Below, piece after piece: positions 1-42,846 of a stretch of DNA of 42,846 bases. The translations under genes were made by a program, and so were the position numbers. The DNA is taken from positions 1 through 42,846 of the forward strand of contig JAIQGA010000005.1 of NCBI GenBank assembly GCA_020072925.1, in the 5' to 3' direction. Origin of the DNA: Terriglobia bacterium. Its GTDB lineage: Bacteria; Acidobacteriota; Terriglobia; UBA7540. The number at the start of each line of letters is the position of its first letter. The stretch's first letter is position 1. The notes under the pieces are model-generated. The model did not search any database, had not been told where the DNA came from, and was given only the letters and a program-made list of their open reading frames with translations.

Positions 1-75
1 CAGGTGCCCGAGCCCACGCCGCTCCAGACGCGGGCGCACGAACTGATCCGGACGTTCCCAGTAACAGGAAACTGA
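1..75 (+). CDS. 3' end of an unidentified gene (partial)
   Basis: An open frame runs from the first base to a TGA at 73-75 and gives a 24-residue tail ending in FPVTGN. It contains no stop and has a plausible codon pattern, but it is too short to identify. It could be the C-terminus of a gene that starts outside the window or a chance open stretch. Confidence 0.3.
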   Translation, partial: QVPEPTPLQTRAHELIRTFPVTGN

Positions 76-648
76 TTTTGCCGCTATCTCTCAGCGAGTC
101 AGTAGAATTCCGTCCAAATGCCGTGGAACTTCGGGCTAGCAGCTATGAAAGAATAGGGGCGGGAGGGCGGCAGCTATCTTATTGATTTTACAGTTGGCCA
201 AAATCTTGGCGAACCACATCTGACAGTTAGAGGCGTCCTTCGAGGACGAAGGTTAAATCAATCATGCTCCCGCGAGTTTAACTGCATTTACTAAACTACT
301 ATGAATAAGTCAGATTGAACTTGACAAGGAAAGTTAAGTGCTCTATCTTAGTTGAGAAGATGAGCCCATCAACTCTCATCTTCCGGGCTGCCTGAATCAA
401 ATCAGGCAATCTGCAGTCGGACCTCCCCGACGAGATCCATATAGGTGCCCATGTGGGCTCGAAGTGTTTACTTACCCCTGTCATGCGCGGTCGAGAGCGT
501 TTCGAATCTGCGGCGAACCCCGGCCCCGGCGGCGGTATAGCGCGGCTATCATCGAAGTTGCAACGACGAGTCTGCGCCCTCGGTGATGAAGGAAGGCAGT
601 GGGCGTAGGATTTGATATAAACTAGTGGTCGTCTTGAAGGAGGTTTTC
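76..648. other. intergenic region without a confident gene
   Basis: No convincing coding frame was found. The only open frame of note, a 61-codon stretch on the minus strand near 299-484, has no ribosome-binding site and no recognisable sequence. The base composition is more AT-rich than the flanks between about 170 and 350. A small perfect hairpin lies at 237-252, with arms CCTTCG and CGAAGG and a four-base loop. It has no T-run and is not a convincing terminator. Confidence 0.5.
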
Positions 649-891
649 ATGCAGGCACTCCCGCAAGGCCAGTTCGTAAAGCACTTTCAGTATGGCGTCG
701 GTGTGGTCACTCAATCGAATGCCGAACGCACCTCCATCGACTTTCACCTCCATGGGCCCAAGAAATTCGCCACCCGGCTGATGACTGTCGAACTCACCGA
801 CGAAGCCCCTCCGCCCAAACCTCGGCCCGCCCGTCGCAGAAAAGTGTCAACCCAGATTCCCCCGGTCACGATCTCGGTGATTGGCAAGTAA
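649..891 (+). CDS. small DUF3553-like protein (80 aa)
   Basis: The start is the ATG at 649, because a strong AAGGAGG at 637-643 lies five bases upstream. An in-frame start at 625 would place that site inside the gene. The N-terminal half reads FQYGVGVVTQSNAERTSIDF followed by HGPKKFATRLMTVEL. This resembles the short SH3/tudor-like modules (DUF3553, and the tail of UvrD-type helicases) that have a G-x-G-x-V strand followed by V/I-x-F and G-x-K-x-F. The C-terminal third is rich in proline and arginine (PPPKPRPARRRK) and may bind nucleic acid. Function is unknown. It is a stand-alone gene facing the convergent small basic gene at 945. Confidence 0.7.
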   Translation: MQALPQGQFVKHFQYGVGVVTQSNAERTSIDFHLHGPKKFATRLMTVELTDEAPPPKPRPARRRKVSTQIPPVTISVIGK

Positions 892-944
892 GTGAGGTGG
901 AACGACACCCTGCTGAGATAAGAGGGGGCACTAGACCCCGGGGA

Positions 945-1142
945 TCAAATCTGTGGCGCCAATCCGGACGGTCCGGCCGGGCTTATTTTCGAGGCTTCGT
1001 TGTCGGCAGGGCTTGAGCCTTCGGCTTGAAGTTCTTTCTGCTGACGGCTGGCGAGTTTTCTCTGTGCGCGGCGTTCGGCCTTCTCGCGCTGCTTTTCCAG
1101 TCTTTTCATTTCCTTCTGGCGTTTCAGGTATGTAGTGGCCAT
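945..1142 (-). CDS. small basic helical protein (65 aa)
   Basis: The start is the ATG at 1142, with AGGAG about six bases upstream. The product begins MATTYLKRQKEMKRLEKQRE and continues as a highly charged lysine/arginine/glutamate helix to about residue 45, then a flexible Ser/Pro/Gly-rich tail. Such short helical basic proteins recur in acidobacterial genomes, to my recollection, and have no assigned function. RNA or ribosome association is only a guess from the charge. It lies 57 bases downstream of the RRM gene on the same strand, so it may be the last gene of a sigma factor-RRM transcript. Confidence 0.65.
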   Translation of the reverse strand: MATTYLKRQKEMKRLEKQREKAERRAQRKLASRQQKELQAEGSSPADNEASKISPAGPSGLAPQI

Positions 1143-1199
1143 GCGATCTCCTGGGAATCCGAATGCACGCTGACAATATCCCCAACGCATCGCCTGGGA

Positions 1200-1553
1200 C
1201 TACCAGCGTGGTTCGCGCGGCTTGCGTGCGGCTTCGCGGTAGTCCTCATTTGAGAATCCACCTGGTCGTCGCCCTCCACCGCTACTGTTGTGCGCTGGGG
1301 CCCGCTCCGTCCTGGGGCGCGCTTCGTTCACCTTAAGATTGCGGCCGCCAAACGCTTTTCCATCCAGGCCAGCAATCGCCTTGGCCGCCTCTTCATCGTT
1401 GGGCATTTCGACAAAAGCAAACCCGCGGGCTCGCCCAGTCTCCCGATCCGTTGCAACGCGGACCTTTGTAACCTGCCCGACCCCCTTGAACAGCGCGGTC
1501 AAATCGCTTTCCGTCGTTTGGAAGCTTAGGTTACCAACAAAGAGGTTTTTCAT
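1200..1553 (-). CDS. RNA-recognition-motif RNA-binding protein (117 aa)
   Basis: A single RRM fills residues 1-80. RNP2 is seen as LFVGNLSF near the N-terminus and RNP1 as RGFAFVEM near residue 45. Both keep the aromatic residues that stack on RNA bases. The tail is rich in Gly, Arg and Pro, as in cyanobacterial and acidobacterial glycine-rich RRM proteins, which are thought to act as RNA chaperones in cold or stress responses. The ATG at 1553 is preceded by an AAGGT ribosome-binding site five bases upstream. A longer frame reaching 1628 would overlap the sigma gene and lacks such a site. The gene begins 38 bases after the sigma-factor stop on the same strand, so co-transcription is likely. 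A second RRM gene lies at 5385. Confidence 0.9.
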   Translation of the reverse strand: MKNLFVGNLSFQTTESDLTALFKGVGQVTKVRVATDRETGRARGFAFVEMPNDEEAAKAIAGLDGKAFGGRNLKVNEARPRTERAPAHNSSGGGRRPGGFSNEDYREAARKPREPRW

Positions 1554-1591
1554 TTTTACCTTGACTGAAATACAGCGCCGGAGACGCCCAG

Positions 1592-3334
1592 TTATGACGC
1601 CGATGCGGCCTCCAGGCTGTGTTGACAAGAGTTTTGCATGAAGAGCCGGAAATGGCCCGACCGCAACGGATGGCGAAGTTTTCGCAGAACCTTCGCCTCG
1701 ATCTGGCGGATACGTTCGCGAGTTACGGCAAAGACCTGGCCGACTTCTTCAAGAGTGCGCTCGGTGCCATCGTCCAGGCCAAACCGCATCCGGATAACGG
1801 CTTCCTCGCGGGCCGTGAGCGTCTTCAGCATGACAGCCATTCGCTCCTTCAGGTTGAGGTTGATGGCCGCGTCCGAGGGCGAAACCACCGCCTTGTCCTC
1901 GAGCAAGTCGCCCAGGCCCGTTTCTCCATCCTTCCCAACGGGCGCCTCCAAGGACAGCGGCTGCTGAGAAACCCTCTTGATGCTCCGCACTTTGGCGACG
2001 GAGATCTCCAGGCGCCGGGCAATCTCTTCGCAGGTAGGTTCGCGGCCCAGTTCCTGTACGAGTTGTTGGCTGGTGCGATTCTGTTTCATGATCACCGCGT
2101 ACATGTGCACGGGCACCCGAATCGTGCGCGCCTTATCGGCGACCGCACGCGAGACCGCCTGACGAATCCACCATGTGGCATAAGTGGAGAACTTGTAGCC
2201 GCGCCGCCAGTCGAATTTGTCAGCCCCCCTCATCAGGCCAATATTCCCCTCCTGGATCAAGTCCAGAAACTCCAGGCCCCGGTTTGCGTACTTCTTGGCA
2301 ATGGACACAACCAGGCGAAGGTTTGCCTCGGTCAACTCCTTCTTCGCTTGTTGGACTTCGGCCTCGCCGCGCACGATCAGAGCGAGCGACCGTTTCAAGG
2401 CGGTGAGCCCGACCTCGCTAGATTTCGCGATCTCCCGGAGCTGAGCCCGGCCGGAACGGATTCCCTTGCGGATTGCGACGGCGTTTCCACGCGCGGTGGC
2501 CAGCCTCTCCAGGCGGCCAGACTCACGCTCCAACGCATGGACTCGCTCGACCGTATACCGCACCTTTTCTACCAAGCGCTGCTCTTGGAGCGGGTGGAAC
2601 CTCATCGATCGAGCCTGCAACGAAATCTTGACCCACGTCCGCGACAATCGGTGACGGGCCCTCCGGCGAGCGCGCTGGCTTGATCTGGGCAGGCGGTAGA
2701 GTCGTGCCGCCTGCTTAAGCCCCACTCTGTAAAGCTTCTCAATTCTGTCAATAATCGCCAACGTGTGGCGGGTCCTCTGCTCGATCTTATCTGCGTTTAA
2801 CTCTTCCTCATCGAACTGGGCGACATGTCTTATGGAACACGTACCGTTCCGCAGATCCCTTCCCATTCCGATAAGCTCTTTAAGTACGAGTGGGGAACGA
2901 GAGATCGTCTTGAGCACCAGCGCGCGGCCGCGCTCCATGCGCTTGGCGATCGCCACCTCCTCTTCTCGCTTCAACAGTGGTACGCTGCCCATCTCGCGGA
3001 GGTAGAGCCGGACTGGATCGCTGCTCCCGTCCAGAAGGTCCGCGGTCTGCACGACCTCGGCCTCTGCGACGTGGATCGAGTCCTCTCGCGTCGCAATTTC
3101 CACTCGTTCAGCGCCGCCCGGCGCACTGCGCTGCCTCTTCGTTTCAGAAGCGTCCGCACAGACCTGGACGTTATCGCGCTCCAGGGTGGATAAGAGGCTT
3201 TCGAGTTCTTCCGAGGATTGAATTTCGCCCGGCAGGATTTCGTTTACCTCGTCAAAGAGGACATAACCCCGCTCCTTGCCCAAGTTAATGAGGCTACGGA
3301 CTCGGTCATCTTGTTCCTGAAGCACAAGCGACAA
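1592..3334 (-). CDS. RNA polymerase sigma-70 factor, RpoD type (580 aa)
   Basis: All primary-sigma regions can be read. Region 1.1 lies at about 10-60 ([18 protein letters not shown]), region 1.2 at 106-135 ([16 protein letters not shown]) and region 2 at 335-410, with [16 protein letters not shown]-like core residues and the -10-reading helix ending RTIRVPVHM. Region 3 follows at about 411-480 and region 4 at 505-566, with [20 protein letters not shown]. The segment between regions 1.2 and 2 carries a strikingly arginine-rich stretch at about 211-245. The start codon is TTG at 3334; a strong GGAGG at 3340-3344 lies five bases upstream and region 1.1 begins right after it. Divergence from the usual core ([10 protein letters not shown] for LMKAVDKFEY) suggests a paralogue rather than the sole housekeeping sigma factor. 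Downstream it is linked to an RRM gene. Confidence 0.92.
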
Positions 3335-3726
3335 AAGTTCCTCCCCTGAACGGGCAGCCCGAATCCGCTGTCCGTTCCGTGAGATGCTACCATTACCGAG
3401 AAGAGTCTGCGGACGCCTCTATCAGAGATGATCCACGAGGCCAATCATGGGAACCCGACCATCGTTGGCGCGGGGGGTGACCGTGCTATTGGTGGTCTCA
3501 ACCCTGAGGGTTCAAATGCTCGCCTGCCGCCCGGTACCTATTGCCCTAGAACGATCCTCCTCTATTCTACATTAGCCACCCGCATCTCGGGCCAATATTC
3601 TTTTGCAGTGAGCTGAAAGACCCGCGGTCAGCAGGCGGTAGCGGCGACTTTACTTCACCATGAGCTCAATGACTTCAACGCGCGCCCGACACCATAGAAA
3701 CACCGCTAAACCTTCTTCGCAGCCCA
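3335..3726. other. intergenic leader region of the sigma-factor gene
   Basis: This 392-base stretch separates the XRE gene stop from the sigma-factor start; both genes are on the minus strand. I see the GGAGG site at 3340-3344 but no promoter I would defend and no coding frame with a ribosome-binding site. A T-loop-like string near 3510 does not fold into a tRNA. Confidence 0.4.
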
Positions 3727-4659
3727 CTACGGTGCGAGCGGAGTCTTGGAACGGCCGGCCTGTTCTGGAACGGCTGGGGACTCCGGCGCGCCGCGTCCTT
3801 CCAAAACCAGGCCTCGAAAATGCAATGGGTCTCGAAGATTCTGCAATTCACGATAGTAGAAGAGCGCAGTGGGGTGTCTCCTCTTAAATCTCAGACCCTT
3901 CAAAAACTCGATTTCCTCATCGGTAGCTCCACCACTCAGGGAAGCATCTTGAAGGAACTCTTTCAGCCCCGGCTCCTCCTTGCAAGCAGTCTCGGGTTGT
4001 TCAACGAACGCAAATTTCTTGAGGCGCCTCGGGACCATCCTTTGGTTCAGGACAATTTCAAGGCTAAAAGTCGCCAGATCAATGTCCCAAGATTCAATCA
4101 GGGGATCCAGGAAAGAAGTGCAATTCTCCGCCGACACATTGAAGACGTCGGTATCCAGGAATTCGAGAATCGCCACCCGCAACTCTTCGAAGCTTCGGCC
4201 GTTGACCTTGCCGACTAAGCGGAGCCAGTTCTCACTTTCTAGTTCTTGTTTCGCAACTCCCTTGACCACATCCAGAATCTTCTGAGTAACAAGGAGTTCA
4301 AGTTCACCAAAAGGCTGCCTTTCGAAGATTGCTCTGACCTGTTTCTGTTTGTCCGGTCTGCATTTGCCTAGGACGAGTTCTCGAACTTCTTTGAACAAAG
4401 GGGCTGGGGGGTCTGCCAGTTTCCGCTTCAACTCTTGCTGCCGCAGCAATTCAACCAGCTTGAGGAGTTCTCCTCGCCGGAACTTCAGGAATTCTTCGAT
4501 CTTGCCGTAGATATCTGTCCGCTCAGGGGCGGGGGGCGCTTTCTTTCTGGTTAGCAACTGCGAGATGTATGACTCCGTAACTTGGGCAGCAACAGCAAGT
4601 TGCCTCTGCTCATAGCCCAGTTGTTCGAGTCGCTGTCTTATGATGGATGGCAGGTCCAT
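3727..4659 (-). CDS. XRE-family transcriptional regulator with long C-terminal domain (310 aa)
   Basis: Residues 1-50 form a lambda-repressor-like helix-turn-helix: IIRQRLEQLGYEQRQLAVAA, then QVTESYISQLLTRKK, where the recognition helix is expected. The remaining roughly 250 residues are an alpha-helical domain with the conserved-looking strings EPGLKEFLQDASLSGGATDE and YYRELQNLRDPLHF. I associate these with XRE regulators of Acidobacteriota, but no ligand is known. The gene diverges from the small gene at 5009. The 349-base interval holds a strong plus-strand promoter with a palindrome in its spacer (4738-4751), so repression or autoregulation at that site is a reasonable inference. The start is the first ATG of the domain. 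Confidence 0.82.
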   Translation of the reverse strand: MDLPSIIRQRLEQLGYEQRQLAVAAQVTESYISQLLTRKKAPPAPERTDIYGKIEEFLKFRRGELLKLVELLRQQELKRKLADPPAPLFKEVRELVLGKCRPDKQKQVRAIFERQPFGELELLVTQKILDVVKGVAKQELESENWLRLVGKVNGRSFEELRVAILEFLDTDVFNVSAENCTSFLDPLIESWDIDLATFSLEIVLNQRMVPRRLKKFAFVEQPETACKEEPGLKEFLQDASLSGGATDEEIEFLKGLRFKRRHPTALFYYRELQNLRDPLHFRGLVLEGRGAPESPAVPEQAGRSKTPLAP

Positions 4660-4727
4660 GGATATCGCTCTCTAGTTAACTCCCTGCAGTTCATCCCACG
4701 GCTGTTTCATAGCATCCCATATTGTTC

Positions 4728-4756
4728 TTGACAAGTAAAGTGAATTCACTTATTCT
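4728..4756 (+). promoter_or_regulatory. sigma70-type promoter upstream of the 5009 gene
   Basis: A perfect -35 TTGACA at 4728-4733 and a -10 TATTCT at 4751-4756 are separated by exactly 17 bases. Transcription would start near 4763 and leave a leader of about 245 bases before the ATG at 5009. The downstream RRM gene at 5385 could be on the same transcript. Confidence 0.65.
4738..4751. promoter_or_regulatory. 14-bp palindrome in the promoter spacer, candidate operator
   Basis: AAGTGAATTCACTT is a perfect palindrome occupying most of the spacer of the promoter at 4728-4756. A protein bound there would block RNA polymerase. The adjacent XRE gene, starting 79 bases away on the other strand, is the natural candidate for the binder. 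A weaker minus-strand promoter (TTGTCA, 17 bases, TATGAA) overlaps the same interval, so one site could control both directions. Confidence 0.55.
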
Positions 4757-5008
4757 AGTTAATGGGAAGAGCCTGTCTCAGCTGGCCGCCTTTGCCTCCT
4801 GAACTAAGCTTGGTTATCCTGCGTTGGCTTCGAATAAGCAAGCATTGCGGATTTGCCCAATCAGGTTGGAGATGAACGGCTTCTTCGTCAGCCTGCCACG
4901 AGTACGCCAGGACGAAACGACGAATCGGCAACGCACTGCCATTGCGGAGCGCCTGTGCCAGCCATGGCCCCCCTCATCAGTATTCGTGGGCCCGTAAAGG
5001 ACGGTGGC

Positions 5009-5320
5009 ATGTACATTCAATATGTGGGATTCGAGACTGCCGTTAGCTCTCGCATTTATGCCTTTCACGTCATCGATTCGCCCCATGCGGCGCGCGATTT
5101 CACCGTCACAGTTCAATCAGAAGCATTTCGTCCGAACGGCCTGAAGCTTCAGGACGGCCCGGGCATCTGCTTCGCACGGTTGGATCATGAACTCCAAGTT
5201 CAAGCACAAGATTCACGTGCGGAGGCTCACCTGATTATCGGAGAGCGGGATATCAGGGAGTACTTGGTGCAACACCATCCCCAGAAGGCCCAAGGAAAGG
5301 GAAAGAAGGAAGAAATATAA
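5009..5320 (+). CDS. conserved-looking small protein of unknown function (103 aa)
   Basis: The ATG at 5009 has AAAGGA at 4996-5001 at suitable spacing. A longer reading from a TTG at 4853 adds 52 residues of poor, low-complexity sequence and has no ribosome-binding site. The product has a mixed alpha/beta pattern (MYIQYVGFETAVSSRIYAFH, then FTVTVQSEAF, and RAEAHLIIGERDIREYL) and a lysine-rich end, KGKKEEI. I do not recognise a named domain. The codon pattern and the regular alternation of hydrophobic residues support a real protein. It is driven by the promoter at 4728 and is followed 64 bases later by the RRM gene. Confidence 0.6.
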   Translation: MYIQYVGFETAVSSRIYAFHVIDSPHAARDFTVTVQSEAFRPNGLKLQDGPGICFARLDHELQVQAQDSRAEAHLIIGERDIREYLVQHHPQKAQGKGKKEEI

Positions 5321-5384
5321 CTGAAGTAGAACCTACCGGAGCAGGCTCCAAAGGCCGCTTCAATCTCATGGAACAGAGGAACAT

Positions 5385-5702
5385 ATGGCTACAAAGCTAT
5401 TCGTAGGCAATTTACCGCACAGCACGACCGATGCAACCCTTGGCGAATTCGTAACCAATGCCGGCTTTCAAGTGGCCTCGGCCGTGGTGATTCGCGACAA
5501 GATGACGGGAACGCCAAGAGGTTTCGGCTTTGTCGAGCTCGGCGAAGGCGAAGACATTCAACGAGCCATCGCAGGCTTGAATGGACAGTCCCTCGAGGGC
5601 CGTCCCTTAACAGTCAACGAGGCTCGGCCGCCCCGCACGGACTTCGCGCGACCCCGCGGGGGTGGCGGCCGGGATGGCTTCCGACGCCGGCGAGATTATT
5701 AA
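5385..5702 (+). CDS. RNA-recognition-motif RNA-binding protein (105 aa)
   Basis: The product is a single RRM with a short basic tail. RNP2 is KLFVGNLP at residues 4-11 and RNP1 is RGFGFVEL near residue 46. The tail is ARPRGGGGRDGFRRRRDY, an RGG-like Arg/Gly stretch typical of the bacterial glycine-rich RRM family. The ATG at 5385 follows AGAGGA at 5375-5380. It shares its architecture with the RRM gene at 1200-1553 but is clearly diverged, so the two are paralogues rather than a recent duplication. Likely role: RNA chaperone under stress (family knowledge). It lies downstream of the small gene at 5009, possibly in one operon. Confidence 0.9.
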   Translation: MATKLFVGNLPHSTTDATLGEFVTNAGFQVASAVVIRDKMTGTPRGFGFVELGEGEDIQRAIAGLNGQSLEGRPLTVNEARPPRTDFARPRGGGGRDGFRRRRDY

Positions 5703-5836
5703 GGTCGGGAGGTTTCGCTCTGATAGGCTGGGCGCGTTCCTGAAAGATCGCCGATTGCACATCGGGGGGCTGACCTCGGGTGGAAAACCCATGGGAACAG
5801 GAGGGCCGGGCGAATCCGTCCCGGCCTGCCCCAATG

Positions 5837-5865
5837 AAAACCGCCCGACCCGAAAGGAAGGGCGG
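5837..5865 (-). terminator. weak terminator-like hairpin, minus orientation
   Basis: On the minus strand, CCGCCC and GGGCGG pair over a 13-base loop and are followed by TTTT. No minus-strand gene is seen upstream of it, so it either ends an unseen short transcript or is coincidental. Confidence 0.25.
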
Positions 5866-6101
5866 AAGCTGAACTCGTGTTCTTCGCGATCAGCGGCCAA
5901 CTCTTTGCTGGGGCGCAACCTTGATACCGCTGCCAGCTTTTGCGTCTTGATTCTTCGGACGGCGTCGGCTTAATCGCGGCAGAGTGTTAGCGGACATGGG
6001 GCGGAGGCGTCATACCTGATCGGTGCTGCAAGCGGGCCGCCTATTACCCTGGTGTGTGAACCCCCGACCGCATGTTGAATGCTTCCCCAACTAGAATCGT
6101 G

Positions 6102-6130
6102 CTGACTTTATCCGTGTGATGATTTAGAAT
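6102..6130 (+). promoter_or_regulatory. promoter candidate for the Crp/Fnr gene
   Basis: CTGACT at 6102-6107 and TAGAAT at 6125-6130 are spaced by 17 bases, matching a sigma70 promoter at four and five of six positions. It lies about 120 bases ahead of the Crp/Fnr start. Confidence 0.4.
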
Positions 6131-6252
6131 TATGCGGTTGTAAGACTGCTGTTGGCGAACACAAACCGCACGGCATAGCCTGGAGCTCGCCAAAAACCAA
6201 CAACCTTTGATGATATGCCGTGTCGGCTTTGGCAAGCGGAAGGAGGGCTGTC

Positions 6253-6906
6253 ATGGCGCGGAAGAAAGCTCAGTCGTCTGATTGGGATCTCCTACTCACC
6301 AAGCTGCCCAGCGGGAAGACTGTCACAGAAACTGAAAGAAAACGCCACGTCTACAGGCAGGGCGATCCCGCTGATTCTGTGTTCTTCCTTCAGCGCGGCA
6401 AGGTGAAGCTTGCGGTTACGTCCAAACAAGGCAAAGAAGCAATTGTGGCGATTCTGGACGCTGGTGAGTTCTTCGGCGAGGGCTGTCTCGCCGGTCAGCC
6501 CTTGCGCATGGGGACCGCAACCGCGATGACGGATTGTGTGCTGGTCAGGATAGAAAAGCCCGCGATGACGCGCCTACTTCACGAACAGCACTACGTCTCG
6601 GAGGTATTCGTCACCCATCTGCTTTCACGCAACATCCGTTATGAAGAGGACCTTGTTGATCAGCTTTTCAATTCGAGCGAAAAGCGATTGGCTCGAATTC
6701 TCCTGCTGCTTTCTCATTTTGGCAAAGAAAGCCGCGCCGAAACCGTCCTCCCCAGAATCAATCAGGAGAGTCTGGCGCAGATGGTCGGCACCACCCGGTC
6801 GCGCGTCAGTCATTTCATGAACAAGTTCAAAAGGCTTGGCTTCATCGACTACAACGCCGGGCTCACCGTCAACAGTGGCCTCCTCAGCATCATTCTGCAC
6901 GACTAG
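6253..6906 (+). CDS. Crp/Fnr-family transcriptional regulator (217 aa)
   Basis: An N-terminal cyclic-nucleotide-binding-type beta barrel spans about residues 25-130 (YRQGDPADSVFFLQRGKVKL, GEFFGEGCLAGQPLRMGTAT). A C-terminal winged helix-turn-helix follows at about 165-210 (ESLAQMVGTTRSRVSHFMNK). The barrel lacks the N-terminal cysteine cluster of oxygen-sensing FNR; only two cysteines occur in the whole protein. It belongs to the Crp/Fnr subgroup with LFNSSEKRLARILLLL and a C-terminus ending in ILHD, whose signal is mostly unknown. The ATG at 6253 is chosen because AGGAGG at 6241-6246 lies seven bases upstream. The in-frame start at 6220 would put this site inside the gene. The gene is monocistronic by spacing. 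Confidence 0.9.
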   Translation: MARKKAQSSDWDLLLTKLPSGKTVTETERKRHVYRQGDPADSVFFLQRGKVKLAVTSKQGKEAIVAILDAGEFFGEGCLAGQPLRMGTATAMTDCVLVRIEKPAMTRLLHEQHYVSEVFVTHLLSRNIRYEEDLVDQLFNSSEKRLARILLLLSHFGKESRAETVLPRINQESLAQMVGTTRSRVSHFMNKFKRLGFIDYNAGLTVNSGLLSIILHD

Positions 6907-7006
6907 TGGCTTTCCTGCTTGATGAACCCCAGGACGCCCGTGGGAACTTTTCATCGCATCTCTGCTTTCCCGTGTGACTGGGATCGAAGGACGGGTAGAC
7001 CCACTC

Positions 7007-7023
7007 TACAGTTCCTGGCTGTA
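7007..7023. repeat. inverted repeat upstream of the radical SAM gene
   Basis: TACAG and CTGTA flank a seven-base centre. The symmetry and length fit a dimeric regulator site, but the arms are short and chance is possible. Confidence 0.3.
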
Positions 7024-7105
7024 CAGGGTGCCGCATGATTGGCGGCCGCCCCGAAGCCCCTGGCTCTCCGCAAGCTGCCCACTTCTGACAAAATTTCAAA
7101 TGTGA

Positions 7106-7126
7106 GCAAAAGTGAACAGCTTTTGC
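7106..7126. promoter_or_regulatory. 7-7-7 inverted repeat, candidate operator or stem-loop
   Basis: GCAAAAG at 7106-7112 and CTTTTGC at 7120-7126 are perfect arms around a seven-base spacer. It lies 169 bases before the radical SAM start. It does not match the FNR or CRP consensus. It may be an operator or a weak RNA hairpin. Confidence 0.4.
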
Positions 7127-7294
7127 ACCACGGCAGGTGGCAACCTGCTATCGAACGCCTGGATGGTTGATCGCCGGATTTCAGGGCCGGGCACAACTCC
7201 TCGTTCCTTTTGATTGCTTGATCACGTCGAAAGTGGTATCGGTAATGCCGGGTCGCGTTCGCCCCCAACAACTTGTTCCGCCGGAGGAGCTTGA

Positions 7295-8866
7295 ATGAAT
7301 ATTCTGCTTTACAGTCCCGATAACGAGATCACCAACAATTTCATGCCCCACCTCTGGATGTTTCTCTTGAGATCGCTGACTCCTCCAGGCCATCAAGTCT
7401 TCCTTGTGGACGGCAATGCCCAACGCTTGAGCGCGAGCGATCTGGCGCACTACGTAGAAAGGAATCGCATCGGGCTGGTCGGAATCGGTGCGATGACGCG
7501 CATGATTCGCAAAGCCTACCTCATGGCCGATGCGGTGCGCGCCGTGGGAGTGCCGGTCGTAATGGGTGGCCCGCATGTTACCGAGGTTCCTGACGAGCCG
7601 CTGGGGCGCGACGGGGAACCGCGCCACGCTGATGCGATCGCTCTTGGAGAAGCCGATTACACTTGGCCGCGAATTGTGGCCGACGCAGAACGCGGAGCGT
7701 TGCAGGAGATTTATGCCCCTGTCGACGAAGCGGGAAGAGAGGTGAAACCCTCTCTCGCGAACTATCCCGAGATTCCTTGGGATCGCATGGATTTAGACCA
7801 GTTCAATCTGGTGGGGCGCTTTCCCAAATGGGCGCGGCGGATACTTTCCGTAGCCGGCATGACGTGGCGGAGCTTCCACTTGGTACCGATTGAATCTGGG
7901 CGTGGCTGCCCATATGGCTGCGAGTTCTGCACGGTAACGGGTTTCTTCGGGGATTCCATCCGCTTTCGTTCCAACGCCAGCGTGGTGGACGAGCTTCTGA
8001 AACTGAAGCAACTCGAAAAGCGGCAAAAAGGAAAAATCGCCGTCTTCTTCATCGACGACAATTTCGCCATCAATCCCCGACGCACCAAGTCATTGCTGCG
8101 GGATATCATCGCGCGGAATGCCCAGGTGCCCTGGGTGGCACAAATCAGCATGAATCTATTGCGGGACGAGGAGCTCGTTTCGCTCATCGCCGAGAGTGGC
8201 GGCAAAGTGATCTTCATGGGACTCGAGTCCATTGACCCGGAGAACCTGAAGACGGTGCGCAAGGGATTCAACAAGCCGGAAGAGTACAAGGCGATTCTGG
8301 AATGCCTCGAGCGCTACGGTATTTACGCGATTACTTCCTTTATCTTCGGCATGGACGGCGACTCCCCCGGGGTTGCACAGCGTACCCTGGATGTTGTCCG
8401 CACCTGGCCGCCGGGGTTCCCCGTTTTTGGTCTTCTGACGCCCTACCCCGGGACGCCACTCTACAGCAAGCTCGCGGCGGCCGGGCGCCTGACTCGTCCC
8501 AAGCACTGGTTGGAATTCAGGCCCTTCACGATGGATTTCTCCCCGCTGGGGATCTCTCCGGAACAAGCGGAGGAAGAGGTCCGGCAGGCATGGGATTCAT
8601 CCTATAAGCCGGCAACGAACGCCGCGGCAATCGCCAAGTTGGAATCGAGACCTTTCGCAGATCGAATCATCCATCTGCTGGGCCGTCTGGCGTTCCGCGG
8701 AATTTACTTCCCGCAAATGACGCGCCGGGAATGGACGCGGGTACTTTTCCAGAATCGAAGTTCCATCCTGCGGGTTATTCTCGAGGCGTTAAGATTCAAG
8801 CATCAGCCCCGGTCCACGGAGCCACTCTCGATCGAAGTGCCGGAAGCTGCAGAGCCCTCCGCTTGA
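7295..8866 (+). CDS. cobalamin-binding-domain radical SAM enzyme (523 aa)
   Basis: Residues 1-150 form a Rossmann-like B12-binding domain (VGIGAMTRMIRKAYLMADAV, VVMGGPHVTEVPDE). The radical SAM barrel starts at about 195, with the cluster-binding cysteines at 205, 209 and 212 in CPYGCEFC. Substrate-side strands include FFIDDNFAINPRR and VIFMGLESIDPENL. The last 130 residues look like the DUF4070-type tail. This class includes methyltransferases and ring-forming enzymes, among them those acting on hopanoids; the exact substrate cannot be read here. The B12 domain lacks the DxHxxG histidine motif, as is common in this class. The start is fixed by GGAGGA at 7283-7288. The gene stands alone, so context gives no substrate. 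Confidence 0.88.
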   Translation: MNILLYSPDNEITNNFMPHLWMFLLRSLTPPGHQVFLVDGNAQRLSASDLAHYVERNRIGLVGIGAMTRMIRKAYLMADAVRAVGVPVVMGGPHVTEVPDEPLGRDGEPRHADAIALGEADYTWPRIVADAERGALQEIYAPVDEAGREVKPSLANYPEIPWDRMDLDQFNLVGRFPKWARRILSVAGMTWRSFHLVPIESGRGCPYGCEFCTVTGFFGDSIRFRSNASVVDELLKLKQLEKRQKGKIAVFFIDDNFAINPRRTKSLLRDIIARNAQVPWVAQISMNLLRDEELVSLIAESGGKVIFMGLESIDPENLKTVRKGFNKPEEYKAILECLERYGIYAITSFIFGMDGDSPGVAQRTLDVVRTWPPGFPVFGLLTPYPGTPLYSKLAAAGRLTRPKHWLEFRPFTMDFSPLGISPEQAEEEVRQAWDSSYKPATNAAAIAKLESRPFADRIIHLLGRLAFRGIYFPQMTRREWTRVLFQNRSSILRVILEALRFKHQPRSTEPLSIEVPEAAEPSA

Positions 8867-9005
8867 TAGGAAGCAGTGCTGAAGCCTCAAGTAAGGAACT
8901 GGACTGCACCCCGACAGTAGTGACAGGCAAAGGCCTGACGCTGATTGTCCTCACCAAGAAATGCTCCCGGGGGCCTTTGGCCTACCCAAGCCAGCGCGTG
9001 CAATT

Positions 9006-11432
9006 TCATTGAATTCGGAGCGTGATTTCTGCCGGGCTCAGACCGGGAGCAGAGGCATGTACGATCAACTGACCAGGTTTCCGGCCCGAGCGGACAATCG
9101 CCAGGACGCGGCCCTCATAAGCCGTGCGATGCCCGGCCTGCACGGGGGTGATATCCAGCACGTTGCCGGAGTCCATCGCCGCCAGCTCGCCAGGTCCCTG
9201 CACCTCCACGGAAATGATTGAATCGCCCGCGTACACCCGCCGCCCTGCGGCATCCACGACGCGGATCTCGATGTTCGACAAATCCCTTCCGTTCGCCTGG
9301 AGGTTTGTCTTATCCGGAACGAGCTCCAGATGGTCGGGCGCGCCCGCGGTGGCCAATTCAAAGTGAGCAACTTCCTTCCCGTTCTGCTTTCCGATCGCGC
9401 GCACCACCCCCGCTTCGTTGGGAACCTCCCAGCGCAGCACGGGATTGAGCCGGTCCGCCACGGCCTTTTCCCCCAGCGAGCGGCCGTTGAGAAACAGTTC
9501 CGTGCTGGCGCAATTCGTGTAGACCTCCACGGGAATGGTTTTGCGGTCGTCTTTCGTCCAGTTCCAGTGCTCCACCAGCCTTCCCTCCCGCGCAGGTCCT
9601 CCGAAATCCATCCTCGGCCCCCGCACGGGCTGAGCCTCGCGTGCGGCCGCGTAGACCATGGGGCGGACGCTCCACAGTGCCTCGCGCAAGTAGGAAACGG
9701 GCTTGCGGAAGCCGCAGAAGTCAAGCAGCCCAGACATGCTCCCGCGCGCCGGATAACGCCCGGACTCGCCCAGATAATCGACGCCGGTCCAGAGGAACTG
9801 CCCCAGCACATAATCATTCATCGCCACGGCCCGCCAGGCCTCCAGTGAATGCTGGTTCTCGCTGCCCAGGATGATCCGTTCGGGATACGTTGCGTGGTCG
9901 CGCGCGTAGTACTGCTCCAGATAGTTATATCCGGTCACATCGAGAAGGCTGGCGAGGCCGGTCGCATTCGATGCCTGGATATCTGCCAGCGCTTGCGTGA
10001 CGGGCCGCGTCCCATCCAGCTCCTTTACATCGGCAATCAGCCGACGCGCGATCATGGGAAGCACATCGGCATCCAGCATTCCGGGTTTCAAGCCGTCGCG
10101 CCCGAGCGGGTGGCCGTAGGGGTCGCCCGGGTAGTCGATTTCGTTGCCGATGCTCCACAGCACCACGGAAGGATGATTGCGGTCGCGCCGCACCATGTCC
10201 TGAAGGTCACGCGTCGACCATTCGTCGAAGACTTCGTGGTACCCCGCCGTGCCCGGAACCCCGACATTCCACCCCTTGATCCATTTGTGCTTGCCCGCCT
10301 GCCATTCATCGAAAGCCTCGTCCATCACCAGCAAACCCAGCCGGTCGCACAGGTCGTACAGCTCCGGTGCCATGGGATTATGAGAACACCGGATCGCGTT
10401 CACGCCGATCGCCTTCAACAGTCTCAGGCGGCGTTCCAGCGCCACTTCGGAAAAGGCGGCGCCGAGAGCGCCCAGATCATGGTGGAGGCAGACGCCCTTG
10501 ATTTTTTCGGGCTTGCCGTTGAGGAAAAAGCCCTGGTTGGGATCAAAGCGAATACTGCGAATGCCGAACGGTGTTCGGTAATCGTCCGTAAGGGCTCGGT
10601 CCGCGAACAGGCGCGTGACCGCCGTGTAGAGCTGCGGAGTCTGTGTGGACCAGAGCGCCGGGCTGGGGACAGGGGCTTGCTGGGCGAAGGTCCGGCTTTG
10701 TCCCGCCCCAATCGGCTCTTCGGCGGAAACGCTCGCTACTTCCCGTCCGTTGGGATCCTCGATCGAAGTTACTACGCGTACGGTAGCGGGGTTCTTTGAT
10801 TCATTGACGGCCGTGGTTTCGACGCTCACCAGCGCCTCTGCGTCGCGGACCACTGGCGTAAAGACGTAGGTTCCCCAATTCGCCACATGGATGAGTCGCG
10901 TGCTGACCAACCACACGCGACGGTAGATGCCCGACCCGGTATACCAGCGCGAATCCGCGGCCTCGCTGTGGTCGACCCGTACGGCCAGCACGTTAGCCTT
11001 GGCGCCGAAGTTCAGGTAAGGCGTGAGCTCGTAAGCAAATGAAGAGTAGCCATAAGGACGGTGGCCGAGATGGTGTCCATTGATCCATACGTCGCTGTCG
11101 CGGTACACACCATCGAAGACAATCGAGACTACGCGGCCGGACGCGGACCCTGGAAGCTGGAAGGTCTTTCGGTACCACCCGATGCCGCCTGGAAGAAAAC
11201 CGGTCCCGCTGGCGTTGGTGGGGGAGTAAGGGCCTTCCATGGACCAGTCGTGCGGCAACATGATGCTTCGCCAGGCGGCGGCGGCGAAGCCGGGCTGCTC
11301 GGCTCCTTTCACGTCGCCCTTGAAGAAACGCCAGCCATCGTCGAAACTCCGGCGTTCGCGGACTCCCTCGCCCGCTCGCGCGGCCACGCAAGCGAGCAGC
11401 ATCAGCAACAGCAGTTTCGCATGTATCTTCAT
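9006..11432 (-). CDS. secreted glycoside hydrolase family 2 beta-galactosidase-like enzyme (808 aa)
   Basis: A signal peptide occupies residues 1-20. A GH2 sugar-binding domain follows at about 25-180 (RSFDDGWRFFKGD, LPHDWSMEGPY, GGIGWYRKTF), then the immunoglobulin-like domain at 185-290 and the TIM barrel at 295-600. The acid/base is Glu431 in LWSIGNEID and the nucleophile is probably Glu525 in ILGSENQH. Two C-terminal beta domains (a DUF4982-type at about 620-690 and a GH2 C-terminal type at 700-800) match bacterial exo-beta-galactosidases of this architecture. It is the last gene of the row that begins with GH5, MFS and GH59, starting 19 bases after the TPR gene stop. It probably removes terminal beta-galactose in the periplasm. 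Confidence 0.92.
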   Translation of the reverse strand: MKIHAKLLLLMLLACVAARAGEGVRERRSFDDGWRFFKGDVKGAEQPGFAAAAWRSIMLPHDWSMEGPYSPTNASGTGFLPGGIGWYRKTFQLPGSASGRVVSIVFDGVYRDSDVWINGHHLGHRPYGYSSFAYELTPYLNFGAKANVLAVRVDHSEAADSRWYTGSGIYRRVWLVSTRLIHVANWGTYVFTPVVRDAEALVSVETTAVNESKNPATVRVVTSIEDPNGREVASVSAEEPIGAGQSRTFAQQAPVPSPALWSTQTPQLYTAVTRLFADRALTDDYRTPFGIRSIRFDPNQGFFLNGKPEKIKGVCLHHDLGALGAAFSEVALERRLRLLKAIGVNAIRCSHNPMAPELYDLCDRLGLLVMDEAFDEWQAGKHKWIKGWNVGVPGTAGYHEVFDEWSTRDLQDMVRRDRNHPSVVLWSIGNEIDYPGDPYGHPLGRDGLKPGMLDADVLPMIARRLIADVKELDGTRPVTQALADIQASNATGLASLLDVTGYNYLEQYYARDHATYPERIILGSENQHSLEAWRAVAMNDYVLGQFLWTGVDYLGESGRYPARGSMSGLLDFCGFRKPVSYLREALWSVRPMVYAAAREAQPVRGPRMDFGGPAREGRLVEHWNWTKDDRKTIPVEVYTNCASTELFLNGRSLGEKAVADRLNPVLRWEVPNEAGVVRAIGKQNGKEVAHFELATAGAPDHLELVPDKTNLQANGRDLSNIEIRVVDAAGRRVYAGDSIISVEVQGPGELAAMDSGNVLDITPVQAGHRTAYEGRVLAIVRSGRKPGQLIVHASAPGLSPAEITLRIQ

Positions 11433-11451
11433 GTCTCACCGTTGAAATGGC

Positions 11452-12939
11452 CTATGGTCGGCCTGTCCCTTCAGCGCTGCGAAGGGTATAGACAAACAAC
11501 TGGATCTCGTCGCGCTGCTTATCCGTCTCCGCCACCTGTTGTTTGTGGAGGCGCTCGAAGGCAGCGAACTCCTGCTGCGCCCGCGCCGTCTCACCCGTCC
11601 GGGCGAGTGCCTGGCCGAGACGGTAATGCGCGTCAGCGATGTTTGGATCGATTTTCAGCGCGCGCGTATATTGATCGATCGCGGCGGCGTAGTTGCGTTG
11701 GCCGGCATAGAGCAGCCCCAATTGGAGGTATGCATCGACATATTTCGGATTCAGCCGCAGGGCGCTCTTGAGCAGGGATTCGACTTGGGTGAGTTGCGCG
11801 GCGCCCTGCTGGTTCCGGTCACGGTGCCACAGGCTCAGCGCGTAATAGTAATGAGCCGCGGCGTCACGAGGAGCAAGTTCCATATAATGGCGCAGCTTGG
11901 CTCGGACTTGATCGGCCATGGCCGGCGATACGTCCTGAGACGCTTTGCCGAGGAAGGTGTAGGGCAGAGGATCGGTGGGCAGCAGGTCGGCGGCCTGGCA
12001 GAAGGCCTCAGCGCCCTCGTCGAAATGGCCGCGGCCGTAATAGGCAATTCCCAAACCGATGTAAAGCCGGGCGGAATGTGGATAACGTTGAACCCCTGTC
12101 TTGAACACCTCGATTGCGGGATCCATAGTCTGATGCAGCAGGAGCTCTGCGCCCCAGTTGAAGATGTTGCTCTCGCTGGGATCCATGTGCGCAGCCAACT
12201 CATACTGTTGCGCTGAGACGACGTAGTTTTTCGCCTTCTCTTCCACCTCGCCCAGCAGGCTGTGCAGCTCGGCAGTATTCTGCAACTTGAGCAGGTCTTG
12301 GATCTGCCGGCGGGCTTCGTCGATCTTATCGGTTCGGAGAAGAGCTACCGCCAGGTCGTAACCGTTGTTGTATGCCTTCGGATCGATCTGCTGGGCGCGG
12401 CGCAAATAAGGGACCCCATCCGTGAGCTTTGCGCTCTGGATGTAATACTCACCAAGATTATGGTTCGCATCATAACCGCTCGGATCCAATTCGACCGCTT
12501 TCCGAAACTGCGCCTCCGCCTCGCTGCTTCGATGGAGCCGCATCAGGTTCGTCGCCAGGGTCGTCCGTGCCGGCGCGGAGCGGGGATTCAGACGGACCGC
12601 CCTGGCCAGATACGGATTCGCTTTGTCATCTTCCCCAAGCGCCACGTGTACGAGGCCGGCGAGTTCGTTGACGTCAAAGCTTTCGGGGGATGTAGACAAC
12701 AGCCAGCGAAGTTCACCGAGCGCTTCCGCAAAGCGTTTATCGCGGTAGGCGGCCACGGCCTTGAGGAACCGGCGTTTCTCCTCTTCCACTTCGGAAGGGG
12801 ATTGTCTGGAGGATTCAGCTTGTTCTGCCGACTCGATAAGAATTGCGTTTGCGGCTGGGAAGATACTCCCGAGGGCCGTCGAAGCATAAAGTGGTATGGC
12901 GGGCAGAAATGCTAAGAGCAGTGCAAGTCTCTTCGGCAT
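11452..12939 (-). CDS. exported TPR-repeat protein (495 aa)
   Basis: A hydrophobic N-terminus (LALLLAFLPAIPLYASTALG) indicates export. From about residue 60 to the end, degenerate 34-residue TPR units can be followed, the clearest being AEAQFRKAVELDPSGYDANHN and AAIDQYTRALKIDPNIADAH. TPR arrays mediate protein-protein contacts and no enzymatic motif is seen. It lies between the GH59 and GH2 genes, 79 and 19 bases from them, so it is probably co-transcribed. In this phylum, TPR proteins frequently accompany TonB-receptor glycan loci, which may mean a role in assembling the outer-membrane machinery; that is inference. No strong ribosome-binding site precedes the ATG. Confidence 0.85.
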   Translation of the reverse strand: MPKRLALLLAFLPAIPLYASTALGSIFPAANAILIESAEQAESSRQSPSEVEEEKRRFLKAVAAYRDKRFAEALGELRWLLSTSPESFDVNELAGLVHVALGEDDKANPYLARAVRLNPRSAPARTTLATNLMRLHRSSEAEAQFRKAVELDPSGYDANHNLGEYYIQSAKLTDGVPYLRRAQQIDPKAYNNGYDLAVALLRTDKIDEARRQIQDLLKLQNTAELHSLLGEVEEKAKNYVVSAQQYELAAHMDPSESNIFNWGAELLLHQTMDPAIEVFKTGVQRYPHSARLYIGLGIAYYGRGHFDEGAEAFCQAADLLPTDPLPYTFLGKASQDVSPAMADQVRAKLRHYMELAPRDAAAHYYYALSLWHRDRNQQGAAQLTQVESLLKSALRLNPKYVDAYLQLGLLYAGQRNYAAAIDQYTRALKIDPNIADAHYRLGQALARTGETARAQQEFAAFERLHKQQVAETDKQRDEIQLFVYTLRSAEGTGRP

Positions 12940-12959
12940 TCGATTATCGTAACATTGCT

Positions 12960-13018
12960 TCGGGATTCCGGATTTCCCGAGTCCCTAATCACGAGTCCCG
13001 AGTCACGGGTCCCGAGGA
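12960..13018. repeat. short imperfect repeats of a CGAGTCCC-like unit
   Basis: Between the GH59 stop and the TPR gene, GAGTCCC/GGGTCCC units occur at least three times in tandem, interleaved with CACG. TCACGAGTCCCGAGTCACG is nearly palindromic. This may be a small intergenic repeat or a stem-loop that shapes the operon transcript. Confidence 0.35.
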
Positions 13019-15010
13019 TCAGCGAACCGCGAGATTATCAAACTCCGCCAGATTCCAACCGGCGCCAATTCCTGCCATGCCACTGCGGTGCGTGCTGTCG
13101 TCCACCTTGGCCACACTCTTGCCATCAACAAAAGCCTCAATATGAGGCCCGTTAAAACTGAGTCGGAGCTGATGCCAACTCTTCAGAGAGAAAGCTACCT
13201 TGCCTGTCGCGAGTTTGGCCGTGGGGACCTTGTACTTGTTGTTGAGCAACTCCCACGTTCCGTCGTTCCGCACCCGCAATACATAGCCGCTCGGGTACGG
13301 CGCCTTGCCATCCTGAAAGACATCCGCCGAGTCAATGCGACCCATCACCGTGAAATCACCGGGTTGCAGCAGCATGGCGTCCGCGCTCAGGGAATAATCA
13401 GTCCACCCGGAGTCACCCGAATAAGTGTAAGGATCTGGAATCGGCCCCCACGGAATCGGCTGCTTGTTGATGACCTGGCGCAGGCAGCGCCCTTTCCGGT
13501 TCGTGCACGGCCAGACTTCGAACGCCCCGTCCTGATCCGCCAAGTATCGCGGTGACCGACCGTCCGGAGTGCTCTCGAAGTTCTCCTCGTAGGGGAATGG
13601 AAATGGGCGCGCGGTAGGAGGGGTGGCGGTGCCTTTCCCCTGGCCCGTGGTTGTGGTCAGCGAATAGAGAGAGTCCGGTTCCAGAGTCAGTTCGAACGCC
13701 CCGCCTTCGGGATGTAGGTCCATGACGTGCTCGAAGTTCTTCGCCGCGTTGGTCTCCCAAACGTGGACCGGCCCTCCCGACAAGTCTCCGGTGATGCGAA
13801 AGCCTACCAACTGGGCCGTGTTTGCGCCGATGGTTTCAATGATGACACTGTAGTCGCTTGAGCTCGGAGACTTCAGCGTGACGTAGCTTCCCTGGCCCGG
13901 CAGGTGTCCGCAGGCGCTGTCGATGTACTGCCAACCGGGGTGTGCAAACTGCGTCGTATGCGCCGTGACCCAGATTGCCGACTGCACTCTGTAATATCCT
14001 GACCACGGAGTATTGGCGTACATCAACCCCGAATGTGGGGCGGCCAGATCATCGTAGTACGAAGTCACGGGGCTCCAGGTTTCCGTCTTGGTGAAACCAC
14101 CATCAATGTAGTTGGTGTTGTACAGGCGCGCCAGGATTCGCCCGCCACTCGCCCAATCGCGCGTGTTCGGCATGCTGTCCTCGGTAAGCGGCTGGTCTTC
14201 GCTGGACCAGAGGGGCTTCCCAATTTCTCGCGCCGGCGGCGGAGTCGTGAGGCGCCCTTTTTCACGCGGGTAGTGAACGCTCACCACATCCACCGCCGAC
14301 TTCAACTCCGGATCTTTCTGCATGTCCCCGATGATGGACCATTGATTCTCGCTGGGGTAAAGGTCGCAGCACACGAGGCGCGTCGAAGGAACGTTGCCGA
14401 GCAGAGCTTTCTTCAGCAGTTTAACATACGGTATTTCATATCTGGATTCGTTCCACACTCCTGTATAATCAATGTCGAGGCCCTGTGCGCGCTTAGCCCC
14501 CTGGATGAATTTCACCACGTAGTCCGCCATATCCGGGGAATAGAACTTCCCGTTGCCGATCCAACCCGGCGCGCCCCAGGCGAGCGAATCCAGGATGATT
14601 TGGGGATTCCGGGCCTTCGCCTCCTTCATCAGCCACCACTCGTACCCGCGGTTGTAGTCCTGGTCGCTCCGGCTGCGCATGTGGCTGGGTTCAGAACCAT
14701 CCGTGGAATTGACGTCCGCGCCGATTTCCACTTTCAGGTGCTGAAGCGCCGCGCCGTAGTGCGGCTTGAACAGGTAGTCCAGGACCTGGCTCCGGTACGG
14801 TTCGGGGTAGTCAATCAGCAACCGCGAGGACGCTCCCGCACTGACTGCGCCGATTCCCTCGAAAATGTGCCCGCTGCCGCGCCCGTCAAGGACGATGACC
14901 AACTCCGGCTTTTTTCGGCACCCGATCAGGCTGCTCAGGATGAGAAGAATAATCACCAGCACGAACCAACACCTGGAAGGCGCTCGAAGCTTCGGTTGCT
15001 GCGTGCACAT
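13019..15010 (-). CDS. GH59 galactocerebrosidase-like lipoprotein (663 aa)
   Basis: The sequence follows animal galactosylceramidase closely: FEGIGAVSAGASSRLLIDYP, YRSQVLDYLFKPHYGA, LKVEIG, RGYEWWLMKEAK, then the acid/base Glu188 in GVWNESRYE and the nucleophile Glu271 in LWSSEDQP. A concanavalin-like lectin domain fills about 480-663, ending in AEFDNLAVR, where the animal enzyme also has one. The N-terminus has a membrane segment and a lipobox-like LIGC, so Cys31 is probably lipidated. GH59 removes beta-linked galactose from galactosylceramide and similar galactosides; a bacterial substrate could equally be a plant or fungal galactolipid. AGGAGG lies upstream of the ATG at 15010. It sits in an operon between the sugar transporter and the TPR gene. 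Confidence 0.92.
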   Translation of the reverse strand: MCTQQPKLRAPSRCWFVLVIILLILSSLIGCRKKPELVIVLDGRGSGHIFEGIGAVSAGASSRLLIDYPEPYRSQVLDYLFKPHYGAALQHLKVEIGADVNSTDGSEPSHMRSRSDQDYNRGYEWWLMKEAKARNPQIILDSLAWGAPGWIGNGKFYSPDMADYVVKFIQGAKRAQGLDIDYTGVWNESRYEIPYVKLLKKALLGNVPSTRLVCCDLYPSENQWSIIGDMQKDPELKSAVDVVSVHYPREKGRLTTPPPAREIGKPLWSSEDQPLTEDSMPNTRDWASGGRILARLYNTNYIDGGFTKTETWSPVTSYYDDLAAPHSGLMYANTPWSGYYRVQSAIWVTAHTTQFAHPGWQYIDSACGHLPGQGSYVTLKSPSSSDYSVIIETIGANTAQLVGFRITGDLSGGPVHVWETNAAKNFEHVMDLHPEGGAFELTLEPDSLYSLTTTTGQGKGTATPPTARPFPFPYEENFESTPDGRSPRYLADQDGAFEVWPCTNRKGRCLRQVINKQPIPWGPIPDPYTYSGDSGWTDYSLSADAMLLQPGDFTVMGRIDSADVFQDGKAPYPSGYVLRVRNDGTWELLNNKYKVPTAKLATGKVAFSLKSWHQLRLSFNGPHIEAFVDGKSVAKVDDSTHRSGMAGIGAGWNLAEFDNLAVR

Positions 15011-15056
15011 GGTTGTGATTCCTCCTCTTCTGCGTGGCGCGGATAAGAAACGGCGC

Positions 15057-16478
15057 TTAGTGCCGCAATAACAGGTCCTCGATTTCCTCCAACGTTTTGC
15101 CTTTGGTCTCCGGCAAGCGGAACTTGATGAACAGGAAGCCGGCGACGCATACAGCCGCGTAAATCCAGAAAGTCTTCGCGGGACCCAGGCCCGCGTTCAG
15201 AAGCGGGAATGTGTAAGTAAGAATGAAGCAGGCGATCCAGAGGGACGTGACCGCGACGGACATTGCCGCGCCGCGAATGCGATTGGGAAAGATTTCCGAA
15301 ATAATGACCCAGGTAACCGGCGCCAGCGACGTGGCATAACAACCAATCGCTGACACCACCAGCAGCAGCATGTGAACGCCCTGGCTCCCCGCCGCATAAC
15401 CGCCACCCAACAGCGTATAGATGATCGCCAGGCCGGCCGAGCCCACCAGCATCAGAACTCGGCGTCCGGCTTTATCCACAAGACTCATCGCCACGAGGGT
15501 GAACAGCAGGTTTACGGCGCCGGTAATCACGATGTTAAGCAGGATGTCGGAAACCTTGTAGCCTGCCGCCGCGAACACTTCCTCGGCATAGTTGAAGATG
15601 ACGTTGATCCCGCACCACTGCTGAAACACCGCTAAAACGATGCCGAGAAGGAGAATCTTCCGCAGGCCGGGTTCGAGCAGGTCGCGCACCGTCCCATGAG
15701 CAGTTTCGCTGGCCAGCGCGGACTCGATTTCCTCCAGGGTATGGGCTGCATAAACTTCGCCGCCAATCCGCGCGAGGACTCTCTGCGCGGGCCCCGCCAA
15801 GCCGTTTTTGGCCAGCCACCGCGGGCTTTCAGGAACCATGAACATACCGATAAAGAATAGCAGGGATGGAATTGCCGTCACTCCAAACATCCAGCGCCAC
15901 CCAAGCTGGCCGTTCCAGGAATTGAGAATATCAAGGGCGGTGGCGTCAGCAGGGACCGGCCGGGCAATCAGCCAGTTGCAGAACTGCGCGAGCAAGATGC
16001 CGATAACGATGGTGAGTTGATTGACGGACACCAATCTGCCCCGCCGTGCGGCGGGCGCGGTCTCGGCAATGTACATGGGCGAGAGATTGGAGGCAATGCC
16101 GATCGCCACGCCGCCGCTGATTCTCCACAAGACAAACTGCGCAAACACATTCGCCATCGCCGTGCCCAGCGACGAAACGGCGAAGAGTGAGGCTGCAGCG
16201 ATCAGGAGTTTCCTGCGGCCGTAGCGGTCGCTGAAAGTCCCCGAAATCAGCGCACCGATGAGGCAGCCCACCAGGGCGCAACTCATCGCCCAGCCCTGCT
16301 GGCTGGCGGTGGTGAGGTGGAAGAATTTCTCGTAAAAGGGCTTCGCTCCTCCGATCACCACCCAGTCGTAACCGAAAAGCAGTCCACCCAGGGCCGCGAC
16401 AAGTGAAATCGCCCACGTGTACGCCGTGCCGAACCCCGGTGAGGAGTTCGCAATCTCGGTTTTGACGACAGGTGTCAT
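15057..16478 (-). CDS. sugar-porter-family MFS transporter (473 aa)
   Basis: Twelve hydrophobic segments are seen, with the sugar-porter signatures in order: GGLLFGYDWVVIGG in helix 1, DRYGRRK at 84-90, PESPRWL from 216 before the central loop, the QQWCGIN motif in helix 7, DKAGRR in loop 8-9 and PETKGKTLEEIE at the C-terminus. These match XylE/GalP-type H+ or facilitated hexose/pentose transporters of the inner membrane. It begins 13 bases after the GH5 stop and is followed 46 bases later by GH59, so the operon can hydrolyse a glycan outside the cytoplasm and import the monosaccharide, probably galactose or glucose (inference). Confidence 0.92.
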   Translation of the reverse strand: MTPVVKTEIANSSPGFGTAYTWAISLVAALGGLLFGYDWVVIGGAKPFYEKFFHLTTASQQGWAMSCALVGCLIGALISGTFSDRYGRRKLLIAAASLFAVSSLGTAMANVFAQFVLWRISGGVAIGIASNLSPMYIAETAPAARRGRLVSVNQLTIVIGILLAQFCNWLIARPVPADATALDILNSWNGQLGWRWMFGVTAIPSLLFFIGMFMVPESPRWLAKNGLAGPAQRVLARIGGEVYAAHTLEEIESALASETAHGTVRDLLEPGLRKILLLGIVLAVFQQWCGINVIFNYAEEVFAAAGYKVSDILLNIVITGAVNLLFTLVAMSLVDKAGRRVLMLVGSAGLAIIYTLLGGGYAAGSQGVHMLLLVVSAIGCYATSLAPVTWVIISEIFPNRIRGAAMSVAVTSLWIACFILTYTFPLLNAGLGPAKTFWIYAAVCVAGFLFIKFRLPETKGKTLEEIEDLLLRH

Positions 16479-16491
16479 GAGTGGTTGCTTT

Positions 16492-17733
16492 TCACCTACA
16501 GGGTGGGATGACGGCCTGCAAACTGCCGAGTAAGGTCATCCCCGTACCGGACTCTTCCGGGACCGCGGGCCCATTCCAGGAAGTGTTGAGGACGCCATAG
16601 GTCTCCTCGGCGCCGAAGGTGCGCGTTGTGCCGGCCGCCTCGGTCCCGTTGAGGGCCCAGTAGCACCAATCCATATCACTTTGCCGCAGATATTGCAGAA
16701 AACTGGTAAACCAGAAACCCTGGGAGCCCGCCGCCGTATCCTGAAAGCAGGAGACGTGGGTGTGGCAAGTCCCGAATTCGCCGACCCAAACGGGAGCGGC
16801 TTCACTTTGGGTGAGGATGTAACCCCAGGACTGATTCAGTTGCTGCTGCATCTGGCTGAAGCTGGAGAGCCCGCTGTGAAACCAGGCGTAGTTGTGCGCG
16901 GAATAAACGACATGATTCGGTATGTTCAAAACGATGGGCGACTGCGCCACGCCGGTCAAATCCGAGGCATAGTTTAGCCCCTCGACGATCACAAGCAGGT
17001 TCGGATTGGCGCTGAGGATGGCATTGCCCGCGCGTTGGGCCGCGGCGTGCCAGTCGTACTGCGGGTTGCCGCCCCAGGTGGCCCCGGAACGAAGTTCGTT
17101 GCGCAAGTCGGCCGCGATGACCGCGGGCTGAGACTTGTAACGCTCCGCCATGCCCTGCCAGTCGGCAACCCAGTTTTTCTCCGGGTATTGGGCGTTGTAC
17201 CAGAGTCCGTTGCCGTCGTTCTCGGTGCAGCACCAGTCGGCGTTGCTCATGTGGTTATCCAGGATAACCAGCAGGCCTTGAGCGGCCAGCGCGTTGACTA
17301 CGGCGTCAAAAACTTCCATGGCGTGCAGGCCCTTAAGTTGTGGATTGGCCGCCACCACCGCATCGCCGACCAGTGGGTTGCTTTCGTAGAGCTCGTTGGA
17401 CCACGGCAGCCGCACGGAATTGAATCCCAGGCGCTTGATTTGCGCGGCGATATCATCCACCGTCGCCAGATCGAGGCCGGCCGCCACGAAGTCCTTTTCC
17501 TCGGCGCCGTACCAGTTCACACCCGCCAATTTCACGCGCTGGTTATTGTGATCTAAAATCCACCGCCCTTGAGTGTGCAGCGGAAAGGCGGGTGTAACGG
17601 CCGGCGGCGGGCAATTCAGTTGGCTGTGGTTCGTTTTTCTGTAGGTGACTGTGCAAGCTCCGCACAACAAGGCCAGCACGGCCAACAGGGTTTTCATCAG
17701 CCGTGCAGAGCGTTGGGGATCAGATTCAATCAA
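16492..17733 (-). CDS. GH5-family glycoside hydrolase, probable lipoprotein (413 aa)
   Basis: The GH5 TIM barrel runs from about 55 to 400: VKLAGVNWYGAEEKDF, FNSVRLPWSNELYESNP, LLVILDNHMSNADWCC, then the acid/base Glu213 in DLRNE and the nucleophile Glu319 in WVGEFG. The cysteine-rich DNHMSNADWCC resembles a GH5 group also found in plants and fungi. Activity could be beta-glucosidase, endoglucanase or glycosphingolipid-active. The frame starts at a TTG (17733) with GAGGT eight bases upstream. An ATG at 17697, giving MKTLLAVLALLCGAC, is the alternative and makes a neater lipoprotein signal, but no ribosome-binding site precedes it. It follows the receptor gene after a hairpin (17810-17836). 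Confidence 0.88.
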   Translation of the reverse strand: MIESDPQRSARLMKTLLAVLALLCGACTVTYRKTNHSQLNCPPPAVTPAFPLHTQGRWILDHNNQRVKLAGVNWYGAEEKDFVAAGLDLATVDDIAAQIKRLGFNSVRLPWSNELYESNPLVGDAVVAANPQLKGLHAMEVFDAVVNALAAQGLLVILDNHMSNADWCCTENDGNGLWYNAQYPEKNWVADWQGMAERYKSQPAVIAADLRNELRSGATWGGNPQYDWHAAAQRAGNAILSANPNLLVIVEGLNYASDLTGVAQSPIVLNIPNHVVYSAHNYAWFHSGLSSFSQMQQQLNQSWGYILTQSEAAPVWVGEFGTCHTHVSCFQDTAAGSQGFWFTSFLQYLRQSDMDWCYWALNGTEAAGTTRTFGAEETYGVLNTSWNGPAVPEESGTGMTLLGSLQAVIPPCR

Positions 17734-17809
17734 GGAGGGCTACCTCAATGCGATTTCTAGGGTGGGATTTCCTTGACACGCTTGTCCAAGCCAGTAACCC
17801 TGAAACTAC

Positions 17810-17836
17810 GGGGAGGGACGTGCCGCGTCCCTCCCC
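17810..17836. terminator. 11-bp GC-rich hairpin after the TonB-receptor gene
   Basis: GGGGAGGGACG at 17810-17820 and CGTCCCTCCCC at 17826-17836 form a perfect stem with a five-base loop, 28 bases beyond the receptor stop. There is no long T-run on the minus strand, so it is more likely an attenuating or RNA-stabilising hairpin that sets a higher dose of receptor than of the downstream hydrolases. It could also be a factor-assisted terminator. Confidence 0.6.
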
Positions 17837-17864
17837 CAAGTCTCGCAAGGCGACAATTCAAGAG

Positions 17865-20800
17865 TTACCAGTAGAACTTCAAGGCGAGTTGGATCTCTCG
17901 TGGGATCCCGCGCGTGCCATTGATCACGCCGAAGTTCTGGAGGTCCGTATAGTTCGAGCTCTTGAAACTATTCCCGAAATTGGGGTGATTGAGGAAGTTG
18001 AAGAATTCGCTGCGGAATTCCAAGTGAGTGGTCTCGGAGGTTCGGAAATCCTTGAAGAGCGAAAAGTCGAAGTTGTTGAAACTCGGTCCGTGGATCTGGA
18101 AGGGCCTGCCTCCCAGCGGTGCGAAATCGGTCTGGCCGACCGTGGTTGCCACCGGGGGGTTGGCAAAGGCCGCGGGATTCATGAACTGGTTGATGCCATG
18201 CGGGCCCAGTTGCGTATAGAGGGCCTGGCCCGGAACCAGGAAGGCAACGCAGTTGTTGCCGGAGGGGAGGGCATTTGTAGTGATAGCGCAGCCGATATTG
18301 AACGGAAAACCATTCTGGAGGGTTAGAATCCACTGGGTATTCCATCCTCCAATCACGTGGTTGACAGGGCCGGACACGTTCCCTCCAAAATGCTTGCCTT
18401 TCCCAAACGGGAGTTGGTAGATCCCGCTGGCGTGGAAGATCTGGGGAACATCGGAGCCGCAGAAATGGTAGTCCTTCTTGATGCCGAAGCCCGGAATGGT
18501 AGATGCTCGGTAAAAGAAACCATCGCCGAAGCTACCCAGGATATTCTTGTCCGTCGTCATGCAATGCGCATAAGTGTAATCAGCCAGGACGGTCAATCCC
18601 TGGCTCATTCTTCGCGTGTACGAGAATTGCAGGCCGTTATACCAGGCATCCGCGTTGGGAGCCACGTAGTCGCTGTTCTGCTGAAAGTCCGGGAAGGGTA
18701 TGTAATCCTTCACAGGTGTGTTGGGGGGAAGGAGCACATTCGGAACATTGCGCTTGTCCCCACTCAACATGTGGCGAGTGGAATTCCCGACATAACCCAG
18801 CGAGACGGTCTGATTCGGGGTGAATTGGTATTCGAGCGTGAAATTCCATTCCTGCGTGTAGGCCGTCTTCCAGGGCTGTTGATAGCCCACCAGACCTAGT
18901 CCACTCGCGCTGAAGCTCGGGCTGTCTGAGGTCGGGACGATTGACAGCAGGCCGCGTTCGAGTGTCGCATGCTGGCCGTCGGAATATACGATAGGAGAAA
19001 CGTCATTGTTCCGGAAGGCAGATAGATTGACGGCGAAGGGGTAATTGTAGCCGGGGTCGGGAGCGCCGCCGACGTTTTCAAATCCTCCATAAAAGATGCC
19101 GTACGCGGCACGCATCACCAACTTTGGTGTAGGCGAGTAGGCCAAACCTACACGGGGAGCGAAGTTGGTGAGCGGAGTATTGGTCAGGCCCGCCTCCGTA
19201 CTATAGACGAGCTTGATCCCATCCTGGGCGAGGAGCGAGGTAAAAGACGGAGAGAGCGGCGTGGTTTTACGATTAATCAGGTACGCGGCGTTCCCTCCGG
19301 GGGTTCCGGGAACAAAGTTGGCCTGCGCCCCATATTTTTCGCGAATCTGGCCAAAGAACTCCCAGCGCAAGCCGAGGTTCACGGTGAGTTTCGGAGTTAC
19401 TTTCCAGTCATCCTGGAAGTAGGTGCCGTAGTAGTGGCGAATATCGTCGATGTTGCTGATGTTGGAGGCAAACACCCCATTTGGCCCCCCGACGTTGTCG
19501 ACACCGCCAGGCACGGTGGAGGCGATCGGGGTCAAGAGCAGATCCGCCATGCCCGTGGTTGGGCCGCCCACGCCGGGAATCCCCGTATAACCGCCAAAGT
19601 CGAATTCCCCGCGCGACCAGGCCGGATCAATCCAGGGGAAGCGGACGGACTGATACTCAAATCCGCCCTTGAAGGTGTGCGAGCCGTAAATCTTGGTCAA
19701 GTTCTCCGTGAACTGCGTGGTGTTGCTGATTCGGCCGTTGGGGCTGGCAAAGGCGCCTGCGCCAAGGCCGGTAAGCCCGCTGATCGAGATGGTCGGCAAT
19801 CCCCCGTTCTGATTTCCCTGTGGAACGCCCGGAATGCCGAACTGCTCAGGCACGCCTGGGGTGTTGGCATAGGGGGGCTGGGATGTGGTTCGCAGACGGC
19901 TGAACCCGAACCGGGCCTCATTGATCATTGTCGGCGTGAAGGAGTGGGTTTCGCTGAAAGCCAGATTCAGCGACATGTCATTGAAGTCGCCCCCGCCGAA
20001 GGGGGGGTTAGTCCCGAGACCCGTAAAGTCGCCGGGAATGTTGGCGTGCCGTTTGCTGTAGCTGGCCCGGCCAAACATCTGGTCGCGATCGCTGAAATTG
20101 TGGTCCACGCGGACATCGAAGTGATTGTTATCGTCAGGCTGGCTGAAGTTGGCCGCGTAATCATTGTAGAACGTTCCCTGCAGGTTGGCGTCCGGATAGA
20201 GGTTCAGCAACTTGATGGCGTTGGAGTCAAGCCGACCCTGCGGAAGTTGGTTTAGGTAAGCCATCTGCGCGGCACTGGTGAAGTCGGTAACGCCCGTCAG
20301 ACTAGCGCCAGTATAAAACGGATCCCGAACGTACCCGTTCGCCGTGGCCGTCAGCCCGGTCTCGGGATCGACCTGGCCGGCCGCGACTTGGCGTGTCGTG
20401 GCAGGGTCGAAGATCGTCGTCGCCGGGAACGTCCGGCCCAGCGCGTCCTGGCGTGTGCCGGTGACCAGGGTCAGCAGATCCTGGAAGTTCGTGTAGCCGC
20501 TGGCCCGCTCAGCCCCTGTCGGAACCGTAGGATTGTGGAAAGAGGTCTGGCGAATTCGCGTGCCTTCGTAGTCCCCAAAGAAAAATGTCTTGTTCCTGCC
20601 ATCGTAGACATGAGGGATGACGATCGGTCCGCCCACGGAGGCGCCAAACTGATTTTGCCGCAAGGTGCTTTTCTGTACCCCCGCCGCGTTCTGGAAGAAA
20701 TAGGCCGAATCGAGTTTGTCATTGCGGAGAAATTCCCAGGCGCTGCCGTGAATCTTGTTGGTGCCGGACTTGATCGTCGCGTTCAGCACCGCTCCGCCGG

Positions 20801-21527
20801 CGCGGCCAAACTCCGCGCTGAAATTGCCGGTCTGGAGCTTGAATTCCTGAATCGCGTCCGGGGGAGGCAAATTCACGTAGGAGGCGCCATTCAGGAAATC
20901 CACCGTATCGTTGTTGTTGTCAATCCCATCGAGGATGTAGTTGTTGTGGACCGTGGTCAATCCGTTAGCCACAAAACTCCCCGTCAGGTCCATATTGCGC
21001 GAAGGGTTAATGCTCGTGACCCCGGCCGAGAGTTGGGCGAGAAATGTATAGTTGCGGCCGTTCAAGGGCAGGTCCAGGATCTCGCGCGTGCTCGCCACCA
21101 TCCCCACCGAGGCATTTTGGGTCTGGAGTTGCGGCGGCGCACCCGTCACCTCGACAACCTGGGTCAGCGCCCCGGGAACCAGGGTAAGATCAACGACGAC
21201 CTGCTGCTGAACGTTGACGGTGACATGGCTTTGGATCGCCTTACTGAAGCCCGACATCTCGACTTCAACGCTATAAGTCCCAATCCTGATTGGAGTGAAA
21301 ATGTAGCTGCCGTCATTGGTGGTTGTGGTGGTGAGGGCAAGGCCCGTGCCCTCGTTGGTGAGTGTAACCTTGGCGCCTGGCACGACGGCACCTGACTGGT
21401 CTTTGATGGTGCCCAGCACAGTTCCGGTGTCCACTTGGGAAAAAGCCGGAACCGCTGTGACCAGGATGGCCGCCCAGAGCACAAAGATCGAAACACTCCT
21501 GATATGTCTCCAAGGCTTCCGTGTCAT
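17865..21527 (-). CDS. TonB-dependent receptor with carboxypeptidase-regulatory-like N-terminus (1220 aa)
   Basis: A signal peptide ends near residue 30 (AVPAFSQ). A carboxypeptidase-regulatory-like Ig domain follows at about 35-115 (GTIKDQSGAVVPGAKVTLTN). The plug lies at about 125-260 (STREILDLPLNGRNY, NNYILDGIDNNND, EFKLQTGNFSAEFGRAGGA), and a 22-strand-type barrel ends in the aromatic LALKFYW. This Oar-like architecture is the expanded TonB receptor type of Acidobacteriota, used for oligosaccharide uptake through the outer membrane. There is no adjacent SusD gene, as is usual in this phylum. It diverges from a LacI-family gene and precedes GH5, a sugar transporter, GH59 and GH2 on the same strand, so it is likely the uptake gate of that locus. 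GGGAGCGG precedes the ATG. Confidence 0.93.
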   Translation of the reverse strand: MTRKPWRHIRSVSIFVLWAAILVTAVPAFSQVDTGTVLGTIKDQSGAVVPGAKVTLTNEGTGLALTTTTTNDGSYIFTPIRIGTYSVEVEMSGFSKAIQSHVTVNVQQQVVVDLTLVPGALTQVVEVTGAPPQLQTQNASVGMVASTREILDLPLNGRNYTFLAQLSAGVTSINPSRNMDLTGSFVANGLTTVHNNYILDGIDNNNDTVDFLNGASYVNLPPPDAIQEFKLQTGNFSAEFGRAGGAVLNATIKSGTNKIHGSAWEFLRNDKLDSAYFFQNAAGVQKSTLRQNQFGASVGGPIVIPHVYDGRNKTFFFGDYEGTRIRQTSFHNPTVPTGAERASGYTNFQDLLTLVTGTRQDALGRTFPATTIFDPATTRQVAAGQVDPETGLTATANGYVRDPFYTGASLTGVTDFTSAAQMAYLNQLPQGRLDSNAIKLLNLYPDANLQGTFYNDYAANFSQPDDNNHFDVRVDHNFSDRDQMFGRASYSKRHANIPGDFTGLGTNPPFGGGDFNDMSLNLAFSETHSFTPTMINEARFGFSRLRTTSQPPYANTPGVPEQFGIPGVPQGNQNGGLPTISISGLTGLGAGAFASPNGRISNTTQFTENLTKIYGSHTFKGGFEYQSVRFPWIDPAWSRGEFDFGGYTGIPGVGGPTTGMADLLLTPIASTVPGGVDNVGGPNGVFASNISNIDDIRHYYGTYFQDDWKVTPKLTVNLGLRWEFFGQIREKYGAQANFVPGTPGGNAAYLINRKTTPLSPSFTSLLAQDGIKLVYSTEAGLTNTPLTNFAPRVGLAYSPTPKLVMRAAYGIFYGGFENVGGAPDPGYNYPFAVNLSAFRNNDVSPIVYSDGQHATLERGLLSIVPTSDSPSFSASGLGLVGYQQPWKTAYTQEWNFTLEYQFTPNQTVSLGYVGNSTRHMLSGDKRNVPNVLLPPNTPVKDYIPFPDFQQNSDYVAPNADAWYNGLQFSYTRRMSQGLTVLADYTYAHCMTTDKNILGSFGDGFFYRASTIPGFGIKKDYHFCGSDVPQIFHASGIYQLPFGKGKHFGGNVSGPVNHVIGGWNTQWILTLQNGFPFNIGCAITTNALPSGNNCVAFLVPGQALYTQLGPHGINQFMNPAAFANPPVATTVGQTDFAPLGGRPFQIHGPSFNNFDFSLFKDFRTSETTHLEFRSEFFNFLNHPNFGNSFKSSNYTDLQNFGVINGTRGIPREIQLALKFYW

Positions 21528-21652
21528 AATCCCGCTCCCTTCGTAAACACGAATTTCCTACCAAGGAAGTTGCCGTAGCAGGGACCCGAGAACCCGACGC
21601 GAAGGAGTTAGCTCTGATGCCAAGAGTAAAGCAGCACTACAAAGTACGACCA

Positions 21653-21690
21653 GTGCACGCACACGTTATCGTGCACGTGCACGCACGTTA
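21653..21690. promoter_or_regulatory. candidate LacI-family operator cluster
   Basis: CGTGCACGTGCACG at 21670-21683 is a perfect 14-bp palindrome with a central CG, the hallmark of LacI-family operators. It is embedded in two direct repeats, GTGCACGCACACGTTA at 21653-21668 and GTGCACGCACGTTA at 21677-21690, offset by 24 bases. It lies 143 bases from the receptor start and 267 bases from the LacI-type gene start, so it can serve both. A second small inverted repeat, CTAGG-GAAAA-CCTAG, is at 21732-21746. Confidence 0.6.
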
Positions 21691-21949
21691 CGCCTCCAAC
21701 TCCTGTAAGTCAAGGGCAAAGTTTGAATCTACTAGGGAAAACCTAGAATTATTGTAGTATGCACAAACTGTCCATCCGGAATTCTTGCGCCCGATTCGTT
21801 GGGCACCCATATGGAAGGAGACTTCGAAAACATACCCGGTGCGGGCAGCGGCGCTACAGCGATTGCGCTTGACAGGGTGGGATTTCATGGGGCATGTATT
21901 CAGCACGCGAGCCCGGATTACGACCCTTCTGCCAGGAGAGGAGATTGCA

Positions 21950-23077
21950 GTGCCCGCTAAAGACTCGAGAAGGGCTTCACGCAGACGTGCCGAGCAGATT
22001 GGAGTGCAGGGCATTGCGGACGCGTTGGGTATCTCGCGCGGGACCGTGGATCGTGCCCTGCACAACCGAGGCGGGGTTAATCCGCGCACCAAGCGTCGAG
22101 TTCTCCGCGCTGCCCAGAGGCTTGGATACCGGCCCAATCTCGCCGCCCGCTATTTATCTTCCAAGAGGAGCCTCACCATCGGCATCGCCCTGCCGTTGGA
22201 GGTCGCTTTCTTTTACGACGACATTCGGGAAGGTATCTTCGAGGCCGCGAGCGTGTACGAACCCTTGGGCGTCAAAATCCTCCACCGGACCTACAAGAGG
22301 TTCGGCGAGCATGAAATCGACGCCGTCCGCGATGTCTTGCAGGAGGACATTCGGGGATTGGTGATTTCACCGGCCTACCCGAACCGCCTCCGGCCTTATA
22401 TCGACGAGGCCGCCAGCCGGAATATCCCCGTAGTATGCGTGGCCACGGACGCGCCGGAAACAAAACGCCTCACCACGGTATCGGTGGACCCGCTGGTATG
22501 CGGAGCGCTGGCGGGAGAGCTCATGGGGTATTTTCTTCATGCGGGCGGAAACGTCGTGGTCTTTATCGGGATGCACGCCACCGTGGATCACGAGCAGAAG
22601 CTGCGAGGTTTTCGGTCGAGCCTTCGCGAGTTTTGCCCCGAGGGAAAGATTGCAGCCGTCGTCGAAACGCATGATGAAGCCATGGAGGCATACCAGAAAT
22701 GCCGGGACATTCTGCAACAGCAACAGCCTGTCGCGGGTATCTACGTCAGCACGGCGAATTCCATGCCGGTCCTCCGCGCTCTGGAAGAATTGGGTTTGAC
22801 GGGAAAGGTCAAGGTCATCTGCACGGATCTTTTCCCCGCGCTGTTATCTCACATCAAGTCAGGCGCGGTGGCCGCGACCATTCACCAGCGGCCGCGGGAA
22901 CAGGGGCGCGCGGCGTTCCGCACGCTGGTTCGGTATCTGACGGAAGGGATCACTCCCGAGCCCGGGATATCTCTGAATCCCGCCGTGGTCATGCGGAGCA
23001 ATCTCGAATTGTTCACCGTTAACGGGACTTCCAGGTCGGCGCTGGTCTCGCAGGACGCGTGGGGGCCAGGCCGGTAG
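21950..23077 (+). CDS. LacI-family transcriptional regulator (375 aa)
   Basis: The DNA-binding domain lies at about residues 15-65: GVQGIADALGISRGTVDRAL then GGVNPRTKRRVLRAAQRLGY, with hinge-like PNLAARYLSSKRSL. The remainder is a periplasmic-binding-protein-like sugar sensor (TIGIALPLEVAFFYDDIREG, GLVISPAYPNRLRPYIDEAA, GVYVSTANSMPVLRAL-like strands). The start is a GTG at 21950 preceded by AGGAGAGGAG. The open frame extends 55 codons upstream to 21785, but that part is unlike the family and the ribosome-binding site fits the GTG. It diverges from the TonB-receptor operon. It ends 17 bases from the convergent TPR gene. Confidence 0.9.
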   Translation: MPAKDSRRASRRRAEQIGVQGIADALGISRGTVDRALHNRGGVNPRTKRRVLRAAQRLGYRPNLAARYLSSKRSLTIGIALPLEVAFFYDDIREGIFEAASVYEPLGVKILHRTYKRFGEHEIDAVRDVLQEDIRGLVISPAYPNRLRPYIDEAASRNIPVVCVATDAPETKRLTTVSVDPLVCGALAGELMGYFLHAGGNVVVFIGMHATVDHEQKLRGFRSSLREFCPEGKIAAVVETHDEAMEAYQKCRDILQQQQPVAGIYVSTANSMPVLRALEELGLTGKVKVICTDLFPALLSHIKSGAVAATIHQRPREQGRAAFRTLVRYLTEGITPEPGISLNPAVVMRSNLELFTVNGTSRSALVSQDAWGPGR

Positions 23078-23094
23078 TCCCGAGGTATGGCGAT

Positions 23095-25653
23095 TCAGCG
23101 CTCCGCCTCACCCAGCGCCAGCGCCAGTTGCAAGAACTCGGCGCGCGCCTGGGGAGACAGGGGAGCGGTCGCGCGCTCCGAAGGTCTCGAAGCCGGCGCC
23201 TGATTGAGAGTTTCCTGGATGCGGCTCACGTCAAATCCCCCGTGGGGGAACATCTCACTGTACCTTTGAAGGGTTTCGCGGGCCTCCCGGAACCGGCCGG
23301 CTTCATAGTAGAAGATGCCCAACGTGCCGTAAGCGCTCTCGCGCGCGGGCATCAAATCCACGGCTTTTTTCAGGCAAGTCTCGGCGCGCTCGTCGTCCCC
23401 GCTCAGAACGTAAACCACGCCCTTGCCCCAATAGAGCCGCCCGGAATCGGGAATGTGCGCCAATCCTTCCTGGAGCACTTTCGAAGCCGCTTCCAAATCA
23501 CCGGCGCGGATCTCGGCGAGCGCCAGGGAAAGGTAATACTCGTCGTTGTCCGGACTGTTGTGAACGGCCTTCTGCAGGACCGGGATCGCCTCCGAGGCCC
23601 GCCCTAAGCGAGCGAAGGTGTCCCCCAGCAAAACCAGGTAAGCATCGTCCTTCTGACCGTCGGGCGAAACCCTTTGCAGCGAGTCAAGGGCCTTGGAGTA
23701 TTCTCCGGTCTGAAAGTAGGCGTTAGCGAGGTTGTATCGCGCGTCGTCGGAAGCGGGGTTCGCGGCAATCGCTCCCTGGAAATGCTCAATCGCCTCCGGG
23801 TACAAGCGGTACCGCGCCAGCAAGGCGCCCACTCCCAGCAGGGTGCGGAAGTCCCCGCCGCTGATCGTGTCGAGTCGCTTGATTGCCTCTTCCGCCTCCT
23901 GGGTACGGCCCAGCTTAAGATACGACTCCGCCAGCAGGTAAAGCTCACGAGGTCGATCGGGGTGTCGCTTGATTTCCTGCGCGAGTTCCGCCAAATCCAT
24001 TTCGCTCTTTTGTTGTGACGAAAGTGTTTCGCGTCGATGGAGATAGTCAAAGAGATTCTGGAAGGGATACGGCGACGGCGCTGGATTCTTGGACAACGTT
24101 TGGAAGACCTTCAGATCTCTCTCTGCGGCTTCCGTTTGGTGAAGGCTGCGTTCTGCCAGGGCCAGCTTGTAATAGGCCTGCGCGGGTTTCGGGCTGATTT
24201 GCGCGCAGCGGCGAAGCAGGGGTAAAGCTTCCTCAAAGCGCTTTTGTTCGGTCCTCAGGCTGCCCAATTCAAAGAGCGCATCGGAGTAATTGGGATCGAG
24301 TTTGAGAGCCCGATCCAGATACTTCTCCGCCGCGGCGGACTCGCCCTGCTTCTTGGCGATGAAACCGAGATTGTATAAACAAGCCAGGTTATTCGGGTCC
24401 GCCTTCAGACCCTCCTGGAAATACTGCTGTGCCTGATCAAACCTTCCCATGTGCCGATAGCAGAGGCCCATAAAGGCGTAGGAGGGGGCCGTCGGGTCGA
24501 GTTGAAGGAGAGTCTTGAACTCCTCGATCGCCTTATCGACTTTGCCGACGGTGAAGTAGCTTTCGCCCAGCGCCGCGTGCAGGTCGGGCCGGCGGGGATC
24601 AATCTTCACGCCCGCTTCAAGGAGTTGAATCGCGTCGTCATAGAAGGACTGTTTCATGCTGAGTCGCGCCAGTAGGAACATGACGTCGGTATTCTGCGGA
24701 GCGAGTTCCCGGGCGCGCACCAGCAACTCGAGAGCCTGAACGTCCTTCCCGAGGTCGTTTGCCGTCTGGGCAAGAAGATAGAGCGTGTCCGCGGACTTGG
24801 GCTGCAACTTCAGCGCTTGCTCGAGAACGTGTTGGGCCTTTTGCGAACTGCCGTCCCGCAAATACGCCTGTCCCAAGTCGTGGAGGATTTCAAATGTTCC
24901 GGGTTCGAGAGCGTTCGCCACTTCAAATTCGTGTACCGCCGGCGAATACTGCTTGTGTGTGGCGAGTATGACGCCCAGGGAGAAGTGGAGCTTCACGTCC
25001 TTGGGTTCCTGCGCCGAAAGCGTCTGCACCGTTTTGAGACCTTGCGGATTCTGCCCGGCTTGGAAGTACGCCTGCGCCAGGTTGAAGAGGGTGCTGGCAT
25101 CGGGAGAATCAATCCGCTCGAGAGCGGCGACCGCCTCCTTCGCCTTGCGTGCTGCCAGGAGAAGGACCCCCAGGTTGTAGTTCGCCGTGCGATTGCGCGG
25201 CTGAATCCGCAAAGTCTCGCGGAACATCTTCTCCGCAAGGTCGAGCTTCTTCTGGCTGGTGTAGCTGATTCCGAGATTATTCAGCGTCTCCACCGAGCGT
25301 GGGTTGATCTCCAATGCTCTCTTGAAAGCTGCAACCGATTCCGCATCGTTGTGTTGCTGACTGTAAATCATCCCAAGCAAATTAAGGCCCTCGACGCTGC
25401 GCGGGGAGCGCGCCAATCCGCGCTGCACGACCTTCAACGCCTCGTCCAAGGCGCCCTGGGCGAACAACCTTCGGGCCTCTTCGAATTCCTCCTGCGACGG
25501 CACCCCCGCTCGCGCGGAGTTCTTCTGGGTGGCATGCGACCCCGAAACGACATGGGGAATTGCAGCGACGGTCGCGCGTTGAAGCGCGGGACGGAGCAGC
25601 AACGCCAGCAGGCAAGCCTCAAGAGCCATCCGCTTTCGTTTCTGGGAGCGCAT
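23095..25653 (-). CDS. large exported TPR-repeat protein (852 aa)
   Basis: A basic N-terminus and hydrophobic stretch (ALEACLLALLLRPAL) suggest a signal anchor or signal peptide. TPR units can be followed from about residue 50 to 810, well over fifteen of them, for example AVAAFKRALEINPRSVETLNN and EFKTLLQLDPTAPSYAFMGL. A break near 505-560 (PAPSPYPFQNLFDYLHRRET) may be a linker between two superhelices. No catalytic motif is seen. It diverges from the DUF1501-like gene at 25861 and converges on the LacI gene. Its partner is unknown; a scaffold at the periplasmic or outer-membrane face is inference. Confidence 0.88.
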   Translation of the reverse strand: MRSQKRKRMALEACLLALLLRPALQRATVAAIPHVVSGSHATQKNSARAGVPSQEEFEEARRLFAQGALDEALKVVQRGLARSPRSVEGLNLLGMIYSQQHNDAESVAAFKRALEINPRSVETLNNLGISYTSQKKLDLAEKMFRETLRIQPRNRTANYNLGVLLLAARKAKEAVAALERIDSPDASTLFNLAQAYFQAGQNPQGLKTVQTLSAQEPKDVKLHFSLGVILATHKQYSPAVHEFEVANALEPGTFEILHDLGQAYLRDGSSQKAQHVLEQALKLQPKSADTLYLLAQTANDLGKDVQALELLVRARELAPQNTDVMFLLARLSMKQSFYDDAIQLLEAGVKIDPRRPDLHAALGESYFTVGKVDKAIEEFKTLLQLDPTAPSYAFMGLCYRHMGRFDQAQQYFQEGLKADPNNLACLYNLGFIAKKQGESAAAEKYLDRALKLDPNYSDALFELGSLRTEQKRFEEALPLLRRCAQISPKPAQAYYKLALAERSLHQTEAAERDLKVFQTLSKNPAPSPYPFQNLFDYLHRRETLSSQQKSEMDLAELAQEIKRHPDRPRELYLLAESYLKLGRTQEAEEAIKRLDTISGGDFRTLLGVGALLARYRLYPEAIEHFQGAIAANPASDDARYNLANAYFQTGEYSKALDSLQRVSPDGQKDDAYLVLLGDTFARLGRASEAIPVLQKAVHNSPDNDEYYLSLALAEIRAGDLEAASKVLQEGLAHIPDSGRLYWGKGVVYVLSGDDERAETCLKKAVDLMPARESAYGTLGIFYYEAGRFREARETLQRYSEMFPHGGFDVSRIQETLNQAPASRPSERATAPLSPQARAEFLQLALALGEAER

Positions 25654-25674
25654 TCAATTTCCCGATTCAGTCAC

Positions 25675-25702
25675 GCTGCCAATCCACTTTGGCGTTGGCA
25701 GC
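25675..25702 (-). repeat. 8-bp inverted repeat in the leader of the TPR gene
   Basis: GCTGCCAA at 25675-25682 and TTGGCAGC at 25695-25702 are perfect arms around a 12-base loop, 22 bases upstream of the TPR start. In RNA this is a stable hairpin just ahead of the ribosome-binding region; as DNA it could be an operator shared with the divergent gene. Confidence 0.45.
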
Positions 25703-25860
25703 ACGCTTAGATTCAAACTCGAAATCGTTGACCAGGTCAAGAGGACGAAGAGCGAACGCAACGTCAGCGGACGGCCGGGGCACTCGAACTGTGGTATATT
25801 GCGGCCCTCGAGGAGCCCCGCGGCGACGATGGCGTCTCGCGTCACGGGGCGTTCAGCAGT

Positions 25861-27024
25861 ATGGATCCTTCCAAGCGCACGTTTCTTCGTGCAGCCGGCT
25901 TGCTTGTCGCAGACAGCATTCTATCCCACCAGCTACGTGGCGGTGATGCACCACGGAAATATTCAGACAGCCGCAAGGTCCTCCTGGTTATCCTGGGCGG
26001 GGTCCGGGACCAGGAGACTTTCTCGCCGGAGGGTCAGATCAACATTCCGCATCTGGCCAATGACCTGGTGCCGCAATCTTTGTTCTATCGGCAATTGCGC
26101 AATGAGGGCGTCACGGCGCATTTCAACACGACGTCCAGCATTCTGACGGGCACCTGGCAACGCGTGGATGACTGGGGCAAACTCGCCCCCACGAGTCCGA
26201 CGCTTTTCGAATACCTCCGCAAGCAGGCAGGGATTCCGAAGAGCGACGTGTGGGTGGTCGCCAGCAATAAAGCGCTCACCAACCTGATCGGAGCGAGCTC
26301 GGCGCGCGACTACGGGCCGGAATATGGCGCGAACGTGGTCTTCCCGAAGCAGCTCCTGATCACGGCCGTCGAAAACGCTCTCCGGCAGGGGCGCAGCCGC
26401 AATTTCGCGGACCGCTCCAAGGTGCAGGCGGAAATGGAAGCGATGCTTCGGGACAACAATTATGAGGGCCTCGGCTGGACGGTCTTCGACGCCGCGGAGC
26501 ACCTGGACGCACGTGCGCGAAGGATCATTGAAGATGCCGTGGCCGCCTTTGTTCAAAATACCGGCCCTACGAGCGGAGACGAGCTCACGTATTTCGTCAG
26601 CCGCGAGGTTATGCGCGCGTTCGCGCCCCGATTGCTGGTGGTGATCTTCTCCGACATGGAAGCCGCGCATTTCGGCTCCTATTCCATGTACGTCGGAGGA
26701 ATCCGTACTGCCGACCGCCTCACGCACCAAATCTGGCAGGAGGTGGCGTCCAACGACGAGTATCGGGGACGAACGACCATGGTAGTCCTCCCGGAATTCG
26801 GCCGCGACCCGGACGGCTCCTCGACCAATGGCTTTTTTAACCACCGCAGCGCCGAGGATTCATGCCGCAAGACGTGGATGATGTGCCTGGGCGATGCGGT
26901 GGAGAAGCCGCAGACCGTTGAACGGCCGGTACGTCATATCGATTTGAGTCCGACGCTCGCCCAACGGCTCGGCTGCCGCATGCACGAAGCACGTGGCGAA
27001 CGGCTCGTGGAATGGCGGGTTTAG
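25861..27024 (+). CDS. DUF1501 / alkaline-phosphatase-superfamily-like protein with Tat-like signal (387 aa)
   Basis: The N-terminus SKRTFLRAAGLLVADS is a Tat-type signal with Lys-Arg in place of Arg-Arg. The body has VLLVILGGVRDQE in the position of the first metal-binding strand of the superfamily, SILTGTW, and VVLPEFGRDPDGSSTN, which parallels the S/T-EFGRTP motif of DUF1501 proteins. HIDLSPTLAQRLG near the end matches the common tail of sulfatase-like members. The expected metal ligands are not all in place, so it may be non-catalytic. It diverges from the 852-residue TPR gene and is followed 34 bases later by an unrecognised gene. No strong ribosome-binding site is present at this ATG. 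Confidence 0.7.
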   Translation: MDPSKRTFLRAAGLLVADSILSHQLRGGDAPRKYSDSRKVLLVILGGVRDQETFSPEGQINIPHLANDLVPQSLFYRQLRNEGVTAHFNTTSSILTGTWQRVDDWGKLAPTSPTLFEYLRKQAGIPKSDVWVVASNKALTNLIGASSARDYGPEYGANVVFPKQLLITAVENALRQGRSRNFADRSKVQAEMEAMLRDNNYEGLGWTVFDAAEHLDARARRIIEDAVAAFVQNTGPTSGDELTYFVSREVMRAFAPRLLVVIFSDMEAAHFGSYSMYVGGIRTADRLTHQIWQEVASNDEYRGRTTMVVLPEFGRDPDGSSTNGFFNHRSAEDSCRKTWMMCLGDAVEKPQTVERPVRHIDLSPTLAQRLGCRMHEARGERLVEWRV

Positions 27025-27058
27025 ATACCCGGTTTCCGGCACGCCCCCGAGACCCATC

Positions 27059-28345
27059 ATGAACGCCGATCCGCAATTACCGGAGGAAATCCGCAAGGCC
27101 GTCAAGAATGGTCTTCTGAGCCGCCTGCCTCTGAGCTTTCTGCCGTTCACGAACCAGCAGATTCATGAGTGGGATTACCTGTTCGATTACGAGCGGCGAT
27201 ACCTTCTGCGGACCCTCGCTTACCTCGACGGGCTCGATCCCACGAGCTTCTCCACCCTCTTCCATGGGCTTCGCGAAATCGAAAACCGCATGGGGCTTCC
27301 GCACAGCCCGTTTTCCACTCGCGCCTCGACCCTGGAATCGTCTTCCTGGTTGGCGAGGTCGCCATACTACCAGGCTTGGCGATCGGAGGTTCAGAACGTT
27401 TTCGCGCAGATTGAACGTGGCTCCGAACAGCAAAGTGGGGGAGAGAAGCCCATAAATCGAGCGATCATCCTGATCCTCGCCGCGAAACTGCCGCTCGCGC
27501 CACCTACTGTATGGGGACATTGGAAAGGGACGGGCTCTGAGTTCACCCTCGAGCTTCCGCCCAACGCAAACTCGCGCGAAGTTCTTTTCGGAAACCCCTC
27601 AGCCCCATCAAGCCTGAGTGCGATGCTGCGGGGGCGGAGTAAGCCAACGGATAACGACGTCTGGTTCATCGATGCGGGCAATGAACTGGGCAGCATGGTC
27701 CCGGATTTCTCAGAAACGGGCGGCGCTACCCCGATTGCGCTCAGCTTTGAACGCCTGAAAATTCTCCGCGAAGGCTTTCTGGAGCGTATCAACGCTATTC
27801 AGAAAGACCTTGCGGGTGCTGATGCGGTCTACGAACATCTGCGCAAACTGAGCCTGGACGCGTGGTGCCCGCCGGAAATCGCGTCGCAGCCGCCGGTGCG
27901 CGAGTTTCTCCGCAACCTCTTCCTCAGCGGGAACGGTTCCCCGGTCTTTGGCAATTCGTTTGTCGAGTGGGCCGCTTCGGAGGCCATGCGCCGCGCCCGG
28001 CCCTCGGTCCTCGTGGCGCGGTTCGGCACCCGCCTTCGGCCCAAACCGTTTACCAGCGTCGCCGTGTTCGAAAACCAGGAGCGCGCCAATCCGCTCCCAG
28101 CCGTAGAAGACTTGGAGGGCAGCGCGCTCGATGCCCAGGTGCTCGCCTACTACACCGGGCTGGCAGCCTGGCGCTATCCCGAGTACCGCGCCCGCACCGT
28201 GATTCTGTGCTTAGCTGAAGCCCTTCCCCGCGCGTTTCTGGCGGCGCCGAAGGGGTTTCCACTGGAGGTTGGTTCCGGGCCGCTAAGTGCCAACCGCCTC
28301 AACGCTGCTCTCGTTGAGTGGCTGAGAGTTGGCGCAGAAACTTAA
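27059..28345 (+). CDS. unrecognised protein, partner of the DUF1501-like gene (428 aa)
   Basis: I do not recognise a domain. The product is soluble by composition, with no signal peptide. It has a helical N-terminal half (FTNQQIHEWDYLFDYERRYL, TLAYLDGLDPTSFSTLFHGL) and a C-terminal half with strands such as PSVLVARFGTRLRPKPFTSV. The start chosen is the ATG at 27059, which follows the upstream stop by 34 bases. An earlier in-frame start at 26993 would overlap the neighbour and add a poor sequence. The tight spacing suggests co-transcription with the DUF1501-like gene and possibly joint function with the divergent TPR protein. Confidence 0.7.
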   Translation: MNADPQLPEEIRKAVKNGLLSRLPLSFLPFTNQQIHEWDYLFDYERRYLLRTLAYLDGLDPTSFSTLFHGLREIENRMGLPHSPFSTRASTLESSSWLARSPYYQAWRSEVQNVFAQIERGSEQQSGGEKPINRAIILILAAKLPLAPPTVWGHWKGTGSEFTLELPPNANSREVLFGNPSAPSSLSAMLRGRSKPTDNDVWFIDAGNELGSMVPDFSETGGATPIALSFERLKILREGFLERINAIQKDLAGADAVYEHLRKLSLDAWCPPEIASQPPVREFLRNLFLSGNGSPVFGNSFVEWAASEAMRRARPSVLVARFGTRLRPKPFTSVAVFENQERANPLPAVEDLEGSALDAQVLAYYTGLAAWRYPEYRARTVILCLAEALPRAFLAAPKGFPLEVGSGPLSANRLNAALVEWLRVGAET

Positions 28346-28367
28346 CACGCCTCTGGCTTCGTCATCG

Positions 28368-28708
28368 TCAGTTGCCGAGCCATTCAATAATAAAGCGGTC
28401 GGACGCGTGAACGCAGACCATGTCGAGCCGTTCATCACCGATGGCGGTAAAGCGGTGCGGCGTCGCCGACTCGATTACCACAATGTCGCCGGCGCCGGCA
28501 ACGACCTCTTCCCCATCGACCACCATGGCCGCTTGACCGGAGAGGACGATACACGTTTCGGAATGGGATGCTTATGCAGTCCCGGACCTTTCCCTGGCCG
28601 AAGATTGCCCAGAAAGAGGGAAAGGGCGGCACCGTATGGCTCGCCCTCGAACTCGACGGTGGCGATTGTGCCTTTGCGCCGATCGCGACGACGCAGGATG
28701 CGGAACAT
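28368..28708 (-). pseudogene. cupin-domain protein broken by a one-base deletion
   Basis: The frame opens at an ATG (28708) after AGGAG and reads MFRILRRRDRRKGTIATVEF, then FLGNLRPGKGPGLHKHP, a cupin metal-binding strand. At about 28564-28567 the frame breaks. In the next frame the second half is intact: ETCIVLSGQAAMVVDGEEVV, then SATPHRFTAIGDERLDMV and a stop at 28368-28370. The span of 341 bases is one short of a 113-codon gene. Inserting one T to make HP-YSET restores the usual HPYSETxxVL cupin core. It is either a recent pseudogene or a sequencing error. It is 46 bases downstream of the intact cupin gene on the same strand. Confidence 0.8.
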
Positions 28709-28754
28709 TCGCTCTCCTCTCGACGCCGGTTCCTTAGTTGCACGCTGCTCGGCG

Positions 28755-29237
28755 CTAGGCCTGAGGTGGCGGCGGAGCCGGCGTGAGGCCGTGGCGGAGC
28801 ATGATCGCGGCCATCTTCGCTCGGTCCGGCGGCCCGCCGACCGCCGCGTTGATCACCTCCGCGGACTCGCGGAAATACTGCGGACCGATGGCGGCGGGCG
28901 TGATTAGGCAGAGCGCCTTCGCGTCCTGGGCCCCGTTGTTATCGAACCGGTGAATCGCGCCGCGCGGAATGCAGAGTGCCTGCCCCGGCCCGACGTCGAT
29001 GGGTTTTCCGTCGACGGTCCAGGTCAACACTCCCTCAAGGCCGTAGACCGTCTCTTCGTAATGGTCGTGACTATGCGCCGGCGCCGCCAGGCGCTGCGCG
29101 CCTGGGACAACGAGCTCGAAAGCCGCGACGCTGCCACCCGAGTTCTCTCCGGTGATCAGGAAGCGCACCGCGAGCGGTCCCAGGCGGATGGTCTCTTCGG
29201 CCGGATTGACGTTCAGGTCGATGGTTTGCGGTGTCAT
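28755..29237 (-). CDS. cupin-domain protein (160 aa)
   Basis: This is a single cupin barrel. Motif 1 is seen as PAHSHDHYEETVYGLEGVLT, carrying two His and one Glu metal ligands, and motif 2 as IPRGAIHRFDNNG. The C-terminal helix region ends in a proline-rich tail. Such small cupins include sugar- or aromatic-modifying enzymes and quercetinase-like proteins, and the exact role is not readable. The ATG follows AAGGACGG. The gene diverges from a MarR regulator with two matched inverted repeats between them, so induction by a small aromatic or oxidant through MarR is plausible. Confidence 0.88.
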   Translation of the reverse strand: MTPQTIDLNVNPAEETIRLGPLAVRFLITGENSGGSVAAFELVVPGAQRLAAPAHSHDHYEETVYGLEGVLTWTVDGKPIDVGPGQALCIPRGAIHRFDNNGAQDAKALCLITPAAIGPQYFRESAEVINAAVGGPPDRAKMAAIMLRHGLTPAPPPPQA

Positions 29238-29251
29238 GTGTTACCGTCCTT

Positions 29252-29295
29252 ATAGTAAATTGCATTTACTATGGTACAATGTAAATGGCGTTTAC
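29252..29295. promoter_or_regulatory. twin MarR-type operator sites
   Basis: ATAGTAAA and TTTACTAT at 29252-29272 are 8-bp arms around a five-base centre. GTAAA and TTTAC at 29281-29295 repeat the same core with the same five-base spacing, 26 bases further on. Two sites with identical geometry between a MarR gene and its divergent cupin gene are strong evidence for autoregulated control. Minus-strand promoter elements TTGTAC and TACTAT overlap the first site. Confidence 0.75.
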
Positions 29296-29314
29296 TGAGG
29301 ATGTCAAGGAAAAA

Positions 29315-29764
29315 ATGTCAACCTCACCGGTCAAGACTACGGAGATGCTCATTGGGGCATTACTGCGCGTTCCGGCTCAGGCGATCCACCGCCGTCTCAT
29401 CCACGAACTCAACGCGGCCGGTTATAAGGAGCTACGCGTGCCGCATATGGCGGTGTTGCAGTTTCCGGGTCCGGATGGGGTTCGCCCCGGCGTTCTCGCC
29501 GAGCGCGCCGGAATCAGCAAGCAGGCCATGAACCAGCTACTCCGGAGCCTCGAAGATCTCGGTTATATCGTCCGGTCCGACGCGCCCAACGAAGGTCGCG
29601 CACGAATTATCCGCTTTACCAAACGCGGACGCGCCGCCTACGCGAAGATCCACGAGATTCTCCGGGACATCGAGCGCGAATGGAGCGTTGAGCTCGGGCC
29701 CAAGCGTTTCACTAAGCTCAAAGAGCTGCTGCTTCGCGTCTGGAAGAGCCCGTTGACACGCTAG
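29315..29764 (+). CDS. MarR-family transcriptional regulator (149 aa)
   Basis: A winged helix-turn-helix is seen at about residues 45-110: RPGVLAERAGISKQAMNQLL, then RSLEDLGYIVRSDAPNEGRA with the wing basic residues. Flanking helices provide dimerisation. The ATG at 29315 is preferred because AAGGA lies at 29306-29310. An earlier in-frame ATG at 29285 falls inside the second operator site and lacks a ribosome-binding site. It diverges from the cupin gene pair, which it probably represses along with itself. Confidence 0.88.
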   Translation: MSTSPVKTTEMLIGALLRVPAQAIHRRLIHELNAAGYKELRVPHMAVLQFPGPDGVRPGVLAERAGISKQAMNQLLRSLEDLGYIVRSDAPNEGRARIIRFTKRGRAAYAKIHEILRDIEREWSVELGPKRFTKLKELLLRVWKSPLTR

Positions 29765-30224
29765 CCCGCGGCTTTCGTGGCTGATCAAGAAAAGGCTAGG
29801 GCCTGACGGGGTAACCGGAAATTGAGAGGGATGGACGTGGTGCAGCTACAACGATCTCGCCGGGCAAAACGGAAGCGGGCTCTGCGGGGACGCAACCATT
29901 CGGACGGGTAGCCTGGTGGCCGTATCGATGCCTTGAAAATCCCCGCCCGAGGGGCGGAATACCCACTAGCGGAGAGTGCCTTCTCTACATTTCAGGCTGA
30001 ACCACCACACGGAGATCTATTGGTGACACTTACCCCCGGCACGCCATCGCCCCAGAGGTTACAAGCATAAAGAAGGGGGATGTCAGTTTCATTGTTGAAA
30101 TTGGGCGGCTCTCCGAAGTACGTCACGTCGCAAAGCCCATCATCTTGCCTCTTCCGCCGTACTTCCATTGACGGCGCCTTCTCCACAGGCCTCTTGAGAC
30201 TCCCCACGGGGCAAGTGACAAGCC
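29765..30224. other. intergenic region without a confident gene
   Basis: No gene is supported in the 460 bases between the MarR stop and the natural stop of the permease. A GC-rich hairpin, CCGCC-CGAGG-GGCGG, lies at 29943-29957 and could end transcription from the minus-strand permease, though only a short A/T stretch follows. A minus-strand frame over 29992-30309 merely reads the permease 3' end in the wrong frame and then unrelated sequence. Confidence 0.45.
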
Positions 30225-32660
30225 TCACTCGTACCTCAGCGCTTCCATAGGTTCTACCTTTGTGGCCCGGCGCGCAGGGATGTAGCACGCGACGAGTGAC
30301 ACCAAACACAGCAATCAGGCTACCGCAGCATAGGTGAGCGTGTCGGTCGAGGTGACACCGAAGAGCTCGCTGCTCAGATATCTCGTCAGCCCCAGCGAAA
30401 CAGCCAGACCCGTGGCCAGGCCGGTCAGCGTCAAAAGCAGACCTTGGCCCAGCACCAGCCGGAAAATACTCATTCGCTGTGCACCCAGCGCCATGCGAAT
30501 GGCAATCTCATGCGTCCGCTGGCGAGTCGTATAAGCGATCACTCCGTAAATGCCCCCGGCCGCCAGGATGAGCGCCAGCAAACCAAAGGCGCCAGCGAAG
30601 GTTCCGGCGAGACGCTCGAAAATACTTCCCAACTGCATGCTGGAATTGAGAGTGGTCACGCCGAAGACGGGCAGATCGGCATTGAGTTCGTGGACAGTTC
30701 TTTCCACTGCTGCGGCGTAAGCCTGCGGATCGCCCGAAACCCGCGCGTGGATGATCACCGGATCACGGTAGTTCTGGTATACCGGCAGAAAAATGATAGG
30801 GTCCGGAGTATAGATCAGGCGGCGGTACTTGCCGTTGCGAGCCACGCCCACCACCGTGAACCACTGGCCATTGGTGTTGACCCTCTTGCCGATGGCGTCC
30901 TGGCCCGGCCAGTATCGGTCGCAGAATTCCTGATTAACGACGGCGACCGGCTGCGACTTGGGGCCATCCTGCCCGGTAAAGTCACGCCCTGCGATGAGGG
31001 GAATCCGCATGGCCCGGAAGTAATTGGGGCCCACGTTGGCCCGATCGATTTCCATCGATTCGTGGAGCTGGGGGACGTAGCCATCCGGAGTGACATAGGC
31101 CGTATGGAGAGTGAAGCTGAGCGGCGAGAAATCCGCCACGGTCGCGGAATCGACGCCGGGAAGGGCCTCAAGTTTCGAGAGCACTTGGCGGTGGAACGCG
31201 ATGCCTTGCGCTTCCGAATAGCCGGCGGGCCTGAGCTCATAGGCAGCCAGCAGAACATGGTTGGGGTCGAAGCCGGGATCCTGGCGTTGGGCGTTCCTCA
31301 AACTGCGGGTGAACAAACCTGCACAAACTAACAGAAGCAGCGATAAGCCAATTTGCGCCACCACCAGCAGGCTGGAAAGCCGCGACTTGTGGGGTCCGCC
31401 GGACATGGTGCCCGTTTCTTCCTTCAGTGCCGCGATGGGGGCCAGGCTGGAGGCCCGCAGCGCGGGGAGGATGCCAAAAATAGTGGCGGTAAGAATGGCC
31501 AGGGCCATGGTCGCGAGGAGCACGGTGTGGTCCGCATTTCCGTTGAGGGTAAAGTTGAGGGTAAGAGGAAGGGTCGTGGGCGGAATGAAAGCCGCAACCG
31601 TCCCGGCCGTCCAGGTGGTGAGCAACATGGCGAGTCCGCCGCCTGCCAAAGCCAGCAGGAGACTTTCCACCAGGAGCTGACGCACCAACCGCCAGCGACT
31701 GGCGCCGAGTGACAAGCGCAGGGCGACCTCACGCCGGCGAGTCACGTTGCGTACCAAAAGCAAGTTCGCCACATTCGCGCAGGCCAGCAACAGCAACACT
31801 GCCGCTAGCGCTAGAAGTATGGGCAGGCTCTTGTACAAATAGACATTCACTCCAATGGGCGAGCGCCAGAGCGGGTCCAGCGTGATCTGATTGGGGCCGC
31901 GGTGCGAATTGGGAAACTGTGCGACGATGCGCTGCATCTGGAGATTGAGTTCTTCCTCGGCCTGCCGGCGGCTAACCCCGGGCTTGAGCCTTCCGAAAAC
32001 GTTGAGCCAGTAACTGCCGCGTTCATGAACCTCCTCTCCCCTGTAAACCAAGGAAGCCCAAAGGTCCACTCGCGAACCGGTCGAACATCCCTGGAAACCC
32101 GGAGGTGCTACTCCCACAACCGTGCACAGGCTCTTGTTGATCTCGATCGTCTTGCCGACAATCGAGCGGTCCCCTCCGAAATGGGTCTGCCACAGGGCAT
32201 AACTGATCACGACGGACGGCGTCGTTCCAGGCTTTTCCTCTTCCACCGGCAGGAGGCCGCGGCCCAGGATGGGTTGCAAGCCGAGCACTTTGAAATAATC
32301 CGCGGAGGTTAACGCCGCGTTGATGCGCTCCGGCTTCCCCGTGCCGGTGAGGGACACGAAATCTTCGTTATACGCCAGCAGGCCGGACAAGCTCTGGGTT
32401 CTGGCGCGCAGGTCCGCGTAGTCCGGGTAGGAGAACGGCGGGGTGGGGTGCTCGCTGATCTCCCCCCTGATCACGGCAACCATGTCGCTGGTGCGGGAGA
32501 CTCCCGGAATGGGAGTGAGGAGCGTGGAGTTAATCCAACTGAGGATGGTGCTGTTCGCAGCCATGCCCAGCGCCAGCATCAGGACCACGAGGAAAGTAAA
32601 GCCAGGACTCTTCGCCAGCATGCGCAGGCCAAAGCGAACGTCTTGCAGCAATGTTTGCAT
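30225..32660 (-). pseudogene. ADOP-type MacB/FtsX permease with an in-frame stop before its last helix
   Basis: The gene has the full ADOP layout: the N-terminal QDVRFGLRMLAKSPGFT, helix 1, a MacB-type periplasmic domain, an FtsX core (LLLACANVANLLLVRNVTRR, REVALRLSLGASR), a second periplasmic domain and a second FtsX core (GVIAYTTRQRTHEIAIRMAL). An in-frame TGA at 30315-30317 stops translation at TYAAVA. Beyond it the same frame continues for 29 codons, including SLVACYIPARRATKVEPMEA and a final LRYE, to a natural TGA at 30225-30227, exactly the family C-terminus. A stop gained from one base change is therefore likely. The truncated product, 781 aa, lacks the last helix. The start is ATG 32660 after GAGGA; a TTG sits at 32663. 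Confidence 0.8.
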
Positions 32661-32775
32661 CAAAGGAGTCCTCTACATACTGTTAGTGCAATTTTATATC
32701 CACCTTTGATGCAGATAAGCCCATTAGAAACAAGCTGGTGCGAAGCCGGGGCATGCTAAGCCTGGTCAGTCACTG

Positions 32776-32808
32776 TCCGGTTTTGGGATTCGCCTATCCG
32801 AAACCGGA
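32776..32808. repeat. strong imperfect stem-loop between permease and IS remnant
   Basis: TCCGGTTT at 32776-32783 and AAACCGGA at 32801-32808 pair perfectly, and inner GGAT and ATCC continue the stem after a small bulge. It lies 33 bases beyond the transposase remnant stop. It may be a terminator-like structure at the end of the element or part of an end repeat. Confidence 0.5.
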
Positions 32809-32840
32809 AAGGCTTCTTGTCGCCTCTTCTCCCGTGAGCG

Positions 32841-33442
32841 TCATGCGGCACTACTTGCCGCTCGTCCCGTCTCACTGTGCCTGTCCAATACTGCAATTAG
32901 ACCAGGCAGGGCGCGATGCCCAACAATGCGACGAAACTGGCCTTCCGCCACGACTAAACCAGAACCCACCCAGCGTTCGAGATGATCGCCAGGCCGCCAT
33001 CGCTTTACGTTTCGGCAAGCCACCCGGAGGATGGTGAAGACCGACTCAATCGGATTCGTGCTGCGCAGCGTCCGACGCAGCTCCGGCGACGCCTTCAACC
33101 GATGCAGCGTGAGCGTTTCCTCTAGCCCTTCCGCCAAGCTGCGTGCCGCACTGGGGTTCACCTCCCGGAGTTCGCGTTGAATTCGTTCCAATTTCATCTC
33201 CCCGCGTTGGCCGCGCACCCGTGGCCTGTGAATAGGTAGCTTCTGACCGTGAACCACGACCGAACCGCCGACGCGGCCCCAACGTCAAAGTTCCCGGTCG
33301 TGTCGCCCTGCGTGTGGGTTGCCGGTCAGCAAGCCACCTCGTCGTCCATAATCATCAATAGCAGTCGCTTCTCGGCTTCGTGGAGGAGCTGGGAGACTCC
33401 TTGCTGGAGCAACTGAGCAATTTCAGCGAGGGAAAGGACCAT
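32841..33442 (-). mobile_element. degraded IS256-family transposase remnant
   Basis: The C-terminal portion is unmistakable: SLAEGLEETLTLHRL, then ELRRTLRSTNPIESVFTILR and NVKRWRPGDHLERWVGSGL. The N-terminal portion reads MVLSLAEIAQLLQQGVSQLL and LLLMIMDDEVAC, then after a one-base frame break LTGNPHAGRHDREL, a stop, and GGSVVVHGQKLPIHRPRVRG. The two portions are joined directly at RGQRGE-MKLERIQREL, so the central DDE-bearing part is deleted. At least three lesions make it inactive. Its upstream end runs into the last codons of the large gene at 33355. No terminal inverted repeats were identified. Confidence 0.82.
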
Positions 33443-36306
33443 TTGGATGGTGCCGGGATCGTTCGACTGGAGACCTTCTCGGGCTCCCATTCCACTCGCA
33501 CCACGACCCCATCTGCGTCGTTGGGAAATTGCAGGAGTACCGAATCTCCCTCGGTGTGAGAAGTGATGGGGACCGATGCGCCCAGCACCGTGAACGCCTT
33601 CACGTTTTTGGGGCGGCGTTGGCCTGCCCAGATTCGGGCCGCGCCCTCTGTCTGAGAGGGGGCCTGCGCCAGGAAAGAGGTTATTTGCGCCCCCTGATAG
33701 TAGGCCCGGAGGCGGCCCGACACCGCCAGGATACGGGGAGCCCCCACTGGCCGTCCCGCCTCCGCCAGGAAGGCGCATTCGCGCGCCGGAATTGTATAGT
33801 TCTCCACTACCCGCAGGCTCGGGCTGAACAGGTCGACGAAACGGCCTTGCACCTTGTAGGCCTTATCCAAGGTGCGAATGGCCATGTAAGGACCTCGCCG
33901 GACCAGGAAGTAAGGTTGCTCCCGGTAGTTCTCACCTGCCTTCCCAAGTGCGTACTTCACCAGCATGCGCAGCCATCTCGACCCTGGGTCGGTATTAAGG
34001 AAACCGGGTTCCACGCCAACATAAACTGCCGTCCCCTTGCCCACCGACGCTTCCCAGACGGCAGGCACCGACTCCCCTTCCATCCGATAGAGCGACCTCC
34101 CCCCAGGAGGCGGTTTGTACAGGGTCACCGGATAGGTTCGCCGAGGCTCCCGTGATGTTGCTTCTTCTAATAAGTGGCCCAGAGAAAGTTCTCGACGGTA
34201 GTCTTCTTCACCCGATGACGGGCCAAGCGGAACGCAGAGGCGCGCCAAGTTCGAGTCGAATTCAGGGCTGGTGGCATCGAGGCATGCATCCCTACCAGGA
34301 TTGGAAAGAACCTTTGCCGCCTGAATCGGCAGGCCCATTTGCGCGAACAAGGCTTCACCGGGGGAGGCCAACCCGATCCGCCGCCACCAGGACTCAGAGA
34401 CCGCGTTGTAAGCGTCCGTGCCCCCGAAAAACACCAGCGTCCCGCCACGCCGCGTCCAGTCGGCCAGGGCGCGGTTTTGGCTCGCATCCGTCGGTTTGAG
34501 AAAATCGTACGAGGCGAGCAAGACTTTAGCCGACTCCAAATAGCCCGGCTCCGTCACACGGTCCAATGAGAGCACGTCCACAGGTACTCCCTGGCGCACG
34601 AGCGGTCGCGACAGACCAAAGAAGCCGTCGAAATCGCTGGGAGACGGCTCGGCGCGCTGCCACCCCATCGAATCTGCGATGAAGGTGCCGATCCCGCGGC
34701 TGCCTGCTTCCACTTCCCCCCTCGGATACCTCCAGAACTCGCTCAGGGCACCCGTCACTGTGTTAATTAACGTCTCATATTCTTTGGGAACATGCCCGTA
34801 GATTCGGTTCGGCCAGATCAGTGGCTCAAAGGTGTCCACCTGCGGGTACATCAGCGCCGCCAATACGTTGTCCCCGTAGCTGTGTCGATAGAAGTCCAGG
34901 GACATCGCGGGACTGTCACCCCAGGGGTCCATCATGAACCAGAGGCGCCTGCGTGTGCCGCGCACCAATTGATAAAAGGAGGAGTATTCCAAGTAGCCCA
35001 CCTCAAATGGTTGGTTCCAAACCTCGGCGACCACTTCCTGCAAGGCGGGAATGTCGACCAGACTATGATGTGGCGTCGCCATCCGAATAAGGTAATAATT
35101 GATTGGGCTGTGCATTGCGAGCATGCGCGTCGCGGAAGGCTTCCGCTGCTGTACGGCCGTCAGGATCTCCTCCACCCAGCGCCGCATTAGGAACGCTTTG
35201 AGTTGCTCGGACTTGTAGCGTGCGTCCACGCTTCTATGAGGTGGTTCCCAAGGCATGCCGTATCTTGCCTTCCACTCCTGCTTAAAGGCTTCCGAATAGC
35301 CTGCCTGAGCCCAGATTTCGGGTTCGTCAAAGCAGAATCCAGTGGCGCCTGCGTCTAAGGGCCTGGTGTAATATTGCGTGGCGACATCAATCCTTGCCTG
35401 CGTTGGCACCTTATAGTAGTCAGTGGCCTCAATGCTGATGCCATCGCCGTGCCGTTTCACCATAGCGGCCTTCAGCTCTCGGGTCAGCGCCCCCACAGCC
35501 ATATCAATGGGATTGCCGTCGCGCTTCACCTCCATAACGACCAAGGGATTACCGTTCCGATCGGTCTGATTCTCTTCGGCACGATCGCGGATTTCCCGCC
35601 CGTAGCGACTGTGGAGGAATGTTTGCGTCTTAAACCCTTTCTCGGCCCAGCTTGAGTACACGTTGAAATCCGTGGCAGGCGTCCATAGATAGAGCTGAAC
35701 GGCATCGGCCGGCACGGCCATACGCGGGTCACACGGCTCGGCGAAAAAGAAACCGGTGTGTGGTTCATCGGGACGCGGAATAACGGTGCAACGCTCGCCG
35801 CTGCGCAAACCCATCATGGTCTCTACCGCGTCGCTCACGCCGTCTCCGTGGCGGTCTGGAAGGGCCAAGGTCAGCTTCACCTGGCAAACCGAAATAGGTC
35901 CGCCTCGAGCACGGAATTGAAATCGTAGCTCCCCGCCAAGCGGATGGTTCGACGGAATCGTCGCATGAAGCGTGTACTTCGTTCCGTCTTTCTCCATGCG
36001 AGTCGTCACTGGCTTAGCGTCCGACGAGGTGACGGTTACCTCCGTGGCCCCTTCCGCATCAAAGGTCAGCGTACACTCCGCCTGCGGAGGCACCACAACC
36101 CGATACGTCCAACCCCCGCCCGCCGTCGCTCGGCGCGCCCCTCTCTCAACTGAACTGCCGAAATCCTCCATCACAGCGCTAGCCTCTGCAGGCGTGCCGG
36201 GTACCAGGAAAACCGTTTGGCGGACCTCCCCGCGCAACGACGCCGTGATCCACGGACAACAAACAATCACGAGCAGAACTAGTGCAGTTCTGGGGTGCTC
36301 TTTCAT
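33355..36306 (-). CDS. large secreted glycosidase-like protein with beta-galactosidase trimerisation-type domain (983 aa)
   Basis: A signal peptide (ALVLLVIVCCPWITASLRG) precedes a beta-rich domain and a calcium-loop-like DRHGDGVSDAVE at residues 151-162. A TIM-barrel-like middle follows (VQLYLWTPATDFNVYSSWAE, GFCFDEPEIWAQAGYSEAFK, DPWGDSPAMSL). A Rossmann-like module (VLLASYDFLKPTDASQNRAL, GGTLVFFGGTDAYN) then resembles the trimerisation domain of GH42-type beta-galactosidases. I cannot assign a GH family with confidence. The ATG at 36306 follows AAGGA; a start ten codons earlier is less likely. The last 30 or so codons (after VEWEPEK) overlap the IS256 remnant in another frame, so the original C-terminus was probably replaced by insertion. 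Confidence 0.7.
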   Translation of the reverse strand: MKEHPRTALVLLVIVCCPWITASLRGEVRQTVFLVPGTPAEASAVMEDFGSSVERGARRATAGGGWTYRVVVPPQAECTLTFDAEGATEVTVTSSDAKPVTTRMEKDGTKYTLHATIPSNHPLGGELRFQFRARGGPISVCQVKLTLALPDRHGDGVSDAVETMMGLRSGERCTVIPRPDEPHTGFFFAEPCDPRMAVPADAVQLYLWTPATDFNVYSSWAEKGFKTQTFLHSRYGREIRDRAEENQTDRNGNPLVVMEVKRDGNPIDMAVGALTRELKAAMVKRHGDGISIEATDYYKVPTQARIDVATQYYTRPLDAGATGFCFDEPEIWAQAGYSEAFKQEWKARYGMPWEPPHRSVDARYKSEQLKAFLMRRWVEEILTAVQQRKPSATRMLAMHSPINYYLIRMATPHHSLVDIPALQEVVAEVWNQPFEVGYLEYSSFYQLVRGTRRRLWFMMDPWGDSPAMSLDFYRHSYGDNVLAALMYPQVDTFEPLIWPNRIYGHVPKEYETLINTVTGALSEFWRYPRGEVEAGSRGIGTFIADSMGWQRAEPSPSDFDGFFGLSRPLVRQGVPVDVLSLDRVTEPGYLESAKVLLASYDFLKPTDASQNRALADWTRRGGTLVFFGGTDAYNAVSESWWRRIGLASPGEALFAQMGLPIQAAKVLSNPGRDACLDATSPEFDSNLARLCVPLGPSSGEEDYRRELSLGHLLEEATSREPRRTYPVTLYKPPPGGRSLYRMEGESVPAVWEASVGKGTAVYVGVEPGFLNTDPGSRWLRMLVKYALGKAGENYREQPYFLVRRGPYMAIRTLDKAYKVQGRFVDLFSPSLRVVENYTIPARECAFLAEAGRPVGAPRILAVSGRLRAYYQGAQITSFLAQAPSQTEGAARIWAGQRRPKNVKAFTVLGASVPITSHTEGDSVLLQFPNDADGVVVRVEWEPEKVSSRTIPAPSKWSFPSLKLLSCSSKESPSSSTKPRSDCY

Positions 36307-36697
36307 GAATGTCCTTGGATGTCTGTTTTCTCCCAACCTGCCTCCTGACTCTAGATATCAAATCCCAATACAAGTGCAAACCAACCCGACGCCAGCGGAT
36401 TACGGCTTCGGGCCTGACCACGATGAGGCACTGCTTCCGACCGGACCAGATTCGACGAGCAACCACCAGAAAAGCCTGTCAAACGAGCCAAGGCTGGTTC
36501 GCGGAGGGCGCCGTTTCAGTACCGCAAGGTGTTGCAGTTACACGAGGTCTTCGAGGAGAAGAATCCGTGAGCCAGAGGAACGCCGCAGTAGGGCCAGAAG
36601 CTACTCCCCCTGAATCGGTTGGCGTCTTCAGGAATCACGGCGCCTTCCCCCGATTGCAGCTAAGCGCCTCCCAAGAATTTCACAGCTTAGGCCAGAC
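36307..36697. other. 391-base intergenic leader of the large glycosidase-like gene
   Basis: The two minus-strand genes on either side are separated by this stretch. Open frames on the plus strand here are antisense chance frames. Apart from the AAGGA ribosome-binding site just upstream of 36306, I see no convincing promoter or hairpin. Confidence 0.4.
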
Positions 36698-39370
36698 TCA
36701 CTTCGGATTCTGCGGTTGCTCTTTCTTGCCAGACTCGACCCAGACTTGCCGTGACGCATCCAAATTCCGCCACTGTTTTCGCGCTCGAATCAGATCGAGC
36801 TTGAGCGTGACGATCTCATGCGGCCGAAGCTTGAGTCTCAGGGATTCGTGCTCCGGGTTTAAGCGTGAAATGATATCGCCCAGGAGATCGACCTTCGCCG
36901 CGGTAGCAACCTCACCCCAGGATACAAGTTGGACATTCGCAGGTCTGCCGTCCGCCTCATAAACTCTGAGCGTTGGGGAGCCATCGTTTTCCCGGTAGAA
37001 TGCCGAAAGAATCACGTTCGGGGCGTCTAGCTTCAGAAAGGACTCGCTCGGCGGAAGGTTCGGCTTCTCGGCCTGCTCGCCGGAGATGACCGCCAGCAAC
37101 GGCCGGTTGAAATCGAGGCCGGCTCTGAGCCGGTCATGATGCGCGTAACCGGAGTGCGGGATAAAGGCAAAACCCATTGACTGCGTGTGCGCCCAGTAAG
37201 ACTCGTCCCAGGCATCGTACATCGAGAGCACCTGCCGGTACCCATTCTCAGCGCCGAAAAAGCCTTCATTGCCGCCGTGGACCAGCAGTAGTCCACGGTG
37301 GTCGTCCTCCAGGTCGACGAGGTTGAGCCCGGTAAAAGGCGCCTTGATTTCTTCGAAGAATTGCTTCGAGGTCATCCAGTCGCCGGTGGGGTACTTCTTC
37401 TGATAAACACCGCGCGGATGTACCACGCTGACCGCGAAGGGATAGTCGGAATAGATTTGAGGGGCGTCAAGCCGGGGGACCACGCGATGTTGAAGAGAAT
37501 CAGCTAGCGTCGGATCGAGCCGCTGGTCAAGGAACAGTTTTGGGTGGACCTCCAGACGTCCTAACCCGGCGATCACCCGCACCTCCGTTTCGAATCGGAC
37601 GCCTTCGGCCAAGTGGCCGCGAATGACCGCGCTCGCGATGACGGGGCCCTGCTCGCCAGGTTCAACGGATTCAATCCCCTCGGTCGAGTTGCGCATCGTT
37701 TCGCCCACGCGTGCCGTGAGCGCGAGAAGCGGCCGCGACGGATCTACAAAATCCTGGGGGTCGCCCCGACGCCGCAAGGAAACGATCGTCCCATGATATC
37801 GGTCGATTATTGCCGAGATCGTGCCATCGTCGAGGACGATCTTATCTTTCTGGGTGATCAGGCTCGCCGTCGCCTCCGCAGAGGCATGATCGGCCACTGG
37901 GGCGTCGCTGAGTTCGTAGGATTTGTATCCAACGGAAGGCACATCCTCAGCGACGAAAGCTAGCTGCGCTGAACCGTCTGCCGCCTTTAGCAACTGCGAG
38001 GGCACTGGCTTCCCTTGGGTGTCAACGATGTGCGTTGACTGCCCTCCACTCCAGGGCACGGTCACCAGATCTCGCCTCGAGTGCCCCAGGGAATTGAAAA
38101 CCACCACGAGGCGATCGTTCTGCGGGTCGCGCTTTGGCAGCGCAATGTGCCGGGCGATATGGTGCAGGTTATTGTCGAGGACCCGCTGTGCCAGGACCTG
38201 GGCCTGATGCATGTAGCTCTCCCCGACTGAGCCGCAAAGCGCTTCACACTCGTCAACATCGTGGCCTTCGCCGATCAACAAGTCTCGCCAGGCTTCTTCC
38301 AGGTCCCAGGAAGGATAAACGTCCCACTGCGCATAAGGGCGGCCAAGCATTCCGCCCACCAAGGCGAAAGTCTCGGCGTCAAGGATGAGTCCTTCCGTCT
38401 GCCGGTTCATCCGCCGGATTCGGTCGCCGTTTTTACCGATGGACATGCCATGGAAGACGTCGTCGAGGCTGTATTGCACGGTTCTCAGCGACTGTGGCTT
38501 GAAGAGCGAAAGGTACTCGGAAAGCGTAACGGCTTGGACTTTGAGGTCGCGTCGCTGGGAGAACTCGCGAAATTGCGGCGCCATCAGTTCGCTGCGGCAC
38601 ATCCAATCCTTGCTCGGCATCAACTCTAGCCACTGGACAACCAATGGCCGCTCGAGCGCGCGAACCTCTGGTTGCTTAAGGACTTCCGCCCAACGCTCCG
38701 GCCACTGGTGGATTTGGAGTGGCGTGCGCGGTACCGCGACCAGTTTCGACCCATCGACGCCTTCCCACAGGATGGCTTCGTCCTTTTCAAAGGGCACGAA
38801 AGGTGTATGCCAGGTCCATTGGAAGAATAGACAAGCGTTGTGAAAGCCCGACAGCCGGAGGATTTGTGGCAACTGGGGAAAGAAATCAAATTCCTCTTCC
38901 CACCAGGTGCGGGGGCGGCGTCCGAAAAGCCGCTCCACTGCCCGAACCCCATATATACGCTGGCGGACATTCGACTCACCCTCGACGAAAAGCCCATAAG
39001 GTTGCCCATACGAGGCGCCGACTACTTCGATCTGTCCGCGGCGAATATAATCCCGCAGGCGTTCCAGCACCCGCGGAGCCTGCTCGGCCAGCTTCTCGTA
39101 CCCCACGCCGTCGAAGTTCAACTCACCGCGCGCTCCAGTCGTATCGACCAGTCGCATCATGTCCTCGGCGGAGCTCGGCAGGACTTGATCACCCCAGTTC
39201 CAAGCCATATCGACCCAGTGCATATGATTGCCGAAAGTAAAGTAAACGACCTTGGGTGCTGTGCTGGTGGTGCGGACAGAGCTTCGGATTGCCGGATTGC
39301 CCTGCGCAACGAGCAGTGCAGGTAGTACTAGCAACAATACAAGGGAGTGAAAGAATCGGACGTACCTCAT
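36698..39370 (-). CDS. secreted GH38-like alpha-mannosidase-type protein (890 aa)
   Basis: A signal peptide covers residues 1-22 (LVLLLVLPALLVAQG). The N-terminal domain follows GH38: YFTFGNHMHWVDMAWNWG at the first metal-binding strand, VVGASYGQPYGLFVEGESNV, then EEEFDFFPQLPQILRLSGF. In canonical GH38 enzymes the first motif is HxHxD and the nucleophile is Asp in WxxDxFG. Here the first motif has one extra residue (H51-W-V-D54) and the nucleophile position is apparently Glu159. The helical middle and large beta C-terminal domain are present. The 890-residue length is normal for the family. GAGGGGAC precedes the ATG. It diverges from an MFS gene with a 16-bp inverted repeat between them. Confidence 0.8.
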   Translation of the reverse strand: MRYVRFFHSLVLLLVLPALLVAQGNPAIRSSVRTTSTAPKVVYFTFGNHMHWVDMAWNWGDQVLPSSAEDMMRLVDTTGARGELNFDGVGYEKLAEQAPRVLERLRDYIRRGQIEVVGASYGQPYGLFVEGESNVRQRIYGVRAVERLFGRRPRTWWEEEFDFFPQLPQILRLSGFHNACLFFQWTWHTPFVPFEKDEAILWEGVDGSKLVAVPRTPLQIHQWPERWAEVLKQPEVRALERPLVVQWLELMPSKDWMCRSELMAPQFREFSQRRDLKVQAVTLSEYLSLFKPQSLRTVQYSLDDVFHGMSIGKNGDRIRRMNRQTEGLILDAETFALVGGMLGRPYAQWDVYPSWDLEEAWRDLLIGEGHDVDECEALCGSVGESYMHQAQVLAQRVLDNNLHHIARHIALPKRDPQNDRLVVVFNSLGHSRRDLVTVPWSGGQSTHIVDTQGKPVPSQLLKAADGSAQLAFVAEDVPSVGYKSYELSDAPVADHASAEATASLITQKDKIVLDDGTISAIIDRYHGTIVSLRRRGDPQDFVDPSRPLLALTARVGETMRNSTEGIESVEPGEQGPVIASAVIRGHLAEGVRFETEVRVIAGLGRLEVHPKLFLDQRLDPTLADSLQHRVVPRLDAPQIYSDYPFAVSVVHPRGVYQKKYPTGDWMTSKQFFEEIKAPFTGLNLVDLEDDHRGLLLVHGGNEGFFGAENGYRQVLSMYDAWDESYWAHTQSMGFAFIPHSGYAHHDRLRAGLDFNRPLLAVISGEQAEKPNLPPSESFLKLDAPNVILSAFYRENDGSPTLRVYEADGRPANVQLVSWGEVATAAKVDLLGDIISRLNPEHESLRLKLRPHEIVTLKLDLIRARKQWRNLDASRQVWVESGKKEQPQNPK

Positions 39371-39447
39371 GATGTCCCCTCAACGAGTCGACTAGCGCGG
39401 GCCGCATTATCCGACTAAAGCCACTTCGCTACAACCTCAGTTCGCCC

Positions 39448-39463
39448 CCGTGACAAGTCACGG
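39448..39463. promoter_or_regulatory. 16-bp inverted repeat between divergent GH38-like and MFS genes
   Basis: CCGTGAC-AA-GTCACGG is a perfect inverted repeat 78 bases upstream of the GH38-like start and 162 bases from the MFS start. Its position and symmetry suggest an operator controlling both genes. No regulator gene lies beside it. Confidence 0.5.
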
Positions 39464-39624
39464 TTAGCTGAGTTATCGTGTACCGCTTTACTGTACCAGC
39501 CTCGGCATGATCTATCGGCCGTTCATGGGGGAAGGCTTTACGAGTGATTTTCTGGGCCGTGAGGAACGGTTGGGTATTGGCAATGCTACCCGGCGAGCCC
39601 CGTGGGCAAAGTGAGAGCCAAGAT

Positions 39625-40911
39625 ATGATTGATCGTGGACGTAGTCACGTACGCTGGTTTCTTGTGGTGTGGATGTTCGTGGTCAGCGCGGTCGCGTATC
39701 TCGATCGTGTCAACATTTCGATCGCGGGCAACGCCATCGCCACGCAGTTCCATCTGAACGACGTTCATCTAGGGTGGATCTTCGGCTCCTTCGTCCTGGC
39801 TTATGCCATCTTTCAAGCGCCCGGCGGCAGCCTTGCCGACCGCCTCGGCGCGCGTTGGGTCCTCAGCGCCGGCGTGCTCTGGTGGAGCGTCTTTACTTCA
39901 CTCACAGCCCTCGTGCCTTCGGAAATCCGGGGAGCCGTCCTGATCTTCATTGCGGTCCGATTTCTGCTGGGCGCCGGTGAGGCAGTTGTCTATCCCGCCT
40001 CCAATCGTATGGTTGCCAATTGGATTCCCAGCGACGAGCGTGGAATTGCGAACGGCCTGATCTTCGCCGGCGTGGGGGCCGGCGCCGGAATTACCCCGCC
40101 CCTGGTCTCTTACATCATGGTTCACTATGGCTGGCGTTGGTGTTTCTATGGCAGCGCCCTAATCGGTTTGGCCGTGGGAGCGGTCTGGCTACTGTTGGCC
40201 CGAGATGATCCGGATCGGCATCCCTGGGTATCGCCGTCAGAGCTGACCCTGATCCGCTCGGGGCTCGGCGAAGAACCAACCCGGCACGTCGCCTCAACTC
40301 CTTGGCGGGCCTTACTAAGGAGCAAGGATCTCGTCGCCGTAACGCTGAGCTACTTCTGCTACGGTTATGTCGCCTATATCTTCTTTACCTGGTTCTTTAT
40401 TTATCTGACCAGGGTCCGTGGCCTGGACTTGAAATCCGGATCCAATTACACGATGCTGCCGTTTCTCGCCATGGCGGTTTGCTCACCAGTAGGAGGGATT
40501 GTCGCTGACTGGCTCACCCGGCGATACAGTAAACGCGTGGGGCGGTGCGGGATTGCGATCTTCGGGATCAGCCTGGCTGCAATCTTCATCGTTTTGGGAG
40601 CCCGAGCACACAGCCCTCAGCTTGCCAGTGTTATGCTCGCTGGAGGTGTGGGTGCGCTTTACCTCTCGCAGAGCTCTTTCTGGTCTGTCACTGCTGATGT
40701 TGCCGGACCTTGGGCGGGAACTGTATCCGGCACGATGAACATGGGTGGCCAGTTCGGAGGAGCTTTGACCGCTGTTCTAACCCCCGCCATCGCTACCCAC
40801 TTCGGGTGGACTGCCTCTTTCTTGGTCGCGGCCGGGGTCTGTTTCCTGGGCTCTGTGCTTTGGCTATTGGTGGATCCCAACCGAAAACTGGGTCGAGATC
40901 AGTCCGCGTAG
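39625..40911 (+). CDS. ACS-family MFS transporter, hexuronate/aldarate type (428 aa)
   Basis: Twelve hydrophobic segments are predicted, with the anion:cation symporter signatures: RWFLVVWMFVVSAVAYLDRV in helix 1, ADRLGARWVL in loop 2-3 and RFLLGAGEAVVYPASNRMVA in helix 4, then WIPSDERGIANG and GWRWCFYGSALIG. This matches ExuT/GudP-type permeases for hexuronates, glucarate or similar sugar acids. The ATG at 39625 begins just before helix 1 and gives the usual length. The frame opens at 39544, but that part is not like the family; the ribosome-binding site is weak in both cases. The gene converges on the URO-D-family gene with 40 bases between stops. Confidence 0.87.
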   Translation: MIDRGRSHVRWFLVVWMFVVSAVAYLDRVNISIAGNAIATQFHLNDVHLGWIFGSFVLAYAIFQAPGGSLADRLGARWVLSAGVLWWSVFTSLTALVPSEIRGAVLIFIAVRFLLGAGEAVVYPASNRMVANWIPSDERGIANGLIFAGVGAGAGITPPLVSYIMVHYGWRWCFYGSALIGLAVGAVWLLLARDDPDRHPWVSPSELTLIRSGLGEEPTRHVASTPWRALLRSKDLVAVTLSYFCYGYVAYIFFTWFFIYLTRVRGLDLKSGSNYTMLPFLAMAVCSPVGGIVADWLTRRYSKRVGRCGIAIFGISLAAIFIVLGARAHSPQLASVMLAGGVGALYLSQSSFWSVTADVAGPWAGTVSGTMNMGGQFGGALTAVLTPAIATHFGWTASFLVAAGVCFLGSVLWLLVDPNRKLGRDQSA

Positions 40912-40951
40912 CGGCGACGGAGCCGCCCCAGAGCGACGACGCAGCGAACTG

Positions 40952-42148
40952 CTACCCGCCGAAAGCCGTTCGCCTCTGCCGCCATTCATCAATGAGCACA
41001 TCGATGTTCCGCCAGGTGCGCGCTGAGTCCACGGTGATGTTGTCAACAGGTGAGAGGATGAAACCCGCCGGTCCGAGTGTCTCGATCGCCTGGGCAACGG
41101 CCGCGCGCACCTCGTCTTCGCTGCCCATTTCCACCGTCACGGCGCCGGAAACCCCGCCCCAAAGACACAGCTTGCCGCTGGCTTGCTTCTTCAGAAGCTC
41201 CATATTGGTGTGGCTGCCTTGCACGGGATCGACACCAATCAAGACGTCCACGCCGGCTTCCAGGTAGAAGTCCAGCATTGGCGTCGTACCGCTGGAACAG
41301 ATGTAACCGAAGAGCGTACCGCACTCGTGGGCGAGGGCAACCTCGGATTTAAGCCGAGGCAGCATAACGTCTCGAAAGAACTTCGGCGTGATGAAATCAC
41401 ATCCCTCGTACCACGCCCGCTTGATGAACAGTTCCACTGGCGCGGAAAGGACCACCGCCATGCGCTGCAGGTTCCACTCGTGGATGATGTCCAGAAGCTC
41501 GGCGCAGAATTCCGGCTGGTCGTGTGCCAGGAACGTGAAGTTTTGAATGCCGCAGAGCCAGTTCGCCAAGTCCGCCCCAACACCCCAACCGCCCGCAACC
41601 AAAACACCTTGCTCTGCGGCGAAAGCGCGGGCTCGGCGCGCCTCGTCTTTGAACTGGGCGATATCTTCGTCGCTCGGTGGCATGAGCAGGTAGCGCAAGG
41701 CGTTGAGTTCCTTGGCCCCGGTAATCAGCGGCTCGAGGCTGTGTGAGACACCGTAGTCATCCACGAACGGGAGGTGGCCGCCGTGCGGCCAGTCCTCGGC
41801 GAGTCGGATGCTCTTTCGCAACTTTCCGCGAGGCGTCGTGTACTCCTTTTGCAGGATGCCGTAACCTCCGGGAAGTTCTTCTCGCCACTCGCGCGTCTCC
41901 ACGGCGGGATGGGGCCGTACTGGCAAACCGCGGAGGTCGGGGTGCTCCGGCCGCGCTGGACGCGGGGCGCCGGGAATGAAAAGGAAGGAGTCCAGGCCCC
42001 TGGCGCGCTCGGACAAAACCAGTTGATACAGGTCCTCACGGCATTGCCGGCGCAGGGCCGTGAAGCTCATGAAGCAGCAGGGAATGTAATCAGCCCGCTG
42101 ATGCTTAAGGACGCACAGCATCCGTTCTCTTGAACTCAGTTCAGGCAT
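40952..42148 (-). CDS. uroporphyrinogen-decarboxylase-family protein (398 aa)
   Basis: The URO-D barrel can be traced: SSRERMLCVLKHQRADYIPC at the N-terminus, VAGGWGVGADLANWL, ALAHECGTLFGYICSSGTTP with candidate metal ligands His and Cys, AGVDVLIGVDPVQGSHTNME and GFILSPVDNITVDS. The arginines and overall motif set resemble the methyltransferase/corrinoid (MtaA/CmuA-like) branch seen in catabolic clusters rather than haem-synthesis HemE. In Acidobacteriota such genes accompany sugar catabolism, but the substrate is unknown. A small hairpin CAACCC-GAGA-GGGTTG lies 14 bases upstream of the start at 42162-42177. Confidence 0.85.
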   Translation of the reverse strand: MPELSSRERMLCVLKHQRADYIPCCFMSFTALRRQCREDLYQLVLSERARGLDSFLFIPGAPRPARPEHPDLRGLPVRPHPAVETREWREELPGGYGILQKEYTTPRGKLRKSIRLAEDWPHGGHLPFVDDYGVSHSLEPLITGAKELNALRYLLMPPSDEDIAQFKDEARRARAFAAEQGVLVAGGWGVGADLANWLCGIQNFTFLAHDQPEFCAELLDIIHEWNLQRMAVVLSAPVELFIKRAWYEGCDFITPKFFRDVMLPRLKSEVALAHECGTLFGYICSSGTTPMLDFYLEAGVDVLIGVDPVQGSHTNMELLKKQASGKLCLWGGVSGAVTVEMGSEDEVRAAVAQAIETLGPAGFILSPVDNITVDSARTWRNIDVLIDEWRQRRTAFGG

Positions 42149-42161
42149 TCGTAGGGCTCCA

Positions 42162-42177
42162 CAACCCGAGAGGGTTG
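42162..42177 (-). repeat. small hairpin in the leader of the URO-D-family gene
   Basis: CAACCC and GGGTTG pair perfectly over a GAGA tetraloop, 14 bases upstream of the ATG. It could modulate translation or be part of an operator. Confidence 0.35.
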
Positions 42178-42323
42178 CCCGTAGCGCAGGGTCAAAATAT
42201 CAACCTCCAGCGCCGCGCGAGATCGAAACTGTGATCGATTGCTGAGGATTGCGAAGTGGAAGAGTAAACATGGGCCGAGAAGGCTAACAAGGGGACTGGA
42301 TAAGATCAATCACTTCAATTTGA

Positions 42324-42554
42324 ACGAGAATATTGGCAGGGGCAGGCGTTGGCAACCGGTTGTTCAACGTTTACTGCAACGGGACCACCTTGCTGCGCAG
42401 CTTCGACATCTTCAAGGAGGCGGGCGGAGAGAATCGAGCGGTGGACAAGACATTTCACGGACTGCAGCCCAACGCCCAGGGTAAGCTGATTTTAACCTTG
42501 GAACCCGTAAAGGATCACGCCTCAGTCAACGCAATCGAAGTGATTGAGGAATCC
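42324..42554 (+). pseudogene. malectin-domain C-terminal fragment
   Basis: Just after a stop at 42321-42323, a frame reads AGAGVGNRLFNVYCNGTTLL, then FDIFKEAGGENRAVDKTFHG, LQPNAQGKLILTLEPVK and VNAIEVIEES. This is the C-terminal half of a malectin-like carbohydrate-binding domain as often found at the end of secreted glycosidases in this phylum. There is no start, no ribosome-binding site and no upstream half, and the reading runs past the usual end to 42659. It is a stranded fragment, left by deletion or by the mobile element that begins just downstream. Confidence 0.7.
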
Positions 42555-42710
42555 ATGTCGCCTTCCCGGAAAATGGCCTGCCGATTCTGCTCTGCCATTA
42601 AGGAAGTGCATACGGCGAATGCCGCGTGTCGCGCGCTTCGGAGCCAGAACCGAGAGTGATTACAGGCTGCAACTGCGCGAACATGTGAGTATGCTGTGGT
42701 GCGATAAGGG

Positions 42711-42805
42711 TAGCGTAACGTCTTTTGTGTAAATTTGGGTTTTGAAGAAGAAAGAGGGTGTACTTTTTCGAGAGCGGGAAAACTCTACGAAGGAGGTACA
42801 CCCTC
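42711..42805 (+). mobile_element. probable left end of an insertion sequence
   Basis: The string GTCTTTTGTGTAAATTTG at about 42720-42737 resembles the end sequences of IS256-family elements, which commonly carry TTTTGTGTAAA close to the terminus. It is followed by a short leader and an open frame that starts at 42806 and leaves the window. The assignment rests on pattern memory only; the other end is not visible. Confidence 0.4.
42754..42805 (+). promoter_or_regulatory. 10-bp inverted repeat across the ribosome-binding site of the last gene
   Basis: GAGGGTGTAC at 42754-42763 and GTACACCCTC at 42796-42805 are perfect arms with a 32-base loop. The right arm ends exactly at the ATG (42806), and AAGGAGG at 42790-42796 lies at its foot. 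Folding in RNA would mask the start region. Foldback hairpins of this kind limit transposase expression from outside transcription in several IS (family knowledge). Confidence 0.6.
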
Positions 42806-42846
42806 ATGCGAGAACTGGAAGTCCTCGACAAGGGGCATCTTAAGCT
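42806..42846 (+). CDS. 5' start of a gene, probable transposase (partial)
   Basis: ATG at 42806 after AAGGAGG (nine-base spacing) gives MRELEVLDKGHLK and then leaves the window. Thirteen residues are too few to identify the family. The IS-like end and inverted repeat just upstream suggest a transposase. Confidence 0.45.
   Translation, partial: MRELEVLDKGHLK

Follow-up and report, generated by a model that had tools for sequence, protein, structure and literature searches.

Proteins of the DUF1501 family (PF07394) are relatives of the alkaline phosphatase (AlkP) superfamily that carry a Tat-type N-terminus, an EFGR motif replacing the usual DHG, and a conserved His near the final strand. The superfamily also contains the canonical enzymes PafA, NPPs, and S1 sulfatases, as well as the AlkP fold of PbgA/YejM, whose enzymatic status has been debated and which has been described as a metalloenzyme (PMC7576196). 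In SusC-SusD glycan loci with AlkP hydrolases, a TonB-dependent receptor is combined with a helical-repeat companion, one or more AlkP-fold proteins, and sometimes glycoside hydrolases. With respect to export, it has been shown that a signal-less partner can cross together with a Tat substrate (PMC4273604, PMC10924467); in such hitchhiker complexes (e.g., PaoABC, PMC4273604), one partner has a signal peptide and the other is encoded adjacent to it. Acidobacteriota are abundant in soil, and those of their genomes that were checked encode many TonB-dependent receptors, few of which have assigned partners.

The window (the whole stretch of DNA that was analysed, 42,846 nucleotides of a Terriglobia bacterium) contains a locus that resembles each of these systems in part. 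An earlier note on this DNA had proposed a possible undescribed set of three genes, encoding an exported TPR protein (TPR852), a Tat-targeted alkaline phosphatase-like protein (ALP), and a protein of 428 residues (U428). The three open reading frames lie where they had been reported (852 aa on the minus strand, 387 aa and 428 aa on the plus strand), and the U428 frame does begin 34 bases past the ALP stop. An undescribed set exists as well; however, its membership differs, in that ALP and U428 form the core, TPR852 is optional, and most pairs are accompanied by a receptor clade, usually together with a TPR protein of ~480 aa. The chances seem evenly balanced that these genes represent a conserved, apparently undescribed receptor-linked module in which the ALP-U428 pair acts as one unit on an imported ligand. 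The features of the locus are as follows:

9006..17733, minus strand: carbohydrate genes on the same strand as the receptor, namely GH2, (TPR495), GH59, a sugar MFS transporter, and GH5
11452..12939, minus strand: TPR495, a TPR protein of 495 aa corresponding to the TPR gene of ~480 aa that relatives have between receptor and ALP
17865..21527, minus strand: TonB-dependent receptor (CarboxypepD_reg + OMP_b-brl_4) of the clade accompanying ALP-U428 pairs
21785..23077, plus strand: LacI-family regulator, true start probably 3' of the first TTG
23095..25653, minus strand: TPR852, an 852-aa exported TPR protein, non-obligate companion in the window's family
25675..25702, no strand: inverted repeat of 8 bp between the ALP and TPR852 genes, no more than expected by chance
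25861..27024, plus strand: ALP, exported AlkP-superfamily protein and divergent DUF1501 relative, 387 aa, Tat-type N-terminus (SKRTFLR)
27059..28345, plus strand: U428, helical N-terminal domain plus degenerate AlkP-like domain, 428 aa, without signal peptide

ALP and U428 are an inseparable gene pair in Acidobacteriota. Of 101 related genomes, 28 carry U428, which was also found in 15 loci of a contig collection (by a pattern scan that detects close relatives; all matches are Acidobacteriota by title), and in 31 of the 396 genomes of a survey of the phylum, while a plasmid search found no U428 on plasmids. The co-occurrence check that the earlier note had proposed bears out the ALP and U428 part of the set: an ALP homologue is located directly upstream of U428 in the window and at all 48 testable loci, one further locus having been left out because its contig starts inside U428. 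In the phylum survey, ALP precedes U428 in 35 of 36 places, the exception being a partial U428 (genome G285), and none of the 396 genomes holds a strong ALP match without U428 after it. Some genomes carry two pairs, in tandem or opposed. The pairwise distances of ALP and U428 are correlated with r = 0.97, a value that shared history alone would also make high. An apparent ALP-U428 fusion at one locus (L044) was rejected, since its open frame crosses a stretch of N.

The description of ALP as alkaline phosphatase-like is well founded. Its model, which is of moderate confidence (pLDDT 74), has an AlkP-superfamily fold that matches PafA (5tj3) with a Z of 29 and an rmsd of 3.0 over 300 residues, and NPPs and sulfatases with a Z of about 25; a Foldseek match reaches E 5e-10. 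No Pfam or NCBIfam model matches ALP at E<=1, the best PF07394 match of any ALP homologue (E 0.006) falls short of the Pfam gathering score, and a PF07394 search of three ALP-carrying genomes (G002, G003, and G006) found nothing. In a profile-profile comparison, ALP matches the DUF1501 proteins of its own genome and of relatives (probability 95.4, E 1.8e-8), the match spanning the EFGR and HR motifs. As judged from these sequences, ALP appears to share ancestry and motifs with DUF1501 (PF07394).

ALP had also been said to lack clear metal ligands. This holds insofar as the canonical two-metal ligand set is not intact and no Ser/Thr/Cys nucleophile is evident in ALP, with His87 at the likely nucleophile position; the site is nonetheless strongly conserved (48 of 48 homologues). 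In particular, G46, G47, R49, H87, D265, A269, H270, G272, D285, G314, R315, D316, N323, G324, F325, H328, and D361 are invariant wherever read among 48 homologues, positions 267 and 312 hold D or E throughout (48/48), and D265, [D/E]267, H270, [E/D]312, D316, and H328 are each present in 48/48. The site was registered against two Bacteroidota proteins, one with a "sulfatase-like" annotation on each of two plasmids, which match the ALP profile with E about 1e-15 and keep the classical residues. In this registration, Gly46 replaces the Asp after strand 1, the Asp-His pair (TTDHGR) becomes [E/D]312-Phe313 (position 313 is F/L/V), [D/E]267-x-A-H270 stands for the D-x-x-x-H motif, one residue having been lost, and H328 corresponds to the last His. 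Independently, a search of solved structures with the ALP and U428 profiles gave a single match, a weak one of an S1 sulfatase to ALP (E 0.12), which likewise placed EFGR on DHGR. His87 lies ten residues before the conserved TG at 96-97, i.e., at the homologues' Ser, the nucleophile position; we infer this placement, because MAFFT puts a gap there instead. Given this registration against intact homologues, ALP looks like a one-metal, re-purposed AlkP protein, the active site of which looks altered rather than decayed, with one metal site seemingly kept and the other changed.

U428 had been assigned to no recognised family, and indeed neither Pfam nor NCBIfam yields a match to it at E<=1; its fold, by contrast, is recognisable. 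In the model (pLDDT 84), residues 1-125 form a helical N-terminal domain, and the C-terminal 300 residues (130-427) form a domain like that of AlkP, for which all of the 50 best structural matches belong to the AlkP superfamily (Z 11-13), while Foldseek matches are weak (best E 0.014). The ALP and U428 profiles match each other with E 6e-7, compared with 0.014 for the best of 30 block-shuffled controls. From the structural matches and this profile match, U428 seems to be a pared-down relative of ALP. Its profile matched neither DUF1501 nor the Bacteroidota AlkP proteins. Among 49 homologues, there is no conserved His, near-invariance among the acids is limited to E45, D351, and D358, and no set of metal ligands was found in residues 130-427. 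U428 does keep invariant residues of its own (W202, F301, W304, R312, R325, D351, and D358), and since it also is present with every ALP, it appears to be under selection.

A Tat motif, [R/K]R-x-[F/V/L/M]-[L/M/I/A/V], occurs near the N-terminus of 40 of the 41 readable ALPs, in agreement with the Tat targeting proposed earlier, and TatC is encoded in the genome. No hydrophobic N-terminus or signal peptide was found in the U428 homologues. Export of U428 as a Tat hitchhiker, that is, its co-export with ALP, is plausible because the Tat motif is on ALP and U428 has no signal. U428, which lacks both a signal and metal ligands, would probably bind ALP in the cytoplasm, and the Tat signal of ALP would carry it along as a folded heterodimer. 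Alternatively, U428 could stay in the cytoplasm. The main competing explanation, which is possible but rather unlikely, gives U428 the role of a cytoplasmic chaperone or proofreader of the Tat substrate ALP (like TorD/DmsD), which would hold ALP until it is folded or metallated and would itself remain unexported. The position of U428 directly after ALP at every testable locus, the missing signal peptide, and the helical N-terminal domain would all agree with such a function, but a 300-residue AlkP-like domain would be unusual for a Tat proofreading chaperone. The known Tat proofreading chaperones are small and all-helical, and we know of no other Tat-dependent AlkP-fold protein with such a partner.

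The proposed co-exported heterodimer would find its substrate through the receptor encoded nearby. In 31 neighbourhoods, a TonB-dependent receptor gene is located within 10 kb of 32 of the 36 U428 genes, and 29 of the 36 have a TPR gene no more than 5 kb away; in Acidobacteriaceae and others, the genes follow one another on one strand with short gaps in the order receptor, TPR (~480 aa), ALP, U428. Because genomes carry many such receptors (at least some 36-45 in each of those checked), a tree was built from 26 neighbouring and 40 other receptors. In this quick tree, made without bootstrap, one 27-row clade (SH-aLRT 99) includes 24 receptors encoded within 10 kb of a pair, among them that of the window (17865-21527), which matches PF25183 with E 1e-204. 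The pair of the window does not share an operon with its receptor, from which it is separated by the LacI and TPR852 genes. TPR495 is 43-52% identical over about 430 aa to the TPR proteins of the module, and its gene sits amid GH2, GH59, sugar MFS, and GH5 genes; TPR480 and TPR495 match TPR-type models only, with no match to a SusD model.

It may be envisaged that the dedicated TonB-dependent receptor imports a ligand, that the ~480-aa TPR protein helps to hold it, and that periplasmic ALP-U428 binds or processes (cuts) it, as in SusC-SusD systems paired with hydrolases. Since GH2, GH5, and GH59 genes are nearby, the ligand in the window's genome would probably be a glycan or glycolipid; carbohydrate genes adjoin some pairs only, so this substrate can be proposed only tentatively. 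A Hymenobacter plasmid encodes SusC, SusD, an ALP homologue, and a second AlkP protein in a row, amid phosphonate genes. Its second AlkP protein is not homologous to U428; by analogy, this operon seems to show the same logic in another phylum and with another substrate. It is improbable that ALP is a plain sulfatase or phosphodiesterase for a glycan-locus substrate and U428 a decaying, roleless duplicate: the AlkP fold of both proteins and the glycan hydrolases near the pair in the window and in some relatives would fit, but U428 accompanies every ALP with its own invariant residues kept, which argues for selection, and ALP does not have an intact canonical ligand set.

The expectation that all three genes are neighbours in relatives holds for ALP and U428, which always are, but not for TPR852. 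Orthologues of TPR852 (49-61% identity) occur in 18 of the 38 genomes that were tested, counting that of the window, and in 9 of these 18 (again with the window) TPR852 and U428 share a contig and are no more than about 9 kb apart; the divergent arrangement with ALP seen in the window recurs in one other genome only (G021). Among 32 genomes of the window's family that were searched, 16 have TPR852 and U428, one TPR852 only, three U428 only, and 12 neither (Fisher p 2e-5, not corrected for kinship). Of four pair-bearing genomes tested in another family (f10), one has TPR852, on a different contig. TPR852 is thus a frequent companion only within the window's family and not a core part. The export or surface-assembly unit that the earlier note had suggested, with TPR852 as scaffold to the pair, is very doubtful, since the co-occurrence and linkage within the window's family and the signal peptides would speak for it, but TPR852 is absent from three of the four pair-bearing genomes tested in the other family and diverges from ALP in just one further genome, and the pair has no constant neighbour with a role in secretion or assembly; receptor-linked uptake or processing fits better.

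The 8-bp inverted repeat noted earlier between the TPR852 and ALP genes exists (GCTGCCAA-N12-TTGGCAGC, 25675-25702). Among shuffled versions of the 207-bp intergenic region, 5% contain a perfect repeat of 8 bp with a short loop and 24% contain one at any spacing, and the motif has no further copy in the 6.5-Mb genome, including near the receptor. For these reasons, the repeat carries no weight and was rejected as a regulatory site.

Returning to the receptor-linked module, its most specific form can be put forward tentatively: a single-metal, re-purposed ALP, with an invariant His87 at the nucleophile position, and ligand-free U428 would form a Tat-exported heterodimer that serves as the periplasmic partner dedicated to one receptor clade, an uptake-linked kind of system that would be new to description. 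No match to the ALP-U428 pair was found in the family libraries and open literature searched, the titles and abstracts of literature mentioning DUF1501 contain no such pair, and the combination of receptor, TPR protein, and Tat in Acidobacteria was not found in the open literature searched.

Compared with DUF1501 proteins, whose fold, N-terminus, and motifs it shares, ALP stays below the Pfam cut-off, and the two DUF1501 genes of the window's genome follow long frames that we read as DUF1549/DUF1553-like, not U428. ALP has the fold of the canonical AlkP enzymes (Z 29 to PafA, about 25 to the others), but it has Gly46 for Asp, Phe313 for His, no evident nucleophile, and a shortened D-x-x-x-H motif. 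Structurally, U428 is closest to the periplasmic domain of PbgA/YejM (Z 13, a score that several sulfatases equal); YejM, however, is a membrane protein, whereas U428 is soluble, lacks metal ligands, and carries a helical domain at its N-terminus. In contrast to SusC-SusD loci, the TPR companion has no SusD match, and the second AlkP protein is the ligand-free U428 rather than an enzyme. Tat hitchhiker complexes offer the same arrangement of a signal-bearing protein and an adjacently encoded partner, although none is on record for AlkP-fold proteins in the literature searched, and co-export of ALP and U428 is putative. Taken singly, the ingredients (AlkP fold, TonB-dependent receptor, TPR, and Tat) are all familiar; what is apparently new is that an altered AlkP protein and a dead one occur as an obligate pair next to a receptor clade dedicated to them. 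Strictly paired genes for an enzyme-like protein and a pseudoenzyme that are tied to one receptor clade make a concrete, testable unit, provide a case of an AlkP pseudoenzyme under selection alongside an active-looking twin, and give one branch of the DUF1501 neighbourhood, which is large and functionally blank, a defined genetic setting.

The pair formed by ALP, the exported AlkP-superfamily protein, and U428, its 428-aa degenerate AlkP-like partner, can decay, since U428 copies carry stops or frame breaks in the surveyed genomes G246:C4, G418:C2, G007:C75 and G028:C216, and in G246:C4 ALP is broken too. Other genes accompany the pair in relatives: ALP is directly adjoined by an Oxidored_molyb gene (sulfite-oxidase-like, Tat-type) in six loci (L048, L049, L050, L051, L052 and L065), and many ALP-U428 pairs have large FG-GAP/ASPIC-UnbV (CRTAC1-like) proteins nearby (L039, L054, L057, L058, L060 and L065), some with Tat-type N-termini and redoxin and TPR parts.

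Two features of the window flank the TonB-dependent receptor gene:
9006-17733, minus strand: adjoining carbohydrate gene run (GH2, 495-aa TPR protein, GH59, sugar MFS, GH5)
21670-21683: CGTGCACGTGCACG, a perfect palindrome of 14 bp in the gap separating the receptor gene from the divergently oriented LacI-family gene

The run looks like a utilisation locus for a glycolipid or galactoside. Its GH59 is galactocerebrosidase-like; its GH5 has a weak endoglycoceramidase match. The palindrome, whose only mismatch-free copy in the window is this one, is a candidate operator. Elsewhere, a 993-aa ORF (33355-36336, minus strand) had no Pfam match at E≤1e-4.

Among Bacteroidota, a Hymenobacter plasmid (L156) carries the following row:
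1393-8760: SusC, SusD, sulfatase-like gene (ALP homologue), AlkP-family gene

Phosphonate-degradation genes adjoin it. The row is possibly an uptake locus linked to phosphonate.

Follow-up and report, generated by a model that had tools for sequence, protein, structure and literature searches.

A GH38-like protein from a Terriglobia bacterium in a Glu-type sister clade with a candidate glutamate nucleophile and an altered zinc motif

The stretch of DNA analysed here (hereafter the window; 42,846 nucleotides) carries a gene for an 890-residue protein that is placed by sequence comparison in a separate Glu-type sister clade of the Asp-type GH38 enzymes. The reading we favour, with slightly more confidence than doubt, is that the protein is a retaining glycosidase with GH38 architecture, in which Glu160 would serve as the nucleophile and Glu249 as the acid/base, and in which the zinc site is altered. 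Glycoside hydrolase families normally retain their catalytic carboxylates. The features of the gene and its product are as follows.

36698..39370, minus strand: gene for the 890-aa Glu-type GH38-like protein, ATG start (ORF, Pfam, full-length GH38 fold)
39302..39370, minus strand: signal-peptide-like N-terminus, residues 1-23 (sequence)
38432..39265, minus strand: alpha/beta-barrel catalytic domain, about residues 36-313 (AlphaFold DSSP, VIA, Pfam)
39209..39229, minus strand: N48-H49-x-H51-W-V-D54, corresponding to the HxHxD metal motif of GH38 with one residue more (alignments)
38864..38905, minus strand: nucleophile motif W156-W157-E158-E159-E160-F-D-F-F-P-Q-L-P-Q169 (sequence, alignments)
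38891..38893, minus strand: Glu160 codon, best candidate nucleophile (register, invariance, GH57 alignment)
38624..38626, minus strand: Glu249 codon, candidate general acid/base, Asp in GH38 (conservation, one profile alignment)
38234..38263, minus strand: H370-D371-x-x-E-C375-E-x-x-C379, the GH38 His-Asp with clade-typical Cys (alignments)
38150..38431, minus strand: helical middle domain, about residues 314-407 (AlphaFold; Alpha-mann_mid below cut-off in Pfam)
36788..38122, minus strand: GH38-type C-terminal beta-sandwich domains, about residues 417-861 (GH38C2 in Pfam, AlphaFold, VIA)

The two motifs discussed below are NHMHWVD (residues 48-54) and TWWEEEFDFFPQLPQ (residues 155-169). In Pfam, the protein matches GH38N with 57.6 bits (cut-off 25) over residues 91-212 only, GH57 with 39.7 bits (cut-off 21.2) over residues 84-179, and GH38C2 with 34.1 bits (cut-off 22). 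The sole NCBIfam match is NF007331, mannosylglycerate hydrolase, with 32.5 bits over residues 98-213. An AlphaFold model computed with 49 family sequences reached a pLDDT of 89.9 and a pTM of 0.91, and its comparison with the PDB by VIA identified Schizosaccharomyces pombe Ams1 (6lz1; Z 29.6, rmsd 2.9 Å, 722 residues aligned, 19% identity), a match to which Foldseek assigned an E of 5.8e-38. The GH57 structure 1k1x appeared further down the VIA list (Z 19.6, rmsd 15.9). Likewise, a PDB sequence search placed Ams1-type alpha-mannosidases on top and a GH57 glucanotransferase lower. The alpha/beta barrel, helical bundle and beta-sandwich domains of GH38 are all present in the model (AlphaFold, VIA), and since it matches GH38 enzymes over nearly the full length, the protein is predicted to have the GH38 domain plan minus the N-terminal extensions of Ams1. 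The full-length fold and the homologues also rule out a chance or mis-framed open reading frame. A phage origin was dropped, as PHROGs gave no match, and the plasmid records gave no match over 80% of the query.

The family was sampled in two ways. A pattern search of genome contigs returned 63 loci, labeled Armatimonadota, Planctomycetota, Chloroflexota and others; the patterns included NHMHWVDM and WWEEEFDF, and the 63 loci are hence biased to those motifs. Because of this bias, a second sampling was made with an HMM built from 49 sequences (48 of the 63 pattern-found loci and the window protein). Within the window's own phylum, one of 297 genomes matched at E<=1e-60, namely the window's genome itself. 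The phylum of an Armatimonadota record (L066) yielded matches in 41 of 251 genomes at E<=1e-20 and that of a Planctomycetota record (L043) in 6 of 246, some of these 41 and 6 belonging to divergent subgroups (see below). From the Armatimonadota sampling, 30 loci and 11 regions covering all 41 matching genomes were used. Ten genomes behind chosen loci gave one HMM match each at E<=1e-15. Three Glu-type copies (the window protein, L002 and L003) are found among the 19 GH38N matches of the window's genome. Several of the 19 matches cluster on two contigs, C347 and C55, and so many in a 6.5 Mb genome suggest that GH38-like genes have been greatly expanded.

Alignment of the divergent matches revealed four subgroups, here named I-IV. 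Besides the window protein, 63 pattern-found and 17 HMM-found distinct cores belong to subgroup I, 4 to II, 4 to III, and 7 to IV; these counts refer to distinct cores (102 of 130 rows) in a set where near relatives remain, and rows outside the five subgroup lists (canonical GH38, fragments) are left out of them. In a full-length tree of 41 hand-picked rows, three of which have long branches, a split supported at 100/100 separates 14 canonical GH38 rows from the 27 of Glu type, and subgroup I nests with II, then with III, then with IV. On this evidence, the window protein sits in a separate Glu-type sister clade of Asp-type GH38. A search of the open-access literature found no description of this clade. 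The window motifs are kept in all 63 pattern-found loci and all 17 distinct HMM-found sequences, the neighboring V53 and F161 each differing in one HMM-found sequence, and their conservation is far above chance. A signal-peptide-like start was found by a crude hydrophobicity count in one of the 61 subgroup-I proteins examined, the window protein, which suggests that most relatives in this subgroup are probably cytoplasmic.

Several further features of the subgroups were observed. Cys375 (38246-38248) occurs in every sequence of subgroups I-III that covers the position and, in the MAFFT alignment, in 5 of 7 of subgroup IV, and is absent from the canonical GH38 rows shown; Cys258 and Cys379 are likewise invariant in subgroup I in the family alignment. 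Subgroup IV (L136-L141 and L130) keeps Glu160 and mostly keeps the His-Asp pair, with no clear HxH, and at E 0.001 one of its members (L136) matches neither GH38N nor GH57.

The preliminary description of this protein had offered two readings, a branch related to GH38 that differs in mechanism or specificity, or a non-catalytic sugar binder. The different mechanism is supported, as a reading, by a clade that is free of the Asp, invariant in Glu and split from canonical GH38 at 100/100. The second, a degenerate GH38 scaffold with a sugar-binding or regulatory role, would accord with the missing canonical nucleophile Asp and the altered HxHxD. We consider it very improbable, as Glu158-160, Glu249, His49, His51, His370, and Asp371 are conserved in subgroup I where covered (61-63 of 63, and 17 of 17), and numerous invariant acidic and His residues in a catalytic domain found over several phyla are unlike a decayed active site.

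The same description had Glu159 in the place of the nucleophile Asp. The replacement itself is borne out: a canonical Asp was looked for in the alignments and none stands at that position, which corresponds to D402 of SpAms1 and is occupied by Glu in the window protein as well as in 95/95 other clade sequences counted. The residue is probably Glu160 and not Glu159, a conclusion that draws on the secondary-structure register, the invariance over all subgroups, and an ungapped alignment with GH57. From the preceding helix to that of PQLPQ, the Glu-type branch is one residue shorter than canonical GH38; anchoring the alignment on PQLPQ, to the right, leads to Glu159, and anchoring it on the helix and strand (FW) leads to Glu160. 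The structural comparison confirmed the likeness to GH38 by the full-length match to Ams1, and the helix and strand register gives Glu160 instead of the residue first named. In the window model, the helix spans residues 131-149, the strand 155-156, and the following helix starts at 167 (AlphaFold), and in a canonical GH38 fragment modelled likewise (L178) the corresponding elements are 111-129, 135-137, and from 148, with Asp140 in WLPDVF as the nucleophile. The offset between the two is thus 20 across helix and strand and 19 afterwards, which indicates a one-residue deletion behind the nucleophile and a match of Glu160 to Asp140.

The conservation pattern leads to the same residue. Glu160 is Glu in 63/63 and 17/17 sequences of subgroup I, 4/4 of II, 4/4 of III, and 7/7 of IV. 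Glu159, the conservation of which was raised at the outset, is indeed invariant throughout subgroups I-III and is changed in 7/7 of subgroup IV, to Gln (4) or Ser (3). Subgroup IV could itself be non-catalytic, and its weight for Glu160 would then drop. The 109-column alignment of a subgroup-I profile with L160, a GH57 protein, is free of gaps and sets Glu160 on the Glu of GLWLTER (W-x-x-E); a profile of subgroups II and III was ungapped at the nucleophile site as well, with the Glu160 position again on the GH57 Glu. The canonical GH38 profile required a one-residue gap just after the Asp motif in the same comparison. The gap pattern recurred with 25 GH57 sequences, where Glu160 falls on the GH57 nucleophile Glu. 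Glu159 would be the nucleophile if the site were aligned from the PQLPQ side, where a gapless back-count ends on it, and phmmer also sets it opposite D402; HMMER and hhalign comparisons with GH38 placed the one-residue gap elsewhere within the motif, so that the exact partner of the GH38 Asp would be Glu159 or neither. Set against the constant offset of the strand and its preceding helix, the Gln or Ser of subgroup IV next to its invariant Glu160, and the gapless GH57 match, Glu159 as the nucleophile seems to us distinctly improbable despite its invariance in subgroups I-III. Collectively, the Glu160 register is well supported, short of proof.

The passages of the SpAms1 report used here (PMC7609781) give H290, D292, D402, and H615 as the zinc ligands, D402 as the proposed nucleophile, D493 as the acid/base, and D616 and W295 as residues that probably bind substrate. 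The HxHxD motif is absent from the Glu-type clade, which has HxHxxD in subgroup I only and HxHxxG or HxSxxG in II and III. The extra residue noted earlier in HMHWVD is real, as the His-Asp spacing is one residue longer than in HxHxD and the length is fixed across the Glu-type branch; the Asp it leads to is limited to subgroup I. Position 54 has Asp in 63/63 and 17/17 sequences of subgroup I and Gly, at equal length, in 4/4 of II and 4/4 of III, and in subgroup IV the region is unaligned in 6/7 and has Tyr in the seventh. His51 is replaced by Ser in subgroup III. Every covered sequence of subgroups I-III retains His370 and Asp371, as do the 5/7 of subgroup IV in which they are covered. The canonical GH38 zinc site (His-x-Asp, nucleophile Asp, His) is, judged from these alignments, lost in its normal form.

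The protein could nevertheless be a zinc-dependent GH38 alpha-mannosidase with a conservative Asp-to-Glu change, in which the zinc is held as in SpAms1 by His51, Asp54, His370, and the nucleophile Glu, and only side chain and loop length differ. In the phmmer alignment, H51, D54, and H370 stand opposite H290, D292, and H615 of SpAms1, with N48 and W52 as inserted window residues, and the conserved Trp57 and Asp371 pair with W295 and D616; taken alone, this pairing would mean a zinc site kept with stretched spacing, and the invariance of Asp54 in subgroup I is in line with it. The pairing requires, however, one residue inserted between His and Asp and another before His49, and Asp54 is Gly in all 8 sequences of II and III and not alignable as Asp in IV. 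Counted by hand on the full-length tree, Asp54 takes two changes if lost and regained, versus four if lost repeatedly. From these change counts and the Gly at the same length in the sister subgroups, Asp54 is probably a later gain, and we rate a conventional zinc enzyme of this kind as unlikely. As part of the altered site that we prefer, Asp54, new or displaced, may help to hold a metal in subgroup I.

For the acid/base, Glu249 is the best candidate. It is Glu, where covered, in 62/62 and 17/17 sequences of subgroup I, 4/4 of II, and 4/4 of III, and in 1/5 of IV. The profile of subgroups II and III sets Glu249 opposite the Asp of the canonical GDGGGG; other alignments, including the subgroup-I profile, show gaps or different residues at the GH38 acid/base Asp, and not Glu249.

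We propose that the enzyme would act by double displacement with retention, its target being a terminal sugar that is probably alpha-linked. Placed where a barrel strand ends, Glu160 would attack the anomeric carbon, with Glu249 acting as the acid/base and His49, His51, His370, Asp371, and Trp57 lining the -1 site. Glu160 would occupy the place of the GH38 Asp and of the GH57 Glu, with a loop of GH57 length behind it. Some sugar bond is thus probably cut differently than by GH38.

The relationship to GH57 was analysed by profiles and a further tree. The profile of subgroup I is weakly similar to GH57 (probability 62%, E 7.4e-5). The Pfam GH57 match was rejected as proof of kinship, since its cut-off is exceeded by 2 of 7 canonical GH38 fragments too, and the gap pattern and the Glu are used as the argument instead. 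Masking six or seven motif columns barely altered the GH57 scores, which indicates that the motif by itself does not account for the similarity. Over five 8-row subsets each, unmasked GH57 scores were 40.7-47.7 for subgroup I and 30.8-42.2 for canonical GH38, ranges that overlap, and against L160 alone the profile of II and III scored 61.3, canonical GH38 46.1, and subgroup I 36.8; given the overlap and this order, the scores do not rank nearness to GH57.

A 115-column tree with 10 GH57 rows recovered canonical GH38 (10 rows) and GH57 each as one group with strong support, and united the 24 Glu-type rows in 28% of bootstraps, with canonical GH38 placed among them; it rests on 44 hand-picked rows and a short alignment, and its bootstrap is not settled. 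Subgroup IV is split in this tree and united in the full-length one. If the rooting is right, Glu without zinc is the older state. It is possible, if somewhat doubtful, that the Glu-type clade survives from a stage between GH57 and GH38: the common ancestor would have had Glu and no metal, the Asp and zinc of the classical alpha-mannosidases would have arisen later on one branch, and subgroup I would have added Asp54 beside its His-x-His separately.

Beside the gene, the window contains two neighbors, given here as context.

39544..40911, plus strand: divergent MFS transporter, D-galactonate-transporter-like, adjoining the gene (Pfam, NCBIfam)
33355..36336, minus strand: 993-aa protein with no clear family, downstream on the same strand (sub-threshold DUF4350 in Pfam)

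For the 993-aa protein, a PDB sequence search at E 0.1 returned no match. Positions 9006-23077 hold genes for GH2, GH59, a sugar transporter, GH5, and a LacI regulator, together with a large outer-membrane beta-barrel with a carboxypeptidase-regulatory domain, and form a probable sugar-utilisation cluster. These genes at 9-23 kb and the MFS transporter adjacent to the window protein's gene make a role of the window protein in sugar catabolism plausible. At 30315-32663 lies an ADOP-family duplicated permease (TIGR03434, 833.8 bits), a family typical of Acidobacteriota and in keeping with the window being acidobacterial. Around the homologues, 94 flanking ORFs (the nearest of 200-900 aa on each side, picked crudely in GC-rich DNA, so that some are surely not genes) fell into 83 Pfam families with none dominant, GFO_IDH_MocA being found in 7 of the 94. 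A conserved operon was accordingly rejected as a substrate clue, and as the neighborhoods are not conserved, no substrate is claimed.

If true, a clade that combines the GH38 plan with a uniformly different nucleophile and a changed metal site would justify a CAZy family of its own, whose substrate would probably differ. A few purified proteins would then allow a direct test of the kinship of GH38 and GH57 and of the origin of the zinc dependence of alpha-mannosidases. Under automatic annotation, these proteins would probably be labeled as alpha-mannosidase or GH38, and the label may be wrong.

Among known systems, the protein is most readily compared with GH38 enzymes of the MAN2C1/Ams1 type (6lz1), with which it shares the barrel, the helical bundle, and the beta domains as well as H370-D371 and Trp57. 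In contrast to Ams1, it has Glu for Asp, a following loop shorter by one residue, an altered HxHxD, and no N-terminal extensions. Since neither the nucleophile Asp nor HxHxD is present, the window protein, on its sequence, lies outside GH38 in the strict sense. The similarity to E. coli-type mannosylglycerate hydrolase (NF007331) is distant, 32.5 bits being far under its cut-off of 1138 bits. With GH57 (4-alpha-glucanotransferase 1k1x; L160), the protein shares the W-x-x-E of the nucleophile, aligned without a gap and followed by a loop of equal length, and an H-x-H without the GH38 HxD spacing. The part of the GH57 literature that we draw on (PMC6616209) gives Glu as the nucleophile and Asp as the donor. 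The nucleophile Glu in W-x-x-E (CSR-3) is present in the window protein, the Trp place being read from GH57 sequences, and the region of the proton donor Asp (CSR-4) aligns unreliably with the window family. Unlike GH57, where the sequences show HxHQP, the window protein has HMHWV; the H-Q-P is the motif that we take to be CSR-1. It also differs from GH57 in its GH38C2 match and GH38-type beta domains, and GH57 enzymes are not known to carry C-terminal domains of the GH38 type. The fold match to 1k1x is poorer as well (rmsd 15.9). With HQP and the GH57 domain plan both absent, the protein lies outside GH57 too, and we class the window family as a sister family, related to GH38, whose nucleophile position is of the GH57 type.
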